NCBI RefSeq assembly: GCF_001887355.1
Contig: NZ_MPIN01000020.1
Coordinates: forward strand, 48,297 to 112,296
Reading direction: 5' to 3'
Source of the DNA: Cystobacter ferrugineus
Lineage (GTDB): Bacteria > Myxococcota > Myxococcia > Myxococcales > Myxococcaceae
Length of the DNA: 64,000 nt
Part shown: piece by piece, positions 1 through 64,000 of the stretch
Layout: every line of letters starts with the position of its first letter
Numbering within the stretch: position 1 is the first letter of the stretch
Program-made: the position numbers and the translations under genes
Notes under the pieces: generated by a model
Databases searched by the model: none
The model's input: the letters and a program-made list of their open reading frames with translations, nothing else
Told to the model about the DNA's origin: nothing

Positions 1-2
1 CG

Positions 3-884
3 TTCGAGCGCTCGCCGGACGTGGCGAGGCAGACGGCGCAACTGCTGGCCAGTGGAGCGGTGGTGGGATGGGTGCAAGGCCGCTCGGAGTTCGGCCCGCG
101 AGCGTTGGGCAACCGCAGCATCGTGGCGGACCCGAGGCCCGCGGCCAACAAGGACCGAATCAACCAGATGGTGAAGAAGCGCGAGGGGTACCGGCCCTTC
201 GCGCCATCGGCCCAGGAAGAGCACGTCCACGAGTATTTCGAGCTGCCCCGAGGAGTGGGCCAGCTGCCGTATATGATTTTCGTGGTGAAGGTGAAGCAGG
301 ACAAGCAGGCGCAGCTGGGAGCAATCACCCACGTGGACGGGACGGCGCGGCTGCAGACGGTGTCCAAGGAGACGAATCCAGAATACTGGAACCTGTTGGA
401 GGCGTTCCGGGAGCAGACGGGAGTGCCGGTGCTGCTGAACACGTCCTTCAATAACAACGTGGAGCCCATCGTCGACTCGGTGAGGGACGCGGTGGTGTCC
501 TACCTGACGACGGAGTTGGACAACCTGGTGGTGGGCGACTTCGTGGTGAAGAAGAAGGCGGTGGGGAGAGAGGAGCAGTTGGGGTTGGTGGTGGAATTGC
601 CGCGGTACGTGCGGGTGCAGCAGACCCGGGGGTATGTGGAGAAGGACCAGGTGGGGGTGGTGAGGGAAGTGCGCAACACCTTCGACACACAGTTCCGCAA
701 GTCCCTGTCGGAGGAGGCGTACGAGGTGCTGGCGCGGGCGGACGGGCAGCAGACACTGGGGCAGTTGCTGCAGGTGCGGGACGCGCAGGGTGCCGAGCGG
801 GCTGGAGCGGTGGTGCAGGAGCTCATGGAGCTCTGGGCCCAGCGCCTGGTGACACTCTTTCCCCCTTCCACCAGCGCCCGTTGA
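3..884 (+). CDS. Carbamoyltransferase, NodU/CmcH family, C-terminal part (5' end outside window)
   Basis: The frame is open from the left edge, so the true start lies outside. The first ~190 residues match the C-terminal domain of NodU/CmcH/TobZ-type O-carbamoyltransferases; the signature GRSEFGPRALGNRSIVADP is clear, followed by the usual GYRPFAPS and LLNTSFN motifs. These enzymes move a carbamoyl group from carbamoyl phosphate, via carbamoyl-adenylate, onto a hydroxyl of a natural product. A tail of about 95 residues follows the catalytic part and looks like a small helical or winged-helix module (…LSEEAYEVLARADG…); I do not recognise it. The stop lies 58 bp before the NRPS start on the same strand, so it probably belongs to the same operon and tailors its product. 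Family confidence is high; the substrate is unknown. Confidence 0.85.
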   Translation, partial: FERSPDVARQTAQLLASGAVVGWVQGRSEFGPRALGNRSIVADPRPAANKDRINQMVKKREGYRPFAPSAQEEHVHEYFELPRGVGQLPYMIFVVKVKQDKQAQLGAITHVDGTARLQTVSKETNPEYWNLLEAFREQTGVPVLLNTSFNNNVEPIVDSVRDAVVSYLTTELDNLVVGDFVVKKKAVGREEQLGLVVELPRYVRVQQTRGYVEKDQVGVVREVRNTFDTQFRKSLSEEAYEVLARADGQQTLGQLLQVRDAQGAERAGAVVQELMELWAQRLVTLFPPSTSAR

Positions 885-942
885 CTCGAGGCGAGGTCCC
901 TTCGCCTACCCGTCTCTCTTTTGCCTGAGGTGCCAGAGCCGT

Positions 943-3900
943 ATGAGTCAGGGAAACCCACAGGAAGTCGACCAGTGCAGCACCCTCGTAGACGTCCTGC
1001 GCCTGCGTGCGACCGTGCAGGGCTCGCAGTTGGCCTATCGCTTCCTCTCCACTGGGGATGCGGATGGCGAGATCGACGAGTGGACGTATGCGCAACTGGA
1101 CTTCCGCGCGAGAGCAATCGGCAGCACCCTGCAGGCGGAGAAGGCCTGGGGTGAGCGAGTCCTGTTGCTCTACCCACCCGGCCTGGACTTCATCGCGGCA
1201 TTCATGGGCTGCCTCTACGCTGGCGCCATCGCAGTCCCCACCTATCCGCCGGATCCCGCCCGTCTGTCGCGGACCCTGCCCCGACTCAGAGCCATCGCCC
1301 AGGACTCCGGTACGCGCTTCGTCTTGACGACCACCCCCATCCTGGAGATGGCGGAGTTCCTGTTGCCCGAAGCTCCAGAGCTCGGGGCGCTGCGCTGGCT
1401 GGCGAGCGATACTCCTTCCGAGGAGCTGGCAGGGGCCTGGCGGCCGCCGGACATCACCGGCGACACGCTCGCCTTTCTCCAATACACCTCGGGCTCTACT
1501 GGCACCCCGAAGGGGGTGATGGTCAGCCATACCAACGTGCTTCACAACGAGCGGCAGGTGCGTGCCAGCTTCGAGCACGATGCGGGCTCGGACTTCGTCG
1601 GCTGGCTACCGCTGTTCCATGACATGGGACTGATCGGCAACGTGCTGCAGCCGCTCTACCTGGGCTCGCGTTGCACCCTCATGTCCCCGGTGTCCTTTCT
1701 CCAGCGCCCGATGCGCTGGATGGAGGCCATCTCCCGCTACCGTGCTCGCACCAGTGGCGGACCGAACTTCGCCTATGATCTCTGCGCCCGCCGCGCCACG
1801 GACCAGGATCGCGCCTCTCTGGACCTGAGCTCGTGGACGGTGGCCTTCAACGGGGCGGAACCCATCCGCGAGGACACCCTGGAGCGGTTCGTCCAGGCGT
1901 TCGCCCCCGCGGGCTTCCGGCGCGAGGCGCTCTACCCGTGCTACGGCCTGGCCGAGGCCACCCTCCTCGTCTCGGGTGCCCTCAAGAGCGAGCCGCCCGT
2001 CTACAAGATGGTGGAGGGCACGTCGCTGGAGCGCTACGCCGTCGAGGCCGCGTCCCAGGAGCAGAACGCGCGCTGCCTGGTGTCGTCGGGCCGTGGCACC
2101 ATCGAGCAGCGGCTGCTCATCGTGGATCCGGAGACGCGCCTCGCCTGCCCGCCGGGCCGGGTTGGGGAAATATGGGTGTCCGGTGCAAACGTGGCGCGCG
2201 GTTACTGGAACCGGCCCGAGGAGACAGAGCGTACCTTCGGCGCGCGACTGGCTGACAGCGGGGAGGGGCCGTTCCTGCGCACCGGTGACCTGGGCTTCCT
2301 TGACGACACCGAGCTGTACGTCGCGGGCCGCATCAAGGACCTCATCATCCTGCGCGGCCGTAACATCTATCCGCAGGATGTCGAGCTGGTCGTGGAGCAG
2401 GTGCACCCGCGCCTGCGACAGGGCTGCTGTGCGGCCTTCTCGCTGGAGATGGACGGTGAGGAGCGGCTGGCGGTGGCCGTGGAGATGGAGCCCCGTGGCG
2501 CGCCGGTGGAGCCCCCTGAACTGGTGGCCGCCATCCGGAGAGCCGTGGCGGAGCAGTTCGGTGTGCATGCCCATGTCGTGTTGCTGCTCAAGGCGCGCAC
2601 CATCCCCAAGACGTCCAGTGGGAAGATCCAGCGCCATGCCTGCCGGCTTGGCTTCCTCCAGGGCTCTCTGGAACTGGTGGAACGTTCGGTGCAGGAAACA
2701 CCGGTTCTGGATGACTCGGCCTCCAAGACAGGAGGAGAGGCGCTCTCTCCCCGCGAGGCGCTGCGGGTGGCGTCCGCCGAGGAGCGCCCCCGCATCCTGG
2801 AGCGCTTTGTGCTCGCCGAGGTGGCACGGGCCCTGAGAGTGGACCCCTCACGGCTCGATGGGGAGGCGTCGCTGGCGTCCGTGGGGCTCGACTCGCTCCA
2901 GTTCATCGACATGCATGGGCGGCTGGAGGGGGCGCTGGGATTGAGGCTTCCAAGCGCCTTCCTGTGGCAGCACCCGACGCTGGCGTCGCTGGCCGAGGGA
3001 CTACGGGTGCTATGGGAGGCGGGTGACTCCGCCGCTACTCCCGGGAGCACGCCGTTGGTTGCGGGCCCGATCGAAGGCGAGCAGCCCCTGTCCGTGGGCC
3101 AGCACCGGCTCTGGTTCCTGAACCAGCTCGTGCCCGGCACCGCCCTCTACAACCTCCAGTTCGGTTTGCGGCTGACGGGCCAGCTCGACACGGCCGCGCT
3201 CGAGCGCGGCCTGCAAGCATTGGTGCGGCGGCATGCCTCGCTGCGCACCGTCTTCCTGGAAGTGGAGGGTGAGCCGCGCCAGCGCATCCTGCCCGAGCTG
3301 ATGCTGCCGATGCCGAAGGTGGATCGGCTGGGCCTCTCTCGCGAGGCCCGGGAGGCCGAGGTGCGCCACCTGGCGCTCGCGCTCGGCGGCGAGCCGTTCG
3401 ACCTGGCGCGTGGACCGCTGATGCGCGCGCGCCTCGTGTCGTTCGATCGAGATGATCATGTGCTGCTGATCGCCCAGCATCATATCGTCACGGACGGCTG
3501 GTCCATCAGCGTCCTGGCTGGGGAGCTGGCGTCGTTCTACCGCTCGTTTTCCACGGGTGGCGCGCTGGCTCTGGCCGAGCCCGCGCTGAGTTACGTGGAC
3601 TACGCGCGGTGGGAGTCCTCCCGGGCGGGTTCCCTGGACGGCCAGCGCGAGTTCTGGAAGCAGGAGCTCGCCGGGCTTCCCCGGCTCGAGTTGCCGACGG
3701 ACCGGGCGCACTCCGGCAGCATCAGCCACCGGGGCGCAACGCTGCCGGTGTCCGTGCCTCGCCCGCTGGTCGAGAAGCTCAAGGCTCTCGGACGCCGGGA
3801 GGGCTGTACGCCCTTCGTGCTGCTGCTGGCGGCGTACGAGACGCTGCTCCACCGCTACTCGGGGCAGGACGACTTTGGTGTGGGCACCATCGTCGCCAAC

Positions 3901-6900
3901 CGCGAGCGACCGGAAACACGGGGACTGGTTGGCTTCTTCGCCAACACGCTGGTGGTGCGCTGTGACCTGTCGGGTGATCCCACCTTCCAGGAACTACTAC
4001 ATCGGGTGCGCGCACGCGCCGCCCGCGCGTTCGCGAACGCGGACCTGTCCTTCGACGAGGTGGTGGAGGCCGCTCAGGCGGCACGTGATGGCAACCGCAA
4101 CCCGCTCTTCCGGACGAGCTTCGTGCTGGAGAGCCCGCCGACGCGCAATACCGAGATCCCGGGCATGGTGTGGAGCCCGGTGGTGTGGCCACCCGACGGG
4201 GCCATCGAGGGGACGTCCAAGTTCGACCTGTCGCTGGCCATGGCCGAGACGCCGGAGGGCTTCATCGGCGCGCTGGAATACAGCACGGATCTGTTCGAGC
4301 CGGGCACTGTCGAGCGCATGGCGGGACACCTGCTCGTGCTGCTGCGGGGCATCGCCGAGAATCCCTCGCGGCGCCTGAGCGAGCTGCCGCTGCTGACAGA
4401 AGCAGAGCGCCACCGGCTGCTCGTGGAGTGGAACGATACCGCGGCGGACTTCCCGCGCGAGTCGTGTTTTCACTCGATCTTCGAGGCGCGGGCCGCGCGC
4501 ACGCCAGACGCGGTGGCCGCGCTCTTCCGGCAGCAGCAGCTCACCTACGGGGAGCTGAACCGCCGCGCCAACCGGCTGGCCTGGCAGTTGCGTGCCAGCG
4601 GGGTTGGACAGGACGTGGTGGTTGCCGTGTTGCTCGAGCGCGGCATCGACTTCCTCACCACCCTCCTGGCCATCTTCAAGGCCGGGGGCGCTTACCTCCC
4701 GCTGGATCCAGGCCACCCCGCGCAGCGTCATCAGCAGGTGTTGGAGCAGAGCGGCGTGCACCTGGCCGTGTGCTCCGCTGGGTTCGCCGCGGTGCTGGAG
4801 GCACGACTTCCGCGGGTGCTGCGGGTGGAAGCGCTGCTTGCGCACGAGGGCGCCGAGCACGACCTGCCGCCCGTGAGCACGCCGGACTCCCTCGCCTACG
4901 TCATCTACACCTCTGGTTCGAGCGGCATCCCCAAGGGGGCGATGATCCAGCACCGGGGGATGCTGAACCACCTGTATGCCAAGGTCCATGCCCTGGAGCT
5001 GACTGCGGCGGATGGCCTGGCCCAAACAGCCTCGCAATGCTTCGACATCTCCGTATGGCAGTACCTGGCGGCCCTGGTCGTCGGCGGGCGCGTCCACATC
5101 TACCCGGACGAGATCGCCCATGATCCGCGGCAGCTCTTCGAGCAGGTCCGGGCCGATGGGGTGTCCATCCTCGAGGTCGTTCCCTCGCTGTTGCGGATGT
5201 TGCTCGACGGGATGGAGGTGCGGAACGAGTCCTCCCTGGCACTTCCGGCGCTGCGCTGGCTGATGCTGACGGGCGAGGCGCTGCCGCCGGAGCTGAGCCG
5301 CGCATGGCTGAAGCGCCACCCGTCCATTCCGCTGATCAACGCGTACGGGCCCACGGAGTGCTCGGATGACGTCACGCACCATCCGATCCGGGTCCCGCCC
5401 GCCGCGGGCGAGGTGTACACGCCCATTGGCCGCCCCATCATCAACACACGGCTCTACGTGCTGGACCGCTACCAGCAGCCGGTACCGGCTGGCGTGGCGG
5501 GCGAACTCTACGTCGGAGGCGTGGGCGTGGGACGCGGCTACCTCAACGATCCGCAGCGGACGAACACCGCCTTCCTGCCCGACCCGTTCTCCGCCGAGGT
5601 GGGGGCGAGGTTGTATCGCACCGGGGACCTGTGCCGTCTCAACCCGGAGGGCGTGCTCGAGTTCCTGGGCCGAGTGGATGATCAGGTGAAGGTGAGGGGC
5701 TTCCGAATCGAGCTGGGCGAGGTGGAGTCCGTGCTGCTGGGGCACGGCGGAGTGAAGGAAGCGGTGGTGGTGGCGCGGCAGGAGAAGCGAGGCGACAAGC
5801 GGTTGGTGGGGTACGTGGTGCCAGGGAGAGAGGGGTGGGAAGGCGTAGAGGCGCTGAAGGGGTACCTGAAGCAGAAGTTGCCGGAGTACATGGTGCCCTC
5901 GGCGTTCATGGTGCTGGAAGGGCTGCCGCTGAACGCCAATGGGAAGGTGGACCGCAAGGCGCTGCCAGCCGTGGAGGTGGAGCGGCAGCAGGCCGCGTAC
6001 GTCGCGCCGCGCACGCCACGGGAACAACTGGTGGCGCAGCTTTGGACCGAGTTGCTGGGGGTGGAACGGGTAGGGGTGGAGGAGGACTTCTTCGCGCTGG
6101 GAGGGCATTCGCTGCTGGCCACGCAGGTGGTGGCGCGTGTGCGCTCGCGCTTGGGAGTGGAGTTGCCGCTGCGAGCGGTGTTCGAGGCCCCCACGGTGGC
6201 GGGGTTGGTGAAGCGAATCGAGCAGGAGCGTGGGGGGGGCGAGAAGGTGGAGGAGGTGGCGCTCAGGCGGGTAGAGCGGCAGGGGAGGCTGCCGCTGTCC
6301 TTCGCGCAGCAGCGCCTGTGGTTCCTCGACCAGTTGCAGCCAGGCAGCGCGCTCTACAACGTGCCCGGAGCGGTGAGGATGAAGGGGGCGCTCCACGTGG
6401 AAGCGCTGGAGGGCGGGCTGGAGGAACTGGTCGCCAGACACGAGGCGCTGCGGATGCGCTTTCGAGCGGAGGAGGGAGTGCCGTACGCCGTGCTGGCGCA
6501 GCCGCAGCCGGTGGGGCTGGAGCGGGTGTCGTTGGAGGCTGTTGCGCCACAGGAGCAGCAGGCGCAGGTGCACCAGTGGATGAAGCGGGAGGCGCAGAGG
6601 CCCTTTTCGCTGGAGCACGGCCCGCTGCTCAGAGGCGTGCTGCTGGTTCTGGGGCCGCAGGAGCACGTGCTGCTGCTGACGATGCACCACATCGTGTCGG
6701 ATGGGTGGTCAGTGGGCGTGTTGGTGAAGGAGTTGTCGCGGGCGTACAAGGCCCGAGTTGAGGGGCGCGAGGTAGAGCTGGAGCCGCTGCCTGTGCAGTA
6801 CGTGGACTACGCGGCGTGGCAGCAGGAGTGGATGAAGGGGGCCGCGCTGCAGAAGCAGCTGGGGTACTGGCGCAAACAGTTGGAGTTCGTCGCGCCCTCG

Positions 6901-9900
6901 TTGGAACTTCCCACGGACAGGCCGCGGCCCGCGGTGCCGAGCATTCAAGGTGGGCGCTGCCCGGTGAAGCTGGACAAGCCGCTGACGCAGGCGCTGGGGG
7001 CGCTCAGCCGTCAGGAGGGCGTCACCCTCTTCATGACGCTGCTGGCGGGCTTCCAGGTGCTGCTCTACCGCTACACCGGGCAGGGTGACATCGTGGTGGG
7101 CTCGCCGATAGCGGGGCGCACGAGAGAAGAAGTGGAGGGGTTGATCGGCTTCTTCGTGAACACGCTGGTGCTGCGCACGCGTGTGAGGGGGGAGGAGAGC
7201 TTCCGGCAGGTGCTGGGCCAGGTGCGAGAGGTCACGCTGGGGGCGTACGCACACCAGGAGGTGCCCTTCGAGAAGCTGGTGGAGCAACTGCAGCCGGAGC
7301 GGGACTTGAGCCGCACGCCGTTGTTCCAGGTGATGTTCGTGCTGCAGAACGCGCCACGGCAGCAGTTGCGCCTGGCGGAGCTGGAGCTGGAAGAGGTGGT
7401 GGTGGACAGCGGGACGTCGAAGTTCGACATGACGCTGCAGTTGGAGGAGACGCAGGAGGGGTTGGAAGGGGCGTTGGCGTACAACAGCGCGCTGTTCGAC
7501 AGGGGGACCGTGGAGCGGATGGTGGGGCACCTGAGGGTGCTGCTGGAGGGGGTGGTGGCGCAGGCGGACAAGCCGGTGCGGGAGCTGGGGCTGCTGACCA
7601 CGATGGAGCGGCAGCAGGTGCTGGTGGAGTGGAACCAGACCCAGGCCGACTACCCGGTGGAGTGCCTGCACGTGGTGGTGGAGCAACAGGCGCGGCGCAC
7701 ACCGCAAGCCGTGGCGGTGAGCTTCGAGCGGGATCGGCTGACGTACCAGCAATTGGAGGAGAGGGCCAACCGGCTGGCCCAGAGGCTGCGCAAGCTGGGA
7801 GTGGGTCCAGAGGTGCTGGTGGGGTTGTTCCTGGAGCGCTCGGTGGAGCTGGTCGTGGCGCTGCTGGGAGTGCTGAAGGCCGGTGGCGCGTACGTGCCGC
7901 TGGAGCCAACCTACCCCAAGGAGCGGTTGGGCTTCATGCTGGAGGATACGCAGGTGCCGGTGCTGTTGACGCAGCGGCACCTGATGCAAGGGCTGCCCGC
8001 GCACCAGGCCCAGGTCCTGTGTCTGGATGAGGACTGGCAGTCCATTGCCCGTGAGCCAGCCGAGCCGCCCTCCAGCGCGGTGACACCGGACAACCTCGCC
8101 TATGTCATCTACACCTCCGGCTCCACGGGCCAGCCCAAGGGCGTGATGATCACGCACCGCGCGGTGGGCAACTTCCTGCTTTGGTCCAACCGGGTGTTTC
8201 CGCTGGGCCACGGTGACCGGGTGTTGCAGAAGACACTCTCCGGCTTCGATGCCTCGGTCTGGGAGTTTCTCGCGCCCTTGATGGCTGGTGCGGAACTGGT
8301 CATGGCCCGGCCCGACGGACACCGGGACACCGGCTACCTCATCCAGATACTGGAAGAGCGCCGCATCACCCACCTCAAGCTGGTGCCCTCGCTGCTTCAG
8401 GCGCTACTGGAGGAGCCTGCCTTCGGGCGCCTCTCCTCGCTCAGGCACGTCTTCTGCGGTGCCGAGGCCCTGCCCGTCGAGCTGGTGCGGCGCTTCCAGG
8501 AGCGCTCGCCCGCGGCGCTCTGCAATATGTACGGTCCGACCGAGGCATCCATCGATGCTTCATACTTCCCCATCACGGGGGAGCCATCCGGCGCGATTGT
8601 TCCTATCGGCCGTGCGCTCGACAACGTCCGGCTCTACGTGCTGGATGCCGCGCGGCAGCCGGTCCCCGTGGGTGTACAGGGTGAGCTGTACATCGGCGGC
8701 GTGGGCCTGGCGCGCGGCTATCTCAACCGCCCTGAACTGACCGCCGAGCGGTTCGTCTCCGCGTCCCCGGGGCCGCAGGCTGAACGTCTCTACCGAACGG
8801 GCGACCGGGTGCGCTGGTTGCCGGGTGGGGACATCGAGTTCCTCGGCCGCCTGGACCATCAACTGAAGATCCGCGGCGTGCGTATCGAGCCCGGGGAGAT
8901 CGAAGCCGTACTGACCCAGCACCCCACGGTGCGTGAGGCCGTGGTGATGGCGCGAGAGGTGGGTTCCGGTGACAGGCGCCTGGTGGCCTACGTCACTCCC
9001 CGGGGCGATACGGCCCAGGCACCCGGCGAGCTGATGGCATACCTGCGCACCCGGTTGCCAGAGGTCATGGTCCCCTCGGCCATCATTCCATTGCCGGCCC
9101 TGCCATTGAATTCCAGTGGCAAGCTGGACCGGAACGCCCTCCCGGCTACCGAGGAAGTGTTCTCCTCGCGCGAGGGCCTGGTGGGCCCGCGCACCCCCTT
9201 GGAGCAGCAGTTGGTGGAGATCTGGCAGGACCTCCTCGGTATCCAGCCGATCGGCATGAAGGACGATTTCTTCATGCTGGGTGGACACTCGATGCTGGCC
9301 ATCCGACTGATGGCGCGGATCCGCAACCGGCTCGGCCGCGAGCTGCCTCTCATGAGCCTCTTTCGCAACTCCACCATCGAGCAGATGGCTGCCGTGCTGC
9401 AGCGGCCCTCGGAGCCCGTAGACAGCGCCACGCTGGTATCCATCCAGCCGGAGGGCAGCAGGATGCCCTTCTTCTGTGTCCATCCAGTGGGCGGGGGCGT
9501 GCTCTGCTATGCGGAGCTGGCCCACGCGCTGGGCCGTGAGCAGCCCTTCCACGGCCTGCAGAACTACTCGCCCGCTACAGGGAGCGCACTCCCCACGAGC
9601 ATGGAGGAGATGGCCGCTGCCTATATAGAGGCGATCCGGAGCATCCAGCCCCGGGGGCCATACCTCCTGGGCGGCTGGTCCATGGGCGGCGCGGTAGCCT
9701 TCGAAATGGCTCACCAGCTCGAGCGCCGGGGCGAACAGGTGGGACTGCTCGCCCTCATTGACAGCCATGCGCCCGAACGGGTCCGTGCCTCGAACTCCCA
9801 AAACGGCTTGCCGCCGGTGGCCCGGTTCGCCCTGGACTTCGGCGCGCTGCACGGCAAGAACTTGTCCGGCTGGGTGGACGGGCTCGTTCAGCGCGATCGC

Positions 9901-10266
9901 CAGGCGCAGTTGAGCGTGCTGCTCGCTACGTTCAAGCAGCACGGAAGCCTGCCTCCGGAGTTCAGTTTCGCGGAACTGGAGCAGCTGCTGGCCACCTTCG
10001 AGCACAACAGCGCGGTGCTCGAGCGTTACATCCCGCGCGGCGTGGCGGCTCCTGTCGCCCTGTTCCGCGCCAGCGAGGAAGAGGGGAGCGAGCACGAAGC
10101 CTCGGCCCTGGGGTGGGGGCCGCACGCCACGGGCGGCATCCAGCGGCACGTTATCCCTGGCAATCACTTCACCTTGCTGACACAGCCGAATGTCCGGCTT
10201 CTCGCCCAGGTGCTACGGTCCTGCCTGGTAGAGGCCACCGCGCGCACGCTCGTCCAGTCCGCCTGA
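943..10266 (+). CDS. Lipopeptide synthetase: FAAL-ACP-C-A-PCP-C-A-PCP-TE
   Basis: A 3107-residue NRPS. Domains in order: fatty acyl-AMP ligase (~1-590; YTSGSTGTPKG near 182-192), ACP (GLDSL, Ser651), C1 (HHIVTDG, H846-G852), A1 (YTSGSSGIPKG near 1322-1332, catalytic K1668), PCP1 (LGGHSLL, Ser1723), C2 (HHIVSDG, H1915), A2 (YTSGSTGQPKG near 2390-2400, K2727), PCP2 (LGGHSML, Ser2783) and type I thioesterase (GWSMGG, Ser2913; Asp2940; His3075). It should load a fatty acid, add two amino acids and release a lipodipeptide. There is no epimerisation, oxidation or ketosynthase domain. By alignment to GrsA, the A1 pocket reads D-I-W-E-M-T-A-D-D-K; acidic residues E1411, D1475 and D1476 suggest a diamino acid, fitting the Dap genes downstream. 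A2 reads D-A-W-K-F-G-M-I-D-K, near Gln/Glu-type codes. Residues ~1585-2360 have visibly different codon use. A GAGG 12 nt upstream supports this ATG. Confidence 0.93.
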   Translation: MSQGNPQEVDQCSTLVDVLRLRATVQGSQLAYRFLSTGDADGEIDEWTYAQLDFRARAIGSTLQAEKAWGERVLLLYPPGLDFIAAFMGCLYAGAIAVPTYPPDPARLSRTLPRLRAIAQDSGTRFVLTTTPILEMAEFLLPEAPELGALRWLASDTPSEELAGAWRPPDITGDTLAFLQYTSGSTGTPKGVMVSHTNVLHNERQVRASFEHDAGSDFVGWLPLFHDMGLIGNVLQPLYLGSRCTLMSPVSFLQRPMRWMEAISRYRARTSGGPNFAYDLCARRATDQDRASLDLSSWTVAFNGAEPIREDTLERFVQAFAPAGFRREALYPCYGLAEATLLVSGALKSEPPVYKMVEGTSLERYAVEAASQEQNARCLVSSGRGTIEQRLLIVDPETRLACPPGRVGEIWVSGANVARGYWNRPEETERTFGARLADSGEGPFLRTGDLGFLDDTELYVAGRIKDLIILRGRNIYPQDVELVVEQVHPRLRQGCCAAFSLEMDGEERLAVAVEMEPRGAPVEPPELVAAIRRAVAEQFGVHAHVVLLLKARTIPKTSSGKIQRHACRLGFLQGSLELVERSVQETPVLDDSASKTGGEALSPREALRVASAEERPRILERFVLAEVARALRVDPSRLDGEASLASVGLDSLQFIDMHGRLEGALGLRLPSAFLWQHPTLASLAEGLRVLWEAGDSAATPGSTPLVAGPIEGEQPLSVGQHRLWFLNQLVPGTALYNLQFGLRLTGQLDTAALERGLQALVRRHASLRTVFLEVEGEPRQRILPELMLPMPKVDRLGLSREAREAEVRHLALALGGEPFDLARGPLMRARLVSFDRDDHVLLIAQHHIVTDGWSISVLAGELASFYRSFSTGGALALAEPALSYVDYARWESSRAGSLDGQREFWKQELAGLPRLELPTDRAHSGSISHRGATLPVSVPRPLVEKLKALGRREGCTPFVLLLAAYETLLHRYSGQDDFGVGTIVANRERPETRGLVGFFANTLVVRCDLSGDPTFQELLHRVRARAARAFANADLSFDEVVEAAQAARDGNRNPLFRTSFVLESPPTRNTEIPGMVWSPVVWPPDGAIEGTSKFDLSLAMAETPEGFIGALEYSTDLFEPGTVERMAGHLLVLLRGIAENPSRRLSELPLLTEAERHRLLVEWNDTAADFPRESCFHSIFEARAARTPDAVAALFRQQQLTYGELNRRANRLAWQLRASGVGQDVVVAVLLERGIDFLTTLLAIFKAGGAYLPLDPGHPAQRHQQVLEQSGVHLAVCSAGFAAVLEARLPRVLRVEALLAHEGAEHDLPPVSTPDSLAYVIYTSGSSGIPKGAMIQHRGMLNHLYAKVHALELTAADGLAQTASQCFDISVWQYLAALVVGGRVHIYPDEIAHDPRQLFEQVRADGVSILEVVPSLLRMLLDGMEVRNESSLALPALRWLMLTGEALPPELSRAWLKRHPSIPLINAYGPTECSDDVTHHPIRVPPAAGEVYTPIGRPIINTRLYVLDRYQQPVPAGVAGELYVGGVGVGRGYLNDPQRTNTAFLPDPFSAEVGARLYRTGDLCRLNPEGVLEFLGRVDDQVKVRGFRIELGEVESVLLGHGGVKEAVVVARQEKRGDKRLVGYVVPGREGWEGVEALKGYLKQKLPEYMVPSAFMVLEGLPLNANGKVDRKALPAVEVERQQAAYVAPRTPREQLVAQLWTELLGVERVGVEEDFFALGGHSLLATQVVARVRSRLGVELPLRAVFEAPTVAGLVKRIEQERGGGEKVEEVALRRVERQGRLPLSFAQQRLWFLDQLQPGSALYNVPGAVRMKGALHVEALEGGLEELVARHEALRMRFRAEEGVPYAVLAQPQPVGLERVSLEAVAPQEQQAQVHQWMKREAQRPFSLEHGPLLRGVLLVLGPQEHVLLLTMHHIVSDGWSVGVLVKELSRAYKARVEGREVELEPLPVQYVDYAAWQQEWMKGAALQKQLGYWRKQLEFVAPSLELPTDRPRPAVPSIQGGRCPVKLDKPLTQALGALSRQEGVTLFMTLLAGFQVLLYRYTGQGDIVVGSPIAGRTREEVEGLIGFFVNTLVLRTRVRGEESFRQVLGQVREVTLGAYAHQEVPFEKLVEQLQPERDLSRTPLFQVMFVLQNAPRQQLRLAELELEEVVVDSGTSKFDMTLQLEETQEGLEGALAYNSALFDRGTVERMVGHLRVLLEGVVAQADKPVRELGLLTTMERQQVLVEWNQTQADYPVECLHVVVEQQARRTPQAVAVSFERDRLTYQQLEERANRLAQRLRKLGVGPEVLVGLFLERSVELVVALLGVLKAGGAYVPLEPTYPKERLGFMLEDTQVPVLLTQRHLMQGLPAHQAQVLCLDEDWQSIAREPAEPPSSAVTPDNLAYVIYTSGSTGQPKGVMITHRAVGNFLLWSNRVFPLGHGDRVLQKTLSGFDASVWEFLAPLMAGAELVMARPDGHRDTGYLIQILEERRITHLKLVPSLLQALLEEPAFGRLSSLRHVFCGAEALPVELVRRFQERSPAALCNMYGPTEASIDASYFPITGEPSGAIVPIGRALDNVRLYVLDAARQPVPVGVQGELYIGGVGLARGYLNRPELTAERFVSASPGPQAERLYRTGDRVRWLPGGDIEFLGRLDHQLKIRGVRIEPGEIEAVLTQHPTVREAVVMAREVGSGDRRLVAYVTPRGDTAQAPGELMAYLRTRLPEVMVPSAIIPLPALPLNSSGKLDRNALPATEEVFSSREGLVGPRTPLEQQLVEIWQDLLGIQPIGMKDDFFMLGGHSMLAIRLMARIRNRLGRELPLMSLFRNSTIEQMAAVLQRPSEPVDSATLVSIQPEGSRMPFFCVHPVGGGVLCYAELAHALGREQPFHGLQNYSPATGSALPTSMEEMAAAYIEAIRSIQPRGPYLLGGWSMGGAVAFEMAHQLERRGEQVGLLALIDSHAPERVRASNSQNGLPPVARFALDFGALHGKNLSGWVDGLVQRDRQAQLSVLLATFKQHGSLPPEFSFAELEQLLATFEHNSAVLERYIPRGVAAPVALFRASEEEGSEHEASALGWGPHATGGIQRHVIPGNHFTLLTQPNVRLLAQVLRSCLVEATARTLVQSA

Positions 10267-10297
10267 GGCCTTACCCCCCAGAGTCCAAGTCCAGATC

Positions 10298-10933
10298 ATG
10301 ATCAAACTCCATTACTACCCCGGCAGCGCCAACCTCACTCCTCACATGGTCCTCCACGAGCTCGGTCTGCCCTTCGAGCTCGTTCTCGTGGATCGTGACA
10401 AGAATGCGCATCGCAGCGAGGAGTACCTCAAGCTCAACCCTCACGGGCGCATTCCCACGCTCGTGGACGGAGACCTGGTCATCTACGAGACCGCGGCCAT
10501 CACCCTGCACCTGGTGGACCGCCATCCCGAGGCGGGGCTCGCCCCGGCCGTGGGCAGCCCAGCGCGCGCGCGCTTCTACCAGTGGATGGTCTACCTCGCG
10601 AACACCCTCCAGGCCGCGATGCACACCTATTTCTACTCCGAGCAGTACGCGAAGACCCCCGCCGTCATCGAGGAGGTTCGGGCCCATTCTGAGACCCGTA
10701 TGCTCGAGATGTTCCGCATCCTCGATGCGCAGCTCGGCGACAAGCCCTACGTGCTCGGTGACACGCTCAGCGCCGCGGACCATTACCTGTTCATGCTCAC
10801 GCGGTGGGGCCGCAATATGCAGACGCCCCCCAGAACGCTGCCTCGACTCGGCCGCCACGCCGAGCGGATGTTGGCGCGCCCGGCCGTGCTCCGAGCCCTT
10901 CACGGAGAAGGTCTCTCAACGCCTTACTTTTGA
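10298..10933 (+). CDS. Glutathione S-transferase family protein
   Basis: 211 residues with the GST layout. The N-terminal thioredoxin-like half opens with KLHYYPGSANLTPHM, where Tyr/Ser residues near the start could activate glutathione. It is followed by the cis-Pro motif GRIPTLV and the YETAAI (E-S/T-like) motif that binds the glutathione gamma-Glu. The all-alpha C-terminal half carries the N-capping-box-like LSAADHYLF. It starts 31 bp after the NRPS stop and is probably co-transcribed. In biosynthetic clusters such proteins catalyse glutathione addition, isomerisation or detoxification of a reactive intermediate; which one applies here cannot be read from the sequence. Family call is confident, role open. 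Confidence 0.85.
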   Translation: MIKLHYYPGSANLTPHMVLHELGLPFELVLVDRDKNAHRSEEYLKLNPHGRIPTLVDGDLVIYETAAITLHLVDRHPEAGLAPAVGSPARARFYQWMVYLANTLQAAMHTYFYSEQYAKTPAVIEEVRAHSETRMLEMFRILDAQLGDKPYVLGDTLSAADHYLFMLTRWGRNMQTPPRTLPRLGRHAERMLARPAVLRALHGEGLSTPYF

Positions 10934-11035
10934 TTGAACGCACACTCAGGTTGACAAACTGTTCACAGGTGAACACCATCAGGCCCTGCAAGAGTTCGCC
11001 CTTCACAGCCTTGCACTCACCCACAGGATAGCCCC

Positions 11036-11623
11036 ATGCCAAACGTCGCGGTCCTCACGAATGATCTGCAGTACGAGTTTCTGGAGAAGACTCCCGAGCG
11101 CAAGCTGGCCACGGAGCGTGTCATCCCGCCGTTCTGCTCGTTCCTGGATGGGATTCGTGCTCTGGGGCAGGTGGTCGTGCACCTGCAGCTCGTGAACAAC
11201 CCCGATGATCCTCAGGTGCGGCGTCGCTACCGTGACTACATCCCGGTGGTCCGGGGCACGCCTGGCTCGCGGCTCGTCGAGACCTTCGTCCATCCGTCGG
11301 ACATCGTCATGGAGAAGCCTCGGGACAGCGGCTTCTACGACACGGCGCTGGACGAGAAGCTCCAGGAACTCGGCGTGAAGACGGTGATCGTCACGGGGCT
11401 GCAGACGCAGATCTGCGTGCAGACGACCGCCGCGGACGCCTTCTTCCGAGGCTATAACGTTCACGTCCCCGCCGACTGCGTCTTCTCCGCCCGCGAGGAT
11501 GACAGGAAGCGGGCGTTGGATTGGATGGCGGCGTACTGTGCCACCATCACCTCGGCCCCTGAGATCCTCGCGCAGTTGAAGGCGGACGGAGACCTGCCGC
11601 GCCGCGCTCCCAGCCAGGCCTGA
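11036..11623 (+). CDS. Isochorismatase-family cysteine hydrolase
   Basis: 195 residues with the cysteine-hydrolase (isochorismatase-like) triad in the usual spacing: Asp10 (LTNDLQ), Lys94 (MEKPRDSGF) and Cys127 (TQICVQTT). The family includes nicotinamidase, N-carbamoylsarcosine amidase and ureidoacrylate hydrolase, all of which attack amide or carbamoyl carbons. It is not a typical isochorismatase domain of a catecholate siderophore: no aryl-carrier domain is attached and no dihydroxybenzoate genes are nearby. Given the HypE, HypF and carbamoyltransferase genes around it, a substrate bearing a carbamoyl, ureido or amide group is a reasonable inference. It is preceded by a 102-bp gap and followed by a 112-bp gap that holds a hairpin, so it may sit at the end of a transcriptional sub-unit. 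Confidence 0.85.
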   Translation: MPNVAVLTNDLQYEFLEKTPERKLATERVIPPFCSFLDGIRALGQVVVHLQLVNNPDDPQVRRRYRDYIPVVRGTPGSRLVETFVHPSDIVMEKPRDSGFYDTALDEKLQELGVKTVIVTGLQTQICVQTTAADAFFRGYNVHVPADCVFSAREDDRKRALDWMAAYCATITSAPEILAQLKADGDLPRRAPSQA

Positions 11624-11634
11624 GAGCCACTACA

Positions 11635-11663
11635 GGCCGAGGCCTTCCGCGAGGGACTCGGCC
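11635..11663 (+). terminator. Terminator-like hairpin between hydrolase and hypE
   Basis: GGCCGAG (11635-11641) pairs with CTCGGCC (11657-11663), with an extra inner TCC/GGA pairing. A C-run, not a T-run, follows, so this is a weak intrinsic terminator at best. It may instead attenuate read-through from the NRPS genes into hypE. Confidence 0.4.
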
Positions 11664-11735
11664 CCCCCAACACTGTTCTTGTTGTCTCATCAACCCTACG
11701 TACTCCGCTCTCCCGGGAGAGCGGCTGAGGCATGA

Positions 11736-12764
11736 ATGAGCGAGCGCTCCGGAAGTGAGCAAGACTTCGTTGTCCTGGATCATGGCACTGGCGCGAAGCT
11801 GAGCCGCGAGCTGGTCGAGCGGATCGCCGAGGCGCTCGGTGATGTCTATATCGGACAGATGGAGGACAGCGCGCTGCTGGATGTTGGCGCGGGGAGAATC
11901 GCGGTGACCACGGACTCGTTCGTGGTGACGCCGCTATTCTTCGGCAGCGGGGACATCGGCAAGGTCTCCGTGTGCGGCACGGTGAACGACCTGGCGGTCA
12001 GCGGCGCCCGCCCGCTCTATCTGACGCTGGGCCTCATCCTCGAGGCAGGCTTCCCCATGAAGTCGCTGCTGCGGATCCTCGCTTCAATCCGCGCGGCGGC
12101 CCTGGAGGCCAACGTCAAGATCGTCGCCGGCGACACGAAAGTGGTGCGCCAGGGCGAGGCGGACCAGATCTTCATCAACACCACGGGCGTGGGGGTGCTG
12201 GAGCGCTCTCCGCTCAGGGCGCAGGCGGTGCGGCCGGGGAACAAGATCATCATCAGCGGCAACATCGGCAATCACTCCATCCACCTGCTGTCCGTACGCG
12301 AAGGGCTTGGGTTCGAGCGCCGCGTGGAGAGTGACTGCGCGCCGCTCAACGGCATGATTGACATGCTGCTCAAGAGCCTCCCGGAGGGCACCATCTCTTG
12401 CATGCGTGACGTCACCCGCGGCGGTCTGTGCGCGGTGCTGCACGAGTTCGCCCGAGCCAGTGGCCACACGCTCCAGTTCCACAAGGAGCGCGTGCCCGTC
12501 ACGCCGGAGGCCGTCATGGCCGCCGACATGCTGGGCATCGAGCTCATCCACCTGGCCAACGAGGGCTGCCTGTGTCTCTTCGTTGACGAGGCGCATGCGG
12601 AGCAGGTGCTCGGCCTCTTGCGCGAGCACCCGTACGGGCGCAACGCGGCCATCATCGGCGAGGTCACCGCCACGCCGGAGCCGCGGGTCTACATGGTCGC
12701 GCCAGACGGCACCCGCACCATGCTCGAGGAATTGTATGGAGCGGAACTCCCTCGTCTTTGCTGA
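11736..12764 (+). CDS. hypE: HypE homologue (thiocarboxamide dehydratase, AIR-synthase fold)
   Basis: 342 residues, full length for HypE. The known enzyme takes a carbamoyl group on its C-terminal cysteine and dehydrates it with ATP to a thiocyanate, the source of the CN ligands of [NiFe]-hydrogenase. Seen here: the ATP-binding loops (TTDSFVVTPLFFG; CGTVNDLAVSGA), GDTKV with Lys135, the DVTRGG motif, NEG with Glu276, and the C-terminal PRLC ending in Cys342, so the carbamoyl-accepting residue is kept. One deviation is GNHS (179-181 region), where canonical HypE has GDHG. It sits 16 bp before hypF and inside an NRPS locus with no hypA, B, C, D or hydrogenase gene in view, so a role in secondary metabolism is inferred. 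The ATG at 11736 overlaps no other gene. Confidence 0.9.
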   Translation: MSERSGSEQDFVVLDHGTGAKLSRELVERIAEALGDVYIGQMEDSALLDVGAGRIAVTTDSFVVTPLFFGSGDIGKVSVCGTVNDLAVSGARPLYLTLGLILEAGFPMKSLLRILASIRAAALEANVKIVAGDTKVVRQGEADQIFINTTGVGVLERSPLRAQAVRPGNKIIISGNIGNHSIHLLSVREGLGFERRVESDCAPLNGMIDMLLKSLPEGTISCMRDVTRGGLCAVLHEFARASGHTLQFHKERVPVTPEAVMAADMLGIELIHLANEGCLCLFVDEAHAEQVLGLLREHPYGRNAAIIGEVTATPEPRVYMVAPDGTRTMLEELYGAELPRLC

Positions 12765-12780
12765 CGCCTCCTTACGCACC

Positions 12781-15120
12781 ATGAGAGAGACCCGTCGCTA
12801 CCGCATCAATGGCATCGTACAGGGGGTGGGCTTCCGCCCCTGCGTCCACCGGTTGGCCCGCCAGTTTGGGGCTGGCGGTTGGGTGTTGAACGACTCGGAT
12901 GGTGTCCTCCTCGAGGTGCAGGGGCCCGGCGCGGCCCTGGATGCGTTCATGGACGAGTTGGTGACCCACCCGCCACCCATGGCGCGGATCCTCCGGGTGC
13001 TGCGGGTGCCAGCCAGCGAGCCCGAAGTCCACTACGAGGGCTTCGAGATCAAGCACAGCGTCGATCTCCAGCGCACGGAGACGATCGTCCCGCCGGACTC
13101 CAACGTCTGCGAGGACTGCCTTCGGGAGATGAAGAACCCGGAGGATCGGCGGCACCGCTATCCCTTCATCAACTGCACCAACTGCGGCCCGCGCTACTCC
13201 ATCATCTACGACATGCCGTACGACCGGCCGCAGAGCACCATGCGGGCGTTCCGGATGTGTGGCCCATGCGAACGGGAGTACCACGACATCGAAGATCGCC
13301 GGTACCACGCCCAGCCCAATGCATGCCCTGACTGCGGGCCGCGGCTGGAGGCAAGAGACCGCGATGGGCAGCGGATCGACACGCCAGACGTGGTGCGCTT
13401 CGCCATCGCTCGGCTGCGCGAGGGCGCCATCTTCGCGGTGAAGAGTCTGGGTGGGTTCCATCTGGTGGTGGACGCCGCCAACGAAGCGGCCGTGCGGGAA
13501 CTTCGCCGGCGCAAGCGGCGTGATGCCAAACCCTTCGCGATCATGGTGGCGGACCGCGAGTCAGCCCGGCGAGTCGCGGAGGTCAGCCACTACGACGAGC
13601 AGATCCTCGAGAGCCCTCAGCGCCCCATTGTCCTGCTGCGCAAGCGGCCCGGGGTGCTCTCGGACGCGATCGCGCCGCGCAATCCCAACCTTGGCATCAT
13701 GCTGCCATCCACTCCGCTGCACTACCTGCTGCTGGAGGATCCGGGCCTCCAGACGCTCGTCATGACCAGCGGGAACATGTCCGGGCACCCCATCTGCTAC
13801 GACAACGAGAGCGCGCTGACGCAGCTACGGGGGGTGGTGGATTACTTCGTCCTGCATGACCGTGATATCCGGACCCGGGTGGACGACTCGCTGGTCCGCC
13901 CCACGCAGGCCGAGGGCCTGGGCCAGCCGATGCTGTGCTTCGTGCGCCGCTCGCGCGGATATGCCCCGTACCCCATCCACCTGCCGGAGCCGGTGGGATC
14001 CATCGTGGCACTGGGCGCGGAGTTGAAGACGACGGTCGCGCTCAGCAAGAAGAGCGAGGTCTTCGTTGGCCAGCACATCGGCGACCTGAAGAACGACTCC
14101 ACCTTCGAGGCACACACCGACTGCGCCAAGCACATGCAGCAATTGCTGTCCATCCGCCCCGACGTGGTCGCCTGTGATATGCACCCGGCCTTCCGCTCCA
14201 GCCGCGCGGCCGTCGAGCGCAAGGAACTGAGAGTGGTGCGCGTGCAGCACCACCATGCCCACATGGCCTCGTGCATGGCGGAGAACGGCCTGACGGGTAA
14301 GGTGATCGGGGCCATCTTCGATGGATCCGGCTACGGGCTGGATGGGACCATCTGGGGCGGCGAGTTCCTCTACGGGGACTATCGCGAGTTCACGCGCGTC
14401 GGGCACCTGCGCCCCCTCTACCTGCTGGGAGGAGACAAGGCCGTGCGGGAGCCGATCCGCGTGGCCATCTCGCTGCTGACCGAGACCTTCGGAGAAGAGG
14501 CTCACCGGCTGGAGCTACCGGCGCTCGCGGATCTGGAGGCGTTCAACCGGGAGGTCTTCTTCAAGATGGCGGCGAAGAAGATCAACGCCACGCCGACCAC
14601 GAGCATGGGGCGGCTGTTCGATGGGGTCTCCTCGCTGCTGCGGATCTGCCATCAATGCGAGTATGAGGCCCAGGCCGCCATCGAGCTGGAGGCCCTGCTG
14701 GACCGTGACTTCCAGATGCTGCCGCCCCTCGCCTATTCGCTGGAGGCGCAGGAGGATCGGTTGGTGGTGGACTACCGGCCGCTGATCCGGGAGCTGGTGG
14801 AAGAGCTGCGAGGAGGAGCCACCCCAGACGTCAAGCGGTTGAGCCGCCGCTTCCACTCCACGGTGGTGGACATCATCGGGCAGATGTGTGGCCGCCTGGC
14901 GGAGCGCCATGGCACCCGCACGGTGGTGCTCAGTGGAGGCGTCTTCATGAACGAGTACGTGCTGGTGAATGCGCTCCGGCGCCTGAAAGAACTGGGGTTG
15001 GAGCCGCACTGCCATCGCCAGCTCCCAACCAACGATGGCGGGATTTCCCTGGGGCAGATCATGGTGGCGCATGCCCAGTCCGCGTCGGCGGAGCTGCCCA
15101 GCTCCCAGGAGACACCATGA
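12781..15120 (+). CDS. hypF: HypF homologue (carbamoyltransferase feeding HypE)
   Basis: 779 residues, slightly longer than E. coli HypF, with every domain present. Acylphosphatase domain: GIVQGVGFRPCVHRLA near residues 11-26. Two zinc fingers: Cys110/113-Cys132/135 and Cys160/163-Cys182/185. YrdC-like domain: VKSLGGFHLVVDAANE and RDAKPFAIMV. C-terminal Kae1-like domain: QHHHAH at 490-494, DGSGYGLDGTIWGGE and LSGGVFMN. HypF hydrolyses carbamoyl phosphate, makes carbamoyl-adenylate and loads the HypE cysteine. The frame is open further upstream inside hypE, but the ATG at 12781 gives the conserved N-terminus. Its TGA overlaps the exporter ATG (ATGA), so the two are translationally coupled, which ties it to the NRPS operon and not to a hydrogenase operon. 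Confidence 0.92.
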   Translation: MRETRRYRINGIVQGVGFRPCVHRLARQFGAGGWVLNDSDGVLLEVQGPGAALDAFMDELVTHPPPMARILRVLRVPASEPEVHYEGFEIKHSVDLQRTETIVPPDSNVCEDCLREMKNPEDRRHRYPFINCTNCGPRYSIIYDMPYDRPQSTMRAFRMCGPCEREYHDIEDRRYHAQPNACPDCGPRLEARDRDGQRIDTPDVVRFAIARLREGAIFAVKSLGGFHLVVDAANEAAVRELRRRKRRDAKPFAIMVADRESARRVAEVSHYDEQILESPQRPIVLLRKRPGVLSDAIAPRNPNLGIMLPSTPLHYLLLEDPGLQTLVMTSGNMSGHPICYDNESALTQLRGVVDYFVLHDRDIRTRVDDSLVRPTQAEGLGQPMLCFVRRSRGYAPYPIHLPEPVGSIVALGAELKTTVALSKKSEVFVGQHIGDLKNDSTFEAHTDCAKHMQQLLSIRPDVVACDMHPAFRSSRAAVERKELRVVRVQHHHAHMASCMAENGLTGKVIGAIFDGSGYGLDGTIWGGEFLYGDYREFTRVGHLRPLYLLGGDKAVREPIRVAISLLTETFGEEAHRLELPALADLEAFNREVFFKMAAKKINATPTTSMGRLFDGVSSLLRICHQCEYEAQAAIELEALLDRDFQMLPPLAYSLEAQEDRLVVDYRPLIRELVEELRGGATPDVKRLSRRFHSTVVDIIGQMCGRLAERHGTRTVVLSGGVFMNEYVLVNALRRLKELGLEPHCHRQLPTNDGGISLGQIMVAHAQSASAELPSSQETP

Positions 15121-16787
15121 AGAAACTGCTGGCTTTCATCTCCGGCTATTCCCGCCGATCGCTCATCCAGGCGCTCGTGGCCGGAATCGTCTGTGGCGCG
15201 TGCAATACGTCTCTGCTGGCGCTGATCAACCGCACGGTGAAGGAGGGCACCGGCGCGAACACCCTGTGGATGTACATTGGTGTGTGGCTGCTGCTTCCGC
15301 TGTCCCGGTTCAGCTCGGAGATGCTGCTGACCACGCTGGGGCAGGGCGCGCTCTATGAGCTGCGTGCCCGGTTGAGCCGGAAGATCCTCGGCGCGCCGAT
15401 GCGGCAACTGGAGGAGGTGGGCGCGCCCAGGCTGCTGACAATGCTCACCGAGGACCTTCCGGTCATTACCGCGGCCCTGTTGCAGATTCCCATGCTCTGC
15501 GTCAACGGGGTGATCGTCGTGGGCGGCTTGCTCTACATGGGCTGGATGTCGCCAACGCTGTTCGTCATGGTGCTGGGGCTGATGGTGCTGGGCGTCCTCG
15601 GCTACCAATTGCCGGTGCTGAGGGCGATGCGCCACTTCCGCAAGTCCCGCGAGGCGAGCGACGCGCTGATGACCGGCTTCCGAGCGCTGACGCAGGGGAC
15701 GAAGGAACTCAAGCTGAGCCGGCGGCGGCGTGAGGCCTTTTTCTCCCGATCGCTGGATGCCTCGGCCCGTGACTACAAGGAGAACCACATCCGCGCCATG
15801 TTCGTGCACGTCGGTGCGGCGAGCTGGGGACAGGCGATGCTCTTCGCCATCATCGGCATGGTGCTCTTCCTGCTGCCCAGGTGGACGGCAGTGGATGCGC
15901 AGATGCACATCGGCTACGCGCTCGTGTTGCTGTACCTGATGACGCCGATGCAGATGGTGATGAACACCATGCCGGCGCTGAACCGGGCCGGCGTAGCTCT
16001 CGAGAAGGTGGAGGCAATGGGCGTATCGCTGGCGGAGGAACTGCCGGCGCAAGGCACCGAATCGCCTGATGCCATCGGGCCTGGGTGGAGCCAGCTGCAG
16101 TTGGCGGGAGTGACCCATGTGTACCGGCGTGAGGGCGAGGATAACAACTTCACCATGGGGCCCATCGATCTGACGCTCGAGCGGGGGCAGATCATCTTCC
16201 TGGCGGGAGGCAACGGCAGTGGGAAGACGACCCTGGCGAAGCTGCTCGTGGGCCTCTATGCGCCCGAGCGTGGGGAAATCCTCATCGACGGCAAGCGCGT
16301 GCTGGCCACGGAGCGGGAGGCGTACCGCCACCTGTTCACGGCGATCTTCTCCGACTTCTTCCTCTTCGAAAGCCTGCTGGGGCTGGACTCACCGAACCTG
16401 GACGAGGAGGCGCGCAACTACCTGCAGCTGCTGCAACTGCAGCACAAGGTGCAGGTGGCGAACGGCGTCTTGTCCACCACGGACCTGTCCCAAGGGCAGC
16501 GCAAGCGCCTGGCGCTCCTGGCCGCCTATCTGGAAGACCGGCCCATCTTCCTCTTCGACGAGTGGGCGGCCGACCAGGACCCGGTGTTCAAGGACATCTT
16601 CTATCGTCAGCTCCTGCCGGAGTTGAAGGCAAAGGGAAAGATGGTGATCGTCATCAGCCACGATGATCAGTACTACGGAATCGCGGATCGCATCATCAAG
16701 CTGAACTCCGGACAGGTGGCGTACGACCGCCCGGGGGCCCAGGTTTCCTCTTCCCTGACGGACGTCCAGTCCTCCAACGTGGGGTAA
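15117..16787 (+). CDS. Cyclic-peptide/siderophore ABC exporter, PvdE/SyrD type
   Basis: 556 residues: an N-terminal six-helix permease (~10-300) fused to a C-terminal ATPase with Walker A GGNGSGKTT (Lys370), signature LSQGQRKRLALL and Walker B FLFDEWAADQDP. The signature LSQGQ and the degenerate DEWAADQDP Walker B are hallmarks of the PvdE/SyrD/cyclic-peptide exporter family, which moves NRPS products or their precursors across the inner membrane. Start: ATG at 15117 overlaps the hypF stop by 4 nt. It is the most likely exporter of the lipopeptide made by this cluster. PvdE-type exporters often pass an acylated precursor to the periplasm for maturation, so final processing outside the cytoplasm is possible. 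Confidence 0.9.
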   Translation: MKKLLAFISGYSRRSLIQALVAGIVCGACNTSLLALINRTVKEGTGANTLWMYIGVWLLLPLSRFSSEMLLTTLGQGALYELRARLSRKILGAPMRQLEEVGAPRLLTMLTEDLPVITAALLQIPMLCVNGVIVVGGLLYMGWMSPTLFVMVLGLMVLGVLGYQLPVLRAMRHFRKSREASDALMTGFRALTQGTKELKLSRRRREAFFSRSLDASARDYKENHIRAMFVHVGAASWGQAMLFAIIGMVLFLLPRWTAVDAQMHIGYALVLLYLMTPMQMVMNTMPALNRAGVALEKVEAMGVSLAEELPAQGTESPDAIGPGWSQLQLAGVTHVYRREGEDNNFTMGPIDLTLERGQIIFLAGGNGSGKTTLAKLLVGLYAPERGEILIDGKRVLATEREAYRHLFTAIFSDFFLFESLLGLDSPNLDEEARNYLQLLQLQHKVQVANGVLSTTDLSQGQRKRLALLAAYLEDRPIFLFDEWAADQDPVFKDIFYRQLLPELKAKGKMVIVISHDDQYYGIADRIIKLNSGQVAYDRPGAQVSSSLTDVQSSNVG

Positions 16788-16789
16788 AT

Positions 16790-17761
16790 GTGTCTGGGTC
16801 CGCGCCATCGCAGTTGGAGAGGATTCGCGCACTGGGGGCCAGCCTGCGGCCGACGCCCATGGTGCCGCTCGAGTGCGAGGGCATCCGGCTCTTCGCCAAG
16901 CTGGAGTTCTGCAACCACTTCGGTAGCGTCAAGGACCGGTCCGCGTACTGGATCCTCAAGTCCGCTATCGAGGCCGGAGACATCGAGAACGGAAGCACCA
17001 TCATCGAGTCGTCCTCTGGCAACTTTGCCAACGCGCTGGCGTGCTACTGCCGTCTGCTGGATCTGCGGTTCATTCCCGTCATCGACCCCAACATCACCCG
17101 AGGCAACGAGTCCCACCTCCGGGAGATGTGCCAGCGAGTGGAGAAGGTCGAGAAGCGCGACGACATGGGAGGTTTCCTCAAGACGCGTTTGCAGCGAGTC
17201 AAGGAGCTGATGGAGCAGGAGCCGGGGGCCTACTGGACGAACCAGTATGGTAACGAGTGGGCGGTCGAAGCACATTACCGGCTGACAGGCGAGGAGCTGT
17301 GCCAGAGCTTCTCCCAGTTGGACTACATCTTCATCGGCGTGAGCACGGCGGGCACCATCGCCGGCATCTCGCGGCGGCTCAAGGAGCGCTTCCCCTCCGT
17401 ACAGGTGATCGCCGTGGACGTGGAGGGCTCGGTCATTTTCGGTGGCATGCCCCGGCGGCGTTACATCCCCGGTATTGGCTCGAGCATCAGTCCCGGGTTG
17501 CTGCGGCAGGCGCGCATCGACGACGTGGTCATGGTGTCAGAGCAGGAGACGGTACGTGGCTGCAACGAACTGCTCGTGCGCCATGGCGTATTTGCTGGGG
17601 GCTCCTCCGGCTCGGCCTATGCCGCGGTGAAGGCGTACCTGCCGAAGATGCACAGCCTGTCCGCGCCGCCCACCGTCGCCTTCCTCTGTGCGGACAGCGG
17701 GAAGTCCTACCTGGAAACCGTCTTCAATCCTGACTGGTGCAACAGCCGCTTCGGGATGTAG
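16790..17761 (+). CDS. sbnA: SbnA-like N-(2-amino-2-carboxyethyl)-L-glutamate synthase
   Basis: 323 residues, PLP-dependent cysteine-synthase fold. PLP lysine Lys48 lies in FGSVKDRSA. The substrate loop ESSSGNFANALA has the extra serine typical of SbnA and not of housekeeping CysK/CysM. The glycine-rich phosphate loop GVSTAGTIAG and the C-terminal GGSSGSAYAA are present. SbnA joins O-phosphoserine and glutamate to give ACEGA, which SbnB oxidises to L-2,3-diaminopropionate, alpha-ketoglutarate and ammonium release products. Start GTG lies 2 bp after the exporter stop; an ATG at 16788 is in another frame. The adjacent sbnB makes the assignment firm and predicts Dap in the final product. Confidence 0.88.
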   Translation: MSGSAPSQLERIRALGASLRPTPMVPLECEGIRLFAKLEFCNHFGSVKDRSAYWILKSAIEAGDIENGSTIIESSSGNFANALACYCRLLDLRFIPVIDPNITRGNESHLREMCQRVEKVEKRDDMGGFLKTRLQRVKELMEQEPGAYWTNQYGNEWAVEAHYRLTGEELCQSFSQLDYIFIGVSTAGTIAGISRRLKERFPSVQVIAVDVEGSVIFGGMPRRRYIPGIGSSISPGLLRQARIDDVVMVSEQETVRGCNELLVRHGVFAGGSSGSAYAAVKAYLPKMHSLSAPPTVAFLCADSGKSYLETVFNPDWCNSRFGM

Positions 17762-17800
17762 GCCACGAGCCCTCGCCCGGATTTCCTGGAATCATCGCCC

Positions 17801-18811
17801 ATGGACTTTACCTTCTCAGTGGTCCCCGGAAAGACCATCCACAGTTTGGTGCATGCCAACATCCCCGAGTGCATCCGGCAGGTGGAGGCGGCCTATCTCG
17901 CCCATGACGACAAGCAGACGGTCAATCCGGACAGTTACTTCCTGAGGTTCCCCGAGCAGCCGCAGAACCGGATCATCGCGCTGCCCGCCTGTCTGCGTGC
18001 CGGAACGGATGTCGCGGGCATCAAGTGGATTGCCAGTTGGCCGGGGAACATCCAGCGAGGCATTCAGCGGGCCTCCGCGGTGCTGGTGCTGAACGACCTT
18101 GAAACGGGCTACCCGTTCGCCTGCCTGGAGAGCTCCATCATCTCGGCGGCCCGCACCGCGGGTTCCGCGGTGCTCGCCGCCTCGTGGCTCAATGGCCGGA
18201 GCAGTCGGGTGAAGTCACTGGCCATCATCGGCAATGGCTTCATCGCGCGCTACATCTACGAGTTCATGATGGAGCTGGGCTGGGAGATCGAGGAGCTGTG
18301 CCTGCACGACGTGGCGCCGACAGAGTCCGAGCGCTTCTCGAGCCAGGTGGTCCGCAAGGAGCGCCACTCCCGCATCACCGTGGAGGCGGATCTGGCGAGC
18401 GCGCTGCGGTCCAGCGAGCTGATCGTGCTGACCACGGTGGCACCCAAGCCCTACATCAATGACCTGGCGCTGCTGGCTCACCACCCGATCATCCTCAACA
18501 TCTCCCTGCGGGACATCGCACCGGAGATCATCCTGCAGTCGCACAACATCGTGGATGACGTGGAGCACGTGATGAAGGCGGACACCTCGCCGCATCTGGC
18601 GGAGAAACTCTCCGGAGGGCGGGCGTTCGTCAACGGAACGTTGGCCGCGCTGATCCGCGGCAGGTGCTCTGTGGATCGAACGCGGCCCACCATCTTCTCG
18701 CCCTTCGGGTTGGGCGTGCTCGATCTTGCTCTGGGCAAGTGGATCTATGACGAGGCCGTGAAGGCGGGAACGGCCATCGCCATCCAGGATTTCTTCAGGG
18801 CAGAGCGCTGA
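17801..18811 (+). CDS. sbnB: SbnB-like 2,3-diaminopropionate synthase (ornithine cyclodeaminase family)
   Basis: 336 residues. N-terminal substrate domain and Rossmann NAD site IIGNGFIARYI (near 142-152), as in the ornithine cyclodeaminase/mu-crystallin family. SbnB-specific signatures are visible: GIKWIASWPGN, ETGYPFACLESS and IISAARTAGSAVLA. The enzyme oxidatively cleaves the SbnA product ACEGA to release L-Dap. It lies 39 bp downstream of sbnA and is the last gene of the + strand cluster; the following 100 bp contain a small inverted repeat and no further cluster gene, so this is the probable right border. Confidence is high because both members of the pair are present. Confidence 0.88.
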   Translation: MDFTFSVVPGKTIHSLVHANIPECIRQVEAAYLAHDDKQTVNPDSYFLRFPEQPQNRIIALPACLRAGTDVAGIKWIASWPGNIQRGIQRASAVLVLNDLETGYPFACLESSIISAARTAGSAVLAASWLNGRSSRVKSLAIIGNGFIARYIYEFMMELGWEIEELCLHDVAPTESERFSSQVVRKERHSRITVEADLASALRSSELIVLTTVAPKPYINDLALLAHHPIILNISLRDIAPEIILQSHNIVDDVEHVMKADTSPHLAEKLSGGRAFVNGTLAALIRGRCSVDRTRPTIFSPFGLGVLDLALGKWIYDEAVKAGTAIAIQDFFRAER

Positions 18812-18818
18812 GCAGGGC

Positions 18819-18839
18819 TCACCGTGCTCGGGCCGGTGA
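18819..18839 (+). terminator. Weak hairpin after sbnB
   Basis: TCACCG (18819-18824) and CGGTGA (18834-18839) form a 6-bp stem with a 9-nt loop, 8 bp past the sbnB stop and between convergent transcription units. No T-tract follows, so intrinsic termination is uncertain. Confidence 0.3.
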
Positions 18840-18911
18840 CGTGAACGGTGGGGGATGCTGCCAACTGAATTGTTCCGGCAGGTGGTTTCAGCGGCCCATG
18901 ATGCGTGTCGT

Positions 18912-19225
18912 TCACGGTTGACCGCGCGCGCCCGGAAGGGAGCGTTGATACTCTTCCACATAAGCTTTCAGCTGCTCTGCGGCTCGGGCGTGCTCGCCCC
19001 CAGACTCCATCAGCAGTAGAGTCCGGGATGGCGCTTGCCGAGCCAGTGTTCACACTGACGCCATTCCTCATGAGCCCGTTGCCGAGGGGCCGCGCACTCG
19101 AATCCCGCCAGGAGTAGGAGCAGGTTGTGCAGGTCTGGCTTCCCACGATCACTCGCCGTCAAGAGAAACATGTACGGACGAGAGCACCAACGGAGCACTG
19201 CGTCGAGAATCGTGTGGGAAGTCAT
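18912..19225 (-). pseudogene. Frameshifted presumed immunity gene partnering the upstream lipoprotein toxin
   Basis: Reading starts at the ATG at 19225, 8 bp after the stop of the papain-like lipoprotein gene, and gives MTSHTILDAVLRWCSRPYMF… for 71 codons before a stop near 19010. One missing base in the CCC run near 19023-19027 explains the break: the next frame continues as …RTLLLMESGGEHARAAEQLK… and ends in GQP at 18912. The restored product would be about 105 residues. The pattern (RPYMF near the start, an EEW…WL segment, then SGGEHARAAE) resembles small myxobacterial proteins encoded beside toxins, from memory only. The position right behind a toxin-like gene fits an immunity role. Either it is a real decayed gene or a single-base sequence error in a C-run; I cannot tell which. 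Confidence 0.6.
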
Positions 19226-19232
19226 TCAGCAC

Positions 19233-19814
19233 TTACTCCAATTCTCGGAAGAGGCTCGGAAACGAGGCATATTCCTTGAAGGCAATCTCCCGTCCCGTGT
19301 AGGCGTCGAAAACACGCCCCGCGAACTTGACAGCAATGTGAACACCATTGTCAGCAAGCTGCTTCACCACCCCGGTGCGAAGCTCAAACCCAAGGATGAG
19401 TCGTTTCTCCGTTGAGATGATCTTCAAGAAATAAGGGCGACTTCCCATGGACTCGCCCAGGCGGTGTAGCGCCTGGAAACCACCACGCGCTACGTCTCCG
19501 CATTGCCCGGCGACCTGGTTCCCCTCATCGAAGAAGTGTGTCAGTCCGTTGATGATTGCCTGTTGTTGCGAGACGCTGGCACCAGTCAGAGCGGAGAGGT
19601 AGTACATCGCTGCTGCCATGTCCCCTCGCGCGAGCGCGGCGAACATGTTCGTGGCAGCGGCGTGGTAGCTGGAGCACACCTGCGTCGCCTTCGGCTCCTG
19701 TGCGCAATTCGCCTCTCTGGCTCGTTGTGTGGAAGGCGGTGTCGTCACGCAAGCGGTCAACAGGAACAAGACCGCCAGGATGCAAGCTCGTGATGTACCT
19801 TGCCCTGCCCTCAT
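19233..19814 (-). CDS. Lipoprotein with papain-like toxin-type C-terminus (SitA-like candidate)
   Basis: 193 residues. Signal peptide ACILAVLFLLTAC with lipobox LTAC and Cys22 as the lipidated residue. The C-terminal half has Cys105 in AGQCGDVARGG, His159 in NGVHIAVKF and Asp170 in RVFDAYTG, the Cys-His-Asp order and flanking residues of papain-fold toxin domains found in polymorphic toxins. The start lies 4 nt after the antiporter stop, and a putative immunity gene follows 8 bp downstream, so all three may be co-transcribed. Lipid-anchored toxins with variable C-termini and adjacent immunity genes (SitA/SitI) are known in Myxococcus, where they pass between kin by outer-membrane exchange. 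The region is less GC-rich than its surroundings, which suggests acquisition. Toxin activity is inferred, not shown. Confidence 0.6.
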   Translation of the reverse strand: MRAGQGTSRACILAVLFLLTACVTTPPSTQRAREANCAQEPKATQVCSSYHAAATNMFAALARGDMAAAMYYLSALTGASVSQQQAIINGLTHFFDEGNQVAGQCGDVARGGFQALHRLGESMGSRPYFLKIISTEKRLILGFELRTGVVKQLADNGVHIAVKFAGRVFDAYTGREIAFKEYASFPSLFRELE

Positions 19815-19818
19815 GCTG

Positions 19819-21903
19819 TCAGGCGGACGCGGGCTGCTGCTCGGCCGGGGCGCTCCCGGAGAGTACCGCCCGGGCCGAGTCGATGGCCTCGTGCGTGCCG
19901 GCCAGCGCGAGCACGTCTCCCTCCCGCAACTGCTCGTCCGCGGTGGGCACGACGACCTTGTCCTCGCCGCGCCGGATGGCGAGCACCGTGGCGCCCGTCA
20001 TCCCGCGCAGGTTGAGCTCGGCGAGCGTGCGTCCCACGGCGGGACTGCCGGACTCGAGCCGCACCGGCGTCGGCTCGCCGAGTCCGGGCAGGATGGCGTG
20101 CAGGGTGTCCAGGCTCTCGGCGTGGGGCGCGTGGCTCTTGACCCGGGACTGGGACGCGAGCGCCTCGACGATGACCTGGGAGCCCGCGCGCACGTGCCCC
20201 TGGAGGTTGGTGGCGCTGCGCCAGAAGCCCATGCCGAGCACCGCGAGCAGTACCAGCAGCACCGCCGCGCCGAGGAACCTGGGCAGGAAGGGTTGGGTGA
20301 TGGCGACGAGCGGCGCGCCCACGCCCAGCACGCTCGCCAACTGGAGCGTCACCACGAGCGCGCGCCGGGGGGCCGCGGCCCGGTCCAGGCGGCCCGTCAC
20401 GGAGGGGAAGGCCGTCTCCGCGAGCAGCGTGCCCAGCGAACTGGCGAGCCGCACCACGCCCACGCAGAAGGGGGTGGCGAGCACCGCGGCCAGGAAGATG
20501 ACGAGCCAGCGCGCCACGGTGGCGCCCAGGCCGCTGCGCAGCTCCAGCGCCGCGCTCATGCGCCCGAGGAAGAGCGAGGTGCCGATGATGATGGCGGCGA
20601 GCAGGGCCGCGTCCAGGAGCAGCAGGCGCACCTTGGAGCGGATCTTCGTGCCGGCGGTCTGGCGCGGCGGCGCGTTGCGCAGCTCCTCCACCCAACTGCC
20701 ATAGAGCGCCGCGAAGGTCTGCAGGGGCTTGGGCAGCTTGCGGTCCACGTAGTTGGCCACCGGTCCCGAGGCCCGGATGAGGAAGGGCGTGGTGAGGGTG
20801 GTGATCGCCGACACGGCCACGGCCACCGGGTAGAGGAAGCTCCCCGTGGCGTTGAGCGACAGGCCCAGGCCCGCGATGATGAAGGAGAACTCGCCAATCT
20901 GCGCCAGGCTCAGTCCCGACTGGATGGCCGTGCGCGTGCCGTTGCCCGTGAGGAACACCCCCAGCGCCACCCCCACCAGCTTGCCCAGGATGACCACGCC
21001 CGTGAGCACCGCCACCGCCACCCAGTTCTCGGCGATGAGCCCCGGATCGATGAGCATTCCCACCGACACGAAGAAGATGGCGGCGAACATGTCGCGCACC
21101 GGCTGCACCAGGTGCTCGATCTCCTGCTCCTCCCCGGACTCGGCCACGAGCGAGCCCGCGAGGAACGCCCCGAGCGCCACCGAGTAGCCGAACGCCTGCG
21201 CGAGCAGGGCGATGGCGAAGCAGATGCCGACGCTCGTCACCAGCGTCGTCTCCGGGCGCTTGAGCCGGTGCACCGCGCGCACCGTGCGCGGAATGACCAT
21301 CAGCCCCACCACCACGAGCCCCACCAGGAAGAGCGCCAGCCGGCCCACGGTGAGGGTGAGCTGGCCCGCGGACAGTCCCGCGCCCGTGGAGATGGCCGTG
21401 AGGGTCGCCATGAGCAGGATGGCGATGAGATCCTCCACGATGAGGATGCCGACGACGATCTCCCTCAGCTTGCCTTTGATGCCCTGCTCGTCGAACGCCT
21501 TGGCGATGATGGTGGTGCTGGAGATGGCGATGATGGCGCCCGTGAAGATGCTCTCCCGGGACGTCCACCCGAAGGAGCGGCCCACCACGAACCCCAGCCA
21601 GATCATCAGGCTGCACTGGATGACGGCGGTGAGGCCCGCGGTGAGTCCCACCTTGAGCAGCTTGCCCAGGCTGAACTCCAGCCCGAGCGAGAACATCAGC
21701 AGGATGACACCCAGCTCCGACAGCGTCTGGACGATGGTGGGGTCCGCGACGAGGGGAATGGGCACATGGGGCCCCATGATGAGCCCCGCGATGATGTAGC
21801 CGAGCACCACGGGTTGCCGCAGCCGCTGGAAGATGACGGACGTCACCGCCGCGACACACAACACCGTCGCCAGGGCCTTGAGGAAGTCGTGTGCATCGTG
21901 CAT
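19819..21903 (-). CDS. CPA2-family cation/proton antiporter with C-terminal RCK_C domain
   Basis: 694 residues. The N-terminal ~390 residues hold about a dozen hydrophobic segments of the Na+/H+ exchanger fold of KefB/YbaL-type carriers: LGYIIAGLIMGPHVP, LGVILLMFSLGLEFS, IIAISSTTIIAK and FFVSVGMLIDP are typical. A second hydrophobic stretch with several helices (~410-600) precedes a C-terminal TrkA-C (RCK_C)-like domain (~615-680: LNLRGMTGATVLAIRR…LREGDVLALAGTHEAI). No RCK_N nucleotide-binding domain is obvious, unlike KefB/KefC. The predicted role is potassium or sodium export against protons at the inner membrane. The toxin gene starts 4 nt after its stop, an unusual coupling for a housekeeping carrier. 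Confidence 0.88.
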   Translation of the reverse strand: MHDAHDFLKALATVLCVAAVTSVIFQRLRQPVVLGYIIAGLIMGPHVPIPLVADPTIVQTLSELGVILLMFSLGLEFSLGKLLKVGLTAGLTAVIQCSLMIWLGFVVGRSFGWTSRESIFTGAIIAISSTTIIAKAFDEQGIKGKLREIVVGILIVEDLIAILLMATLTAISTGAGLSAGQLTLTVGRLALFLVGLVVVGLMVIPRTVRAVHRLKRPETTLVTSVGICFAIALLAQAFGYSVALGAFLAGSLVAESGEEQEIEHLVQPVRDMFAAIFFVSVGMLIDPGLIAENWVAVAVLTGVVILGKLVGVALGVFLTGNGTRTAIQSGLSLAQIGEFSFIIAGLGLSLNATGSFLYPVAVAVSAITTLTTPFLIRASGPVANYVDRKLPKPLQTFAALYGSWVEELRNAPPRQTAGTKIRSKVRLLLLDAALLAAIIIGTSLFLGRMSAALELRSGLGATVARWLVIFLAAVLATPFCVGVVRLASSLGTLLAETAFPSVTGRLDRAAAPRRALVVTLQLASVLGVGAPLVAITQPFLPRFLGAAVLLVLLAVLGMGFWRSATNLQGHVRAGSQVIVEALASQSRVKSHAPHAESLDTLHAILPGLGEPTPVRLESGSPAVGRTLAELNLRGMTGATVLAIRRGEDKVVVPTADEQLREGDVLALAGTHEAIDSARAVLSGSAPAEQQPASA

Positions 21904-22001
21904 CGCCAGGTCACCACCAGGAAAAGAATCCAGACAACGGGAATAACTCGAAATGGGGGCCGATGCCCGTCTTTGAGGACCGGCCCCCTGCCTTCAATAT
22001 C

Positions 22002-22163
22002 TCAGCCGAACGTCGAGTAGGCGATGGCCGCGACGATGATGGACAAACAGGCCAGGACGGCCACGAGGAGCCGGCCTGCCTGCCAGTGCTCGTGCTCGAC
22101 GGGCGCCGGAGACGGAGGTTGAGGAGAGGGGGTGGACGCAGGGGAGTTCTGTTCTTCGCGCAA
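22002..22163 (-). CDS. Small single-span membrane protein
   Basis: 53 residues from a TTG start at 22163, chosen because a GAGG lies 7 nt upstream. The N-terminal half is rich in Pro, Ser and Glu (STPSPQPPSPAPVE), then a single hydrophobic helix LLVAVLACLSIIVAAIAYST ends at the C-terminus. This would be a tail-anchored inner-membrane protein. High third-position GC supports coding. Function is unknown; it lies 98 bp upstream of the antiporter start on the same strand and may be co-transcribed with it. Confidence 0.45.
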   Translation of the reverse strand: MREEQNSPASTPSPQPPSPAPVEHEHWQAGRLLVAVLACLSIIVAAIAYSTFG

Positions 22164-22302
22164 GGGACTGCCTCGGGCGCGCCCGCATGGGCTGGCACGC
22201 CGGAAAGGGAAATGAAGCCAGGCGCGCGCCAGGGAGGACCCTTCCCGCCTGGGAACGAGGGGGCCGTGGACGTGCGCCGTCTCTACCTCGGTCATCGCGA
22301 CA

Positions 22303-22758
22303 TCACGCGAGCCGGGGCGGTCCTTGGGCGGGGCAGTTCTCGATGAGCGGGCGATCCGCGATGCGCCCATGGCGCCGCGCCGACACGTCCGGAGGGAGCA
22401 TCCGCGTGAGCGGAGCGAGCCCCGCCTCCGGGCGCGGCGCGAGGCCATGCCGGGAATCGAATCGCTTGTAGCCGGGGAGGGGTTTGGCCGCGGGGCGCGG
22501 CAGCTCCAGGGCGCCGTGGAGCGGTGCTTCACGGTCTCCCACCAGCCGCTCGTGCTGGTGGCGCCGGGTCGCGGAGACCGAGGCGCTTCGCTCCGGGCGC
22601 GCGGTCCTGGCGACCTGGCGGACCTCGCTCCGCTGCTGGACGCTGGACGAGGGCTCCCCGGCGAGGACGGCCAGGAGGAGGGCGCAGGCCGCGCCCCCCA
22701 GGACCATCCACCGGGCGAGTCCTTGTTCGCGCCGAGGTGAGCGGGGAGAGATCTTCAT
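22303..22758 (-). CDS. Hypothetical Arg-rich protein with N-terminal membrane anchor
   Basis: 151 residues. A basic N-terminus (KISPRSPRREQG) precedes one hydrophobic helix (~17-35, RWMVLGGAACALLLAVLAG). The rest is hydrophilic, rich in Arg and Pro, with no recognised domain. Codons end almost always in G or C, as in neighbouring real genes, which is the main support for coding. No convincing ribosome-binding site is visible. Probably an anchored or secreted periplasmic protein; function unknown. Confidence 0.55.
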   Translation of the reverse strand: MKISPRSPRREQGLARWMVLGGAACALLLAVLAGEPSSSVQQRSEVRQVARTARPERSASVSATRRHQHERLVGDREAPLHGALELPRPAAKPLPGYKRFDSRHGLAPRPEAGLAPLTRMLPPDVSARRHGRIADRPLIENCPAQGPPRLA

Positions 22759-22873
22759 GGGTGGAGAGCTGACCCGTTCATCCCTACACCATCCGGAACG
22801 CGACGGGCAAAGGTGCTCTTCGCGCGGGGCCGGTTCTCTCCCTCCCGGCCCCGCTCACCGCGTCGCGCCCGGC

Positions 22874-23560
22874 CTACTTGCGCGCGCCGGAGCCCGTGCC
22901 CATGTCGGAGCCCGTGGTTCCCGTACCGGTGGAGCCCGAGCCACCAGCGGCTGCGGGCTGCGGGCTCAGCTTGCCGAGCAGCGCGTAGGCGTGCTGGCGG
23001 TGCTTGGCGACGCTCTGGGTCAGATCGTCCAGGAGCGTGGTGAGCTCGGGGCTGGCGCCCACGGCCTGCTTGCCCGCCGCGAGCTTGCCGAGCGTGGAGT
23101 CATGGGCTCCGAGCTGCTCGGTCATGTAGCAGCCGTCGAACGCCTCGCCCTTGAGCGACTGGAGCTTCTCCATGGAGGCCTTGTCGGCCGCCAGGGCCTT
23201 CTTCTCCGTGTCGTTGATCGGCTTGGGCGTGTCCGCCAGCTTCAGGTTCTGCGCCTTGGCGAGCGCCAGGATCTTCTCATCGGCCGCCGTGTGCTCGGTG
23301 AGCATCTGCTCGGCGAACGACTTCACCTCCGGGCTCGACGCGTTCTGCTGGGCGAGTTTGGCCTGCTTGATCTCCGTCTGGTTGACGTAGTGCAGCCGCT
23401 CGAGCAGCGCCTTGGTTTCCGTGGGGACGACAAAGCCCTTGTACTCGGCCGTGCCGGCCTTGGGCGCCGCGGCCTTGGTGGCCGGCTGTGCGAGCGACGT
23501 GCTTCCCATGACCAGCGTTCCGGCGAGCATCACTCCCTGGATCATCCGCTTCATGTGCAT
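22874..23560 (-). CDS. DUF4142 family secreted protein
   Basis: 228 residues. Signal peptide of about 25 residues (MIQGVMLAGTLVMGSTSLA). The mature part has the helical DUF4142 pattern: LHYVNQTEIKQAKLAQQNAS, VKSFAEQMLTEHTAADEKIL and a third helix set near GAHDSTLGKLAAGK. These ferritin-like helical-bundle proteins are common and multi-copy in myxobacteria; their role is unclear, with stress-related functions suggested. The C-terminus is a low-complexity Gly/Ser/Thr tail. Start chosen at 23560, where AAGGA sits about 5 nt upstream; a second in-frame ATG follows two codons later. Confidence 0.8.
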   Translation of the reverse strand: MHMKRMIQGVMLAGTLVMGSTSLAQPATKAAAPKAGTAEYKGFVVPTETKALLERLHYVNQTEIKQAKLAQQNASSPEVKSFAEQMLTEHTAADEKILALAKAQNLKLADTPKPINDTEKKALAADKASMEKLQSLKGEAFDGCYMTEQLGAHDSTLGKLAAGKQAVGASPELTTLLDDLTQSVAKHRQHAYALLGKLSPQPAAAGGSGSTGTGTTGSDMGTGSGARK

Positions 23561-23778
23561 GCTTCCTTTCGTCGTGCGACCTGCGAGGCCGCGCACATTG
23601 GCGTGGCCGGAAGCGGATGGCATGGGGGGCGCCGTCTCAAGCGTGCGGTATCGCACGGCGGGGCTTTCAGATGATGGCTGGCCGACGCTTGTCTGGTTCA
23701 GCCCAAGGCGAATGTGGCGGGTTCCAATCGTTTCACACATCTTCACCGCTGAGTCTGTTCGAAAGGATGTTGAAGCGT

Positions 23779-25914
<2,136 letters not shown>

Positions 25915-25939
25915 GGCGTGTGTCGGTGTCTCGCCTGCT

Positions 25940-25960
25940 CCCCCTGTCGTTTCCAGGGGG
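25940..25960 (+). terminator. Hairpin after glgX
   Basis: CCCCCTG (25940-25946) pairs with CAGGGGG (25954-25960) around a 7-nt loop, 25 bp after the glgX stop. G-rich sequence follows in place of a T-tract, so it is a plausible but non-canonical terminator. Confidence 0.4.
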
Positions 25961-26122
25961 GGCGGAGGATTCTCTCCTGGGCTGCCCAGGAGCGCGGGTC
26001 CAGCGTAGACTGGTGGACATCGTGGTGAACCCACTGCATTTCAGCCGCCGTGACCCGGGAGGAGAACTCCGGGTCGATGTTTCCCCATCGGACCTTCCTG
26101 GCCCCGGACAGGAGGCCTGGGC

Positions 26123-27424
26123 ATGAGGCCTCGTTCGGAGGAGAGCCACCGCATCCTGGTGGTCGACGACAACCCCTCCATCCACCGGGACTTCCACCGC
26201 ATCCTCACGCACTCCACCTCGGGCCTCGACGCGTTGGACGCGATGGAGTCGCGGCTCTTCGGGGAGCAGGCGCCGGAGCCACGCACCACCGCCGCCCCGT
26301 GCTTCGAGCTGGACTTCGCGTCGGCGGGGGAGGAGGGCGTGCAGTGCGTGCGCGACGCGGTGAGCGCGGGGCGCCCCTATGCGCTGGCCTTCGTGGACGT
26401 GCGCATGCCCCCGGGGCTGGATGGCGTGGAGACGACGCTGCGCATGTGGCGCGAGTCGTCGGATCTCCAGGTGGTGCTCTGCTCGGCCTATTCGGACTAC
26501 TCGTGGGACGAGCTGGTGCGCAAGCTGGAGACGAGCGAGCGGCTGCTCATCCTGCGCAAGCCCTTCGACACCATCGAGGTGCGGCAGATGGCGCACGCGC
26601 TGTGTGAGAAGTGGGAGCTGTTGCGCGCGAGCCAGCAGCGGATGCAGGGGCTGTCGCGGGCGGTGGAGGAGCGCACACGGGCGCTGGCGGAGGCCAATAC
26701 CCGGCTGTTGCACGCGCAGAAGCTCGAGGCGCTGGGGCGCATGTCGGCGGGACTGGCCCACGAGGTCAACAACCCCTTGAGCTTCATCCTGTCCAACCTG
26801 CGCCACGTGGTGCGGGGGCTCGAGTCGGTTCCCTGGACGCCCGAGTCGGAGGAGCTGCGCGAGGACTTGCGCGAGGCCAGCCGTGACGCGCTCCGGGGCG
26901 CCGAGCGCATCGCGCGCATCGTGCAGGACGTGCGTGTCTTCGCCCGGGTGGACGAGCCGCCGCGCGAGCGCGTGGACGTGTGCGAGGTGCTGGAGAGCGC
27001 CGTGCACATGGCGGCGGAGGTGCTCGGGCCGCAGCCGCGGGTGGTGCGCGCCTTCCAGGCGGTTCCCCCCGTGCTGGCCAGCGAGCATGGCCTGAGCCAG
27101 GTGTTCATCAACCTGCTCGTCAACGCGGCCCACGCGTTGCGCGGTCGCGCCCAGCCCCTGCTCCGCCTGGGTGTCTCGCGGCGGGCGGATGGCCGCGTCG
27201 CCGTGGAGGTCGAGGACAACGGGTGTGGCATCGCCCCGGAGAACCTGGGGCGGCTCTTCGAGCCCTTCTTCACGACGAAGCCCGCGGGCATGGGCACCGG
27301 CCTGGGCCTGTCCATCTGCCATGGCATCGTCACCCGTTTAGGAGGTGACATCTCCGTGGAGAGCACCCTGGGACAGGGCACGACTTTTCGTGTGATGCTG
27401 CCCGCCGCTTCCCAGGAGGGATGA
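26123..27424 (+). CDS. Receiver-histidine kinase hybrid (REC-HisKA-HATPase)
   Basis: 433 residues, no membrane segment. Receiver domain at residues ~8-160, with the acidic pair in VVDDNPSIH, phospho-acceptor Asp92 in FVDVRMPPG and LRKPF. A short coiled coil (~165-200) leads to the dimerisation box SAGLAHEVNNPLS with His213, then the ATPase domain with N-box VNAAHAL, G1 DNGCGIAPE and G2 GTGLGLSICHGIV. The receiver precedes the kinase, so it probably tunes kinase activity after phosphotransfer from another kinase. The second kinase gene follows 45 bp downstream and is likely in the same operon. AGGAGG 8 nt upstream supports the ATG. Confidence 0.9.
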   Translation: MRPRSEESHRILVVDDNPSIHRDFHRILTHSTSGLDALDAMESRLFGEQAPEPRTTAAPCFELDFASAGEEGVQCVRDAVSAGRPYALAFVDVRMPPGLDGVETTLRMWRESSDLQVVLCSAYSDYSWDELVRKLETSERLLILRKPFDTIEVRQMAHALCEKWELLRASQQRMQGLSRAVEERTRALAEANTRLLHAQKLEALGRMSAGLAHEVNNPLSFILSNLRHVVRGLESVPWTPESEELREDLREASRDALRGAERIARIVQDVRVFARVDEPPRERVDVCEVLESAVHMAAEVLGPQPRVVRAFQAVPPVLASEHGLSQVFINLLVNAAHALRGRAQPLLRLGVSRRADGRVAVEVEDNGCGIAPENLGRLFEPFFTTKPAGMGTGLGLSICHGIVTRLGGDISVESTLGQGTTFRVMLPAASQEG

Positions 27425-27469
27425 ATCGTTCCAGCCCGGAGCGCGCTCCTCGGGAAGGCGAGGTGGCTC

Positions 27470-29344
27470 GTGTCCCTGGGTCTCCGCTCCTGGTGGCTGC
27501 GGTGTCTGGATGAATCCCTGACGGCGGAGCAGCGCCGGCTGCCCCCGGACGAGCTGGGCCGCCTCCGGGTGGTGGTGGGCTCGGTGGGCCTGTTGTTGCT
27601 GCTCGACCTGGCCTACCTGGCGATGCTGCCTTTCCATCCGCCGTCGCAGCGGGTGGTCCAGGCGCTGGTGTTGGGGGGCAACCTCCTGGTCTCCCTGGGG
27701 GTGCTGGTGCTGGTGCGCCGCATGCGCTCGCCCTTGCTGCCGTCCCTGCTGCTGTGTGGCTCGCTCGCCGTGTCGTTGCTGCTGGCCTCGCTCCTGGTGG
27801 AGCTTCCCGGCGGGGTGGTGCACGGGGTGTACATGTTGGTGCCCCTGCTGGCCGTCTACCTGCTGGGAGCGCGCAGGGGCTTCGTCTTCACCGCGCTGCT
27901 GGCCTTCAACGCGGCGTTCCTGCACGAGTTCGTCCATTCGGGCCTTGGCCAGACGCGCCCTCTCTTCGCCGAGCCGAGGCTCTCGTGGAGCAACTTCACG
28001 GCGGGCCTGTCGCTGATGCTGGGCTGGGCGCTGAGCTGGCTGTACAACACCGCGCGCGAAGAGGTCCACGCCGAGTTGCGGCGCACGCTCCAGACGCTGC
28101 GCGAGAGCGAGGGCAAGCTGAGCAGCCTCATCGAGAGCACGGACGACGTGGTGCTGTCGCTCGATGCACGCGGCCGCCTGGTGATGGCCAACCCCGGGGC
28201 CCAGCAGCTCTTCGCGCGGATGACCGATGGGGTGGTGCTCGTGCCGGGCAACCCGCTCCTGTCGCGCTGTCCCCCGGAGCTGCGCGAGTGGGTCGCGGCG
28301 CGCGGCCGCATGGCCCTCGGGGGCCAGCGCGTGCGGGCGGAGGTGGACGTGCTCGTGGAGGGGCGGCCGCGCACGGTGGATGTCCTCTTCAACCCGGTGC
28401 GCGAGGGAGAGCGGGTGGTGGGCCTCACGCTCTTCGGCAGGGATCTCACCGAGCGCAAGCGCGCCGAGCTCCAGCTCGGGGAGGTGCACCGCAGCCTGAT
28501 GGACGCGTCGCGCCAGGCGGGCATGGCGGAGATCGCCACCGGGGTGCTGCACAACGTGGGCAATACGCTCAACAGCGTGAACGTCTCGGCCAGCGTGGTG
28601 ATGGAGCGGCTGCGCGACTCGCGCGTGTCCGGGTTGGGGCGGGCCGTGGCGCTGCTGCGCGAGAACGAAGCCCGGCTCGGCACCTTCCTGAGCGAGGACA
28701 CGCGGGGACGGCAGCTTCCCGCCTACCTGGAGGCGCTCTCGCTCCAGCTCGCCCAGGAGCGCGAGATGATGCAGGAGGAGATGCGGCGGCTCGTCCAGAG
28801 CGTGGACCACATCAGGTCCGTGGTGAGCATGCAGCAGCGCCATGCGCGCTTCAGCGGGGCGATGGAGCAGGTGTCCATCCCCGCGCTCCTGGACGATGCC
28901 CTGCGCCTGCTCGCCGTGTCGTTCGATCGGCTGGGCATCGAGTTGCGGCGCGAGTACGCCGCGGAGGTGCCGACGGTGCTGGTGGACCGGCACAAGCTGC
29001 TGCAGATCCTCGTGAACCTGCTGAGCAACGCGCGCCATGCGCTGTTGGAGGAGGGGGTCGAGGATCGTCGGCTCACCCTGCGGGTGGAGTCGTGGGGCGA
29101 GCGGCTGCGCATCTCCGTGAGCGACAACGGGGTGGGCATCGCCCCGGAGGTGGTGCCCCGGCTCTTCAGCCAGGGCTTCACCACGAAGAAGGACGGGCAC
29201 GGCTTCGGCCTGCACGCGAGCGCCCTGGCGGCGCGGGAGATGGGCGGCCAGCTCTCGTGCGCGAGCGAGGGCCGCTATCGGGGCGCCACCTTCACCCTCG
29301 AGCTGCCCATGGGCAAGCTGACGCCCGCCGAATCAAGGGTTTGA
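27470..29344 (+). CDS. Membrane-bound PAS histidine kinase
   Basis: 624 residues from GTG. The N-terminus holds about six hydrophobic helices (~32-200; [19 protein letters not shown] is the first), an integral sensor module. A PAS-type domain follows (~225-345; [19 protein letters not shown]). The phospho-acceptor box is [20 protein letters not shown], the HN variant found in many myxobacterial kinases, and the ATPase domain has N-box [20 protein letters not shown] and [11 protein letters not shown]. It probably works with the upstream soluble receiver-kinase. No DNA-binding output regulator is adjacent. The 3' end overlaps the convergent aat gene by 12 bp. Confidence 0.9.
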
Positions 29345-30046
29345 GCCGGCGGGGGCGTCCGTCCCGCTGCTCCACCGGCCCCGGCGCGTGGGCTCGCGTT
29401 GGGCGCGGGCGAGCGCCTCGAGGAAGTGCTTGCGCGGCCAGGGCTCGGCGCCAAAGCGCGCCAGGTGCTCCGTCTCCACCTGGCAGTCGATGAAGTGGAA
29501 GCCCCAGGACTGGAAGCGCTCCACGGCGGTGACGAAGGCCACCTTCGAGGCGTCCGGCGCGTGCGCGAACATGCTCTCGCCGAAGAAGGCCGCTCCCAGG
29601 GACACGCCGTAGAAGCCGCCCTGGAGCTCGCCCTCCGCCCACGCCTCCACCGAGTGCGCATAGCCCAGCTCGTGCAGGGTGACGTAGGCGCGCTGCATGT
29701 CGTCGGTGATCCACGTGCCGTCCTGGCCAGGACGTGGCACGCGGGCGCACGCGGCGATGACGTCGGCGAAGGCGGTGTCCCAGCGGATGTCGTAGAAGCC
29801 CGCCTTGAGCGTCTTGCGCAGCGAGCGGCCCACGTGCAGCTTCGCGGGCTCCAGCACGAAGCGGGGGTTGGGCGAGTGCCACAAGAGGGGCTGGCCCTCG
29901 TTGTACCAGGGGAAGATGCCCCGGGAGTAGGCGGCGAGCAGACGCTCGGGGCTCAGGTCTCCACCGACGGCGAGCAGACCGGTGCGATCCGCGCGCTCGG
30001 GCGGGGGGAAGAGATTCGGGTTGTCTCCGAGCAGATAGATGGGCAC
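29333..30046 (-). CDS. aat: Leucyl/phenylalanyl-tRNA-protein transferase
   Basis: 237 residues. Clear Aat signatures: the N-terminal FPPPERADRTGLLAVGGDLS, the YSRGIFPWYNEGQPLLWHSP motif, LGYAHSVEAW, GGFYGVSLGAAFFGESMF and HFIDCQVETEHLARFGAE. Aat transfers Leu or Phe to N-terminal Arg/Lys of proteins, marking them for ClpS/ClpAP degradation (N-end rule). The start GTG shares one base with the stop of the upstream lipoprotein gene (TAGTG), so translation is coupled. Length is as expected. Confidence 0.93.
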   Translation of the reverse strand: MPIYLLGDNPNLFPPPERADRTGLLAVGGDLSPERLLAAYSRGIFPWYNEGQPLLWHSPNPRFVLEPAKLHVGRSLRKTLKAGFYDIRWDTAFADVIAACARVPRPGQDGTWITDDMQRAYVTLHELGYAHSVEAWAEGELQGGFYGVSLGAAFFGESMFAHAPDASKVAFVTAVERFQSWGFHFIDCQVETEHLARFGAEPWPRKHFLEALARAQREPTRRGRWSSGTDAPAGSNP

Positions 30047-30885
30047 TACCGCGACACGTTGAGCTTCACGTCTCCGGACAGCGAGTAGGGCACGCGCACC
30101 AGCGGGCCGGTGAGCTCACCCGCGACCTCGTACGGCAGCGTCCCCGTGGCGATGAGCCCCCGGACCTCCGGACCCCATGTCTCCCGCGTCACCGCCACCT
30201 CCACGGGATACACCCCGGTGGCCGCCGCGTCCACGACGTCCTGCTTGCCCAGCGTGCCCTCTCCGAGCCGCCGGCCCTGGATGCCGAGCACCCAGGTGAG
30301 CCCGTTCAGCCGCACCGGGAAGGGATTGGGGTTCTCCACGCCCAGGCGCATCACCAGGTCCACCTGCTCGTCCGAGTAGCGCGCGCCCTCCATGGCCAGC
30401 ACCTTGACGCGCGGCAGCCGGGGCACGCGCACCTGCCGGGACGCGGCGAAGGGCAGGGTTCGCTCCGAGTCGCCCGAGCGCACCGTCAGGGTGCCGCGCA
30501 CGGCCACGAGCAGCGAGCCCCCCTTGTCGCTCAGCGCCTCGAGGTCCTCCGGGCTCTTCACGGACGGGGTGCTCGCCTGGAAGGAGAAGGCCGTGGGGGC
30601 GCCGGGCACGAGGGGGACCCCCAGCGGCGCCGTGCCCTTCTCCAGCACCTGCCCGTTGGAGACCAGCTCGTAGTCGGCCTTCTCCAGGGTGGCCGTCTGG
30701 GGACTGGTGAGCTCGCCGGAGTAGCGCAATTCCATGCTCGCCAGGTCCTGGGTGATGACGCGCGTCTCCTCCTGGGCGAGTGAGACGGGACCCAGGGGGG
30801 GAGCGGCGGGCGGAGTGGTGGCACACCCGGAGAGCCAGGCGGCGAACGTCAGAAGGTGGACGGTGGCACGCGGGGCGAAACGCAT
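30046..30885 (-). CDS. LEA2-like (water-stress/hypersensitive-response fold) lipoprotein
   Basis: 279 residues. Signal peptide ATVHLLTFAAWLSGC with lipobox LSGC. The mature protein looks like two beta-sandwich repeats of the LEA type 2 family: DLASMELRYSGELTSP…ADYELVSNGQVLEKG near the front, and VDLVMRLGVENPNPFPVRLNG further on, the latter carrying the ENPNPFPV core that marks this family. LEA2 lipoproteins are thought to protect or bind envelope components under desiccation; function here is unproven. It is translationally coupled to aat downstream and transcribed divergently from the possible metallopeptidase, leaving about 66 bp for two promoters. Confidence 0.75.
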   Translation of the reverse strand: MRFAPRATVHLLTFAAWLSGCATTPPAAPPLGPVSLAQEETRVITQDLASMELRYSGELTSPQTATLEKADYELVSNGQVLEKGTAPLGVPLVPGAPTAFSFQASTPSVKSPEDLEALSDKGGSLLVAVRGTLTVRSGDSERTLPFAASRQVRVPRLPRVKVLAMEGARYSDEQVDLVMRLGVENPNPFPVRLNGLTWVLGIQGRRLGEGTLGKQDVVDAAATGVYPVEVAVTRETWGPEVRGLIATGTLPYEVAGELTGPLVRVPYSLSGDVKLNVSR

Positions 30886-30951
30886 GGAGGGCAAGGTGGA
30901 GCGGGGGGCGTCTGTCCTCAAGGCATTTTGCGGTACACTGTTGACTACACC

Positions 30952-31608
30952 GTGGCCTACCTCCGCCAAAATCTCAACAAGGTCGTCCGCGCGCTCATCC
31001 GCGATATCGCCGCGAAGATGCCGGAGTTTTCCCACGTGAAGGCCAGCCGCATCCTCGTGGTGGCCGGCGAGGCCCGGCGCGCCTCCCGGGGCACGGTCAA
31101 GCCGCTGTGCTTCCGGGGCGGCCGGTGCACGGATCCCAGTGGCCGCCGCAAGCCCATCATCCGCATCCACGGCCGGCGGATGCTCTACTGCATCACCCTG
31201 CGTCCGCGCTTCTTCCGCGCGTCCACGCCCCGGGGCCGCGTCCAGACGGTGATGCACGAGCTCTTCCACATGTCGCGCCGGTTCGACGGCACGCTGCACG
31301 CGAGGCGGCGGCACTCGGTGCTGGGCGAGGACTTCTACCGTCAGCTCAAGCCCCTGGTGCGCCGCTACCTCAAGCAGTGCCCCGCGGAGCTGCTCGAGGC
31401 GCTCGCGCGGTCGGAGGAGGTTCGGGTGTTGCAGTGGTTGGAGCGCCCCGGGCCCGCCTATGTCCCCAGTACGTTCCGCGGGCGTACGGTGTACACCGAG
31501 GAGCAGCTCTATTACGGCGTCGTCCGCATGGTGACGCACAAGCGACCCCAGCTGAAGCTCGCCAAGTCTCGGCGCAAGGAGCGCGTGGAGAAGGAGCGGG
31601 TGCATTGA
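30952..31608 (+). CDS. Putative metallopeptidase-like protein (HELFH motif)
   Basis: 218 residues from the GTG at 30952; a TTG at 30928 with AAGG just upstream is an alternative start. A central HELFHMSRRFDG has the HExxH zinc-metallopeptidase pattern preceded by VQTVM, as in an active-site helix. The rest is strongly basic (KLAKSRRKERVEKERVH at the end). No signal peptide, so probably cytoplasmic. A two-Cys pair (LCFRGGRC) lies before the HExxH. I do not recognise a named family; protease activity is an inference from the motif. It diverges from the LEA2 lipoprotein gene. Confidence 0.6.
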   Translation: MAYLRQNLNKVVRALIRDIAAKMPEFSHVKASRILVVAGEARRASRGTVKPLCFRGGRCTDPSGRRKPIIRIHGRRMLYCITLRPRFFRASTPRGRVQTVMHELFHMSRRFDGTLHARRRHSVLGEDFYRQLKPLVRRYLKQCPAELLEALARSEEVRVLQWLERPGPAYVPSTFRGRTVYTEEQLYYGVVRMVTHKRPQLKLAKSRRKERVEKERVH

Positions 31609-31668
31609 GCCGCCCGGCGCGCCACCGGGTGAGGCGTTGGTGGGGACGTCCGGCGCCGCTCGCGCGCG

Positions 31669-32013
31669 TCAGTTGAGGTAGCGCGGCCGCGGAGGCGCGA
31701 GGGGCTCGGCGGGCTGGTCCTTCATCAACTCCAGGCCCTGGCGGGTGAGCAGGAAGCGCACCGTGCCGGAGCCGCGCTCCGTTTCGATCTCCGCCTCGAA
31801 AGCGGGGCCCACGATGGTGCCCATCTGCACGTCCTTGCGCAGGTTGCGCACCCGTCCGGTGAGCAGATCGCCCGCCACCGGCTGCTCCGAGTCACCGCGC
31901 CGGTAGAGGTCATACGCCGCCTGGTGCAGGGTCATGGCCAGCGCGGGCGTCAACGGCTGCGAGCTGAACAAGACCGAGATGAGGACCCAATAGGGGGGGG
32001 ACTGTTCGGCCAT
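31669..32013 (-). CDS. Hypothetical 114-residue protein
   Basis: 114 residues, high third-position GC. No signal peptide; the first 30 residues are mildly hydrophobic (YWVLISVLFSSQPL). The rest is mixed alpha/beta with no motif I recognise. It is convergent with the preceding metallopeptidase-like gene and ends 60 bp from it. Function unknown. Confidence 0.55.
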   Translation of the reverse strand: MAEQSPPYWVLISVLFSSQPLTPALAMTLHQAAYDLYRRGDSEQPVAGDLLTGRVRNLRKDVQMGTIVGPAFEAEIETERGSGTVRFLLTRQGLELMKDQPAEPLAPPRPRYLN

Positions 32014-32170
32014 TGTCCGATCCTAACGCCTCTGGCGTGCGTCCCCCACCCCTTTCCACCGGAGGGCGGGCCCGGACTGCCCCGGTGCGTCATGACCCCC
32101 CGTCTCTCCCTTGCCAGGCGGAAAGGCAGTAGAGCGCGTGTCGCCTTACCCCTCTCTCATGGAGAACCCG

Positions 32171-33433
32171 ATGCTCAAGAAGAAAGTGCTTGGCGGAGCC
32201 GTGTCACTGTCGTGGGCCTTGGCGTTGCTGGGCGCGCCGGCCGTGTTCGCGGGGCCCATGGATGGCAACAGCGGCGATGTGATGCTGCAGGGCTTCCACT
32301 GGACCTCGTACCAGACGTCCCCCTGGTGGGGCATCGTCCAGGGCAAGGCGGCGGACATCGGCGCCAGCGGCTTCTCCATGGTGTGGCTGCCGCCCTCCAG
32401 CGACGCGGCCTCCGCCGAGGGCTACCTGCCGCGCCAGCTCAGCGTGCTCAACAGCCGCTATGGCACCGAGGCGCAGCTCAAGGCGGCCATCGGCGCGCTG
32501 CACACCTACAACGTGAAGGCCATCGCGGACATCGTCATCAACCACCGCGTGGGCACCACCAACTGGGCGGACTTCACCAACCCCACCTGGGGCTCGTGGG
32601 CGGTGACGCGCGGGGACGAGTGGACGAGCGCCACGGGCAACGCGGACACCGGGGATGGCTACGGGGCGGCGCGCGACCTGGACCACACCAACGCCACGGT
32701 GCAGGGCGACCTGAAGAGCTGGATGAACTGGCTCAAGTCCAGCATCGGCTACGACGGATGGCGCTATGACTACGTGAAGGGCTACAACGGCTCGTACGTG
32801 GGCAACTACAACACCGCCACGGTGCCCTACTTCTCCGTGGGCGAGCTGTGGACGGACCTCAACCTCGGCAACCCCGATGCCCACCGGCAGCAGCTCATGA
32901 ACTGGCTGGACGCCACGGGCGGCAAGTCGACGGTGTTCGACTTCACCACCAAGGGCATCCTCCAGCAGGCCGTGCAGTACAACGAGTTCTGGCGGCTGCG
33001 TGACAGCGCGGGCAAGCCCTCGGGGGCCATCGGGTGGTGGCCGGCCAAGTCGGTGACCTTCATCGACAACCACGACACGGGGCCGAGCACCTCGGGCACG
33101 AGCCAGAACCACTGGCCCTTCCCCAGCGACAAGGTCATGCAGGGCTACGCCTACATCCTCACGCACCCGGGTGTCCCGTGCGTCTACTGGGTGCACTTCT
33201 ACGACTGGGGCCACAAGGAGGCCATCAAGACGCTGATGTCCATCCGCAAGGCCAAGGGCATCCACTCCACGTCGGCGGTGAGCATCCAGGTGGCGGACTC
33301 GAGCCGGTATGCCGCCATCATCACCGGCACGAAGGGCAGCGTGGCGATGAAGATCGGCCCGGGTGACTGGTCGCCGGGCGCGGGCTGGACGCTGGGGACC
33401 TCGGGCACCAACTACGCCGTCTGGACGAAGTAG
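32171..33433 (+). CDS. Secreted alpha-amylase, GH13
   Basis: 420 residues. Start chosen at 32171, with GGAG 6 nt upstream, which gives a clean signal peptide (KKKVLGG then VSLSWALALLGAPAVFA). GH13 regions: ADIVINHR, GWRYDYVKGY with nucleophile Asp200, VGELW with acid/base Glu225, and FIDNHDTG with Asp302. The sequence style (MLQGFHWTSY; PPSSDAASAEGYLP) resembles plant-type and maltotetraose-forming bacterial amylases. It hydrolyses internal alpha-1,4 links of starch outside the cell. No starch-binding domain is attached. It is a single gene with no sugar-transport neighbour. Confidence 0.92.
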   Translation: MLKKKVLGGAVSLSWALALLGAPAVFAGPMDGNSGDVMLQGFHWTSYQTSPWWGIVQGKAADIGASGFSMVWLPPSSDAASAEGYLPRQLSVLNSRYGTEAQLKAAIGALHTYNVKAIADIVINHRVGTTNWADFTNPTWGSWAVTRGDEWTSATGNADTGDGYGAARDLDHTNATVQGDLKSWMNWLKSSIGYDGWRYDYVKGYNGSYVGNYNTATVPYFSVGELWTDLNLGNPDAHRQQLMNWLDATGGKSTVFDFTTKGILQQAVQYNEFWRLRDSAGKPSGAIGWWPAKSVTFIDNHDTGPSTSGTSQNHWPFPSDKVMQGYAYILTHPGVPCVYWVHFYDWGHKEAIKTLMSIRKAKGIHSTSAVSIQVADSSRYAAIITGTKGSVAMKIGPGDWSPGAGWTLGTSGTNYAVWTK

Positions 33434-33454
33434 CGTGCTAGCGTCGCGGGGGCG

Positions 33455-34096
33455 ATGATTCCGTTCACCCGCAACTACACCGATCGCTCCAACAACTACG
33501 GCTTCCAGTTCGAGTTCAAGTGCGACAAGTGTCACAACGGGCACTTGTCGCCCTTCATCGCCAACAAGGTGGGCATGGCGGCCGGGTTGCTCCAGGCGGC
33601 GGGCTCGTTCTTCGGGGGGACGCTGTCCCGGGCGGCCTACGCGGGAGAGCACGTGAAGGACGCCTTGCGCGGCAGTGCCTGGGACGAGGCCTACGCCGAG
33701 GCGGTGGAGGAGGCCCGCAAGCACTTCAAGCACTGTACCCGCTGCGGCCAGTGGGTCTGCCCCCAGGCGTGCTGGAACGAGGCCCGGGGCCTGTGCGAGT
33801 CCTGCGCCCCGAACCTCCACGAAGAGGCCGCGCACATCCAGGCCCAGGTGTCCGTGGAGCAGGCGTGGACGAAGGCGCGCGGGGTGGATCAGGTGGAGTC
33901 CCTGGACATGAAGGCCCCGCGCTCGGTGGCCCCGTCCGCCTGTCCGCACTGCGCCGCGCGCATCGCGGGGGGCAAGTTCTGCTCCGAATGTGGCAAGCCG
34001 CTCGCGGTGGCCCGCGCCTTCTGCACCCAGTGCGGCACGGAGCTGGCGCCCCAGGCGCGCTTCTGCTCCGAGTGCGGCACGGCCCGCGGCGGGTGA
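33455..34096 (+). CDS. Zinc-ribbon protein with several CxxC pairs
   Basis: 213 residues. CxxC pairs occur near residues 23-26 (CDKC), 91-94 (CTRC), then CPQAC and CESC, and three C-terminal double-zinc-ribbon halves (CPHC…CSEC, CTQC…CSEC). The spacing of the last three is that of zinc-ribbon/DZR modules common in bacterial proteins of unknown function. No membrane segment. Start ATG at 33455, 21 bp after the amylase stop. Probably a zinc-binding scaffold; no enzymatic motif is seen. Confidence 0.7.
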   Translation: MIPFTRNYTDRSNNYGFQFEFKCDKCHNGHLSPFIANKVGMAAGLLQAAGSFFGGTLSRAAYAGEHVKDALRGSAWDEAYAEAVEEARKHFKHCTRCGQWVCPQACWNEARGLCESCAPNLHEEAAHIQAQVSVEQAWTKARGVDQVESLDMKAPRSVAPSACPHCAARIAGGKFCSECGKPLAVARAFCTQCGTELAPQARFCSECGTARGG

Positions 34097-34099
34097 GCG

Positions 34100-35350
34100 T
34101 TATTTCCGCTTGGAGCGCGCCGCCGGGCGCGAAGCGGCGCGGGGCTTCTTCTCGGGCGAAGGCGGGGGCGGCTTGCGGCTGGGGGCCTTCAGGGGCTTGC
34201 CCTTGCGATCGAAGAACGCGTCGAGCAGCTCGCTGCCCGTGAGGAACGAGGGCGTCGAGGGCGCCGGGGACACGTAGACGTTGCCCTCGTCGTCCTGGCG
34301 CAGCACGAACACCTCTTCCTGCTCCAGTCCCGGCAGCAGCATCGCCGAGTGCGTGGTGGCGACGAACTGGAGCTTGGGGAACACCTGCTTGAGCGTGGTG
34401 ATGAGCGTCGTCTGCCAGTGCGGATGCAGGTGGAGATCCAGCTCGTCCACGAGCACCAGCCCCTCCATGCGCTCGGGCGGTACCGGCTTGCCCGCCTCCA
34501 GCAGGATGTGGCCGATGAGATCCGCCAGCCACGCGATCGCTCCCTGGTAGCCACGCGACAGCCATGTGGCGGGCAGCTTCACGCGCTGGCCGCCCAGGTT
34601 GAACTCGAAGCGGTGCGCCTCGAGCAGATCCTGCCGGGTGCGCACGATGCCGTGACTCTGCAGCTCCAGGTCCACCACTCCTGGCAACAAGTTGCCCTGC
34701 AACAGCACCTGCTTGAGCAGTTTGACATAGGCCTTGGCCTGCGCCGGCTCGAAGACGTCGGCGAAGCCCGTGGCGATGAGTCCTCCCTGATCGAAGAGGT
34801 TCGCCATGCGCTGGCGCAGGGGATCCGACAGGCCGTCGGCGTGGAAGGAGTGGGGGCGGGGCAGGGTGCGCACCGTGCCGTAGCCCGCGACGAACCAGCC
34901 GGGGAGCTGCGTGCGGCGTGCCTCTCGGATGGGATCGAACACCTGCGTGTGCTCGACACCCACGTAGCGCGAGCTGCCCACCAGCTCGCGCCAGGTGCTC
35001 TTGGCCGCGATGGAGCTGCGCACGTACGGCGGCAGCGAGTGCTTCTTCTCCAGTCCCGGGTACTGGCGCGCCTTGTGCCCTTCCTGCCCGAAGGTGAACT
35101 CGGCGCCGATCAGCATCAGTTCGGTGGGCGGCTGCCGTCGATCCGGCAGGCTCGTGACGTCCGCGAGCTCACTGCCCAGCGAGCATCCACTCGCCGCGAG
35201 CCCGATGGCCTGGAGGATGGCCGTCTTGCACACGCCATTCTCCCCCACGAAGACGGTCCACGGCCTCACTTCCCCATCGGGACGGGTGAAGGAGATGGCC
35301 ACATCTCGCAGGAGCTTCAGATTCTGGAGCGTGAGGCTGCGCAGGTACAT
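34100..35350 (-). CDS. AAA-type ATPase of the RecF/SMC-like family with altered Walker A
   Basis: 416 residues. N-terminus YLRSLTLQNLKLLRDVAISF is typical of RecF/OLD-type ATPases. The Walker A reads GENGVCKT where the family has GENGVGKT: a Cys (codon TGC) replaces the last Gly. Walker B is GLVLVDELDLHLHPHWQ and the C-terminal switch is FVATTHSAMLLP. A basic tail rich in Lys/Pro/Arg closes the protein. Such stand-alone ATPases are found in genome maintenance and in phage-defence pairs, but no nuclease partner is adjacent. The Gly-to-Cys change could weaken nucleotide binding. ATG at 35350 is used; an in-frame GTG lies 6 nt upstream. Confidence 0.8.
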   Translation of the reverse strand: MYLRSLTLQNLKLLRDVAISFTRPDGEVRPWTVFVGENGVCKTAILQAIGLAASGCSLGSELADVTSLPDRRQPPTELMLIGAEFTFGQEGHKARQYPGLEKKHSLPPYVRSSIAAKSTWRELVGSSRYVGVEHTQVFDPIREARRTQLPGWFVAGYGTVRTLPRPHSFHADGLSDPLRQRMANLFDQGGLIATGFADVFEPAQAKAYVKLLKQVLLQGNLLPGVVDLELQSHGIVRTRQDLLEAHRFEFNLGGQRVKLPATWLSRGYQGAIAWLADLIGHILLEAGKPVPPERMEGLVLVDELDLHLHPHWQTTLITTLKQVFPKLQFVATTHSAMLLPGLEQEEVFVLRQDDEGNVYVSPAPSTPSFLTGSELLDAFFDRKGKPLKAPSRKPPPPSPEKKPRAASRPAARSKRK

Positions 35351-35424
35351 GCTCACCCACCATATCCTCAGTTGACCGACTTGTGGGGAATTCAGAGAGA
35401 TTTGCAGGAGGCCGCTGGGAGGGT

Positions 35425-38073
35425 TCACGGGGGTGGATGCGGTGGCTCACTCCCTGTCCCACCCAATGACAGGTCCCCCAGGTCGAGTACTTCCCCTTCG
35501 GCCAGCCGCACGGGGCGGCTCAGGCGGCCGGAGGTGTGCTTGGCGATGATGTTCAGCACGTACTCGCCCGGGTTCAAACCGTTGATGGAGAAGCGTCCCT
35601 GGTCGAGGCTCTCGCGCATGTGGGCCGAGGAGGGATCGTTCTCGATGAACACGACCACGTCGCTCAGCGGGCCGCCGGTGGCCGCGTCCACCACCCGTCC
35701 CTGGACGGACGCGGTGCCGCGCAGGCGGATCTCCACCTCGGCCGTTTCTCCGGGGCGAGGGGTCACCTCGGCCTGTCCACGCGTGCCATCCGGTGTCTTC
35801 ACCATCAGCCGCAGGGGTTCGGCCAGCACGTCGTGGAGTTCGAAGCGCTCGCCGGGGAATTCCCAGGGGCCCTTGCCCTGGGTGAGCCATTTCTCGCCCT
35901 CGGGCTCGATGCCGAGGGCAAAGCCGCGCACGGGCTCTCCCGCGCGTGTCACCCGGCCCCGGAGCGAGGCCGCGGAGCGCAGCCTGATCACCAGGGAGCG
36001 CTCCCCCGGCTTCACGCCCGATACCCGGCCGCTCCGCCCCCCATTGAGCGCAGTGAGCTTCAGCGGACCCATGCCGGGCTCGAGGTCGGAGTCCAGGCCG
36101 AAGGAGAAGCGTCCCTCGTCGTCCGTGTACTTCGCCTGGAGAATCCCGCTCTTCTGGGGCTCGAGACCCAGGACGACGGTGGCTCGCGGAGAGGGCGCGC
36201 CATCCGGCTCGAGGACGACCCCCTCCACGAAGGACGTGGAGGCACTCTCCTCCCAGGTCAGCTCGACCCGCGCCGTCTGGCCTTCCTCCACCTGGACGTG
36301 CGTCCGTTGTGAGGTGGAGTCGCCCGCCGAGAGCAACAGCACGTAGCCGCCCGCGGGCAGCACCATCCGGAACTCTCCCTTCGCCCCCACCCGGGCCTGC
36401 TGGAAGTCCTGTGCGCCGAAGGGGCTCTTCTCGTTCCGCGCGGCGATGACCTCCAGGGGCTCGGAGGGCAGCGCGCCGCGGGCCGCCCGCACCACGCCTT
36501 CCACGATGCCCGTGCCCTCCAGGGTGAAGTCCAGCCGGGCCGTGCCCTCCTCCGGGATATCCACCCAGTGGGTGATTCCTTGGGTCGCCTCTTCCCGGCG
36601 GGCGGTGAGCGACTGGTGGCCCGCATTCAATCCCTCGAGCCGGTAGTGTCCCGTGGCATCGGTCCGGGACTCGAGGGGCGTGGATTCCAGCTCCCCCGGC
36701 CCGCGGTTGGGCGCGATCACCCGTGCCCCCGCCACCGGTTGTCCGGCCACGTCGCGCACCCATCCCTCCACCACCCCCAGACGGGTGAGCACGAGATCCA
36801 CGGAGAAGCGCTCCCGCGGCGTCACCGTCAGACCACGCCGCAGCACTGGGGTGAAGCCGGGCGCCGTCACCACCACGTCGTAGCTGCCGGGCGCGAGCCC
36901 GCCCACCCGGAAGTGCCCTGTTCCATCCGTCGACTCGCGGCCGGTGTCCCCGTTCTGTTCATAGGGGCTGACGTCGACCCGGGCCCCCACCACTGGCGCC
37001 CCCGAGCCGTGCTCCAGCACGCGTCCCTCCAGCACCGCTTCCGGGCCGAGCTGGAGCCGCAGACCGCGGATCGTCCTGCCCGCGCTCAGGGTGAGCGGCC
37101 CCTCCAGTGCCCCCGCCTGCTCGCCGAGCCGCGCGGACACGCCGTAGGTGCCGGCTTCCAACTCGACGGAGAAGCCGCCTCCGGGCCCCGTGATGACGCT
37201 CTGGGGCGACTTGCCGCTCACCCTCACCTCGGCGCCCTCGGCGGGAGCGCCTCGTGAGTCCACGACGAAGCCCTCGATGACCCCCGCCACGCTCAGCGCC
37301 ACCTCCAGCGGCTCCTTCGCGGGGAGCTTCACCGGCTCGAGCCTCAAGCGGGCGTGGCCCGGGGCCTGGGCCTCCAGCAGGTAGTCCCCGGCGGCGAGCC
37401 CCTCCACGCGGAAGCGGCCCCGTTCGTCGCTCGTCGCGTACACGCGCTCCTCGGGGGGCAACTCGGGGGGGAGTCCGGGGAGGGGGTCGCTCGGCGTCGC
37501 CGCGAGGATGAGCTGCACGAGGGGCAGCGGCTCCTTCGTTCCCTTCACCACCGTCTGGCCCACGAGGGACTGGCCCGGCTCCAGGACGAGCCGCACGGAC
37601 GTGCGCGCCTCGCCATGGGGACGCACCACGGACAGCAGCCGGGGCGCGTGGCCATTCGCGTGGACCGCCACCAGGTACGAACCGGGCCCGGAGGCGAGCC
37701 GTGCCTGTCCCCGCGCATCCGTCGAGCCCGTGCCCGCCGGCCTCCAGATGATCTCCCCGAGGTTGGGATCCCTGCGCTCACGCCAGTACAGCCGCACGCT
37801 GGCTCCGGGCAGGGGCCGCTCGGCGGCGAGCACCTCCACTTCGAGCACGCCCTCCACCTCGGAGGCGCTCGCGTCCAACGGGGGCGTCGTGTCCGTGGCC
37901 CCTCCGGCCCGCTCCCGTGAGTCGTCTGGCCGTGGCTCGGCTTGCCGTTCATCGGATGAGGAAAGCGGCGCCGACGCCTCCTGGGCCTCTGGCCTCGCCG
38001 AGAGTCCGGCCCACAGGATCGCGAGCAACGCTCCCACCAGGAGGAGGGCCGCCACGATGAGCCGCCTTCTCAT
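35425..38073 (-). CDS. Large protein of repeated carboxypeptidase-regulatory-like domains
   Basis: 882 residues. One N-terminal helix (RRRLIVAALLLVGALLAILWAG) anchors or exports it, followed by a Ser/Pro/Asp-rich linker. The rest is a row of about eight beta-sandwich repeats of the regulatory-like/CnaB style, each with a V-x-G-x-V(V) opening, a G-A-x-V middle and a T-D-x-x-G-x-F/Y-x-L/V end (ATSDERGRFRVEGLAAG; STDGTGHFRVGGLAPG; RTDATGHYRLEGLNAG). Such arrays usually sit in the envelope and act as structural or adhesive spacers; no catalytic motif is present. GAGG 7 nt before the ATG supports this start, inside a longer open frame. Divergent from the MYXO-CTERM gene. Confidence 0.8.
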   Translation of the reverse strand: MRRRLIVAALLLVGALLAILWAGLSARPEAQEASAPLSSSDERQAEPRPDDSRERAGGATDTTPPLDASASEVEGVLEVEVLAAERPLPGASVRLYWRERRDPNLGEIIWRPAGTGSTDARGQARLASGPGSYLVAVHANGHAPRLLSVVRPHGEARTSVRLVLEPGQSLVGQTVVKGTKEPLPLVQLILAATPSDPLPGLPPELPPEERVYATSDERGRFRVEGLAAGDYLLEAQAPGHARLRLEPVKLPAKEPLEVALSVAGVIEGFVVDSRGAPAEGAEVRVSGKSPQSVITGPGGGFSVELEAGTYGVSARLGEQAGALEGPLTLSAGRTIRGLRLQLGPEAVLEGRVLEHGSGAPVVGARVDVSPYEQNGDTGRESTDGTGHFRVGGLAPGSYDVVVTAPGFTPVLRRGLTVTPRERFSVDLVLTRLGVVEGWVRDVAGQPVAGARVIAPNRGPGELESTPLESRTDATGHYRLEGLNAGHQSLTARREEATQGITHWVDIPEEGTARLDFTLEGTGIVEGVVRAARGALPSEPLEVIAARNEKSPFGAQDFQQARVGAKGEFRMVLPAGGYVLLLSAGDSTSQRTHVQVEEGQTARVELTWEESASTSFVEGVVLEPDGAPSPRATVVLGLEPQKSGILQAKYTDDEGRFSFGLDSDLEPGMGPLKLTALNGGRSGRVSGVKPGERSLVIRLRSAASLRGRVTRAGEPVRGFALGIEPEGEKWLTQGKGPWEFPGERFELHDVLAEPLRLMVKTPDGTRGQAEVTPRPGETAEVEIRLRGTASVQGRVVDAATGGPLSDVVVFIENDPSSAHMRESLDQGRFSINGLNPGEYVLNIIAKHTSGRLSRPVRLAEGEVLDLGDLSLGGTGSEPPHPPP

Positions 38074-38264
38074 GTCTTTCCTCGGGGCCGGTCGTGAGGG
38101 GATCAGAGCTGGCACTCTATCCCGCGCGAACTCCTTTCCGGTGACAGCATTCTTCTCTCTCCGCACGGTTCTGGATGGGAGAGGAATTGCCGCGATGCAG
38201 CAAACTGTCGTGGGCCAATGGAGGAAAACAGGTTAAAAAGGTAACTTCTTCTCCCGGAGGAAGT

Positions 38265-38996
38265 ATGCGGTCCTCATCATTTGTTGTTGCTGGCGTCTTG
38301 GCTGCGAGTCTTTTGTCCACCCCTGCCCTGGCGAGAATCCCAGGCATCTCTGGCCGCTCTGGTAAGCCAGCCCCGGATGGGACTGCGGGCCGGACCTGCG
38401 CGACGTGCCATGCGCCGGGCGCCACCGTGCCGACCGTGGAGATCTCCGGTCCCACGTCGGTGGTGGCGGGGACGACGAACCAGTACACCTTCATCATCCG
38501 GGGTGGGCCCGCAGTGGCAGGGGGCGCCAACCTGGCGGTGGACCGGGCCGAGGCCTCACTTGGCCTGGTCGAGAACTCGGGCCTGAAGATCCTCAACGGC
38601 GAGCTGGTGCAAGCCGAGCCCACGGCGTTCTCCAATGGAGAGGTCCGCTTCGATTTCTCGATGATCGCGCCGGGCAATGGCGGCGTCGTCACGATCTACG
38701 GTGCCGGCAATTCCGTCAACGGAGACGGGACTACGGCCGGTGATGGCGTGGCGACCAAGAAGCTGGAGGTGACCGTGCAGGTCACGGACGGCACGGACGC
38801 GGGCACCGATGTCGACGCGGGCACCGATGTCGACGCGGGCACCGATGTCGACGCGGGCACCGATCCTGACCATGACCATGACCATGACCACGACGAGGAC
38901 AAGGGTGGTGGTTGCTCCTCGACGAGTGGCGCTCCCTTGCTGACGTTCGTGCTGGGTGCCGCGGGCCTGACGCTGCTGCGTCGCCGTCGCGCCTGA
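38265..38996 (+). CDS. MYXO-CTERM protein with CxxCH motif (choice-of-anchor V type)
   Basis: 243 residues. Signal peptide to ALA (near 26), then a conserved segment with TCATCHAPG, a CxxCH that could bind haem c or simply form a disulfide. A beta-rich domain follows (~50-180), then the tandem GTDVDA repeat and an acidic His/Asp run (HDHDHDHDED). The C-terminus GGGCSSTSG, a hydrophobic helix and RRRR make a MYXO-CTERM tail, a signal that leads to processing and outer-membrane or surface anchoring in myxobacteria. GGAGG 4-5 nt before the ATG supports the start. The N-terminal part resembles choice-of-anchor V proteins. Exact function unknown. Confidence 0.8.
   Translation: MRSSSFVVAGVLAASLLSTPALARIPGISGRSGKPAPDGTAGRTCATCHAPGATVPTVEISGPTSVVAGTTNQYTFIIRGGPAVAGGANLAVDRAEASLGLVENSGLKILNGELVQAEPTAFSNGEVRFDFSMIAPGNGGVVTIYGAGNSVNGDGTTAGDGVATKKLEVTVQVTDGTDAGTDVDAGTDVDAGTDVDAGTDPDHDHDHDHDEDKGGGCSSTSGAPLLTFVLGAAGLTLLRRRRA
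38796..38894 (+). repeat. In-frame tandem repeats (18 bp, then 6 bp)
   Basis: Three perfect copies of GACGCGGGCACCGATGTC plus a fourth variant copy (38796-38867), followed by a run of GACCAT-type hexamers to 38894. They encode Asp-Ala-Gly-Thr-Asp-Val units and then an Asp-His string. The perfect 18-bp copies suggest recent slippage, so length probably varies between strains. Confidence 0.9.
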
Positions 38997-39076
38997 GCCT
39001 TCCTTCCCCTCCGCCTCGTTTCGTCTCCGAGTCTCCCGTGCCGCTTCTTCCCCTCTCGAACGCTCCTCGCTCCTCG

Positions 39077-40042
39077 ATGCTCCGTCTGGGCGGTGCCTTG
39101 TTGTCCGCCCTCCTGGTGTTCGTCACGCCGGATGCCCTGGCTGCGTCCAAGTCCAGGTCCAAGTCCAAGAGCACCCGGACTCGGAGCGGCACGTCCAAGG
39201 TTGCTCCCGTGACTCCCGAGCCGCAGCCGGCGCCCGCTGCGGAGCCCGCGTCCGAGAAGCAGGAGGCGAAAGAGGCGGAGGCGGAGGCGGCTCCCGTGGT
39301 TCCCGTGGAGCAGCCCCGTCCCGTGGTGGCGGCCAAGCCCGCCGCCGTGGCCCGGCCCGCTCCAGCCCCTCGTGCCACTCCGGCGGCGGCCCGGCCCTCC
39401 GAGTCATCCTCGAAGGCCACCGCGGGCCGGATGCGCATCGGCGTGGGTCCGGATCTCTTCCTGGAGAGCGCGAAGCTCAACGGCGAGCAGTTCATCAACA
39501 TCTCGCGCCGGGACGAGTCCTTCGACTACTCGAGCGCGGGCTTCGTCTCCGCCACCCTCTGGTTGAACACGTCCGTGCCCTCGGTGAGCCAGCGGCTGCG
39601 GGTGGGCGCCGGGGCGCGCATCTTCGGCAACTACGGTGCGGGGGGCGACCGGACGTTCGGCTTCGGCCTGCTCAACGAGGCCTTCGCCTTCGCGGAGTAC
39701 GGGCTGCCGGTGGCGGACAAGATGGAGGTCGTCTTCGCCGCGCGCGGGGGCATCTCCTTGCTGGTTCCCGGCCAGGAGTTCGCGGAGGAGATCCGCCGGC
39801 TGCAGGAGCAGGGCGTGGGCGTGTGGAGCGTGCCGCGCGTGGGCTGGCTCGTGGGCCCCTCCGTGGGCGCTCGCCGGCGCATGACGGAGCGCATCCTGCT
39901 GCGCGCGGACATCCTCGCCCAGGTCCAGCAGCAGTACCTCTTCGCCACGAGCGAGGACATCGACGGGCTGCGCTACACCAAGAACTGGAGCACCCTGGCG
40001 CTGCGCCTGGGGCTCTCGCTCGGGGTCGAGTTTGACTTCTGA
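39077..40042 (+). CDS. Outer-membrane beta-barrel protein with Pro/Ala/Lys-rich linker
   Basis: 321 residues. Signal peptide (ALLSALLVFVTPDALA), a basic stretch (SKSRSKSKSTR), then a long Pro/Ala/Glu linker (~45-115), and a C-terminal domain of alternating beta strands (MRIGVGPDLFLE…RLRVGAGARIFG…LRLGLSLGVEFDF). The terminal aromatic residue after a beta strand is the usual BAM recognition signal, so an outer-membrane barrel of roughly eight strands is likely. The linker may span to peptidoglycan. Start ATG 39077 was chosen for the signal peptide. No family name recognised. Confidence 0.7.
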   Translation: MLRLGGALLSALLVFVTPDALAASKSRSKSKSTRTRSGTSKVAPVTPEPQPAPAAEPASEKQEAKEAEAEAAPVVPVEQPRPVVAAKPAAVARPAPAPRATPAAARPSESSSKATAGRMRIGVGPDLFLESAKLNGEQFINISRRDESFDYSSAGFVSATLWLNTSVPSVSQRLRVGAGARIFGNYGAGGDRTFGFGLLNEAFAFAEYGLPVADKMEVVFAARGGISLLVPGQEFAEEIRRLQEQGVGVWSVPRVGWLVGPSVGARRRMTERILLRADILAQVQQQYLFATSEDIDGLRYTKNWSTLALRLGLSLGVEFDF

Positions 40043-40073
40043 ATCCCTCTCTACCTGCCTCCGGGAGCCGCGA

Positions 40074-41870
40074 ATGACCGTGTCTCGTCCGCTCTTGTTT
40101 TCACTGCTCGCGGCGCTGGCCGCGTGTCAGCCCACCTACGTCTTCGAGCCCGACCAGCTCGCCTCCGGGCCGGGGGCCATGGTGGGCAATGGCGCGCCGC
40201 TCACCTCGGGGGACTTCCCGGGCGGGGATGATGTCCTGCCGGCGGCTCGGCAGGTGACTCCGCCCAACGAGACGCGCCCGCCGGACTGTGACGCGGGGTG
40301 CGTGGCGTATTGCAATGGCGCGGGCCTGACCAACCCCATCAATCGCGGGTTGTGCCGGAGCCTGTGGGGCGTGGGTCTGGCGCCCCGGCCCATCTCCTTC
40401 TCCGAGGCGTGCCGCCGGCTCTTCGTGGACATGCTGGGGCGCGTGCCGGACGCGGCCGAGGCCGAGGCCACGTGCGCGGGCGGGTGGGGTGACACGGTGA
40501 AGCGGTTGATGGCCAGCGACGAGTTCATCCTCGTCCAGCAGCGCCACGCCGCGGATCGCTTCCTCTACGCCAACCAGGTGGCGAGCCTCCAGTCCATCTA
40601 CGACATGGATCGGCTGGTGGCGAAGCTGCACCGGGGGCTCGTGCCGTACGATCTCTTCGCGTCGGTGGTGAGCGCCCACCCGGTGTTCACCCGCCGCTAT
40701 GCCGACCCGGGGGACAAGGCCGAGGCGCTCTTCCGCCAGTTCCTGGGGCGTCCGCCCTTCGAGCACGAGCGCGCGGACATGTCCCGGCTCTACCGGCTCT
40801 GGTACTCGGGCTACTACGACCATCCCCAGCTTGGCATGCGCCTGCCGGACGCCTTCGTGCGCTTCCGCTGCCTGGACAAGGAAGGGAAGGTGAACGACGC
40901 GGCCCGGGGCGAGTGCGCCAGTGTGTTGTGGGGCTACAACGAGCTCATCTTCACCCCGGACCTGCGTGCCGCGCGCGACCCGAGCCTCAACAACGAGCTG
41001 ACGCTGTGGAGTGGTCTGCTCTCGGCGGAGGAGTGGGCGCAGCTTCAGATTCCCGGCCGCATCCTCGCGAGGGACTTGTCCTTCTGGGAGCGCGCGGTGG
41101 ATGACGTGCTCGTGCAGTACCTGGGCTATGACTTGCCGGCGCTCGTGCCCGAGGTGCGTGGGGAGCTGGTGCGCTGGCTGCTCGAGAACCACGGCGACAT
41201 CCGCTCGGTGCACTACGCGGTGGCCACCTCGGTGGCCTACCTCCAGTCCGCCGAGGGCGCGGCGGACTCCACCTACCGCTGGGCCTACGGGCCACTCAAG
41301 CAGGTGGACGCCGAGGTGTGGATCGACTCGCTCGCGCGTCAGACGGGCTACGAGCTGCCCGGCTGCGACCACCGCATCAGCCAGCCCGAGTCCCTGCTCA
41401 CCGCGGGCAGCATCGCCGGCTACCGTGTGCTGGCCGAGTCGCGCTGGAAGACGAACGACAAGGGCAATGTGGACAAGCGCTACTCGGACCTGGCGCGCAC
41501 GCTGGGCGGCTGTCCGGAGAACGTGGTGGGAGGCCGCTTCCGCGTGGTGAGCATCCTCACCACCGCCACCCAGCTCTCCTTCGTGCAGTCGCTGTGCAAC
41601 CCCACGTTGGATCCGAAGATCAAAGGCGCGGACGTGGCGCGGCTGCTGCCCGAGGGCATGAACTCCACGCTCGCCGTGAGCGAAGAGGTGGGCGAGCGCA
41701 TCGCCACCCATCAGTACCGGCTGTTGCTGGGCCGCTCGCCGGACGCCACGGAGGTGGCCGAGGCACGCGAGGCGGGCCGCGAGTGCGCGCTCACGCGCTG
41801 CTCGGCCGAGGAGTTCGCCCGTCCCTACTGCTTCGCGCTGCTGTCGAGCGCCGAGCGCATCTTCTACTGA
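40074..41870 (+). CDS. Large lipoprotein, first gene of a DUF1501 operon
   Basis: 598 residues. Signal peptide with lipobox LAAC (near residue 18); GGGAG-type site 7 nt before the ATG. The mature part is helical and Arg/Leu-rich, with repeated R-L-F-V-D-M-L-G-R-x-P-D and LFRQFLGRPPFEHERAD segments resembling the helical repeats of DUF1592/DUF1800-type proteins that accompany DUF1501 genes. Ten or so cysteines suggest disulfides. The DUF1501 gene starts 16 bp downstream, then a CxxCH lipoprotein overlaps, so the three form one operon and probably one envelope complex. The biochemical role of these operons is not known to me. Confidence 0.7.
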   Translation: MTVSRPLLFSLLAALAACQPTYVFEPDQLASGPGAMVGNGAPLTSGDFPGGDDVLPAARQVTPPNETRPPDCDAGCVAYCNGAGLTNPINRGLCRSLWGVGLAPRPISFSEACRRLFVDMLGRVPDAAEAEATCAGGWGDTVKRLMASDEFILVQQRHAADRFLYANQVASLQSIYDMDRLVAKLHRGLVPYDLFASVVSAHPVFTRRYADPGDKAEALFRQFLGRPPFEHERADMSRLYRLWYSGYYDHPQLGMRLPDAFVRFRCLDKEGKVNDAARGECASVLWGYNELIFTPDLRAARDPSLNNELTLWSGLLSAEEWAQLQIPGRILARDLSFWERAVDDVLVQYLGYDLPALVPEVRGELVRWLLENHGDIRSVHYAVATSVAYLQSAEGAADSTYRWAYGPLKQVDAEVWIDSLARQTGYELPGCDHRISQPESLLTAGSIAGYRVLAESRWKTNDKGNVDKRYSDLARTLGGCPENVVGGRFRVVSILTTATQLSFVQSLCNPTLDPKIKGADVARLLPEGMNSTLAVSEEVGERIATHQYRLLLGRSPDATEVAEAREAGRECALTRCSAEEFARPYCFALLSSAERIFY

Positions 41871-41886
41871 CCCCGGAGCCCCTTCC

Positions 41887-43299
41887 ATGTCCGATCCCAA
41901 AGACTCGAAGCCACCGTCCCCGGGCCGCCGCCAGCTCCTCCAGGGCCTGGGCGCGGGGGCCGCCGCGCTGGCCTTCCCCCACCTGTGGTTGCCGCGCACG
42001 GCGCTCGCCCAGACGAACGGGCGCGGCCGTGTGCGCCACCTCATCTACATCCGCCTGTCCGGCGGCTTCCGCTTCACCACCGCCTTCAACTCGGACGTGG
42101 CCGACGAGTTCAACCCGTTTGGCCGCTCGGACAAGCGCGCCGCGGGCACCGAGTGGGGCGTGGGCAAGCTGCTGGAGCGCGCGAGCTGGCTCGAGGGCGA
42201 GCCGTCCAAGGCCCGGCGCGATCTGGGCATGAAGCCGGTGGCGGAGTTCTCCAATGAAATCTGCGTGCTGCCGTGCGTGGACCACGAGCCCTTCTCGGCG
42301 CGCGCGGACGGAGGTCATGGCACGGGCCTGGAGCGCTTCCTCACGGGGTACGTGGGGGGAGCCACGGGTTTCCTCTCGTACGTGAACTACGGGGTGCGCG
42401 GGCGGGTGGTGGAAGAGGCGGCCAAGGGCAACACCATCCTTCCGGCCTTCAGCCTCGGCGAGGCGGGCATGGCGACGGGGGCGGGCACCTACGCCACCTA
42501 TCGGCCTCCGGTGCTGGAGGGCAGCGGCTTCCAGGGCTTCGGCGCGGATCCGAGCGCGGGCCTGCCCCCGTGGGCGGCCAAGGTGACCACCGAGGTGGAC
42601 AACCGCTACCGCGCGCGGCTGCACCTGCCGTTGCGCGGCGGCGTGGACACCTACCAGCAGACGCGCAAGGCCACGAGCGACTACGGGAAGATCTTCCGTG
42701 ACCCCATGCTCCGGGTGACCGCCGACTCCGACGACGTGGTGGATGGCATCACCAACCGCCAGCTCCGCACCATCTTCGGCACCGACACCACGGGCCAGCG
42801 CGCGGCGCTCGCGCTGCGCCTGTTCCACTTCGGCTGCCCGGCGGTGTTCCTCAACCAGGGCGGCTACGACTACCACTCGCGCGAGGACGCGGAGCTGCCG
42901 GACGAGCTGGACGGCGCCAACCGGCTGGTGAGCGGCCTGCGCACGGCGCTCAAGATGATGCAGCACCCCGAGGGCGGCACGTACTGGGACAAGACGCTGG
43001 TGGTGCTCGGCAGCGAGTTCGGCCGCACCACGGGCGGCAGCCGCTTCAACTCCGCCAACGGCAGTGACCACGGCAGCGATCTGGCCACCCGGTGGATGTC
43101 CATGCCCTTCATGGGCGGCGTCATCAGCGAGGCGGGCAAGGGCGGCAAGAGCCTCGGCACGGTGCGCGGCTCGGACCTCAAGGCCACCGGCAAGGTGTAC
43201 TCGTACCGCTCGGTCCTCAAGACGATGATGGATCTGCTCGGCGCCGACCACGAGGGCATCTTCCCCGCGGATGCCCCCATCCAGGACTTCTTCTCATGA
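41887..43299 (+). CDS. Tat-exported DUF1501 family protein
   Basis: 470 residues. Tat signal: PGRRQLLQGLGAGAAALAF with the twin Arg, cleaved near RTALA. The mature part is the alkaline-phosphatase-like fold of DUF1501: SGGFRFTTAFN near the front, the VDHEP segment, GYDYHSREDAELPDELDGAN, and LVVLGSEFGRTTGGSRFN with GSDHGSD at the end, matching metal-site regions of sulfatase/phosphatase folds. Tat export suggests it folds with metal in the cytoplasm first. Substrate unknown. Its stop overlaps the next ATG by 4 nt. Confidence 0.85.
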   Translation: MSDPKDSKPPSPGRRQLLQGLGAGAAALAFPHLWLPRTALAQTNGRGRVRHLIYIRLSGGFRFTTAFNSDVADEFNPFGRSDKRAAGTEWGVGKLLERASWLEGEPSKARRDLGMKPVAEFSNEICVLPCVDHEPFSARADGGHGTGLERFLTGYVGGATGFLSYVNYGVRGRVVEEAAKGNTILPAFSLGEAGMATGAGTYATYRPPVLEGSGFQGFGADPSAGLPPWAAKVTTEVDNRYRARLHLPLRGGVDTYQQTRKATSDYGKIFRDPMLRVTADSDDVVDGITNRQLRTIFGTDTTGQRAALALRLFHFGCPAVFLNQGGYDYHSREDAELPDELDGANRLVSGLRTALKMMQHPEGGTYWDKTLVVLGSEFGRTTGGSRFNSANGSDHGSDLATRWMSMPFMGGVISEAGKGGKSLGTVRGSDLKATGKVYSYRSVLKTMMDLLGADHEGIFPADAPIQDFFS

Positions 43300-44663
43300 C
43301 GCGCTCTCCACTCGCCGCCTCCCTCGCCGCCCTGGCGCTCGCCTGTGGTGGGGGCTCGGGTTCGAACCCGACCGATCCGGGCACCATCCCCTTCGAGCCG
43401 GAGCGCCCCTCGCCGGCTCCCACGGGGAGCACGCCCACGTACACGGGCTCGGATCCGGACGTGAAGGCCGCCCAGCTCACCTACGCCACCGGGCTCGACC
43501 TGCACCGCAAGCTGGTGATGCGCACGTGCAGCGGCTCCAACGGCGTGTGCCACAACCAGAAGGAATACCCGGACCTGCACACGGCGGGCACCTTCCTGGC
43601 CTCCATCGGCGCGCCGTGCAACGTGCAGTCCGGCAACTGGAACGGCGTGTTCGACCGGTGCGAGCGCCTGGGCGACCGCTTCCGCTTCACCGAGCAGGCC
43701 ATCAAGGAGAACGAGATCGGCTGGTTCGAGCTGATTCCAGGAGAGACGCCCAAGCTGGACCCCAAGGGCACCCGGCCGGACGCCGGCACTCCGGGATTGC
43801 ACCTGTACGTGCACGACGCGGTGCAGGTCACCCAGCCGCGCATCTTCTCCACGGGCACGTTCGTGCGCACCTTCATCAATGACGCGGGCGAGGTGCAGGA
43901 TCTCGCCTTCGCCAGCTACCGCACGAACTGGTGGGTGCTGGATGACGGGCGCCACCTCTTCGCCGAGGTGGGCGACTACCAGCGCGATACCGTGGAGGGC
44001 CTGGTGGCCAGCGGCATCGTCCAGGGCGATCAGAACCGCAACGGGGTGTATGGCGCGCGCACGGGCACCACCGTGCCGCTCATCAACCCGGGCAAGCCCG
44101 AGGAGAGCTACCTCGTGGCGCGCCTGCGCGGCTCCATGAATCAGGCGTCCATCCCCGGCACGCGCATGCCCCTGGCCAACCAGCCCCCGTCCGTGCAGGA
44201 CATGCTGGCGCTCATGTGCTTCATCGAGGGATTGGATTCCAAGGCCCGCCAGTGGAGCCTGGAGTCCTCCATCGACTACACGAAGTGCTCGTACTCGGCC
44301 AACCCGCAGTCGCTCAACCTCGCGGGCTCCGGCGCCACCTGGAGCAAGGGCGTGCTGCCCATCCTCCAGTCCAACTGCGGCGGGTGCCATGGCGGCGACA
44401 ACCCCCAGGGCGGGTTGAACCTGCTCGGCTCGGCCCATGACGTCTACCTGCGTCTGATGAAACCCTCGGCCCAGCAGCCCACCCTGGCGCTGATCCAACC
44501 GGGCGTTCCCAATCAAAGCTACTTGTGGCGCAAGCTCTCCGGTGACGGCTCCATCACCGGCGCGCGCATGCCCATCAACCCGCTCAATGGCAACGCCTCG
44601 CTCCCCGCCGACCAGCTCAACAGCATCCAGGAGTGGATCAGCTTCAACGCGCTCGAGAACTGA
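43296..44663 (+). CDS. CxxCH-containing lipoprotein of the DUF1501 operon
   Basis: 455 residues. Lipobox LALAC near residue 16; then low-complexity Gly/Ser/Pro. One canonical CxxCH, NCGGCHGGDN near residue 367, likely a c-type haem site; an upstream CSGSNGVCHN has the His but wrong spacing. C-terminal region LNLLGSAHDVYLRL…SGDGSITGARMP resembles the cytochrome c-like domains of planctomycete-type DUF1588/PSC proteins. Translation is coupled to the DUF1501 gene. It may pass electrons or act as a structural partner; neither can be seen directly. Confidence 0.75.
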   Translation: MTRSPLAASLAALALACGGGSGSNPTDPGTIPFEPERPSPAPTGSTPTYTGSDPDVKAAQLTYATGLDLHRKLVMRTCSGSNGVCHNQKEYPDLHTAGTFLASIGAPCNVQSGNWNGVFDRCERLGDRFRFTEQAIKENEIGWFELIPGETPKLDPKGTRPDAGTPGLHLYVHDAVQVTQPRIFSTGTFVRTFINDAGEVQDLAFASYRTNWWVLDDGRHLFAEVGDYQRDTVEGLVASGIVQGDQNRNGVYGARTGTTVPLINPGKPEESYLVARLRGSMNQASIPGTRMPLANQPPSVQDMLALMCFIEGLDSKARQWSLESSIDYTKCSYSANPQSLNLAGSGATWSKGVLPILQSNCGGCHGGDNPQGGLNLLGSAHDVYLRLMKPSAQQPTLALIQPGVPNQSYLWRKLSGDGSITGARMPINPLNGNASLPADQLNSIQEWISFNALEN

Positions 44664-44965
44664 GCGCGCCGGGAGCGCGGGCCACTCACCGCCCGCGCCT
44701 TCCCAAAGGGTGGGTGCTCCTCACACCCGTCCCTTCATCGGGCCTGATCCCTCCAGGGGTTGCAGCGTTGCTCAGGCGACAATCCGGCTCGGCTGAAAAA
44801 TAACATGAAGAACGGAATTCATTTCCGGCGCGGTCTCAGTGTAGAAAAGCGGCTACCCGTCTTGTACCGGACTTTCCTGGTTTCCAAGAGTCGGGTGTCC
44901 TGCGAATGAGGCGGCGAGCTCGTGTTCACCGCTCCACCAGTGCAGCCCATCGAGGGAGGGTCTGG
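44664..44965 (+). promoter_or_regulatory. 302-bp intergenic region upstream of the Kelch lipoprotein
   Basis: No gene is seen. It contains an A/T-rich patch (near 44795-44850, including AAAAATAACATGAAG) that stands out from the GC-rich surroundings and is the likely promoter region of the next gene. GAGGGAGGG near 44952-44960 is its ribosome-binding site. No clear -35/-10 pair was assigned. Confidence 0.4.
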
Positions 44966-47806
44966 ATGCGCTCTGAGAACCGCATGATGTGTCGTCATGG
45001 CCTGAGAGGCCGGATGTGGATGGCCCTGAGCGTCCTACTGCTCGCAGCTTGTAGTGGGGTGACGCATCCGGAAGGGGAGGAGGAGTCGCTCGTGTCCTCC
45101 CGGCCGGAGACGGCCTCCCAGGCGCTGGGGACACATCGGCAAGGGCTGCACAGCACGAACAAGGTGCTGATCCTGGCGAGCACCGTTTCCAGGGGCACGG
45201 ACAGCGTCGAGGCCGAAGTGGCGAGGCAGATGGGGTACGAGGTGACGCTCGTCTCCGACGAGGAGTGGCGGTCGCTGTCCACCGCGGACTTCGCCTCCTA
45301 CCGCGCCCTCATCCTGGGGGACAAATCCTGCAGCAGCGCGCCGGGCCTGTTGTTCGCCGCCGAGGAGACCCGCGACGTCTGGGGCCCGGTGGTGGATGGC
45401 AACGTCATCGTCGTGGGCAGCGACCCCGTCTATCACAAGAAGACCCAGGTCACCTTCAACGCCGTGCAGTTCGCCGCCGCCGAGCCGGGCAAGACGGGCA
45501 TGTACGTGAGCCTGAGCTGCTACTACTTCGAGACGGACTCTCCGACGCCGGTGCCGGTGCTCAGCCCCTTTGGCTCCTTCCTGGTGACGGGGGTGTCGGA
45601 GGCGGAGTGCACCAGTGGCGGCTCGTACAACGACGCGCACATCGTCGCCTCGCACGAGGCCCTCACGGGCCTGACGGACGAGGTGCTGTCCAACTGGGGC
45701 TGCTCGGTGCACGAGGTGTTCCTCTCCTTCCCGGAGGGGGATTTCACCCCGCTCGTCATCGCGCTGGATCCTCCCAGCGCGGGGCGCCGGCCGGGCTCCC
45801 GGGACTTCCCGGATGGCTCGCACGGCGTGCCGTACGTGCTGGCGCGCGGAGCGGCGCCGGTGCGCTGCGGGGACGGGATGGTGCAGTACCCCGAGCAGTG
45901 CGACACGGGCCCGCTCAACGGCGTGCCGGGCACGCCCTGCTCGGCGGTGTGCCATACGCAGTGGTGTGGAGATGGCGTGGTGGACCCGGGCGAGGAGTGC
46001 GACACGGGGGCGGCCAACGGCTCGGGCTCCTGCAGCACGTCCTGCCGCCTCGTCACCGAGCCCCTTCCTCCGGTGGCCCGGTGCAGGGAGCTCTTCCTGT
46101 CCACCACCGCCTCGTGCGGTGCCACCGGCAGCGTGGACGATGGCTCGTCCGATCCGGATGGAGACCTGGTGGGCTGCACCCAGTCGCCGTCCGAGACGTT
46201 CGCGCTGGGCACCACCGAGGTGACGCTGACGTGCACGGACGCCACGGGCCTGAGCGCGAGCTGCACGGCGCGGGTGACCGTCACCGACACCACGCCTCCG
46301 CACATCGACTGCTCGCCCGAGCTCGCGGTCGAGTGCACCGGGCGCTTCACCTCCGTCGAGGTTCCGGAGCCCGTCGTGTCCGATGTGTGCGAGTTCGGCT
46401 ATCAGCGGACCGCGGAGACGACTTCCTTCCCGGTGGGTGGCCCGTACGCGGTGGGCTATGAGGCCTTCGACAGCTCCGGCAACACGTCCGCGTGCGTCAC
46501 CCAGGTGCGGGTGCTCGACACGGCGGCGCCCACGGTGACGCTGGTGGGCGGGACGGCGCAGATGATCGCGTGCGGCACGCCCTATGTGGAGGCGGGGGCT
46601 CAGGCCACCGACCTTTGTGACAACGGAGAGGCCTCGTCTCCAGTGGTGACGATCTCCGGCTCCGTCAACGTCCAGGTGCCGGGCACCTATGTCCTCACGT
46701 ACTCGGCTCAGGACGCGTCCGGCAACGTGGGCCGTGCTACCCGGCAGGTGATCGTCACGCCGAGCGACGCGTGTGACGCGCCCCACAGCGGATGGACGCT
46801 CACGGGCAGCATGGCGCAGCCGCGCCTGTCCCACACCGCGACCGTGCTGGAGGACGGCCGGGTGTTGGTGACCGGCGGCTTCAACGTCTCCTCCGAGCTG
46901 TACAGCCCGTCCACCCGGACCTTCTCCACCACGGGCAGCAACCTGAGCTCCCACCGGGGCCACACCGCCACCCGGCTGCGCGATGGCCGCGTGCTCGTCG
47001 CGGGTGGCACCAGCTCCACCACCAGACCCTCCGCCGAGCTCTACCTCCCGGCGTCGGGCACGTGGCAGGCCACCGGCCGGCTCACCACGCCGCGCTTCAA
47101 CCACGCGGCCGTGTTGCTGCCGAACGGCAAGGTGCTCGTGACGGGTGGCTTCGGCTCGGAGGCGAGCGGCCCCGCGCTGAGCTCGGCCGAGCTGTATGAT
47201 CCGGCCACGGGCACGTGGTCCCCCACGGGGGGCCTCACGCACGCGCGCGGCTTCCACACCATGACCGTGCTCCCGGACGGCAAGGTGCTGGTGACGGGCG
47301 GCAGCCTCCAGTCGGATCACGAATTGGAGAGCGGCACGCTCGTGCCCGAGGCGGAGCTGTATGATCCATCGACGGGCTCGTGGACGAGCGCGGGGCGCAT
47401 GAGCACGGGGCGTGCCTGGCACACGGCCACGCTGCTGCCGGGTGGCAAGGTGCTGGTGGTGGGCGGGGTGGGCATCAATGTCGCCCTGAGCGCCGCGGCG
47501 GAGCTGTATGACCCGGCCACGGGCACGTGGACGACCACGGGGAGCATGAAGTCGCCGCGCCGCTGGCACACGGCCACGCTGCTGCCCAACGGCGAGGTGC
47601 TGGTGGCCGGTGGCTACCATCAGCACACGGGCATCCAGTACGCCGCGGAGCGCTACAACCCGGCGACGGGCACGTGGTCGGTGACGGCCTCGATGCACGT
47701 GGATCGCTACCAGCACACGGCCACGCTGCTGCCCGACGGCACGGTGCTCGCGGTGGGCGGGGCCAGCAACCACGATCAGGCCTCGGCCGAGCTCTACGTT
47801 CCGTAG
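44966..47806 (+). CDS. Kelch-repeat lipoprotein with Cys-rich, HYR and Ig-like domains
   Basis: 946 residues. Lipobox LAAC near residue 29. An N-terminal alpha/beta domain (~65-290; KVLILASTVSRGTDSVEAE) is followed by two Myxococcus-type Cys-rich repeats (RCGDGMVQYPEQCDTG; WCGDGVVDPGEECDTG), a HYR domain (~395-520), a DUF5011-like Ig domain (~525-605) and six to seven Kelch-like units of the LPDGKVLVTGG type (~610-946), which should close a beta-propeller. Parts of this kind usually sit on the cell surface. The array of Kelch units is near-identical in DNA in places, a likely source of strain variation. Function not known; adhesion or binding is the guess. Confidence 0.85.
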   Translation: MRSENRMMCRHGLRGRMWMALSVLLLAACSGVTHPEGEEESLVSSRPETASQALGTHRQGLHSTNKVLILASTVSRGTDSVEAEVARQMGYEVTLVSDEEWRSLSTADFASYRALILGDKSCSSAPGLLFAAEETRDVWGPVVDGNVIVVGSDPVYHKKTQVTFNAVQFAAAEPGKTGMYVSLSCYYFETDSPTPVPVLSPFGSFLVTGVSEAECTSGGSYNDAHIVASHEALTGLTDEVLSNWGCSVHEVFLSFPEGDFTPLVIALDPPSAGRRPGSRDFPDGSHGVPYVLARGAAPVRCGDGMVQYPEQCDTGPLNGVPGTPCSAVCHTQWCGDGVVDPGEECDTGAANGSGSCSTSCRLVTEPLPPVARCRELFLSTTASCGATGSVDDGSSDPDGDLVGCTQSPSETFALGTTEVTLTCTDATGLSASCTARVTVTDTTPPHIDCSPELAVECTGRFTSVEVPEPVVSDVCEFGYQRTAETTSFPVGGPYAVGYEAFDSSGNTSACVTQVRVLDTAAPTVTLVGGTAQMIACGTPYVEAGAQATDLCDNGEASSPVVTISGSVNVQVPGTYVLTYSAQDASGNVGRATRQVIVTPSDACDAPHSGWTLTGSMAQPRLSHTATVLEDGRVLVTGGFNVSSELYSPSTRTFSTTGSNLSSHRGHTATRLRDGRVLVAGGTSSTTRPSAELYLPASGTWQATGRLTTPRFNHAAVLLPNGKVLVTGGFGSEASGPALSSAELYDPATGTWSPTGGLTHARGFHTMTVLPDGKVLVTGGSLQSDHELESGTLVPEAELYDPSTGSWTSAGRMSTGRAWHTATLLPGGKVLVVGGVGINVALSAAAELYDPATGTWTTTGSMKSPRRWHTATLLPNGEVLVAGGYHQHTGIQYAAERYNPATGTWSVTASMHVDRYQHTATLLPDGTVLAVGGASNHDQASAELYVP

Positions 47807-47818
47807 TCCGTGCATGCG

Positions 47819-47867
47819 CGGAGGGCGCGAGGAGTCCGGGACGCATCCCGGGCGCTCGCGCCCTCCG
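47819..47867 (+). terminator. Strong bidirectional intrinsic terminator
   Basis: A perfect 13-bp stem: CGGAGGGCGCGAG (47819-47831) with CTCGCGCCCTCCG (47855-47867), 23-nt loop that itself can pair (CGGG/CCCG), followed by TGTTTT. It lies 12 bp after the Kelch stop and 26 bp before the end of the convergent propeller lipoprotein gene, so it can serve both. Confidence 0.85.
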
Positions 47868-47893
47868 TGTTTTCCCCCCTCGTGGGGCGGGAC

Positions 47894-49408
47894 TCAGTGG
47901 CCGGTGTAGATGCCGAGGGCACCCGGCACGTGGTTCTCGTCACTGCCCAGGAAGGCCACGAGGATGCGGTTGCCGTCCGCCTTGATCTGCGCGATGCGGC
48001 TGCTGCACAGGCGCCGGCCGAACTCCGAGCAGCTATAGGTCTTCACCCCGCCGCCCTGGAGCCGGTAGATGACTCCGAGCCACCGGGCGCCCACCCACAC
48101 GCTGCCATCGGCGGTGTTGGCCTCCACCGCGGACAGGGCCTTCTCGCCGAGCGACACGTACTGCACGTCCCCCCCGTTCACGTTCATCCGCGCGAGTCCC
48201 TTGGTGAAGGAGCTCACCCACACGGTGTCGCCCACCACGGACATGGCGGACACGTTGTCGTCATCGCGCTCGGCCGGCTTGGGCGTGCCTTCCTCGCCCA
48301 CCAGGTCCGGCCAGATGTCGATGCGGTTGCTCACGAAGGGCGAGTCCTCGGTCCTGGATTGCGCCTCCCAGTAGTCGTTGCCCGTGGTGCCATAGAGGAA
48401 ACGGGTGGAGCGGTTGGCGCCGCCGAAGAGCACGTCTCCGCTCGAGTGGACGGACACCCCGTAGTAGGCGTCGGTGAGCAGGATGTCGGGGTAGGCGTTG
48501 ATGGCCGGGTGCACGTGCTCCATCACGCCCGAGCAGTCGAGTTGGCCGTTGCACGTGGGGTTCCCCTGGTAGTTCGCGTCTCCGCGGGCGAAGCCGTGGT
48601 TGCCGCCGAACCAGACGCTCTGGGTCCGCTTGTCATAGGCGATGCGCAGGATGCTGCAGAGCTTCTCGCGGCCCCGCATCTCGGCGGCCACGATGCCGGG
48701 GCCGGAGAAGATGTCGTAGTGGACGACGTTGAGGGTGCCATCCGCGCGCAGCGTCACCTTGTCCGCGTCACCGCTCTTGTAGCGCGAGGGATCCGGGCGG
48801 GAGCCGTCCCAGTTGTTCTCGCAGTGGTCGTCGCCCGTGCCGGGCCGTCCCTCGTAGCCCACGAAGACGGTGTCCGCGGGGCCGCCCTCCACCGAGATGA
48901 CCTTGAGGTACTTCTCCCCCATGGGCTCGCTGCCGTCCGGCATGTAGCCGTAGGGGCGCAGGCCATGCTCCATGGTGAAGCGCTGGAACGTGGTCGCTCC
49001 CGGACGCAGCACGAAGAGCCCGTCCTCACCGCCGGCCACCCAGACGTTGCCGCCCTCGTCCGCGGACACCCCATAGATGCGGCGAGGGCCTCCGTGCTGG
49101 GTGCCGTAGAACGTCCAGCCCGGGACCGTGGGGAAGTCGATGGCCGCCTCCGGGGGAGGCGGCGGCTTGCTGGGAGTCGTGGGCGTCGGAGGTGTGTCGG
49201 GCACGGGAGTGGGCGTGTCGGGCACGGGAGTGGGCGTCGGCGTGGGCGGAACCGCCGGGGGCGGGACCTGGGGATCACTGGGCTTGGGTGAGTCCAGGCC
49301 CGGGTTGTTCTGCTCCGAGACGTCCCTCTTGCCAGGCTCTTGAGTGCAGCCCGTCCAGACCGCGCCCGTCGCCACCACCACCGCCGCCCACCGCCATCCA
49401 GCCTTCAT
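47894..49408 (-). CDS. Lipoprotein with Pro/Thr-rich linker and propeller-like domain
   Basis: 504 residues. Signal and lipobox VWTGC near residue 21. A Pro/Thr linker (near 45-85, PTPTPTPVPDTPTPVPDT) leads to repeats such as GVSADEGGNVWVAGG, SVHSSGDVLFGG, VVGDTVWVSSF and TADGSVWVGARW, which recall two-component-regulator-propeller/beta-propeller units. The Cys pairs are few. AGGA 4 nt upstream of the ATG gives the start. Surface-exposed, probably binding; function unknown. Confidence 0.75.
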   Translation of the reverse strand: MKAGWRWAAVVVATGAVWTGCTQEPGKRDVSEQNNPGLDSPKPSDPQVPPPAVPPTPTPTPVPDTPTPVPDTPPTPTTPSKPPPPPEAAIDFPTVPGWTFYGTQHGGPRRIYGVSADEGGNVWVAGGEDGLFVLRPGATTFQRFTMEHGLRPYGYMPDGSEPMGEKYLKVISVEGGPADTVFVGYEGRPGTGDDHCENNWDGSRPDPSRYKSGDADKVTLRADGTLNVVHYDIFSGPGIVAAEMRGREKLCSILRIAYDKRTQSVWFGGNHGFARGDANYQGNPTCNGQLDCSGVMEHVHPAINAYPDILLTDAYYGVSVHSSGDVLFGGANRSTRFLYGTTGNDYWEAQSRTEDSPFVSNRIDIWPDLVGEEGTPKPAERDDDNVSAMSVVGDTVWVSSFTKGLARMNVNGGDVQYVSLGEKALSAVEANTADGSVWVGARWLGVIYRLQGGGVKTYSCSEFGRRLCSSRIAQIKADGNRILVAFLGSDENHVPGALGIYTGH

Positions 49409-49604
49409 GTCCTGCCCACCCTTGAAGATTGGGAATGCCTCCGTGGCAATTCCAGGCTCCTTGCCTCGCAAGTGCGGTGCCACTCCCACAGCCCGTGGGG
49501 GCCGGTCCATGCGTCGACTCGGCGACAGCGGGTGGGCAGGAGATTGCCCAGGAGCGGCAGTCTGGCGGTCCTTTTGTGCCTCCAACCGTGCTACGCCGGG
49601 TGCA

Positions 49605-50300
49605 ATGGCCGGAAACGACACGCGCGGCCGCACGCCGCTGTCCCTGGTCGGGCAGGAGCCCGATCTCCTCTTCTATACGCGCCACGCCCAGGCCCAGGGG
49701 GGGCCGGTGCTCGTGCTGGGCGCGGCCAACGGGCGGGTGCCCTGGACGCTGGCCCAGGCGGGCCTGACGGTACTCGGCGTGGACCCCTCCGAGCGGATGA
49801 TCCACGCGGCCGAGGAGGTGCGCGCCTCGGAGTCGCCCGAGGTGTCGGGCCGGGTGCGGCTGCTGCACGCGGACCTGCGCTCGCTGCGGTTGGAGGAGCG
49901 CTTCCCCCTGGTGCTCGCGCCGCAACACGCCCTGGGGCTCATGGCGTCGCACGAGGACCTGGAGGCCTTCCTGGCCACGGTGCGCCACCACCTGCGGCCC
50001 GAGGGGCTCTTCATCTACGACGTGCTCAACCCGCCCGTCGAGCCTGGCCGGCCCTCGGACGAGGAGCCGGGCGCCGCGCTCGAGCCGCGCCGGCCCGTCT
50101 TCTCCTTCCACCTGCGCGAGCGCAAGCAGCCCGGTACCCCCTCGGGCATCCACCGCCTCAGGTTCAAGCCCTTCTCGTGGGAAGAGCTGGAGGGGGCGAT
50201 GAAGGCCTGTGGGCTCACGCCCCGCGAGCGCTACGGAGGGTTCGACGGCAAGCCGTTCGATCCAGCCGATGCGCACCACATCGGCGTGGTGGATGGGTGA
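49605..50300 (+). CDS. Class I SAM-dependent methyltransferase
   Basis: 231 residues. SAM motif I is VLVLGAANGRVPWTLA (variant G-x-x-x-G-x-x), acidic loop VDPSERMI, motif II GRVRLLHADLRSL and post-motif FPLVLAPQHAL. The fold is that of Methyltransf_25-type enzymes. Substrate not deducible; the gene stands alone between the propeller lipoprotein and the response regulator. The start is the ATG that begins MAGNDTRG; the frame is open further upstream but with non-typical codons. Confidence 0.8.
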   Translation: MAGNDTRGRTPLSLVGQEPDLLFYTRHAQAQGGPVLVLGAANGRVPWTLAQAGLTVLGVDPSERMIHAAEEVRASESPEVSGRVRLLHADLRSLRLEERFPLVLAPQHALGLMASHEDLEAFLATVRHHLRPEGLFIYDVLNPPVEPGRPSDEEPGAALEPRRPVFSFHLRERKQPGTPSGIHRLRFKPFSWEELEGAMKACGLTPRERYGGFDGKPFDPADAHHIGVVDG

Positions 50301-50313
50301 GGGGACGAGGGCC

Positions 50314-51006
50314 TCAGCGATCGAAGCGGTAGCCGAGGCCGCGCACGGTGAGGAAGTGCACGGGGGACTCGGGGTCCGGCTCCAGCTTGAGCCGGAGCTG
50401 GCGCATGAAGTTGTCCACGGTGCGCGCGCTGCCCTCGTAGGCGTAGCCCCAGGCGGCGCTGAGCAGCTCCTCTCGGCTGAAGGTGCGTCCCGGGTGCGCG
50501 AGGAAGTGGGCGAGCAGCTTGAACTCCTGCGCGGTGAGCTCCACGGGCTGGCCGGCGCGGGTCACGGTCTTGGCCGTCAGGTCCACCTGCACGTCGCCGA
50601 AGCCCACGGGGGGAGCCTGGCCGGCGGACGGGTAGCGCCGGCGCAGCACGGCCTTGATGCGCGCGAGCAGCTCCTGGAGCCCGAAGGGTTTGACCACGTA
50701 GTCGTCCGCGCCGAGGTTGAGCCCGACGATCTTGTCCATCTCGGCGCCCTTGGCGCTGAGCACGACGACGGGGGTGTCCCGGCCGCGCTGGCGCAGCTCC
50801 TTGAGGACCTCGAAGCCGTTGAGCTCGGGCAGCATCACGTCCAGCACCACGAGGTCCGGCGCGTCGTCGAGCGCGCGCGCGAGTCCCTGTCGGCCATCCT
50901 GGGCCTGGAGGATGTCATAGCCCTCGAAGCGCAGGTTCATGGAGAGGCCGGTGAGGATGGCCAGGTCGTCCTCCACCACCAGGATGCGTCGTGGCTTGTC
51001 GCTCAT
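50314..51006 (-). CDS. OmpR/PhoB-family response regulator
   Basis: 230 residues. Receiver domain (~7-125): VVEDDLAIL, phospho-acceptor Asp in VVLDVMLP, VVVLSAKG and VVKPFG. C-terminal winged helix (~138-228): VELTAQEFKLLAHFLAHPG, SARTVDNFMRQLRLKL and VRGLGYRFD. The ATG overlaps the stop of a decayed kinase 3' end (ATGA), showing that a kinase once lay directly upstream. The likely cognate kinase is the intact gene at 54054-55577, about 3 kb away on the same strand. Confidence 0.92.
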   Translation of the reverse strand: MSDKPRRILVVEDDLAILTGLSMNLRFEGYDILQAQDGRQGLARALDDAPDLVVLDVMLPELNGFEVLKELRQRGRDTPVVVLSAKGAEMDKIVGLNLGADDYVVKPFGLQELLARIKAVLRRRYPSAGQAPPVGFGDVQVDLTAKTVTRAGQPVELTAQEFKLLAHFLAHPGRTFSREELLSAAWGYAYEGSARTVDNFMRQLRLKLEPDPESPVHFLTVRGLGYRFDR

Positions 51007-51110
51007 GCCTTGCCCACGGGGAGTTGAGGGGTGAAGCGGCGGCCCTGGAGCCTCCACGATGCGCCGGGCGATGGCCAGTCCCAACCCACGCTCCCTGGAT
51101 GTGATGGCAC
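51003..51110 (-). pseudogene. Decayed duplicate of a histidine-kinase 3' end
   Basis: On the minus strand this stretch aligns with the last part of the kinase at 54054: 38 of 40 bases match around the codons for [11 protein letters not shown], then about 40 bases are missing, then 33 of 43 match through to the shared TGA. The tail would read RFTPQLPVGKA against [11 protein letters not shown]. The two pieces are now in different frames, so it is not functional. Its stop overlaps the response-regulator ATG. Confidence 0.85.
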
Positions 51111-51223
51111 GGCGGATTGTCCTCCCGATTAGAAGCGCTCGACAGTTAGCGGGGCTGTGTCAGTCCTTCGTCACGCCGAGTGTGGCCCCGGGCCCTGTCG
51201 CGGCGTGTCATTCCAGAGGGGAC

Positions 51224-52315
51224 TCAGGGGCGAGCCTGCCGCTCCCTGTCGAGCAACCACGAGGCGATGGCCTTCTCACAGGCCTCATGGCGGTCGAGGA
51301 AGGCGAAGTGACCGCTGTCGACCTCGACGTAGGTGGCGAGGCGGCCCGCGCGCCGGGCGAGCTCGCGCATCAGGCGCGCGGGCATCATGGTGTCGCGCTT
51401 CCCCTGGACCAGGAGCATGGGGACCCGGGGCAGGGGGGCCTTTGTCTCGGCTCCGGAGAGCAGCATCATGCCCCGGAGTTCCAGTCCCGGATGCGCGGCC
51501 CGCCGCACGAGGACACTCGCGCCCACGCCTCCGTTGGACAGGCCCCCGAGGTACACCCGCCGGACCCCGCGCTTGACGAGCCAGGCGTAGGTCCGTTCGA
51601 GGGTGTCCTCGCCCCGGTGTGAGCCCCAATCCCCCGCTGGGCCCACCGAAGGACAGACGGTGAGCGCGGAGATGGCCTGGGCCGAGCGCGCCATCTGCCA
51701 GCAATAGACGGCGAAGTTGCCGGCGTAGCCGTGGAGGAACACCACGGCGGTTTCGGGCGCGGCTTGCCCCGGGGGCGGGATGACGACGGCATCGAAGGAC
51801 TCGGGTGATTGCAGTCCGAGCCAGGTCGCGACGGCGGGCGTGGCGACCGGGCCCTGCGCGTCGCGCAGCCGGGCGAAGGCCGCTTCCAGGGCGGGTACGA
51901 AGTCGCGAGCGTCCGCGCGGGGGATTCGCCCGGAGCGCAGGAGCACATGGGCCGCCAGGCGTGTTCCATCCCGTTCCTCGACGAGCCGGTTCACCCACCG
52001 GGAGCCCTCGTCCGGCAGTCGGAGGGTGCGCAGGTCCCGCCGCTCCGTCAGCAGGAGTCGCGCCCCGATGACGAGCAGCAGCAGACCGAGTCCCGCCCGG
52101 GTCAGTCCCCGCCATCGCCTCCAGCGTTTCGTGAGCAACCCCACCGAGAGCAGGAGCCCACCCACCACGTATCCCCAACCCGAGGCGGATGCTCCGATGA
52201 TGCAGGCCGTCACGAAGAGGAGGACGGCCAAGAGACCGAGGAGGAGACCCAGGGCGAAGAGCAGCCACGAAGCGCGGGAGGGCGCGGAACTCGGGCGTGT
52301 CACTCCATGACTCAT
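51224..52315 (-). CDS. Membrane-anchored alpha/beta hydrolase
   Basis: 363 residues from the ATG at 52315. Two to three N-terminal hydrophobic helices (~17-80, SWLLFALGLLLGLLAVLLFV first) precede an alpha/beta-hydrolase domain: VVFLHGYAGNF (oxyanion region), nucleophile elbow GGLSNGG, KRDTMMPARL (Asp candidate) and DSGHFAF (His). Typical of esterases or lipases facing the periplasm or cytoplasm at the membrane. Its ATG overlaps the stop of the DUF3396 gene by 4 nt, so it is the third gene of the toxin cassette. Substrate unknown; whether it belongs functionally to the cassette is unclear. Confidence 0.8.
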   Translation of the reverse strand: MSHGVTRPSSAPSRASWLLFALGLLLGLLAVLLFVTACIIGASASGWGYVVGGLLLSVGLLTKRWRRWRGLTRAGLGLLLLVIGARLLLTERRDLRTLRLPDEGSRWVNRLVEERDGTRLAAHVLLRSGRIPRADARDFVPALEAAFARLRDAQGPVATPAVATWLGLQSPESFDAVVIPPPGQAAPETAVVFLHGYAGNFAVYCWQMARSAQAISALTVCPSVGPAGDWGSHRGEDTLERTYAWLVKRGVRRVYLGGLSNGGVGASVLVRRAAHPGLELRGMMLLSGAETKAPLPRVPMLLVQGKRDTMMPARLMRELARRAGRLATYVEVDSGHFAFLDRHEACEKAIASWLLDRERQARP

Positions 52316-53226
52316 TCGAGGAAACGGCGCTCCCATTGACGCAGCGCCTCGGGCGGGAAGTCAGGGTGGAGCCGGTGCTCGAGATAGAGCCAGGGCTCCA
52401 GGACACGCGCGAGCTCCCGATAGGCGGGCAGGGTGATGCCACGCTCGCGGTCGCCCGCCTCGGGCCACTCTCCGAGTGTCACCACCGCTCGCTCTCCCTC
52501 GAGGGCCTGGACGGTGGTTCCCGGGGTATGCAGCCGGGCGCGAAGGGCCTCCACACCCCCCAATGCACTGAGCACCGGCTGGCCCAGGAAGGTGAGCCAC
52601 GAGGGGCCACGGATGCGCGTGCCGATAGTGCTCGAGAAGATTTCCACATCGGGGATGTCCATGCCTGGGTAGCGCATGCAGCGCTCGTAGACCTCCCTGG
52701 TCATCCCCATGAGATGGATGGGGGCCAGGATGGCCAGACCTCCGTTGCCCGAACACCAGGGCAGCGGGGCCGCCAGTTCCAGCGCCAACGCCCTCACATG
52801 CTCTGGCCCATGGGCCTCCAGGTATTCAGTGGACAGCCAGAACGAGGCCACACACGCCTCCTTGTCCGCTCCTCTCCACCCGGGGACATCGACCCGCCTG
52901 CTCCCATGGTATTCGAACCGGTTTCTGATTGGATTGCCAGGCGACGACCCTCCGAGGATCACTCGAGGCCACGTGTACTCCAACAGTTTACGCCGGATGA
53001 GCGACCATCCTGATTCGTCGAGTTCCTGCCAGTCTCCTTCTTCATCGACATAAAGGCTGAGCGCTTCCTGGCCTACCGCGCGGACGTAGGCCTCCAGTGA
53101 TTGCAGCACTGCCGGAGCCATCTGCGTGTGAAGTCGACGCATGTAGAAGTCGAATCGCAGCCCCTCGCGGAGCCACGCACCACTGAACTTGTCCTGAAAA
53201 CGGATTCGGGGGTAGCGCTCGTTCAT
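52312..53226 (-). CDS. DUF3396 type VI-immunity family protein
   Basis: 304 residues. The FWLSTEYLEAHGPEHVRALA and ALELAAPLPWCSGNGGLAI segments are recognisable as the DUF3396/TsiV immunity family. No signal peptide. Its ATG overlaps the stop of the upstream lipoprotein toxin gene (ATGA), and its own stop overlaps the hydrolase ATG, giving three coupled genes. The immunity role follows from the family and from the position. The gene uses more A/T-ending codons than its neighbours. Confidence 0.75.
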   Translation of the reverse strand: MNERYPRIRFQDKFSGAWLREGLRFDFYMRRLHTQMAPAVLQSLEAYVRAVGQEALSLYVDEEGDWQELDESGWSLIRRKLLEYTWPRVILGGSSPGNPIRNRFEYHGSRRVDVPGWRGADKEACVASFWLSTEYLEAHGPEHVRALALELAAPLPWCSGNGGLAILAPIHLMGMTREVYERCMRYPGMDIPDVEIFSSTIGTRIRGPSWLTFLGQPVLSALGGVEALRARLHTPGTTVQALEGERAVVTLGEWPEAGDRERGITLPAYRELARVLEPWLYLEHRLHPDFPPEALRQWERRFLE

Positions 53227-54053
53227 CGGAAAACTCCTGCTCGGGGCCCAATCAGTTCAACGTGGTCTCCAAAAGCCTCTCGATAAATTTCTCCTTGAGA
53301 CAAACCCGCGTAACGATGTCCTAGGGGGAAGTCCCTCCACCTGGGCTCTTCATCGAAATTCACACACCGGAATTTGAAGTCGAAGACTGCCTGGATCTGA
53401 AGCGGATCCCCTGAGTGGATGACCACATCGGGTTCTAGTGTGCCTTTCAAGCCCTCTCCTCCCTGGCGTAGCAGGGCAGCCTTTTCCTCGGGAGTTATCA
53501 ACTCCTTCTCCTTCGTCCCCCGATTGAAGCGATAGCGTGGCTCAAGGCTGAACCCTCCTGGACGAATCCTCTCCAGCTTCATCTGGGCGCACCGCAAGGC
53601 GGCCTCGTGCATCTCCAATCCCAGCCGGATGGCCCACGTGACGCTCCGGCCCTGCGCATCCACAGTCAGGCGCTTGCACTCCGCGGGGCTGGGCACCGGG
53701 CGCGCGAATACACCTTCATGCTGCAGCAACACGTCCGTGCGTGCCTGGTCCGCGCAATCTTCCATCTCCTTCTTGAGGGAGAGCCGCGCCCTGTCGTCCA
53801 GCACCTTCAGCGCCACTCCCACCGAGGCACCCGCCCCCACCGCCAATACGGAACCGATGGCGATCGTCTTTTCGTTCAGCAGGGCGCAAGACAAGGGGTC
53901 TCGCACGCACTGAGCGCTCACCGAGTCCAGGGCATGGTGGCTTGGGACTCCCCGGCCGGGCACTCCCGCGCAGGCGCTCAGCCCCAGAACTCCGGCCACG
54001 AGCCAGTGGGTCCGGGGCCTTGGGCACTCTCTTTCCTCTTCCAACGGGCTCAC
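53223..54053 (-). CDS. Lipoprotein toxin candidate with PD-(D/E)xK-like C-terminus
   Basis: 276 residues from GTG, which follows the kinase stop directly; GGAGAAGG inside the kinase end is its ribosome-binding site. Signal peptide with lipobox LSAC (Cys28). A second hydrophobic stretch (~63-85) could cross or enter a membrane. The C-terminal part has EPDVVIH (Asp209) and, 13 residues on, AVFDFKF (Asp225, Lys227), the PD-(D/E)xK nuclease pattern. Coupled to a DUF3396 immunity gene. This layout (lipid anchor, variable toxin end, immunity gene) matches SitA/SitI systems of myxobacteria in concept. Nuclease activity is inferred from motif only. Confidence 0.65.
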   Translation of the reverse strand: MSPLEEERECPRPRTHWLVAGVLGLSACAGVPGRGVPSHHALDSVSAQCVRDPLSCALLNEKTIAIGSVLAVGAGASVGVALKVLDDRARLSLKKEMEDCADQARTDVLLQHEGVFARPVPSPAECKRLTVDAQGRSVTWAIRLGLEMHEAALRCAQMKLERIRPGGFSLEPRYRFNRGTKEKELITPEEKAALLRQGGEGLKGTLEPDVVIHSGDPLQIQAVFDFKFRCVNFDEEPRWRDFPLGHRYAGLSQGEIYREAFGDHVELIGPRAGVFR

Positions 54054-55577
54054 TCAGACCTTCTCCACTGGGAGCTGGATGGTGAAGCGGCTGCCCTTGC
54101 CCAGCTCGCTCTTGAGGGTGATGTAGCCGCCGTGCGCCTCCACGATGCGCCGGGCGATGGCGAGCCCCAACCCACTGCCCTCGGTGCGGCGGGTGAGCAG
54201 GTTGTCCACCCGGTAGAAGCGCTCGAAGATGCGCCGGTGGTCCCTCCGGGCGATGCCCACGCCGTGATCCTCCACCGTCAGGTCCACCCACTTCCGGGCC
54301 GCCCGCACGGTGAGCTGGATGCGCTTGTCCTCCCGGCTGTATTTGTAGGCGTTCTGCAGGAGGTTGAGCAGGGCGCCTGAAATGGCGCTCCGGTCCACGT
54401 GCACCGGTGTCACCGTGTCGGGCATCTCCACGGAGAGCTGCACGTCTCCATCCAGGTGCTGGGCGCGGAAGGCCGACACGGCGGTGTCCACCACCACGGA
54501 CACGGGAATCGTCTCCGGGTGGTACTCCTTGCGGCCACTCTCGATGCGTGACCAGTCGAGCACGCGCTCGATGAGCGTGCTCAATCGCTCCGTCTCCTGG
54601 GTGAGCAGCCGCAGCACCTCCTGCGTCTGTGCCTCGTCCCGGACGCGGCCGAGCGCGAGTGTCTCGATGAACATGCGGATGGAGGTGACGGGGGTGCGCA
54701 GCTCGTGGCTCACCAGCGAAACGAAGTCCGTCTTCATGCGCGACAACCGCGCCTCGCGGTAGAGCACCCGGCCCGTGTAGACGACGCCGAAGGTGAGCGT
54801 GAGGTAGAAGAGCGCCAGCAATATCCCGTACACCAGCCGGTTGCGCGTGGAGGCCCGGGCCACGGGATCCTCCCCCGTGGGCACCACGCCCAGACGGAAG
54901 TCCTGCAGGGGCAGGGGCAGGGTGCGCTCGGCGAGCACCTGGGGCCCGAGCGCGCTGGCGCGCGCCTGGGCCACCTCCGAGGCGAGCTTGCCCATGAGGC
55001 CCTCGCCCACGGGATCCTGACGGGCGAACAGCACGAAGCGCACGGGCTCTCCGGACGTCACATGGGCCTCGGCGTGCTCGGCGAGCAGCGCCTCCACCGC
55101 CTCCTGCGAGACACGTGCGCCGTGCACCACCGGGCCCGCGCGCTCGGCGGCGATGAGCGTGGCGTGGCCTCCCACCATGAGCGAGAAGAGCGAGGTGCCC
55201 GGGGGGAAGTCCTCGGACGAGGACTCCACCGCCGTCAGGGCCGCGGCGAGCTCCTGATCGCTCGTGCGCACCTGCTTGCCCTCCAGTTGGAACGAGTCGC
55301 GGGTGGACAGGCGGCGCCCATCCGCGTCCATCAGCCACATCTGGCCGTCCACCTGCTTGAAGCTCGCGGCGCGCAGCACCGCGGGCAGCTCCTCCGCCAG
55401 CGCGCTCAGGGTGCCCTGCCACGCGGCCTGGAGCCGTTTCTCCACGGCGGCGCGCTCGTTGATGATGGCCACCACCCCGAAGCCGGACAGCCCGGCCGAG
55501 GGCAGCACCACCAGGACGATGAGCAGCGCGAAGGTGCGCCGGAAGCTGAGGATGATGGGAGGGGGATGGGTGGCCAC
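54054..55577 (-). CDS. Membrane sensor histidine kinase
   Basis: 507 residues. Two transmembrane helices (~17-40 and ~246-266) flank a periplasmic sensor region of about 200 residues. Cytoplasmic part: DHp box [13 protein letters not shown], then N-box [19 protein letters not shown], the [16 protein letters not shown]2 box and the C-terminal [10 protein letters not shown]. Most likely the original partner of the OmpR-type regulator at 50314, from which it is now separated by the toxin cassette. AUG start at 55577. Confidence 0.92.
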
Positions 55578-55658
55578 GGCTCTCCTCTCTACCTCCCCCC
55601 GAGGCGGGACGCTCGTGGGAGCCAGGGTGTGCGGCGGTGTCTCACCGCGCCGCGGGGT

Positions 55659-57884
55659 TCACGCCGCGCGGTCCGAGGAGTCGAGCTGGGCCTGGACGAG
55701 GGCCGTGTAGAGGCCGCCGCGCGCGAGCAGCTCCGCGTGGGTGCCCGTCTCCACGAGCTGGCCGCCGTCCATCACCAGGATGAGGTCCGCGTTCACCACG
55801 GTGCTCAGCCGGTGGGCGATGACGATGCGCGTGCAGCGCAGCCCCGCGAGTGCCTGCTGCACCTTGCGCTCGGTGATGGCATCCAGCGCGCTGGTGGCCT
55901 CGTCGAGCAGCAGCACGGCGGGCTTGCGCACCAGGGCGCGTGCGAGCGAGAGGCGTTGGCGCTGGCCGCCGGAGAGCGCCGCGCCCCGGTCCACCATGGG
56001 GGTCTCGTAGCGCATGGGCATGGCCATGATGTCGTCGTGCACCTGGGCGACCCGGGCGGCTTCCTCCACCGCTTCCAGCGGCACCTCGGGGTCGAGCATG
56101 GCGATGTTGGCGCGCACGCTGGCGCCGAAGAACGTCACGTCCTGCAGCACGACGCCCATCTGCGAGCGCACCGACTGCAGGTCCATGGAGGCCAGGTCCA
56201 CGCCGTCGTAGAGCAGGCGTCCGGTGGTGGGCGGGTAGAGGCCGATGAGCAGGTTGGCCAGGGTGGATTTGCCCGCGCCGGAGCGGCCCACGAGGGCCAC
56301 GAACTGCCCGGGGGCGATGCGCACCGACACGTCCTTCACCACCAGGGGCGCCATGGGGCCATAGCGGAAGGACACGCCCTCCAGCGCGATGCCACCGCGC
56401 AGCACATGCGAGGCGCACGACTGGGAGGCGCTCTGCTCCGGAGGCGCGTCGAGCACGTCATCCAGCCGGGTGATGTAGCTGCCCAGCAGTTGCAACTGAT
56501 TGGCCGTCGCCACCAGGTTGGCCAGGGGCGAGAGCAGTCCCGTGGCGAGCGCGTTGAGACTCAGCATGGTGCCCAGGGTGGAGTCCCCTTGGAGCACCCG
56601 CCAGGTGCCCACGCACAACAACACCAGCGGAGAGGCCAGCCGCAGCGTGCCGTTGAGCGCGTCCACCCAGGCCGAGAGGTGACCGCGCTGCAGGCTCACG
56701 TTGAGCACGCGCACCAGCAGGCCCGCGTAGTGCTGCACCGCCCGGTGCTCGGCGCCATACGCCTTGAGCGATTGGATGCCGGTGAGCAGCTCCACCTGGT
56801 AGCCCTGGCTCCGCGCTTCCATCTCCAGGGTCCGGGCCATCAGCTCGCCCTGCGCCTTGCGCGAGAGCACGAAGATGAGCACCTGCGCCGTCGCCAGCCC
56901 CAGCACCAGCAGCCCGAGCGAGGGGCTCGCGATGAAGATGACCACCAGGTAGATGAGCACCAGCGCGCCATCGAGAATGCCGGAGATGGCGGAGGAGGAG
57001 AGGATCTCGCGCACGGCGGAGTTGGTGTTCATGCGCGCGAGCAGGTCGCCCGAGGAGCGCACCTGGAAGAAGGCGTAGGAGAGGCTGACCAGGTGCTCGA
57101 GGAAGCCCAGCGACAGGCTGGAGTCGATGCGCGTGCGCAGCTCCACCAGCATGTGACCGCGGATGAGCGAGGCCATCAGGTTGAAGACGATGATGGCGGA
57201 CAGTCCCAGGCTCAGCACGAACAGCAGGTGCTGATCTCCTCGCGGCACCACCCGGTCCACCACCAGCCCCGTCAGCGCCGGAATGGCCAGCGCGAAGAGC
57301 TGCAACATGAACGAGACGACGAGGATGCGGGAGAGCGAGTCCGACTGCCGGAGGATTTCCTTCACGTAGCGCGACGTGCGCCGGGGGTCCGCCTCGCGGG
57401 TCTCGAAGGTGTCCCCGGGCTCGAGCAGCAGGGCGACGCCGGTGAAGGCCCGGAGGAACTCCACCATCGGGAGCCGCTGCCGGCCGATCGCCGGATCCAC
57501 GATGTCCACGCCGTGCTTGCTCAGCCGCTCGAAGACGACGAAGTGGGAAAAGCGCCAGTGGAGGATGGCGCCGGCGGGCAGGTACTCCAGCGAGTCGCTG
57601 TCCAACGAGACGCCGCGGCCGCGCAGGCCGAAGCGGCGCGCGGCCTGGAGCAGTTGCAGGGCGGAGAGGCCGTCGCGCTGCGGCCCCAGCAGGTCGCGCA
57701 CCTCCTCCAGGCGCATGGCGCGGCCATGGTAGTTGAGCACCATGGTGAGGCACGCCGCGCCGCACTCGGTGGCCGAGAGCTGACGCACCACGGGCACGCG
57801 CCGCTCGCGCAGCCGCGCCTGTAACTCGCGCAGCACCGGGAAGCGCTCGAGCAGGCCACGGGGCTTGGGTTCAGTCGGTGTCAT
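55659..57884 (-). CDS. C39-peptidase ABC exporter (bacteriocin-type)
   Basis: 741 residues. N-terminal C39 peptidase (~30-160): catalytic Cys41 in ATECGAAC, His114 in FSHFVVF, Asp130 in VDIVDP, with Gln35 before it. Then six transmembrane helices (~185-460) and an ATPase: Walker A VGRSGAGKST, signature LSGGQRQRL, Walker B LLLDEATSALD. These exporters cut a double-glycine leader from a peptide and export it. With two membrane-fusion proteins upstream it makes a complete type I-like system, but I see no leader peptide gene nearby. It overlaps the HlyD gene by 14 bp. Confidence 0.92.
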   Translation of the reverse strand: MTPTEPKPRGLLERFPVLRELQARLRERRVPVVRQLSATECGAACLTMVLNYHGRAMRLEEVRDLLGPQRDGLSALQLLQAARRFGLRGRGVSLDSDSLEYLPAGAILHWRFSHFVVFERLSKHGVDIVDPAIGRQRLPMVEFLRAFTGVALLLEPGDTFETREADPRRTSRYVKEILRQSDSLSRILVVSFMLQLFALAIPALTGLVVDRVVPRGDQHLLFVLSLGLSAIIVFNLMASLIRGHMLVELRTRIDSSLSLGFLEHLVSLSYAFFQVRSSGDLLARMNTNSAVREILSSSAISGILDGALVLIYLVVIFIASPSLGLLVLGLATAQVLIFVLSRKAQGELMARTLEMEARSQGYQVELLTGIQSLKAYGAEHRAVQHYAGLLVRVLNVSLQRGHLSAWVDALNGTLRLASPLVLLCVGTWRVLQGDSTLGTMLSLNALATGLLSPLANLVATANQLQLLGSYITRLDDVLDAPPEQSASQSCASHVLRGGIALEGVSFRYGPMAPLVVKDVSVRIAPGQFVALVGRSGAGKSTLANLLIGLYPPTTGRLLYDGVDLASMDLQSVRSQMGVVLQDVTFFGASVRANIAMLDPEVPLEAVEEAARVAQVHDDIMAMPMRYETPMVDRGAALSGGQRQRLSLARALVRKPAVLLLDEATSALDAITERKVQQALAGLRCTRIVIAHRLSTVVNADLILVMDGGQLVETGTHAELLARGGLYTALVQAQLDSSDRAA

Positions 57885-58872
57885 CGCTCCACAGCACCTT
57901 GAGTCCGGGCACGAGCATCACCAGGATGCTCTCCGCGCGCAGCCGGGCCTCGGCCCGGGCCGTCATTCCATCCACGTAGTTGAAGAGCTGCCCGTTCCGG
58001 CGGAACGTCGAGGCGGGCAGGCGCGCGCGCACCAGCACCTGGGGCCCACTGAGTGGCAGTGCGTCGGCGATTTCCCGGCCCAGGTAGCGGCGTGTCTCGG
58101 CGGGGCCGACAATCTGGTCGCTCACGTAGTCGATGACCAGCTCGCGGTACTCGTATTGGAAGCCCTCCAGCTCCACCCGGAGCGACTTGCCGGGTCGCAG
58201 GAAGGGGCGGCTGCTGCCCGGCAGCAGCGCGACGAGCGAGACATGGGCGTCTTCATCCAGGAGCGAGGCGACGCTCTCGCCGGGCTGGACGTACTGGGCG
58301 GGCCGCACCCTCAAGTCGTTGACCACGCCCGTACGCGCGGCGCGGATGGTGCGCGCCTCGCGGCGGGCCTGGGCCTGCTCGCGCTCGGCGCGCAGGGTGG
58401 TGAGCACCTGCCGTGCGGCCTGGTCGCTGGGGTCGCGCAGGACGCGGGCGAGCTGAAGCTCGAATTCGCGCTCGATGCGCTCCAGGGCGGCGCGCTCCTC
58501 CTGGGCCTGGAGGCGCACCAGCACCTGGCCGGCGGCGACGCGTTGTCCGGGCTCGACCTCCACGGAGGTGACCAGACCGGCCACGTCCACGGTGACTTCC
58601 GACTTGCCCTCCACGCGCACCACGGCGGGCCCGGAGGCGTACTCGTTGACGGTGCCGAGGGCGCAGAAGAGCAGCCCCACCGTCACCACCAGCACCAGCA
58701 TCCAGTAGGTCCACCGGGACCACTCCGGAGACAGGCGCAACAGCTCGCTGTCCACGCTGTTGTGGGCGTGCTCCTGGAGGGCTTGTTGCCGGTAGATGTT
58801 GCCGGGCGGTGTGGGCGTCGGAGCCGGCGCGGGGGGCGCCGGGACGTCTCGTCCGGAACTGCTCTCATCCAC
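57871..58872 (-). CDS. HlyD-family membrane-fusion protein
   Basis: 333 residues from GTG. One N-terminal membrane helix (TYWMLVLVVTVGLLFCALG) after a Pro-rich start; then a lipoyl/barrel-sandwich domain (VDVAGLVTSVEVEPGQRVAAGQ), a coiled-coil hairpin (~125-175) and the C-terminal beta-barrel. It links an inner-membrane ABC exporter to the outer membrane. It overlaps the C39 exporter gene and lies 48 bp after the second fusion protein gene; all three are one operon. Confidence 0.88.
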   Translation of the reverse strand: MDESSSGRDVPAPPAPAPTPTPPGNIYRQQALQEHAHNSVDSELLRLSPEWSRWTYWMLVLVVTVGLLFCALGTVNEYASGPAVVRVEGKSEVTVDVAGLVTSVEVEPGQRVAAGQVLVRLQAQEERAALERIEREFELQLARVLRDPSDQAARQVLTTLRAEREQAQARREARTIRAARTGVVNDLRVRPAQYVQPGESVASLLDEDAHVSLVALLPGSSRPFLRPGKSLRVELEGFQYEYRELVIDYVSDQIVGPAETRRYLGREIADALPLSGPQVLVRARLPASTFRRNGQLFNYVDGMTARAEARLRAESILVMLVPGLKVLWSDDTD

Positions 58873-58920
58873 GAGCGTGTCCTCCCTTCGCGCGGTCGCG
58901 CCCTGGCCCCTTGGTGGAGT

Positions 58921-59871
58921 TCATGGCGTCTCCGGTGCGGCGAGCGCCGCGCGTTCACCCTCGGGGCCGATCCGCACGCGCACCACGATGCCGGCGGGCA
59001 CATCGGCTCCTGGGGGGATGTCCAGGCGGGCCAGGGCGATGATCATCCGTGAAGCGGCGTCCACCTCGGGGGAGACGTTCTCCACCTGGCCCGTGAGCGG
59101 GGGGCCTTCCCGGGGGAGGCGCACCTGGATGGGCGCGCCCGGAGTGACGCCGCGGAGCTCGTCCTCGGGGATGGCGAAGCGTACCCGCAGGCCGCCCGCG
59201 CCGAGCAGGCGCAGGATGGGACGCGAGGGGGAGGCCTGGGCGCCCGGGTCGAGATAGCGGTCGGCGACGACGCCATCGAAGGGCGCCTTGATGATCGCGT
59301 CCTCGATGCGTTGTTGGATCTGCTCCACGCGGGCGACCTGTTCCTGCACCTGCGCCTGGGCGGACTGGAGCTTGGCGGCGGCGCTCTTCTCCTGGAAGCC
59401 CGCGGCGGCGATCTCCTCCTCGGGCACGGCCTGGAGGCTGACCAGCTTCGGGTGGGTATAGCGTTGGGTGCGGTCGCGGGCCTCGTTCAAGGCCACCTGG
59501 GCCAGTTGCTCCTGGGCCCGGGCCGTCTGGAGGGCCGCCTGCGCGATGGCGAGCTCCTTGCGCAGCGGGTGGAGATCCAGCCGGACGAGGGGCGCTCCGG
59601 CCTGGACGCGCGAGCCCACCTGCACTTCGATGGCCGCCACCTGCCCCTCGGTCTTGGAGACGATCTCCACCGAGGCGCTCGGGATGATGACGCCCAGGAA
59701 GTCCCCTCGGGCTCCTCCCTCGGCCGTTCGTGCTGGGGCCCGAGCGGACCCGGACGTGGACGCATGTGCCACCGCCTCCTGGCCCGGGCCGGTCATCACC
59801 TGGCGCAAGGCCACGGCTCCACCCAGCAGCAGGGTGAGCAGCACCAGGCAGGCGATGAGGGGGCGAGGCAT
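58921..59871 (-). CDS. Periplasmic membrane-fusion (HlyD/RND-type) protein
   Basis: 316 residues. Membrane or signal helix near residues 5-21 (LIACLVLLTLLLGGAVA). Lipoyl domain halves: IVSKTEGQVAAIEVQVGSRV and IIKAPFDGVVADRYLDPG, split by a long coiled coil (~100-180), then a C-terminal beta-barrel. This resembles RND efflux adaptors more than type I HlyD. First gene of the three-gene export operon. GCC-rich upstream region has no obvious precursor peptide gene. Confidence 0.85.
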   Translation of the reverse strand: MPRPLIACLVLLTLLLGGAVALRQVMTGPGQEAVAHASTSGSARAPARTAEGGARGDFLGVIIPSASVEIVSKTEGQVAAIEVQVGSRVQAGAPLVRLDLHPLRKELAIAQAALQTARAQEQLAQVALNEARDRTQRYTHPKLVSLQAVPEEEIAAAGFQEKSAAAKLQSAQAQVQEQVARVEQIQQRIEDAIIKAPFDGVVADRYLDPGAQASPSRPILRLLGAGGLRVRFAIPEDELRGVTPGAPIQVRLPREGPPLTGQVENVSPEVDAASRMIIALARLDIPPGADVPAGIVVRVRIGPEGERAALAAPETP

Positions 59872-59966
59872 GGGCGCATCATAGCGTCCGGACCTTCTCT
59901 TCTGGATTTCAGGTGAGGCTCCCGCCGACCGGGCAACCAGGCGGACCTCGCCTTCCCCGACGTGGC

Positions 59967-60548
59967 TCAGGGCGTACCCGCGTCCGGAGGGGGCGCATCG
60001 AGGGGGCGCGCGTCCGGGGTGGAGGCATCGGGGTGGGCGGCCGCGAGGCGCTCGGGGGTGGTGGCGAAGAGGGTGGCGCGGGCGATGTCGATCGCGCGCT
60101 CCTTGTCGGCCCCCAGCCAGGTGACGATGATGCCGCAGGGCGTATCGTCGTCCCAGGTGGACACCTGGAGCATGCCCGGCACGGGTTCCCGGCGAGCCGC
60201 GGCCCGGCCCATGGCGGGGATCTCGGTGCCGCCCGCGCGCAGGGTGGGCGTCAGGAGGGCCTGGACGTCCTCGCCCTCGAAGCGTTGGCGGCAGTCGTAG
60301 GCGATGGAGACGGTGACGTCCTTCTGTTCCGTCGAGCGGAAGGTGCACAGCGGCCCGCAGGTGGGGCAGGGGCGTGACTGCTGGAGGGTGAAGCCGGGCA
60401 GGGCATCGCGCACGTCGGGGGCGACGAGCCGCTCGCACGAGAGATCATTGGCGGGTGGCGGCGCGTCCGCCGGGCCCGCGTTGCGCGAGCGGCAGGCGCC
60501 CAGCGCCAGTGCCAGCACCACCACTCCCACGCCCCGGCCTGCCCTCAT
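59967..60548 (-). CDS. Hypothetical lipoprotein with conserved cysteines
   Basis: 193 residues. AGGAGG about 9 nt before the ATG. Lipobox LGAC near residue 18. The mature domain has three to four Cys in pairs (CPTCGPLC among them) and a PMGR/STW-type beta pattern; it ends in a Pro/Asp-rich tail (TPDARPLDAPPPDAG). No family recognised. Located 95 bp upstream of the fusion-protein gene on the same strand and possibly in the export operon. Confidence 0.7.
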   Translation of the reverse strand: MRAGRGVGVVVLALALGACRSRNAGPADAPPPANDLSCERLVAPDVRDALPGFTLQQSRPCPTCGPLCTFRSTEQKDVTVSIAYDCRQRFEGEDVQALLTPTLRAGGTEIPAMGRAAARREPVPGMLQVSTWDDDTPCGIIVTWLGADKERAIDIARATLFATTPERLAAAHPDASTPDARPLDAPPPDAGTP

Positions 60549-60750
60549 CCCGAAGTTCCTCCTGACCGGGTGCATACCCGGGGACGCGGCGAGGGTATAG
60601 ACCGACCCGACCCCCTGCTGGCCATGGAGAAGTGAGCACCTGCCCGATGCAGGACGCTGGCCGCCCCGGGTCCGGGAAAGCCCGATTCCCGGAAGGGGGG
60701 AGGGTCTTCTAAGCTGCGCTTCCCCTTCACTCCCTGGGAGAAGCGACTCC

Positions 60751-61752
60751 ATGCGCGCCAGTGTCATCGGTTCCGGCTCTTTTGGTACGGCTCTCGCCAA
60801 CGTGCTCGCGGTGAATTGTGAGCAGGTGGGCCTGTGGGGGCGGGATGCCGCGCTGACCGAGGCCATCAACACCCGCCACGAGAACAGCACCTACCTGCCC
60901 GGCATCCCCATCTCCCCGAGGGTGCGGGCCACGACGCACCTGCCCGAGGCCCTGCAGGGCTCGGAGCTGGTGGTGCTCGCCACCCCGAGCCATGCCACGC
61001 GCCAGGTGATGGCCCAGGCGCTGCCGTCACTGCCCCGGCACGTGCCCCTGGTGACGGTGGCGAAGGGAATCGAGAACGAGACGCTGCTCACGATGACGGA
61101 GCTCCTGGAGGACTGCCTGCCGGAGGAGTACCACCCCTACATCGCGGTGCTCTCGGGCCCGAGCTTCGCCAAGGAACTGGCCCAGCGCATGCCCACGGTG
61201 GTCACCATCGCGGCGCCCTGGGACAAGGTGGCCCTGCGCTGCCAGAAGGCGCTGCAGACGGAGACGTTCCGCTCCTACACCTCCAGCGACGTGGTGGGTG
61301 TGCAGTACGGCGGGGCGCTCAAGAACGTCATCGCGATCGCCGCGGGGATCGCGGACGGGCTGGGCATGGGGCACAACGCTCGGGCGGCCATCATCACCCG
61401 AGGCCTCGCGGAGATCACCCGCCTGGCGGTGCGCAAGGGAGGCAATCCCCTGACGCTCTCGGGCCTGTCGGGCATGGGCGACCTGGTGCTCACGTGCACG
61501 GGCGAGCTGAGCCGCAACCGGCACGTGGGCATGGAGCTGGGCCGGGGCCGCTCGCTCCAGGAGATCCTCGGGGACATGAAGCAGGTGGCCGAGGGCGTGA
61601 AGACGGCCCGGAGCGCGAGGGATCTGGCGCGCAAGGTGGGAGTGGAGCTGCCCATCTGCGAGCAGGTGTATGCCATCGCCTACGAGGGCAAGAGCGCCCG
61701 GGCGGCGGTGGTGGAGCTGATGACGCGCCAGCCGAAGAACGAGCTGGTCTGA
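60751..61752 (+). CDS. gpsA: NAD(P)+-dependent glycerol-3-phosphate dehydrogenase
   Basis: 333 residues, full length. Rossmann site ASVIGSGSFGTALANVLA, VAKGIE, SGPSFAKELA, GGALKNVIAIAAGIADGLGMGHNARAA with the catalytic Lys, and LSGLSGMGDLVLTCT. Makes sn-glycerol 3-phosphate for phospholipid synthesis from dihydroxyacetone phosphate. GGGAG with ~9 nt spacing precedes the ATG. Core gene; it marks the right-hand core chromosome. Confidence 0.96.
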   Translation: MRASVIGSGSFGTALANVLAVNCEQVGLWGRDAALTEAINTRHENSTYLPGIPISPRVRATTHLPEALQGSELVVLATPSHATRQVMAQALPSLPRHVPLVTVAKGIENETLLTMTELLEDCLPEEYHPYIAVLSGPSFAKELAQRMPTVVTIAAPWDKVALRCQKALQTETFRSYTSSDVVGVQYGGALKNVIAIAAGIADGLGMGHNARAAIITRGLAEITRLAVRKGGNPLTLSGLSGMGDLVLTCTGELSRNRHVGMELGRGRSLQEILGDMKQVAEGVKTARSARDLARKVGVELPICEQVYAIAYEGKSARAAVVELMTRQPKNELV

Positions 61753-61761
61753 GAGCGCGGA

Positions 61762-61778
61762 GCGGGCCGGGCGCCCGC
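61762..61778 (+). terminator. Short GC hairpin after gpsA
   Basis: GCGGGC (61762-61767) and GCCCGC (61773-61778) form a 6-bp stem with a 5-nt loop, 10 bp after the gpsA stop. No T-tract follows. Confidence 0.3.
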
Positions 61779-61794
61779 CCGGAGCGGTCGCTCA

Positions 61795-61933
61795 GGAGCA
61801 GGACATCGAGCGGGTTGAGGCTGGCCGCCTCGACGCGGATCAGCACCTCGTCGGGTCCGAACTCCGGCGTGGGGATGTCCTCGATGACCACGTTCCCGAG
61901 GTCGCCATATCCATGAATGCGGGCGGCCTTCAT
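61795..61933 (-). pseudogene. 5' remnant of a zinc/quinone-type oxidoreductase gene
   Basis: ATG at 61933 (overlapping the SnoaL-like stop, ATGA) opens KAARIHGYGDLGNVV…IPTPEFGPDEVLIRV…AASLNPLD, the start of a medium-chain quinone oxidoreductase. Homology stops after about 46 codons; normal length is over 300. The reading runs on into gpsA. So the gene was cut, and gpsA is the right side of the break. Confidence 0.75.
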
Positions 61934-62412
61934 GACGCGGCCTCCTTTTGAGAGGTAGCGGGGGCGGGCCAGGCACCGACCTGGTTCAGCATTCCGAACC
62001 AATCCTCGAGATGCCAGGTGTGGGTGATGCGGCCGTTCTCGAGGTGGTGGAACTCGTGCAGGGGGACGTGGATGACCTTGCCGGTGGGCGCGATGCCGAA
62101 CCATTCCCCCTGATGCGTGCCGGTGATGAGGGCGCGCACGCCGGCCCGGCCCGGCGCTCCAATGATCTCCTGGATGGTGATCTGGATATCGGGAAACGCC
62201 GCGATGAAGCCCCGGATGATGGGTTTGAGCCCCTCGGGGCCCGGGGCTTGACCCGGCGCCAGCGGAATATCCTTCCAATCCGTGGTCACGGCCTCATCGA
62301 GAAGATCCGGATTCTTCTCGCTGAAGGCGCGGTAGAGTGTCTCGATGGCGCGCTGCTCGGTGGCTGTCAGCCCTGTCTCCTGGGGCGGCGCCGCGTCTTT
62401 TTCTCTCTTCAT
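61930..62412 (-). CDS. SnoaL-like/ester-cyclase family protein
   Basis: 160 residues. NTF2-like cone: AIETLYRAFSEKNPDLLDEAV, FIAAFPDIQITI, VRALITGTHQGEWFGI and a C-terminal HTWHLEDWFGML, which match SnoaL-like polyketide-cyclase/ester-cyclase domains. No metal site seen. AAGGA near 9 nt upstream of the ATG. Next to a LysR gene in divergent orientation, a usual arrangement for a regulated small operon, whose second gene is now a remnant. Confidence 0.8.
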   Translation of the reverse strand: MKREKDAAPPQETGLTATEQRAIETLYRAFSEKNPDLLDEAVTTDWKDIPLAPGQAPGPEGLKPIIRGFIAAFPDIQITIQEIIGAPGRAGVRALITGTHQGEWFGIAPTGKVIHVPLHEFHHLENGRITHTWHLEDWFGMLNQVGAWPAPATSQKEAAS

Positions 62413-62523
62413 GATGCTTGTCCTTGCCTCGTGGCTGGGTTTGGGACGTGCCCGACGAGGACAAGATAGGTGTGGCCAGACCATTATTGAAATCGATTGA
62501 TGATATGTGTGAGCATCCACGGC
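62413..62523. promoter_or_regulatory. Divergent control region between snoaL-like gene and lysR gene
   Basis: 111 bp. It contains an A/T-rich patch with ATCGAT flanked by imperfect dyad sequence (near 62484-62505), the usual spot for a LysR-type binding site. No precise box was assigned. Confidence 0.45.
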
Positions 62524-63480
62524 ATGGATTTGCATGGCATCGATCTCAACCTGCTCGTCGCGTTCGACGCGCTCATGGCCGAGCGCAGCGTCACCCGGGC
62601 CGGGACACGGATTGGAAGGACCCAGCCGGCGATGAGCGCCGCCTTGTCACGGTTGCGCGCGCTGCTGCGCGACGAGCTCTTCGTGCGCGGCCCCAGCGGG
62701 CTCCAGCCGACGCCCCGGGCGCTCGAACTGGCCGAGCCGCTCTCGCGCGCCCTGGCGCAGATCCAGCGCACGCTGGAGTTCACCCAGGTGTTCGAGCCGG
62801 CCTCGTCGACGGGGACATTCACGATCGGCCTGCAGGAGCATCCCGCGTTCGTCCTGCTCCCTCGCCTGGTGTCGGCCTTGCGCGCGGTGGCGCCCCACAT
62901 CACGTTGCACGTGCGCGGCTTCACGGCACGGGACGATGCGATCGGCATGTTGGATGCCGGTGAGGCCGACGTGACCATCGGGGTGCCGCCGGCATCGACC
63001 GAGCGGATTCTCACGCGTCCCCTATTCGAGGAGCGCTTCGTCTGCGTCCTGCGCAAGGATCATCCGGCGGGCCGCCGACCGCTCGACCTCGATGGCTTCC
63101 TCGCGCTGTCGCACCTGCTGGTGTCGCCCGAGAATGAGCGCTTTGGCCACGTGGACGCGGCACTCGCGAAGCGCGGCTTGAAGCGCCGGCTCGGGCTGAC
63201 CCTCCCGCAGATGTACGCGGCGCCGAGGCTCGTGGCCTCTTCGGACATGATCGCGACGCTGATGGAGGGGGTGATCGAGGCCTCGGGTATGGCGGACGCG
63301 CTCCGCGTCCTGCCGCCGCCGATAGAACTGGCCCCCGCGGCCTTCGTCCTGTCCTGGCACCGGCGCAATGAGGCCCATCCCGCGCAGCGCTGGTTCCGCG
63401 ACTGCATCGCGGCCCAGGTCCTGGAGCAGCAGGAGGGCCGACGAGGCCGGAAGGGCTCCTCGCGCGCGAGGGCTCAGTAG
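62524..63480 (+). CDS. LysR-family transcriptional regulator
   Basis: 318 residues from the ATG that gives DLHGIDLNLLVAFDALMAER; further in-frame ATGs lie at 62497 and 62500. Winged helix at the N-terminus: VTRAGTRIGRTQPAMSAALSRLRALLRDELFVR. Effector domain ~90-295. Divergent from the SnoaL-like gene, which it probably regulates. Ends 7 bp inside the convergent next gene. Confidence 0.9.
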   Translation: MDLHGIDLNLLVAFDALMAERSVTRAGTRIGRTQPAMSAALSRLRALLRDELFVRGPSGLQPTPRALELAEPLSRALAQIQRTLEFTQVFEPASSTGTFTIGLQEHPAFVLLPRLVSALRAVAPHITLHVRGFTARDDAIGMLDAGEADVTIGVPPASTERILTRPLFEERFVCVLRKDHPAGRRPLDLDGFLALSHLLVSPENERFGHVDAALAKRGLKRRLGLTLPQMYAAPRLVASSDMIATLMEGVIEASGMADALRVLPPPIELAPAAFVLSWHRRNEAHPAQRWFRDCIAAQVLEQQEGRRGRKGSSRARAQ

Positions 63481-63908
63481 CGCTTCTTGCCGCCCACGCC
63501 CTTCACGCACCACACCGTCTGGTGCTTGGTGGTGTGGTGCGACAGGAGCAGGCCGTCCTGCTCCATCTGGTTGAGCAGCCGCACGAGCTTGCCGCGCTCC
63601 AGCCCCGTGGACTCCACCAGCATGGGGGTCTCCAGGCCGGCGGGGAAGCGGCGCAGCTCCTCGATGATGAGCTTCTTGAACTCGGCCTTCACGGCGCCAT
63701 CCATCTCCTGGGCCCGGGAGGCCTGGAGGATGGCCAGCGACACCAGCCCCAGCACGAGGATGGCCAGGGCGGGGTAGACGATGTGGCTGTTGCGCTCGAG
63801 CAGCTCGAAGTAGTTCGGGTCCACCGACGAGGCGGGCCCGTCGGGGCGCGGCTCGAGGCCCGGAATCTGGATCTGCGCCAGGAGGATGAGGGAAGGGGGG
63901 AAGGACAC
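63474..63908 (-). CDS. Membrane protein with winged-helix-like C-terminus
   Basis: 144 residues from GTG at 63908, chosen because it gives a signal-like start (FPPSLILLAQIQ); the frame is open to 63962. A second hydrophobic helix (HIVYPALAILVLGLVSLAIL) precedes a soluble C-terminal part with the look of a winged helix (VKAEFKKLIIEELRRF, VRLLNQMEQDGLLLSHHT). It may be a membrane-tethered DNA- or protein-binding factor. No family recognised. Overlaps the LysR gene end by 7 bp. Confidence 0.65.
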   Translation of the reverse strand: MSFPPSLILLAQIQIPGLEPRPDGPASSVDPNYFELLERNSHIVYPALAILVLGLVSLAILQASRAQEMDGAVKAEFKKLIIEELRRFPAGLETPMLVESTGLERGKLVRLLNQMEQDGLLLSHHTTKHQTVWCVKGVGGKKRY

Positions 63909-63966
63909 GGCCCCGGGACTGTAGAGGCACCCGGGGCCGCCCGCAACCTCACCGCCCGTCACCGGG

Positions 63967-64000
63967 CTACATCACGCCCAGGCTCTGCGAGGCGCCCTCG
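63967..64000 (-). CDS. Possible C-terminal end of a gene cut by the right edge
   Basis: The minus strand reads EGASQSLGVM then a stop at 63967. It is too short to assign; listed because nothing else occupies the edge. Confidence 0.25.
   Translation of the reverse strand, partial: EGASQSLGVM

Follow-up and report, generated by a model that had tools for sequence, protein, structure and literature searches.

The genes at positions 11036–15120 of a 64,000-nt stretch of Cystobacter ferrugineus DNA (the window; NZ_MPIN01000020.1, 48,297–112,296, assembly GCF_001887355.1, 12.05 Mb, completeness 99.99%) on balance probably constitute a hydrogenase-independent cyano-donor module. The module would feed a small molecule by way of an isochorismatase-like cysteine hydrolase (CH), with 2,3-diaminopropionate (Dap) as the likeliest site. 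It comprises CH, HypE and HypF, referred to below as the trio (Table 1).

Organization of the trio cluster

Table 1. Features encoded in the C. ferrugineus trio cluster (window positions)
Feature	Position	Strand	Evidence
NodU/CmcH-type carbamoyltransferase, C-terminal part	3..884	+	PF16861 within the window, PF02543 directly beyond its left edge
NRPS: fatty-acyl-AMP ligase (FAAL), PCP, C, A, PCP, C, A, PCP, TE	943..10266	+	Pfam domains, FAAL models, PDB relatives
Glutathione S-transferase-like protein	10298..10933	+	PF02798, PF00043
Isochorismatase-like cysteine hydrolase (CH)	11036..11623	+	PF00857, Asp10, Lys94, Cys127
HypE, carbamoyl dehydratase, C-terminal Cys342	11736..12764	+	TIGR02124, tree, catalytic residues
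HypF, carbamoyl phosphate-dependent S-carbamoyltransferase	12736..15120	+	TIGR00143, motifs compared with 16 trio HypFs, tree
Cyclic-peptide-type ABC exporter	15117..16787	+	TIGR01194, 491.8 bits (cut-off 286.2)
SbnA-type enzyme, Dap synthesis	16790..17761	+	TIGR03945, 398.4 bits (cut-off 349.95)
SbnB-type enzyme, Dap synthesis	17801..18811	+	TIGR03944, 418.7 bits (cut-off 326.9)

The open frame of the carbamoyltransferase, which the initial annotation had overlooked, starts 1159 bases left of the window edge. It was assigned to the NodU/CmcH type by its N-terminal (PF02543) and C-terminal (PF16861) Carbam_trans domains, identified in separate scans of the two parts of the frame, and homologues precede sbnA–sbnB in two Sorangium strains (55.6% identity over 286 residues). 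A Dap pathway of the SbnA/SbnB type is encoded in the cluster, with each enzyme above its curated cut-off. The pocket of the first A domain of the NRPS was read as DIWEMTADD against an anchor sequence. We take the similar code DIWELTADD, for which no match was found in the literature, to specify diaminobutyrate, and the diaminobutyrate/Dap reading of module 1 is tentative; the pocket could equally well select diaminobutyrate or Dap. Two of the three Sorangium trios have a glutathione S-transferase gene nearby, whose product is 31–33% identical to that of the window.

In the initial annotation, HypE and HypF were proposed to be coupled to the exporter through an ATGA overlap. This was confirmed: the exporter ATG at 15117 and the HypF stop codon (TGA, 15118–15120) share these four bases, and the overlap recurs in all three Sorangium loci (4/4 myxobacterial loci). 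Given a HypF start at ATG 12736, the two hyp genes share 29 bases, an overlap that is kept in all four myxobacterial loci. An alternative in-frame HypF ATG is located at 12781.

HypE, HypF and the search for hydrogenase genes

Both Hyp proteins are full-length and exceed their profile cut-offs (HypE: TIGR02124, 426.8 bits, cut-off 251.6; HypF: TIGR00143, 754 bits, cut-off 466.1), and Pfam recognizes acylphosphatase, two zf-HYPF stretches, YrdC and Kae1-like subdomains in HypF. The dehydration pair of HypE, Lys135 and Glu276, and the terminal Cys342 show no substitution in any of the 16 trio HypEs or the 60 other HypEs. The HypF motifs compared are retained in all 16 trio HypFs apart from minor substitutions, which fall chiefly in the proteins of S. 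clavuligerus and Rhizobium. These scores, domains and residues bear out, for the residues checked, the earlier statement that the pair retains all catalytic features. As described in passages of PMC6594144 and PMC6022934, HypF transfers the carbamoyl group of carbamoyl phosphate via carbamoyl-AMP to the HypE cysteine, and HypE dehydrates the adduct to Cys-S-CN at the expense of ATP. HypF and HypE of the trio would likewise make a protein thiocyanate (Cys-S-CN) from carbamoyl phosphate, and that this HypE forms thiocyanate is very likely.

The whole assembly was searched for HypA, HypC, HypD, HypE, HypF and the [NiFe]-hydrogenase large subunit. HypA (PF01155), HypC, HypD and the large subunit (PF00374) gave no match, so that their absence, reported before for the window, extends to the entire assembly. 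HypE and HypF are each present once above the cut-off, both being the copies of the window. No second hyp set was found in the assembly, and the searched hydrogenase genes were found neither just outside the left edge, where they could have been served by these sole hyp copies, nor elsewhere. The lack of matches for HypC and HypD, the receivers of the cyano group, as well as for HypA and the large subunit, argues against membership in a [NiFe]-hydrogenase maturation system, and we regard the independence of the module from hydrogenase as almost certain.

The cyanide might instead be destined for another metal centre, such as a cyano-iron ligand of an uncharacterized protein or a metallophore. 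Passages of PMC6594144 describe iron as the place where the cyano group of HypE ends up, but with HypC and HypD absent from the assembly, and with no metalloprotein gene seen in common across the annotated trio loci in an unsystematic comparison by eye, we consider this very unlikely.

By sequence, the window HypE is a member of a separate clade. In a tree of 76 HypEs (16 from trio loci and 60 others), the trio HypEs form one side of a branch with an SH-aLRT of 100, and all 16 end in LPRLC, whereas the other 60 end in PRIC. These 60 were labelled hydrogenase-type by search origin, before HypD was checked. Using two HypD queries (E 1e-3), HypD was detected near 56 of them (32/32 of the first set and 24/28 actinobacterial loci), compared with 28 of 60 under one query at E 1e-20; two of the 60 loci (L035 and L036) had been fetched via HypD itself. 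HypD adjoined none of the 16 trio HypEs in the fetched loci.

The cysteine hydrolase and the spread of the trio

CH, which had gone unnoticed in the initial annotation, is the constant companion of this HypE–HypF clade. It is encoded in 16 of 16 trio loci and in none of the 60 other HypE loci (fetched stretches of 2.6–4.0 kb). The protein matches PF00857 with 122.2 bits, and Asp10, Lys94 and Cys127, which we assume to be the catalytic triad of isochorismatase-like cysteine hydrolases, are invariant in the 14 aligned sequences. Its predicted structure (pLDDT 86.9) gave fold matches with Z scores of 19–22 (up to 22.0), and in this comparison of a predicted structure isochorismatases and nicotinamidases were level with ureido hydrolases. 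The closest relative by sequence is an N-carbamoylsarcosine amidase-related protein, and RutB and biuret hydrolase are among the further relatives. N-carbamoylsarcosine amidase, RutB and biuret/triuret hydrolases act on ureido carbons and have the fold and the Asp-Lys-Cys triad in common with CH; unlike these enzymes, to which it is approximately 21–32% identical, CH is tied to HypE–HypF. Identity with RutB (53.9 bits, equivalog cut-off 377.95) or with the biuret hydrolase BiuH (57.6 bits, equivalog cut-off 370) was rejected, since both NCBIfam models score far under these limits. The annotation of one E. coli copy of CH (L087) splits it into two frames.

The role of CH may be no more than the hydrolysis of an amide or ureido bond. 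In another pathway, HypF–HypE would be a carbamoyl donor only: the HypE thiocarboxamide, rather than a thiocyanate, is passed to an amine to form a ureido group (with Dap, for example, 3-ureidoalanine), and CH trims or transfers it. That relatives of CH cleave ureido bonds and that a second, NodU-type carbamoyltransferase is encoded within the same cluster are in line with this pathway. However, the dehydration residues Lys135 and Glu276, invariant in all 16 trio HypEs, would be needless for a pure carbamoyl carrier, and N-transcarbamylases transfer the group directly and need no HypE (passages of PMC6022934), which makes a mere carbamoyl donor unlikely.

The 16 trio loci, in which near-copies are counted singly (three Sorangium, three Paraburkholderia and two Streptomyces), correspond to about seven separate lineages and place the trio HypE clade in Myxococcota, Actinomycetota and Pseudomonadota. 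One E. coli locus (L086) is included; L087 with its two-frame CH and Citrobacter CP056241 are outside the 16. Streptomyces NBC_01591, a partial HypE match from the plasmid search that was also left out, has a broken trio-type HypE surrounded by transposon genes, and its stretch carries no CH annotation. Among 72,556 plasmids (PLSDB), full-length CH matches (at least 47% identity) were obtained in 10 records, and exactly these 10 also gave the full-length HypE matches (at least 55.9%). The listing covers 40 of the 141 HypE records and 30 of the 573 hydrolase records, and its order leaves only partial matches beyond them; one partial HypE record with 60–80% identity falls outside the matches listed. 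In the phylum of the window, 69 genomes exceeded the HypE cut-off, and 30 loci were fetched in addition to the window. At a limit of E 1e-95, which may miss the most divergent members, the trio was found in the centre genome only, both among 394 genomes around genome G359 and among 282 genomes around a Sorangium genome; this indicates a rare or patchy cassette rather than an absent one.

A search for HypE/HypF homologues beside NRPS/FAAL genes in other myxobacteria was successful for two Sorangium strains, in which they occur together with Dap genes. These two clusters and the window share the FAAL-NRPS, sbnA/sbnB, the NodU-type carbamoyltransferase and the exporter, and SbnA/SbnB were seen only in these three among the loci fetched. 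In the myxobacteria and in four actinomycete loci, the trio is embedded in NRPS clusters that also carry diamino-acid or transaldolase genes. In E. coli, Citrobacter, Salmonella, Paraburkholderia, Rhizobium and S. clavuligerus, the stretch read contains the trio without an NRPS, which identifies it as a portable module and not as something peculiar to this lipopeptide. The original proposal that the pair supplies a cyano or carbamoyl group to the lipopeptide is thus supported in part: hydrogenase independence, Dap supply and the link to a FAAL-NRPS, which recurs in the two Sorangium strains, speak in its favour, but the module is a trio with CH and also exists outside NRPS clusters.

The neighbourhoods outside NRPS clusters differ. 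An EctB diaminobutyrate transaminase gene lies approximately 2 kb upstream of the trio in three Paraburkholderia plasmids and an agmatinase-like gene at the S. clavuligerus locus, and both point to amines. In the enterobacterial and Rhizobium stretches no diamine gene is listed in the PLSDB gene tables, which are incomplete. The enterobacterial operons contain little besides the trio, a sugar-phosphatase-like HAD protein and an MFS exporter; the latter two point to a different acceptor, and the sparseness of these operons suggests that a common metabolite may be the substrate of the trio. This gene content, the trio plus a phosphatase and an exporter, could also be that of a small cyanogenic or nitrile-forming pathway, in which CH frees the cyano group and the end product is a carbon- or oxygen-bound nitrile, free cyanide or thiocyanate. 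Diamino-acid and transaldolase genes, as present beside the trio in the NRPS clusters of myxobacteria and the four actinomycete loci, are not needed for free cyanide, and we assign this pathway a low probability.

Hydrogenase genes are close to some trios. Two of the three Paraburkholderia trios are within approximately 10 kb of a hydrogenase operon, the third is near hypC/hypD remnants, and the hydrogenase locus of P. aromaticivorans contains a trio-type HypF. Two trio-bearing Sorangium genomes also possess a hydrogenase-type HypD–HypE. The Paraburkholderia neighbourhoods and the trio-type HypF in a hydrogenase locus would be expected if the genes were strays or relics of hydrogenase maturation and served no function in the cluster. 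Against this stand the separate clade, the intact residues, the constant CH, the conserved 29-base and ATGA overlaps and the recurrence across phyla, the last of which largely contradicts such an origin and leaves it extremely unlikely. As the gene set recurs in other phyla, a chance association is not in question.

Proposed route and relation to known systems

For the cyano-donor module, we propose that CH stands in for HypC–HypD as acceptor, because both of these are absent. The CH cysteine would attack the HypE thiocyanate, or a cyanamide derived from it, and hand the carbon to an amine, which in the window cluster would most likely be Dap made by SbnA/SbnB. N-cyanation followed by ring closure through the second Dap amine would yield a 2-iminoimidazolidine (cyclic guanidine) residue, or the reaction might halt at the cyanamide. 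The modified residue would then end up in the lipopeptide exported by the adjoining ABC protein. That the cyano carbon finishes in a small molecule is likely; a direct relay through CH has even chances, and a Dap nitrogen as the acceptor is plausible at somewhat lower odds. More tentative still is the generalization that CH–HypE–HypF is a portable cassette for the cyanation of small-molecule amines via a protein thiocyanate from carbamoyl phosphate.

Arginine amidinotransferases form guanidine products through a Cys-bound one-carbon intermediate whose carbon stems from arginine, as does that of the cyclic-guanidine amino acids capreomycidine and enduracididine. The product of the trio would be of a similar kind, but its carbon would derive from carbamoyl phosphate. 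With the [NiFe]-hydrogenase HypE–HypF the trio proteins share family membership above the cut-offs, domains, catalytic residues and the expected step from carbamoyl phosphate to Cys-S-CN. They differ in their separate HypE clade, a PRLC instead of a PRIC end, the coupling to CH and the location in biosynthetic operons, and HypC/HypD and the large subunit were not found in the C. ferrugineus assembly. The O-carbamoyltransferases NodU, CmcH and TobZ, one of which is encoded in the window cluster, also use carbamoyl phosphate via carbamoyl-AMP (passages of PMC6022934 and PMC6594144). Unlike HypE–HypF, they carbamoylate a hydroxyl group and make no thiocyanate.

No description of the CH–HypE–HypF trio was found in the literature, and publications on guadinomine/cyclic guanidines and on actinomycete clusters gave no product name for trio clusters. 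Orphan hypE/hypF alone were noted once, in a candidate RiPP family of Streptomyces detected by decRiPPter, together with an ATP-grasp gene; the authors suggested a novel function (passages of PMC7794033). Like the trio loci, this family pairs hypE with hypF in a putative biosynthetic cluster that lacks the remaining hyp genes. A CH partner, an NRPS link, diamino acids and a spread to other phyla are not mentioned in those passages. The S. clavuligerus trio locus has an ATP-grasp gene, and we guess that it may be a cluster of this kind.

The occurrence of the trio in antibiotic-type clusters and other operons, in some hosts without hydrogenase, suggests that bacteria reuse enzyme-bound cyanide for small molecules. 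If true, organic molecules would have a new enzymatic supply of electrophilic cyano carbon, whose described destination is the iron of [NiFe]-hydrogenases. Cyanamides and cyclic guanidines could then be made independently of arginine by a cassette carried on chromosomes and plasmids in three or more phyla, some E. coli included. The lipopeptide is predicted to bear a nitrile, cyanamide or cyclic guanidine as a chemical handle, its carbon coming from bicarbonate via carbamoyl phosphate. The annotation 'hydrogenase maturation protein HypE/HypF' alone is not evidence of a hydrogenase. Some E. coli and S. clavuligerus, which are tractable species, carry the cassette and open the question to direct testing.

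Gene order in the window and hydrogenase genes in the assembly

HypE and HypF of Cystobacter ferrugineus both exceed their NCBIfam cut-offs by wide margins and follow a gene for an isochorismatase-like cysteine hydrolase (CH); the three genes are here called the trio. Pfam and NCBIfam matches allow the architecture of the neighbouring NRPS to be read as FAAL-PCP-C-A-PCP-C-A-PCP-TE (FAAL, fatty-acyl-AMP ligase), and SbnA and SbnB are predicted to provide diaminopropionate jointly. A Na/H exchanger likely forms the right border of the cluster; like a glycoside hydrolase on the left, it looks unrelated to it.

Features of the window and of the loci compared
Locus	Feature	Position	Strand	Remarks
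Window	NodU/CmcH-type carbamoyltransferase, C-terminal end	left window edge	+	frame starts 1159 bases left of the window
Window	NRPS	943-10266	+	Pfam and NCBIfam matches
Window	GST-like protein	between NRPS and CH	+	
Window	CH	11036-11623	+	
Window	HypE	11736-12764	+	NCBIfam 426.8 bits, cut-off 251.6
Window	HypF	12736-15120	+	NCBIfam 754 bits, cut-off 466.1
Window	ABC exporter, cyclic-peptide type	15117-16787	+	
Window	SbnA	16790-17761	+	
Window	SbnB	17801-18811	+	
Window	Na/H exchanger with TrkA_C domain	19819-21903	opposite	right of the cluster
L086, E. coli	CH-hypE-hypF-HAD phosphatase-MFS exporter operon	12001-17904		
L072, Paraburkholderia	EctB and GNAT gene	10060-12833		upstream of the trio
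L073, L079, L081, actinomycetes	threonine-transaldolase-like enzyme, then Peptidase C26 gamma-glutamyl-hydrolase-like protein	17426-19482; 13947-15994; 8049-10126		
L098, Paraburkholderia aromaticivorans pBN2	trio-type HypF	8965-11295		serves a hydrogenase locus by context

The absence of hydrogenase genes, which the initial annotation had noted for the window, extends beyond it for the families searched. The whole assembly (12.05 Mb, 42 contigs, completeness 99.99%, contamination 3.09%) was searched for HypA, HypC, HypD, the NiFe large subunit, HypE and HypF. HypA, HypC, HypD and the large subunit gave no match, and control genomes, including E. coli, were positive in the same searches. One HypE and one HypF lie over the cut-off (two further HypE and three partial HypF matches fall under it), and no second hyp set was found in the assembly.

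Distribution of the trio and separation of its HypE

A HypE pattern scan of GTDB contigs, sensitive only to close relatives, yielded three Sorangium cellulosum strains, whose HypEs show 75% identity, and Nocardiopsis ansamitocini (63%). In each of the four loci CH lies directly upstream of HypE and HypF downstream, with NRPS genes alongside. The occurrence of HypE and HypF beside NRPS genes in other myxobacteria, proposed earlier as a check, was thus found in three Sorangium loci, and the two read further show a FAAL-NRPS. In these two genomes carbamoyltransferase, SbnA, SbnB, FAAL-NRPS, CH, HypE, HypF and exporter form one row, and the NRPS has one module more than that of the window; the third contig starts inside the NRPS. 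All four myxobacterial loci share both the 29-base overlap between hypE and hypF and the ATGA in which hypF and the exporter gene overlap. Sorangium So0157-2 has, next to its first carbamoyltransferase-like frame, another one (L084 18311-19999; 39% to that of the window). In the window and in one Sorangium the first A-domain pocket reads DIWEMTADD; the two others have DIWEVTAVA. From the pocket code one may fairly guess that this domain selects a diamino acid, because DIWELTADD is one that we take to specify diaminobutyrate. The second pocket of the window is DAWKFGMID.

The plasmid collection added HypEs from Salmonella (69%), Citrobacter (68%), three Paraburkholderia (64%) and two Streptomyces (63-64%), and more distant ones from Rhizobium leguminosarum (56.5%) and S. 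clavuligerus (55.9%). Of 72,556 plasmid records, 10 contain a full-length hydrolase match of at least 47%, and exactly these 10 also contain a full-length match of at least 55.9% to the HypE of the window; the next hydrolase match among those listed reaches 37% and has no hyp gene annotated nearby. By DNA search the Citrobacter cassette is present in 14 of 5,426 E. coli genomes, always on the chromosome. In the two E. coli loci read, a divergent LysR gene is followed by CH, hypE, hypF and the genes of a HAD phosphatase and an MFS exporter; tRNA-Asn and remnants of an integrase lie nearby, and one of the two loci has CH annotated as two frames. An actinomycete genome (G359) from a 396-genome sample centred on Nocardiopsis added a further trio HypE (63%).

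HypE, HypF and CH are all present in the 16 loci compared. In 15, CH lies on the same strand as HypE and ends at most 138 bases upstream of it or overlaps it; the exception is S. clavuligerus, where CH is divergent and a single gene intervenes. The hypE and hypF of Rhizobium are separated by a transporter gene. On plasmids of Thermus thermophilus (L101 1-4786) and Mycobacterium intracellulare (L103 2477-7271) a SIS-domain gene accompanies hypE and hypF; no hydrogenase subunit is annotated within the 7 kb read, and L103 holds two HypC-family genes.

We set the 16 trio HypEs against 60 HypEs drawn from the phylum of the window, from Sorangium and from actinobacteria and labelled hydrogenase-type by search origin. 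In a tree of these 76 sequences (quick method without bootstrap, midpoint root) a branch of SH-aLRT 100 and length 0.63 + 0.32 across the root divides the trio HypEs from the others. The C-terminus is LPRLC in all 16 and PRIC in all 60; by the chosen rule nine sites separate the groups, four of them within the last dozen residues. Of the 60 other HypEs, 56 have HypD within the short stretch that surrounds them, and no trio HypE has it as a neighbour (in one Paraburkholderia trio locus a HypD match lies some 7.5 kb off). CH is absent from all 60 other loci within stretches of 2.6 to 4.0 kb. Two Sorangium trio genomes hold both systems, since a true HypD adjoining a HypE of the other type is found elsewhere in them; the third gave only a weak HypD match under the cut-off, and Nocardiopsis gave none.

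A smaller tree combined the 16 trio HypFs with six HypFs of hydrogenase-type loci; in it the trio proteins cluster at 91/98 with one exception. A HypF of Paraburkholderia aromaticivorans branches within the trio HypFs of Paraburkholderia (100/100), yet lies in a HypC-HypD-HypE hydrogenase locus, and HypF alone is therefore no marker of the trio. Its placement suggests that trio-type HypF still performs the HypF reaction.

Trio contexts outside the myxobacteria

On the three Paraburkholderia plasmids, two of them from Mimosa strains, a GNAT gene and an EctB-type diaminobutyrate transaminase (about 2 kb off; assigned by a domain scan of one plasmid) precede the trio, and no EctC is annotated beside EctB. 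A guanidine analogue of ectoine is a conceivable product. Two of these plasmids have a hydrogenase operon within about 10 kb of the trio, which in one of them includes a separate set of hypC, D, F, B and A; within that distance the third has only hypC and hypD remnants. The S. clavuligerus locus contains agmatinase-like and ATP-grasp genes. Four actinomycete NRPS loci have, immediately after HypF, genes for a fluorothreonine-transaldolase-like enzyme and for a gamma-glutamyl-hydrolase-like protein, a pair that perhaps makes a hydroxy diamino acid. In the enterobacterial operon the trio is accompanied by a HAD phosphatase and an exporter.

Catalytic residues and proposed reaction

All 76 HypE sequences share Lys135, Glu276 and Cys342; the Lys and Glu take part in dehydration. 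The acylphosphatase loop, zinc-finger cysteines and YrdC and Kae1 motifs of HypF are kept in all 16 trio proteins with small swaps, and vary most in S. clavuligerus and Rhizobium. Asp10, Lys94 and Cys127 of CH, presumably the catalytic triad, are kept in all 14 sequences aligned. A CH model (mean pLDDT 86.9, five input sequences) has the isochorismatase-like fold. Its structural matches, many of them tied, score between about Z 19 and Z 22 and comprise cysteine hydrolases, maleamate amidase, triuret and biuret hydrolases, RutB, N-carbamoylsarcosine amidase, isochorismatases (PhzD, VibB) and nicotinamidases. The Thermoplasma N-carbamoylsarcosine amidase is both the first Foldseek match and the closest PDB sequence. 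The modelled CH thus leans towards a ureido-type carbon as substrate, which falls short of proof.

According to the literature, HypF hydrolyses carbamoyl phosphate and, via carbamoyl-AMP, loads the C-terminal Cys of HypE, which with ATP dehydrates the group to a thiocyanate, the cyanide finally residing on iron (PMC6594144, PMC6022934); this last step is assigned to HypC and HypD (PMC6594144). Because both families are intact and over cut-off, HypF and HypE would form HypE-Cys-S-CN. CH would then take the place of HypC-HypD, accepting the cyano carbon on Cys127 or acting on the cyanamide formed. An amine would attack, in the window cluster that of diaminopropionate, and ring closure by the other amine of this compound may give a five-membered cyclic guanidine. 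We infer the CH relay and the amine acceptor from gene context; an amine acceptor would fit several trio contexts, not every one. The rival readings are that the trio serves carbamoyl transfer only, or that its product is a nitrile or free cyanide, or a metal cyanide.

Beyond one known report, on orphan hypE and hypF in a Streptomyces cluster, a search of titles and abstract openings, with subscription journals mostly outside its range, returned neither the trio nor a use of the HypE thiocyanate on an organic molecule, a weak negative. The enzymes are known and the first steps probably so; new in the trio are the partner CH and the HypE clade, with an amine as the candidate acceptor.
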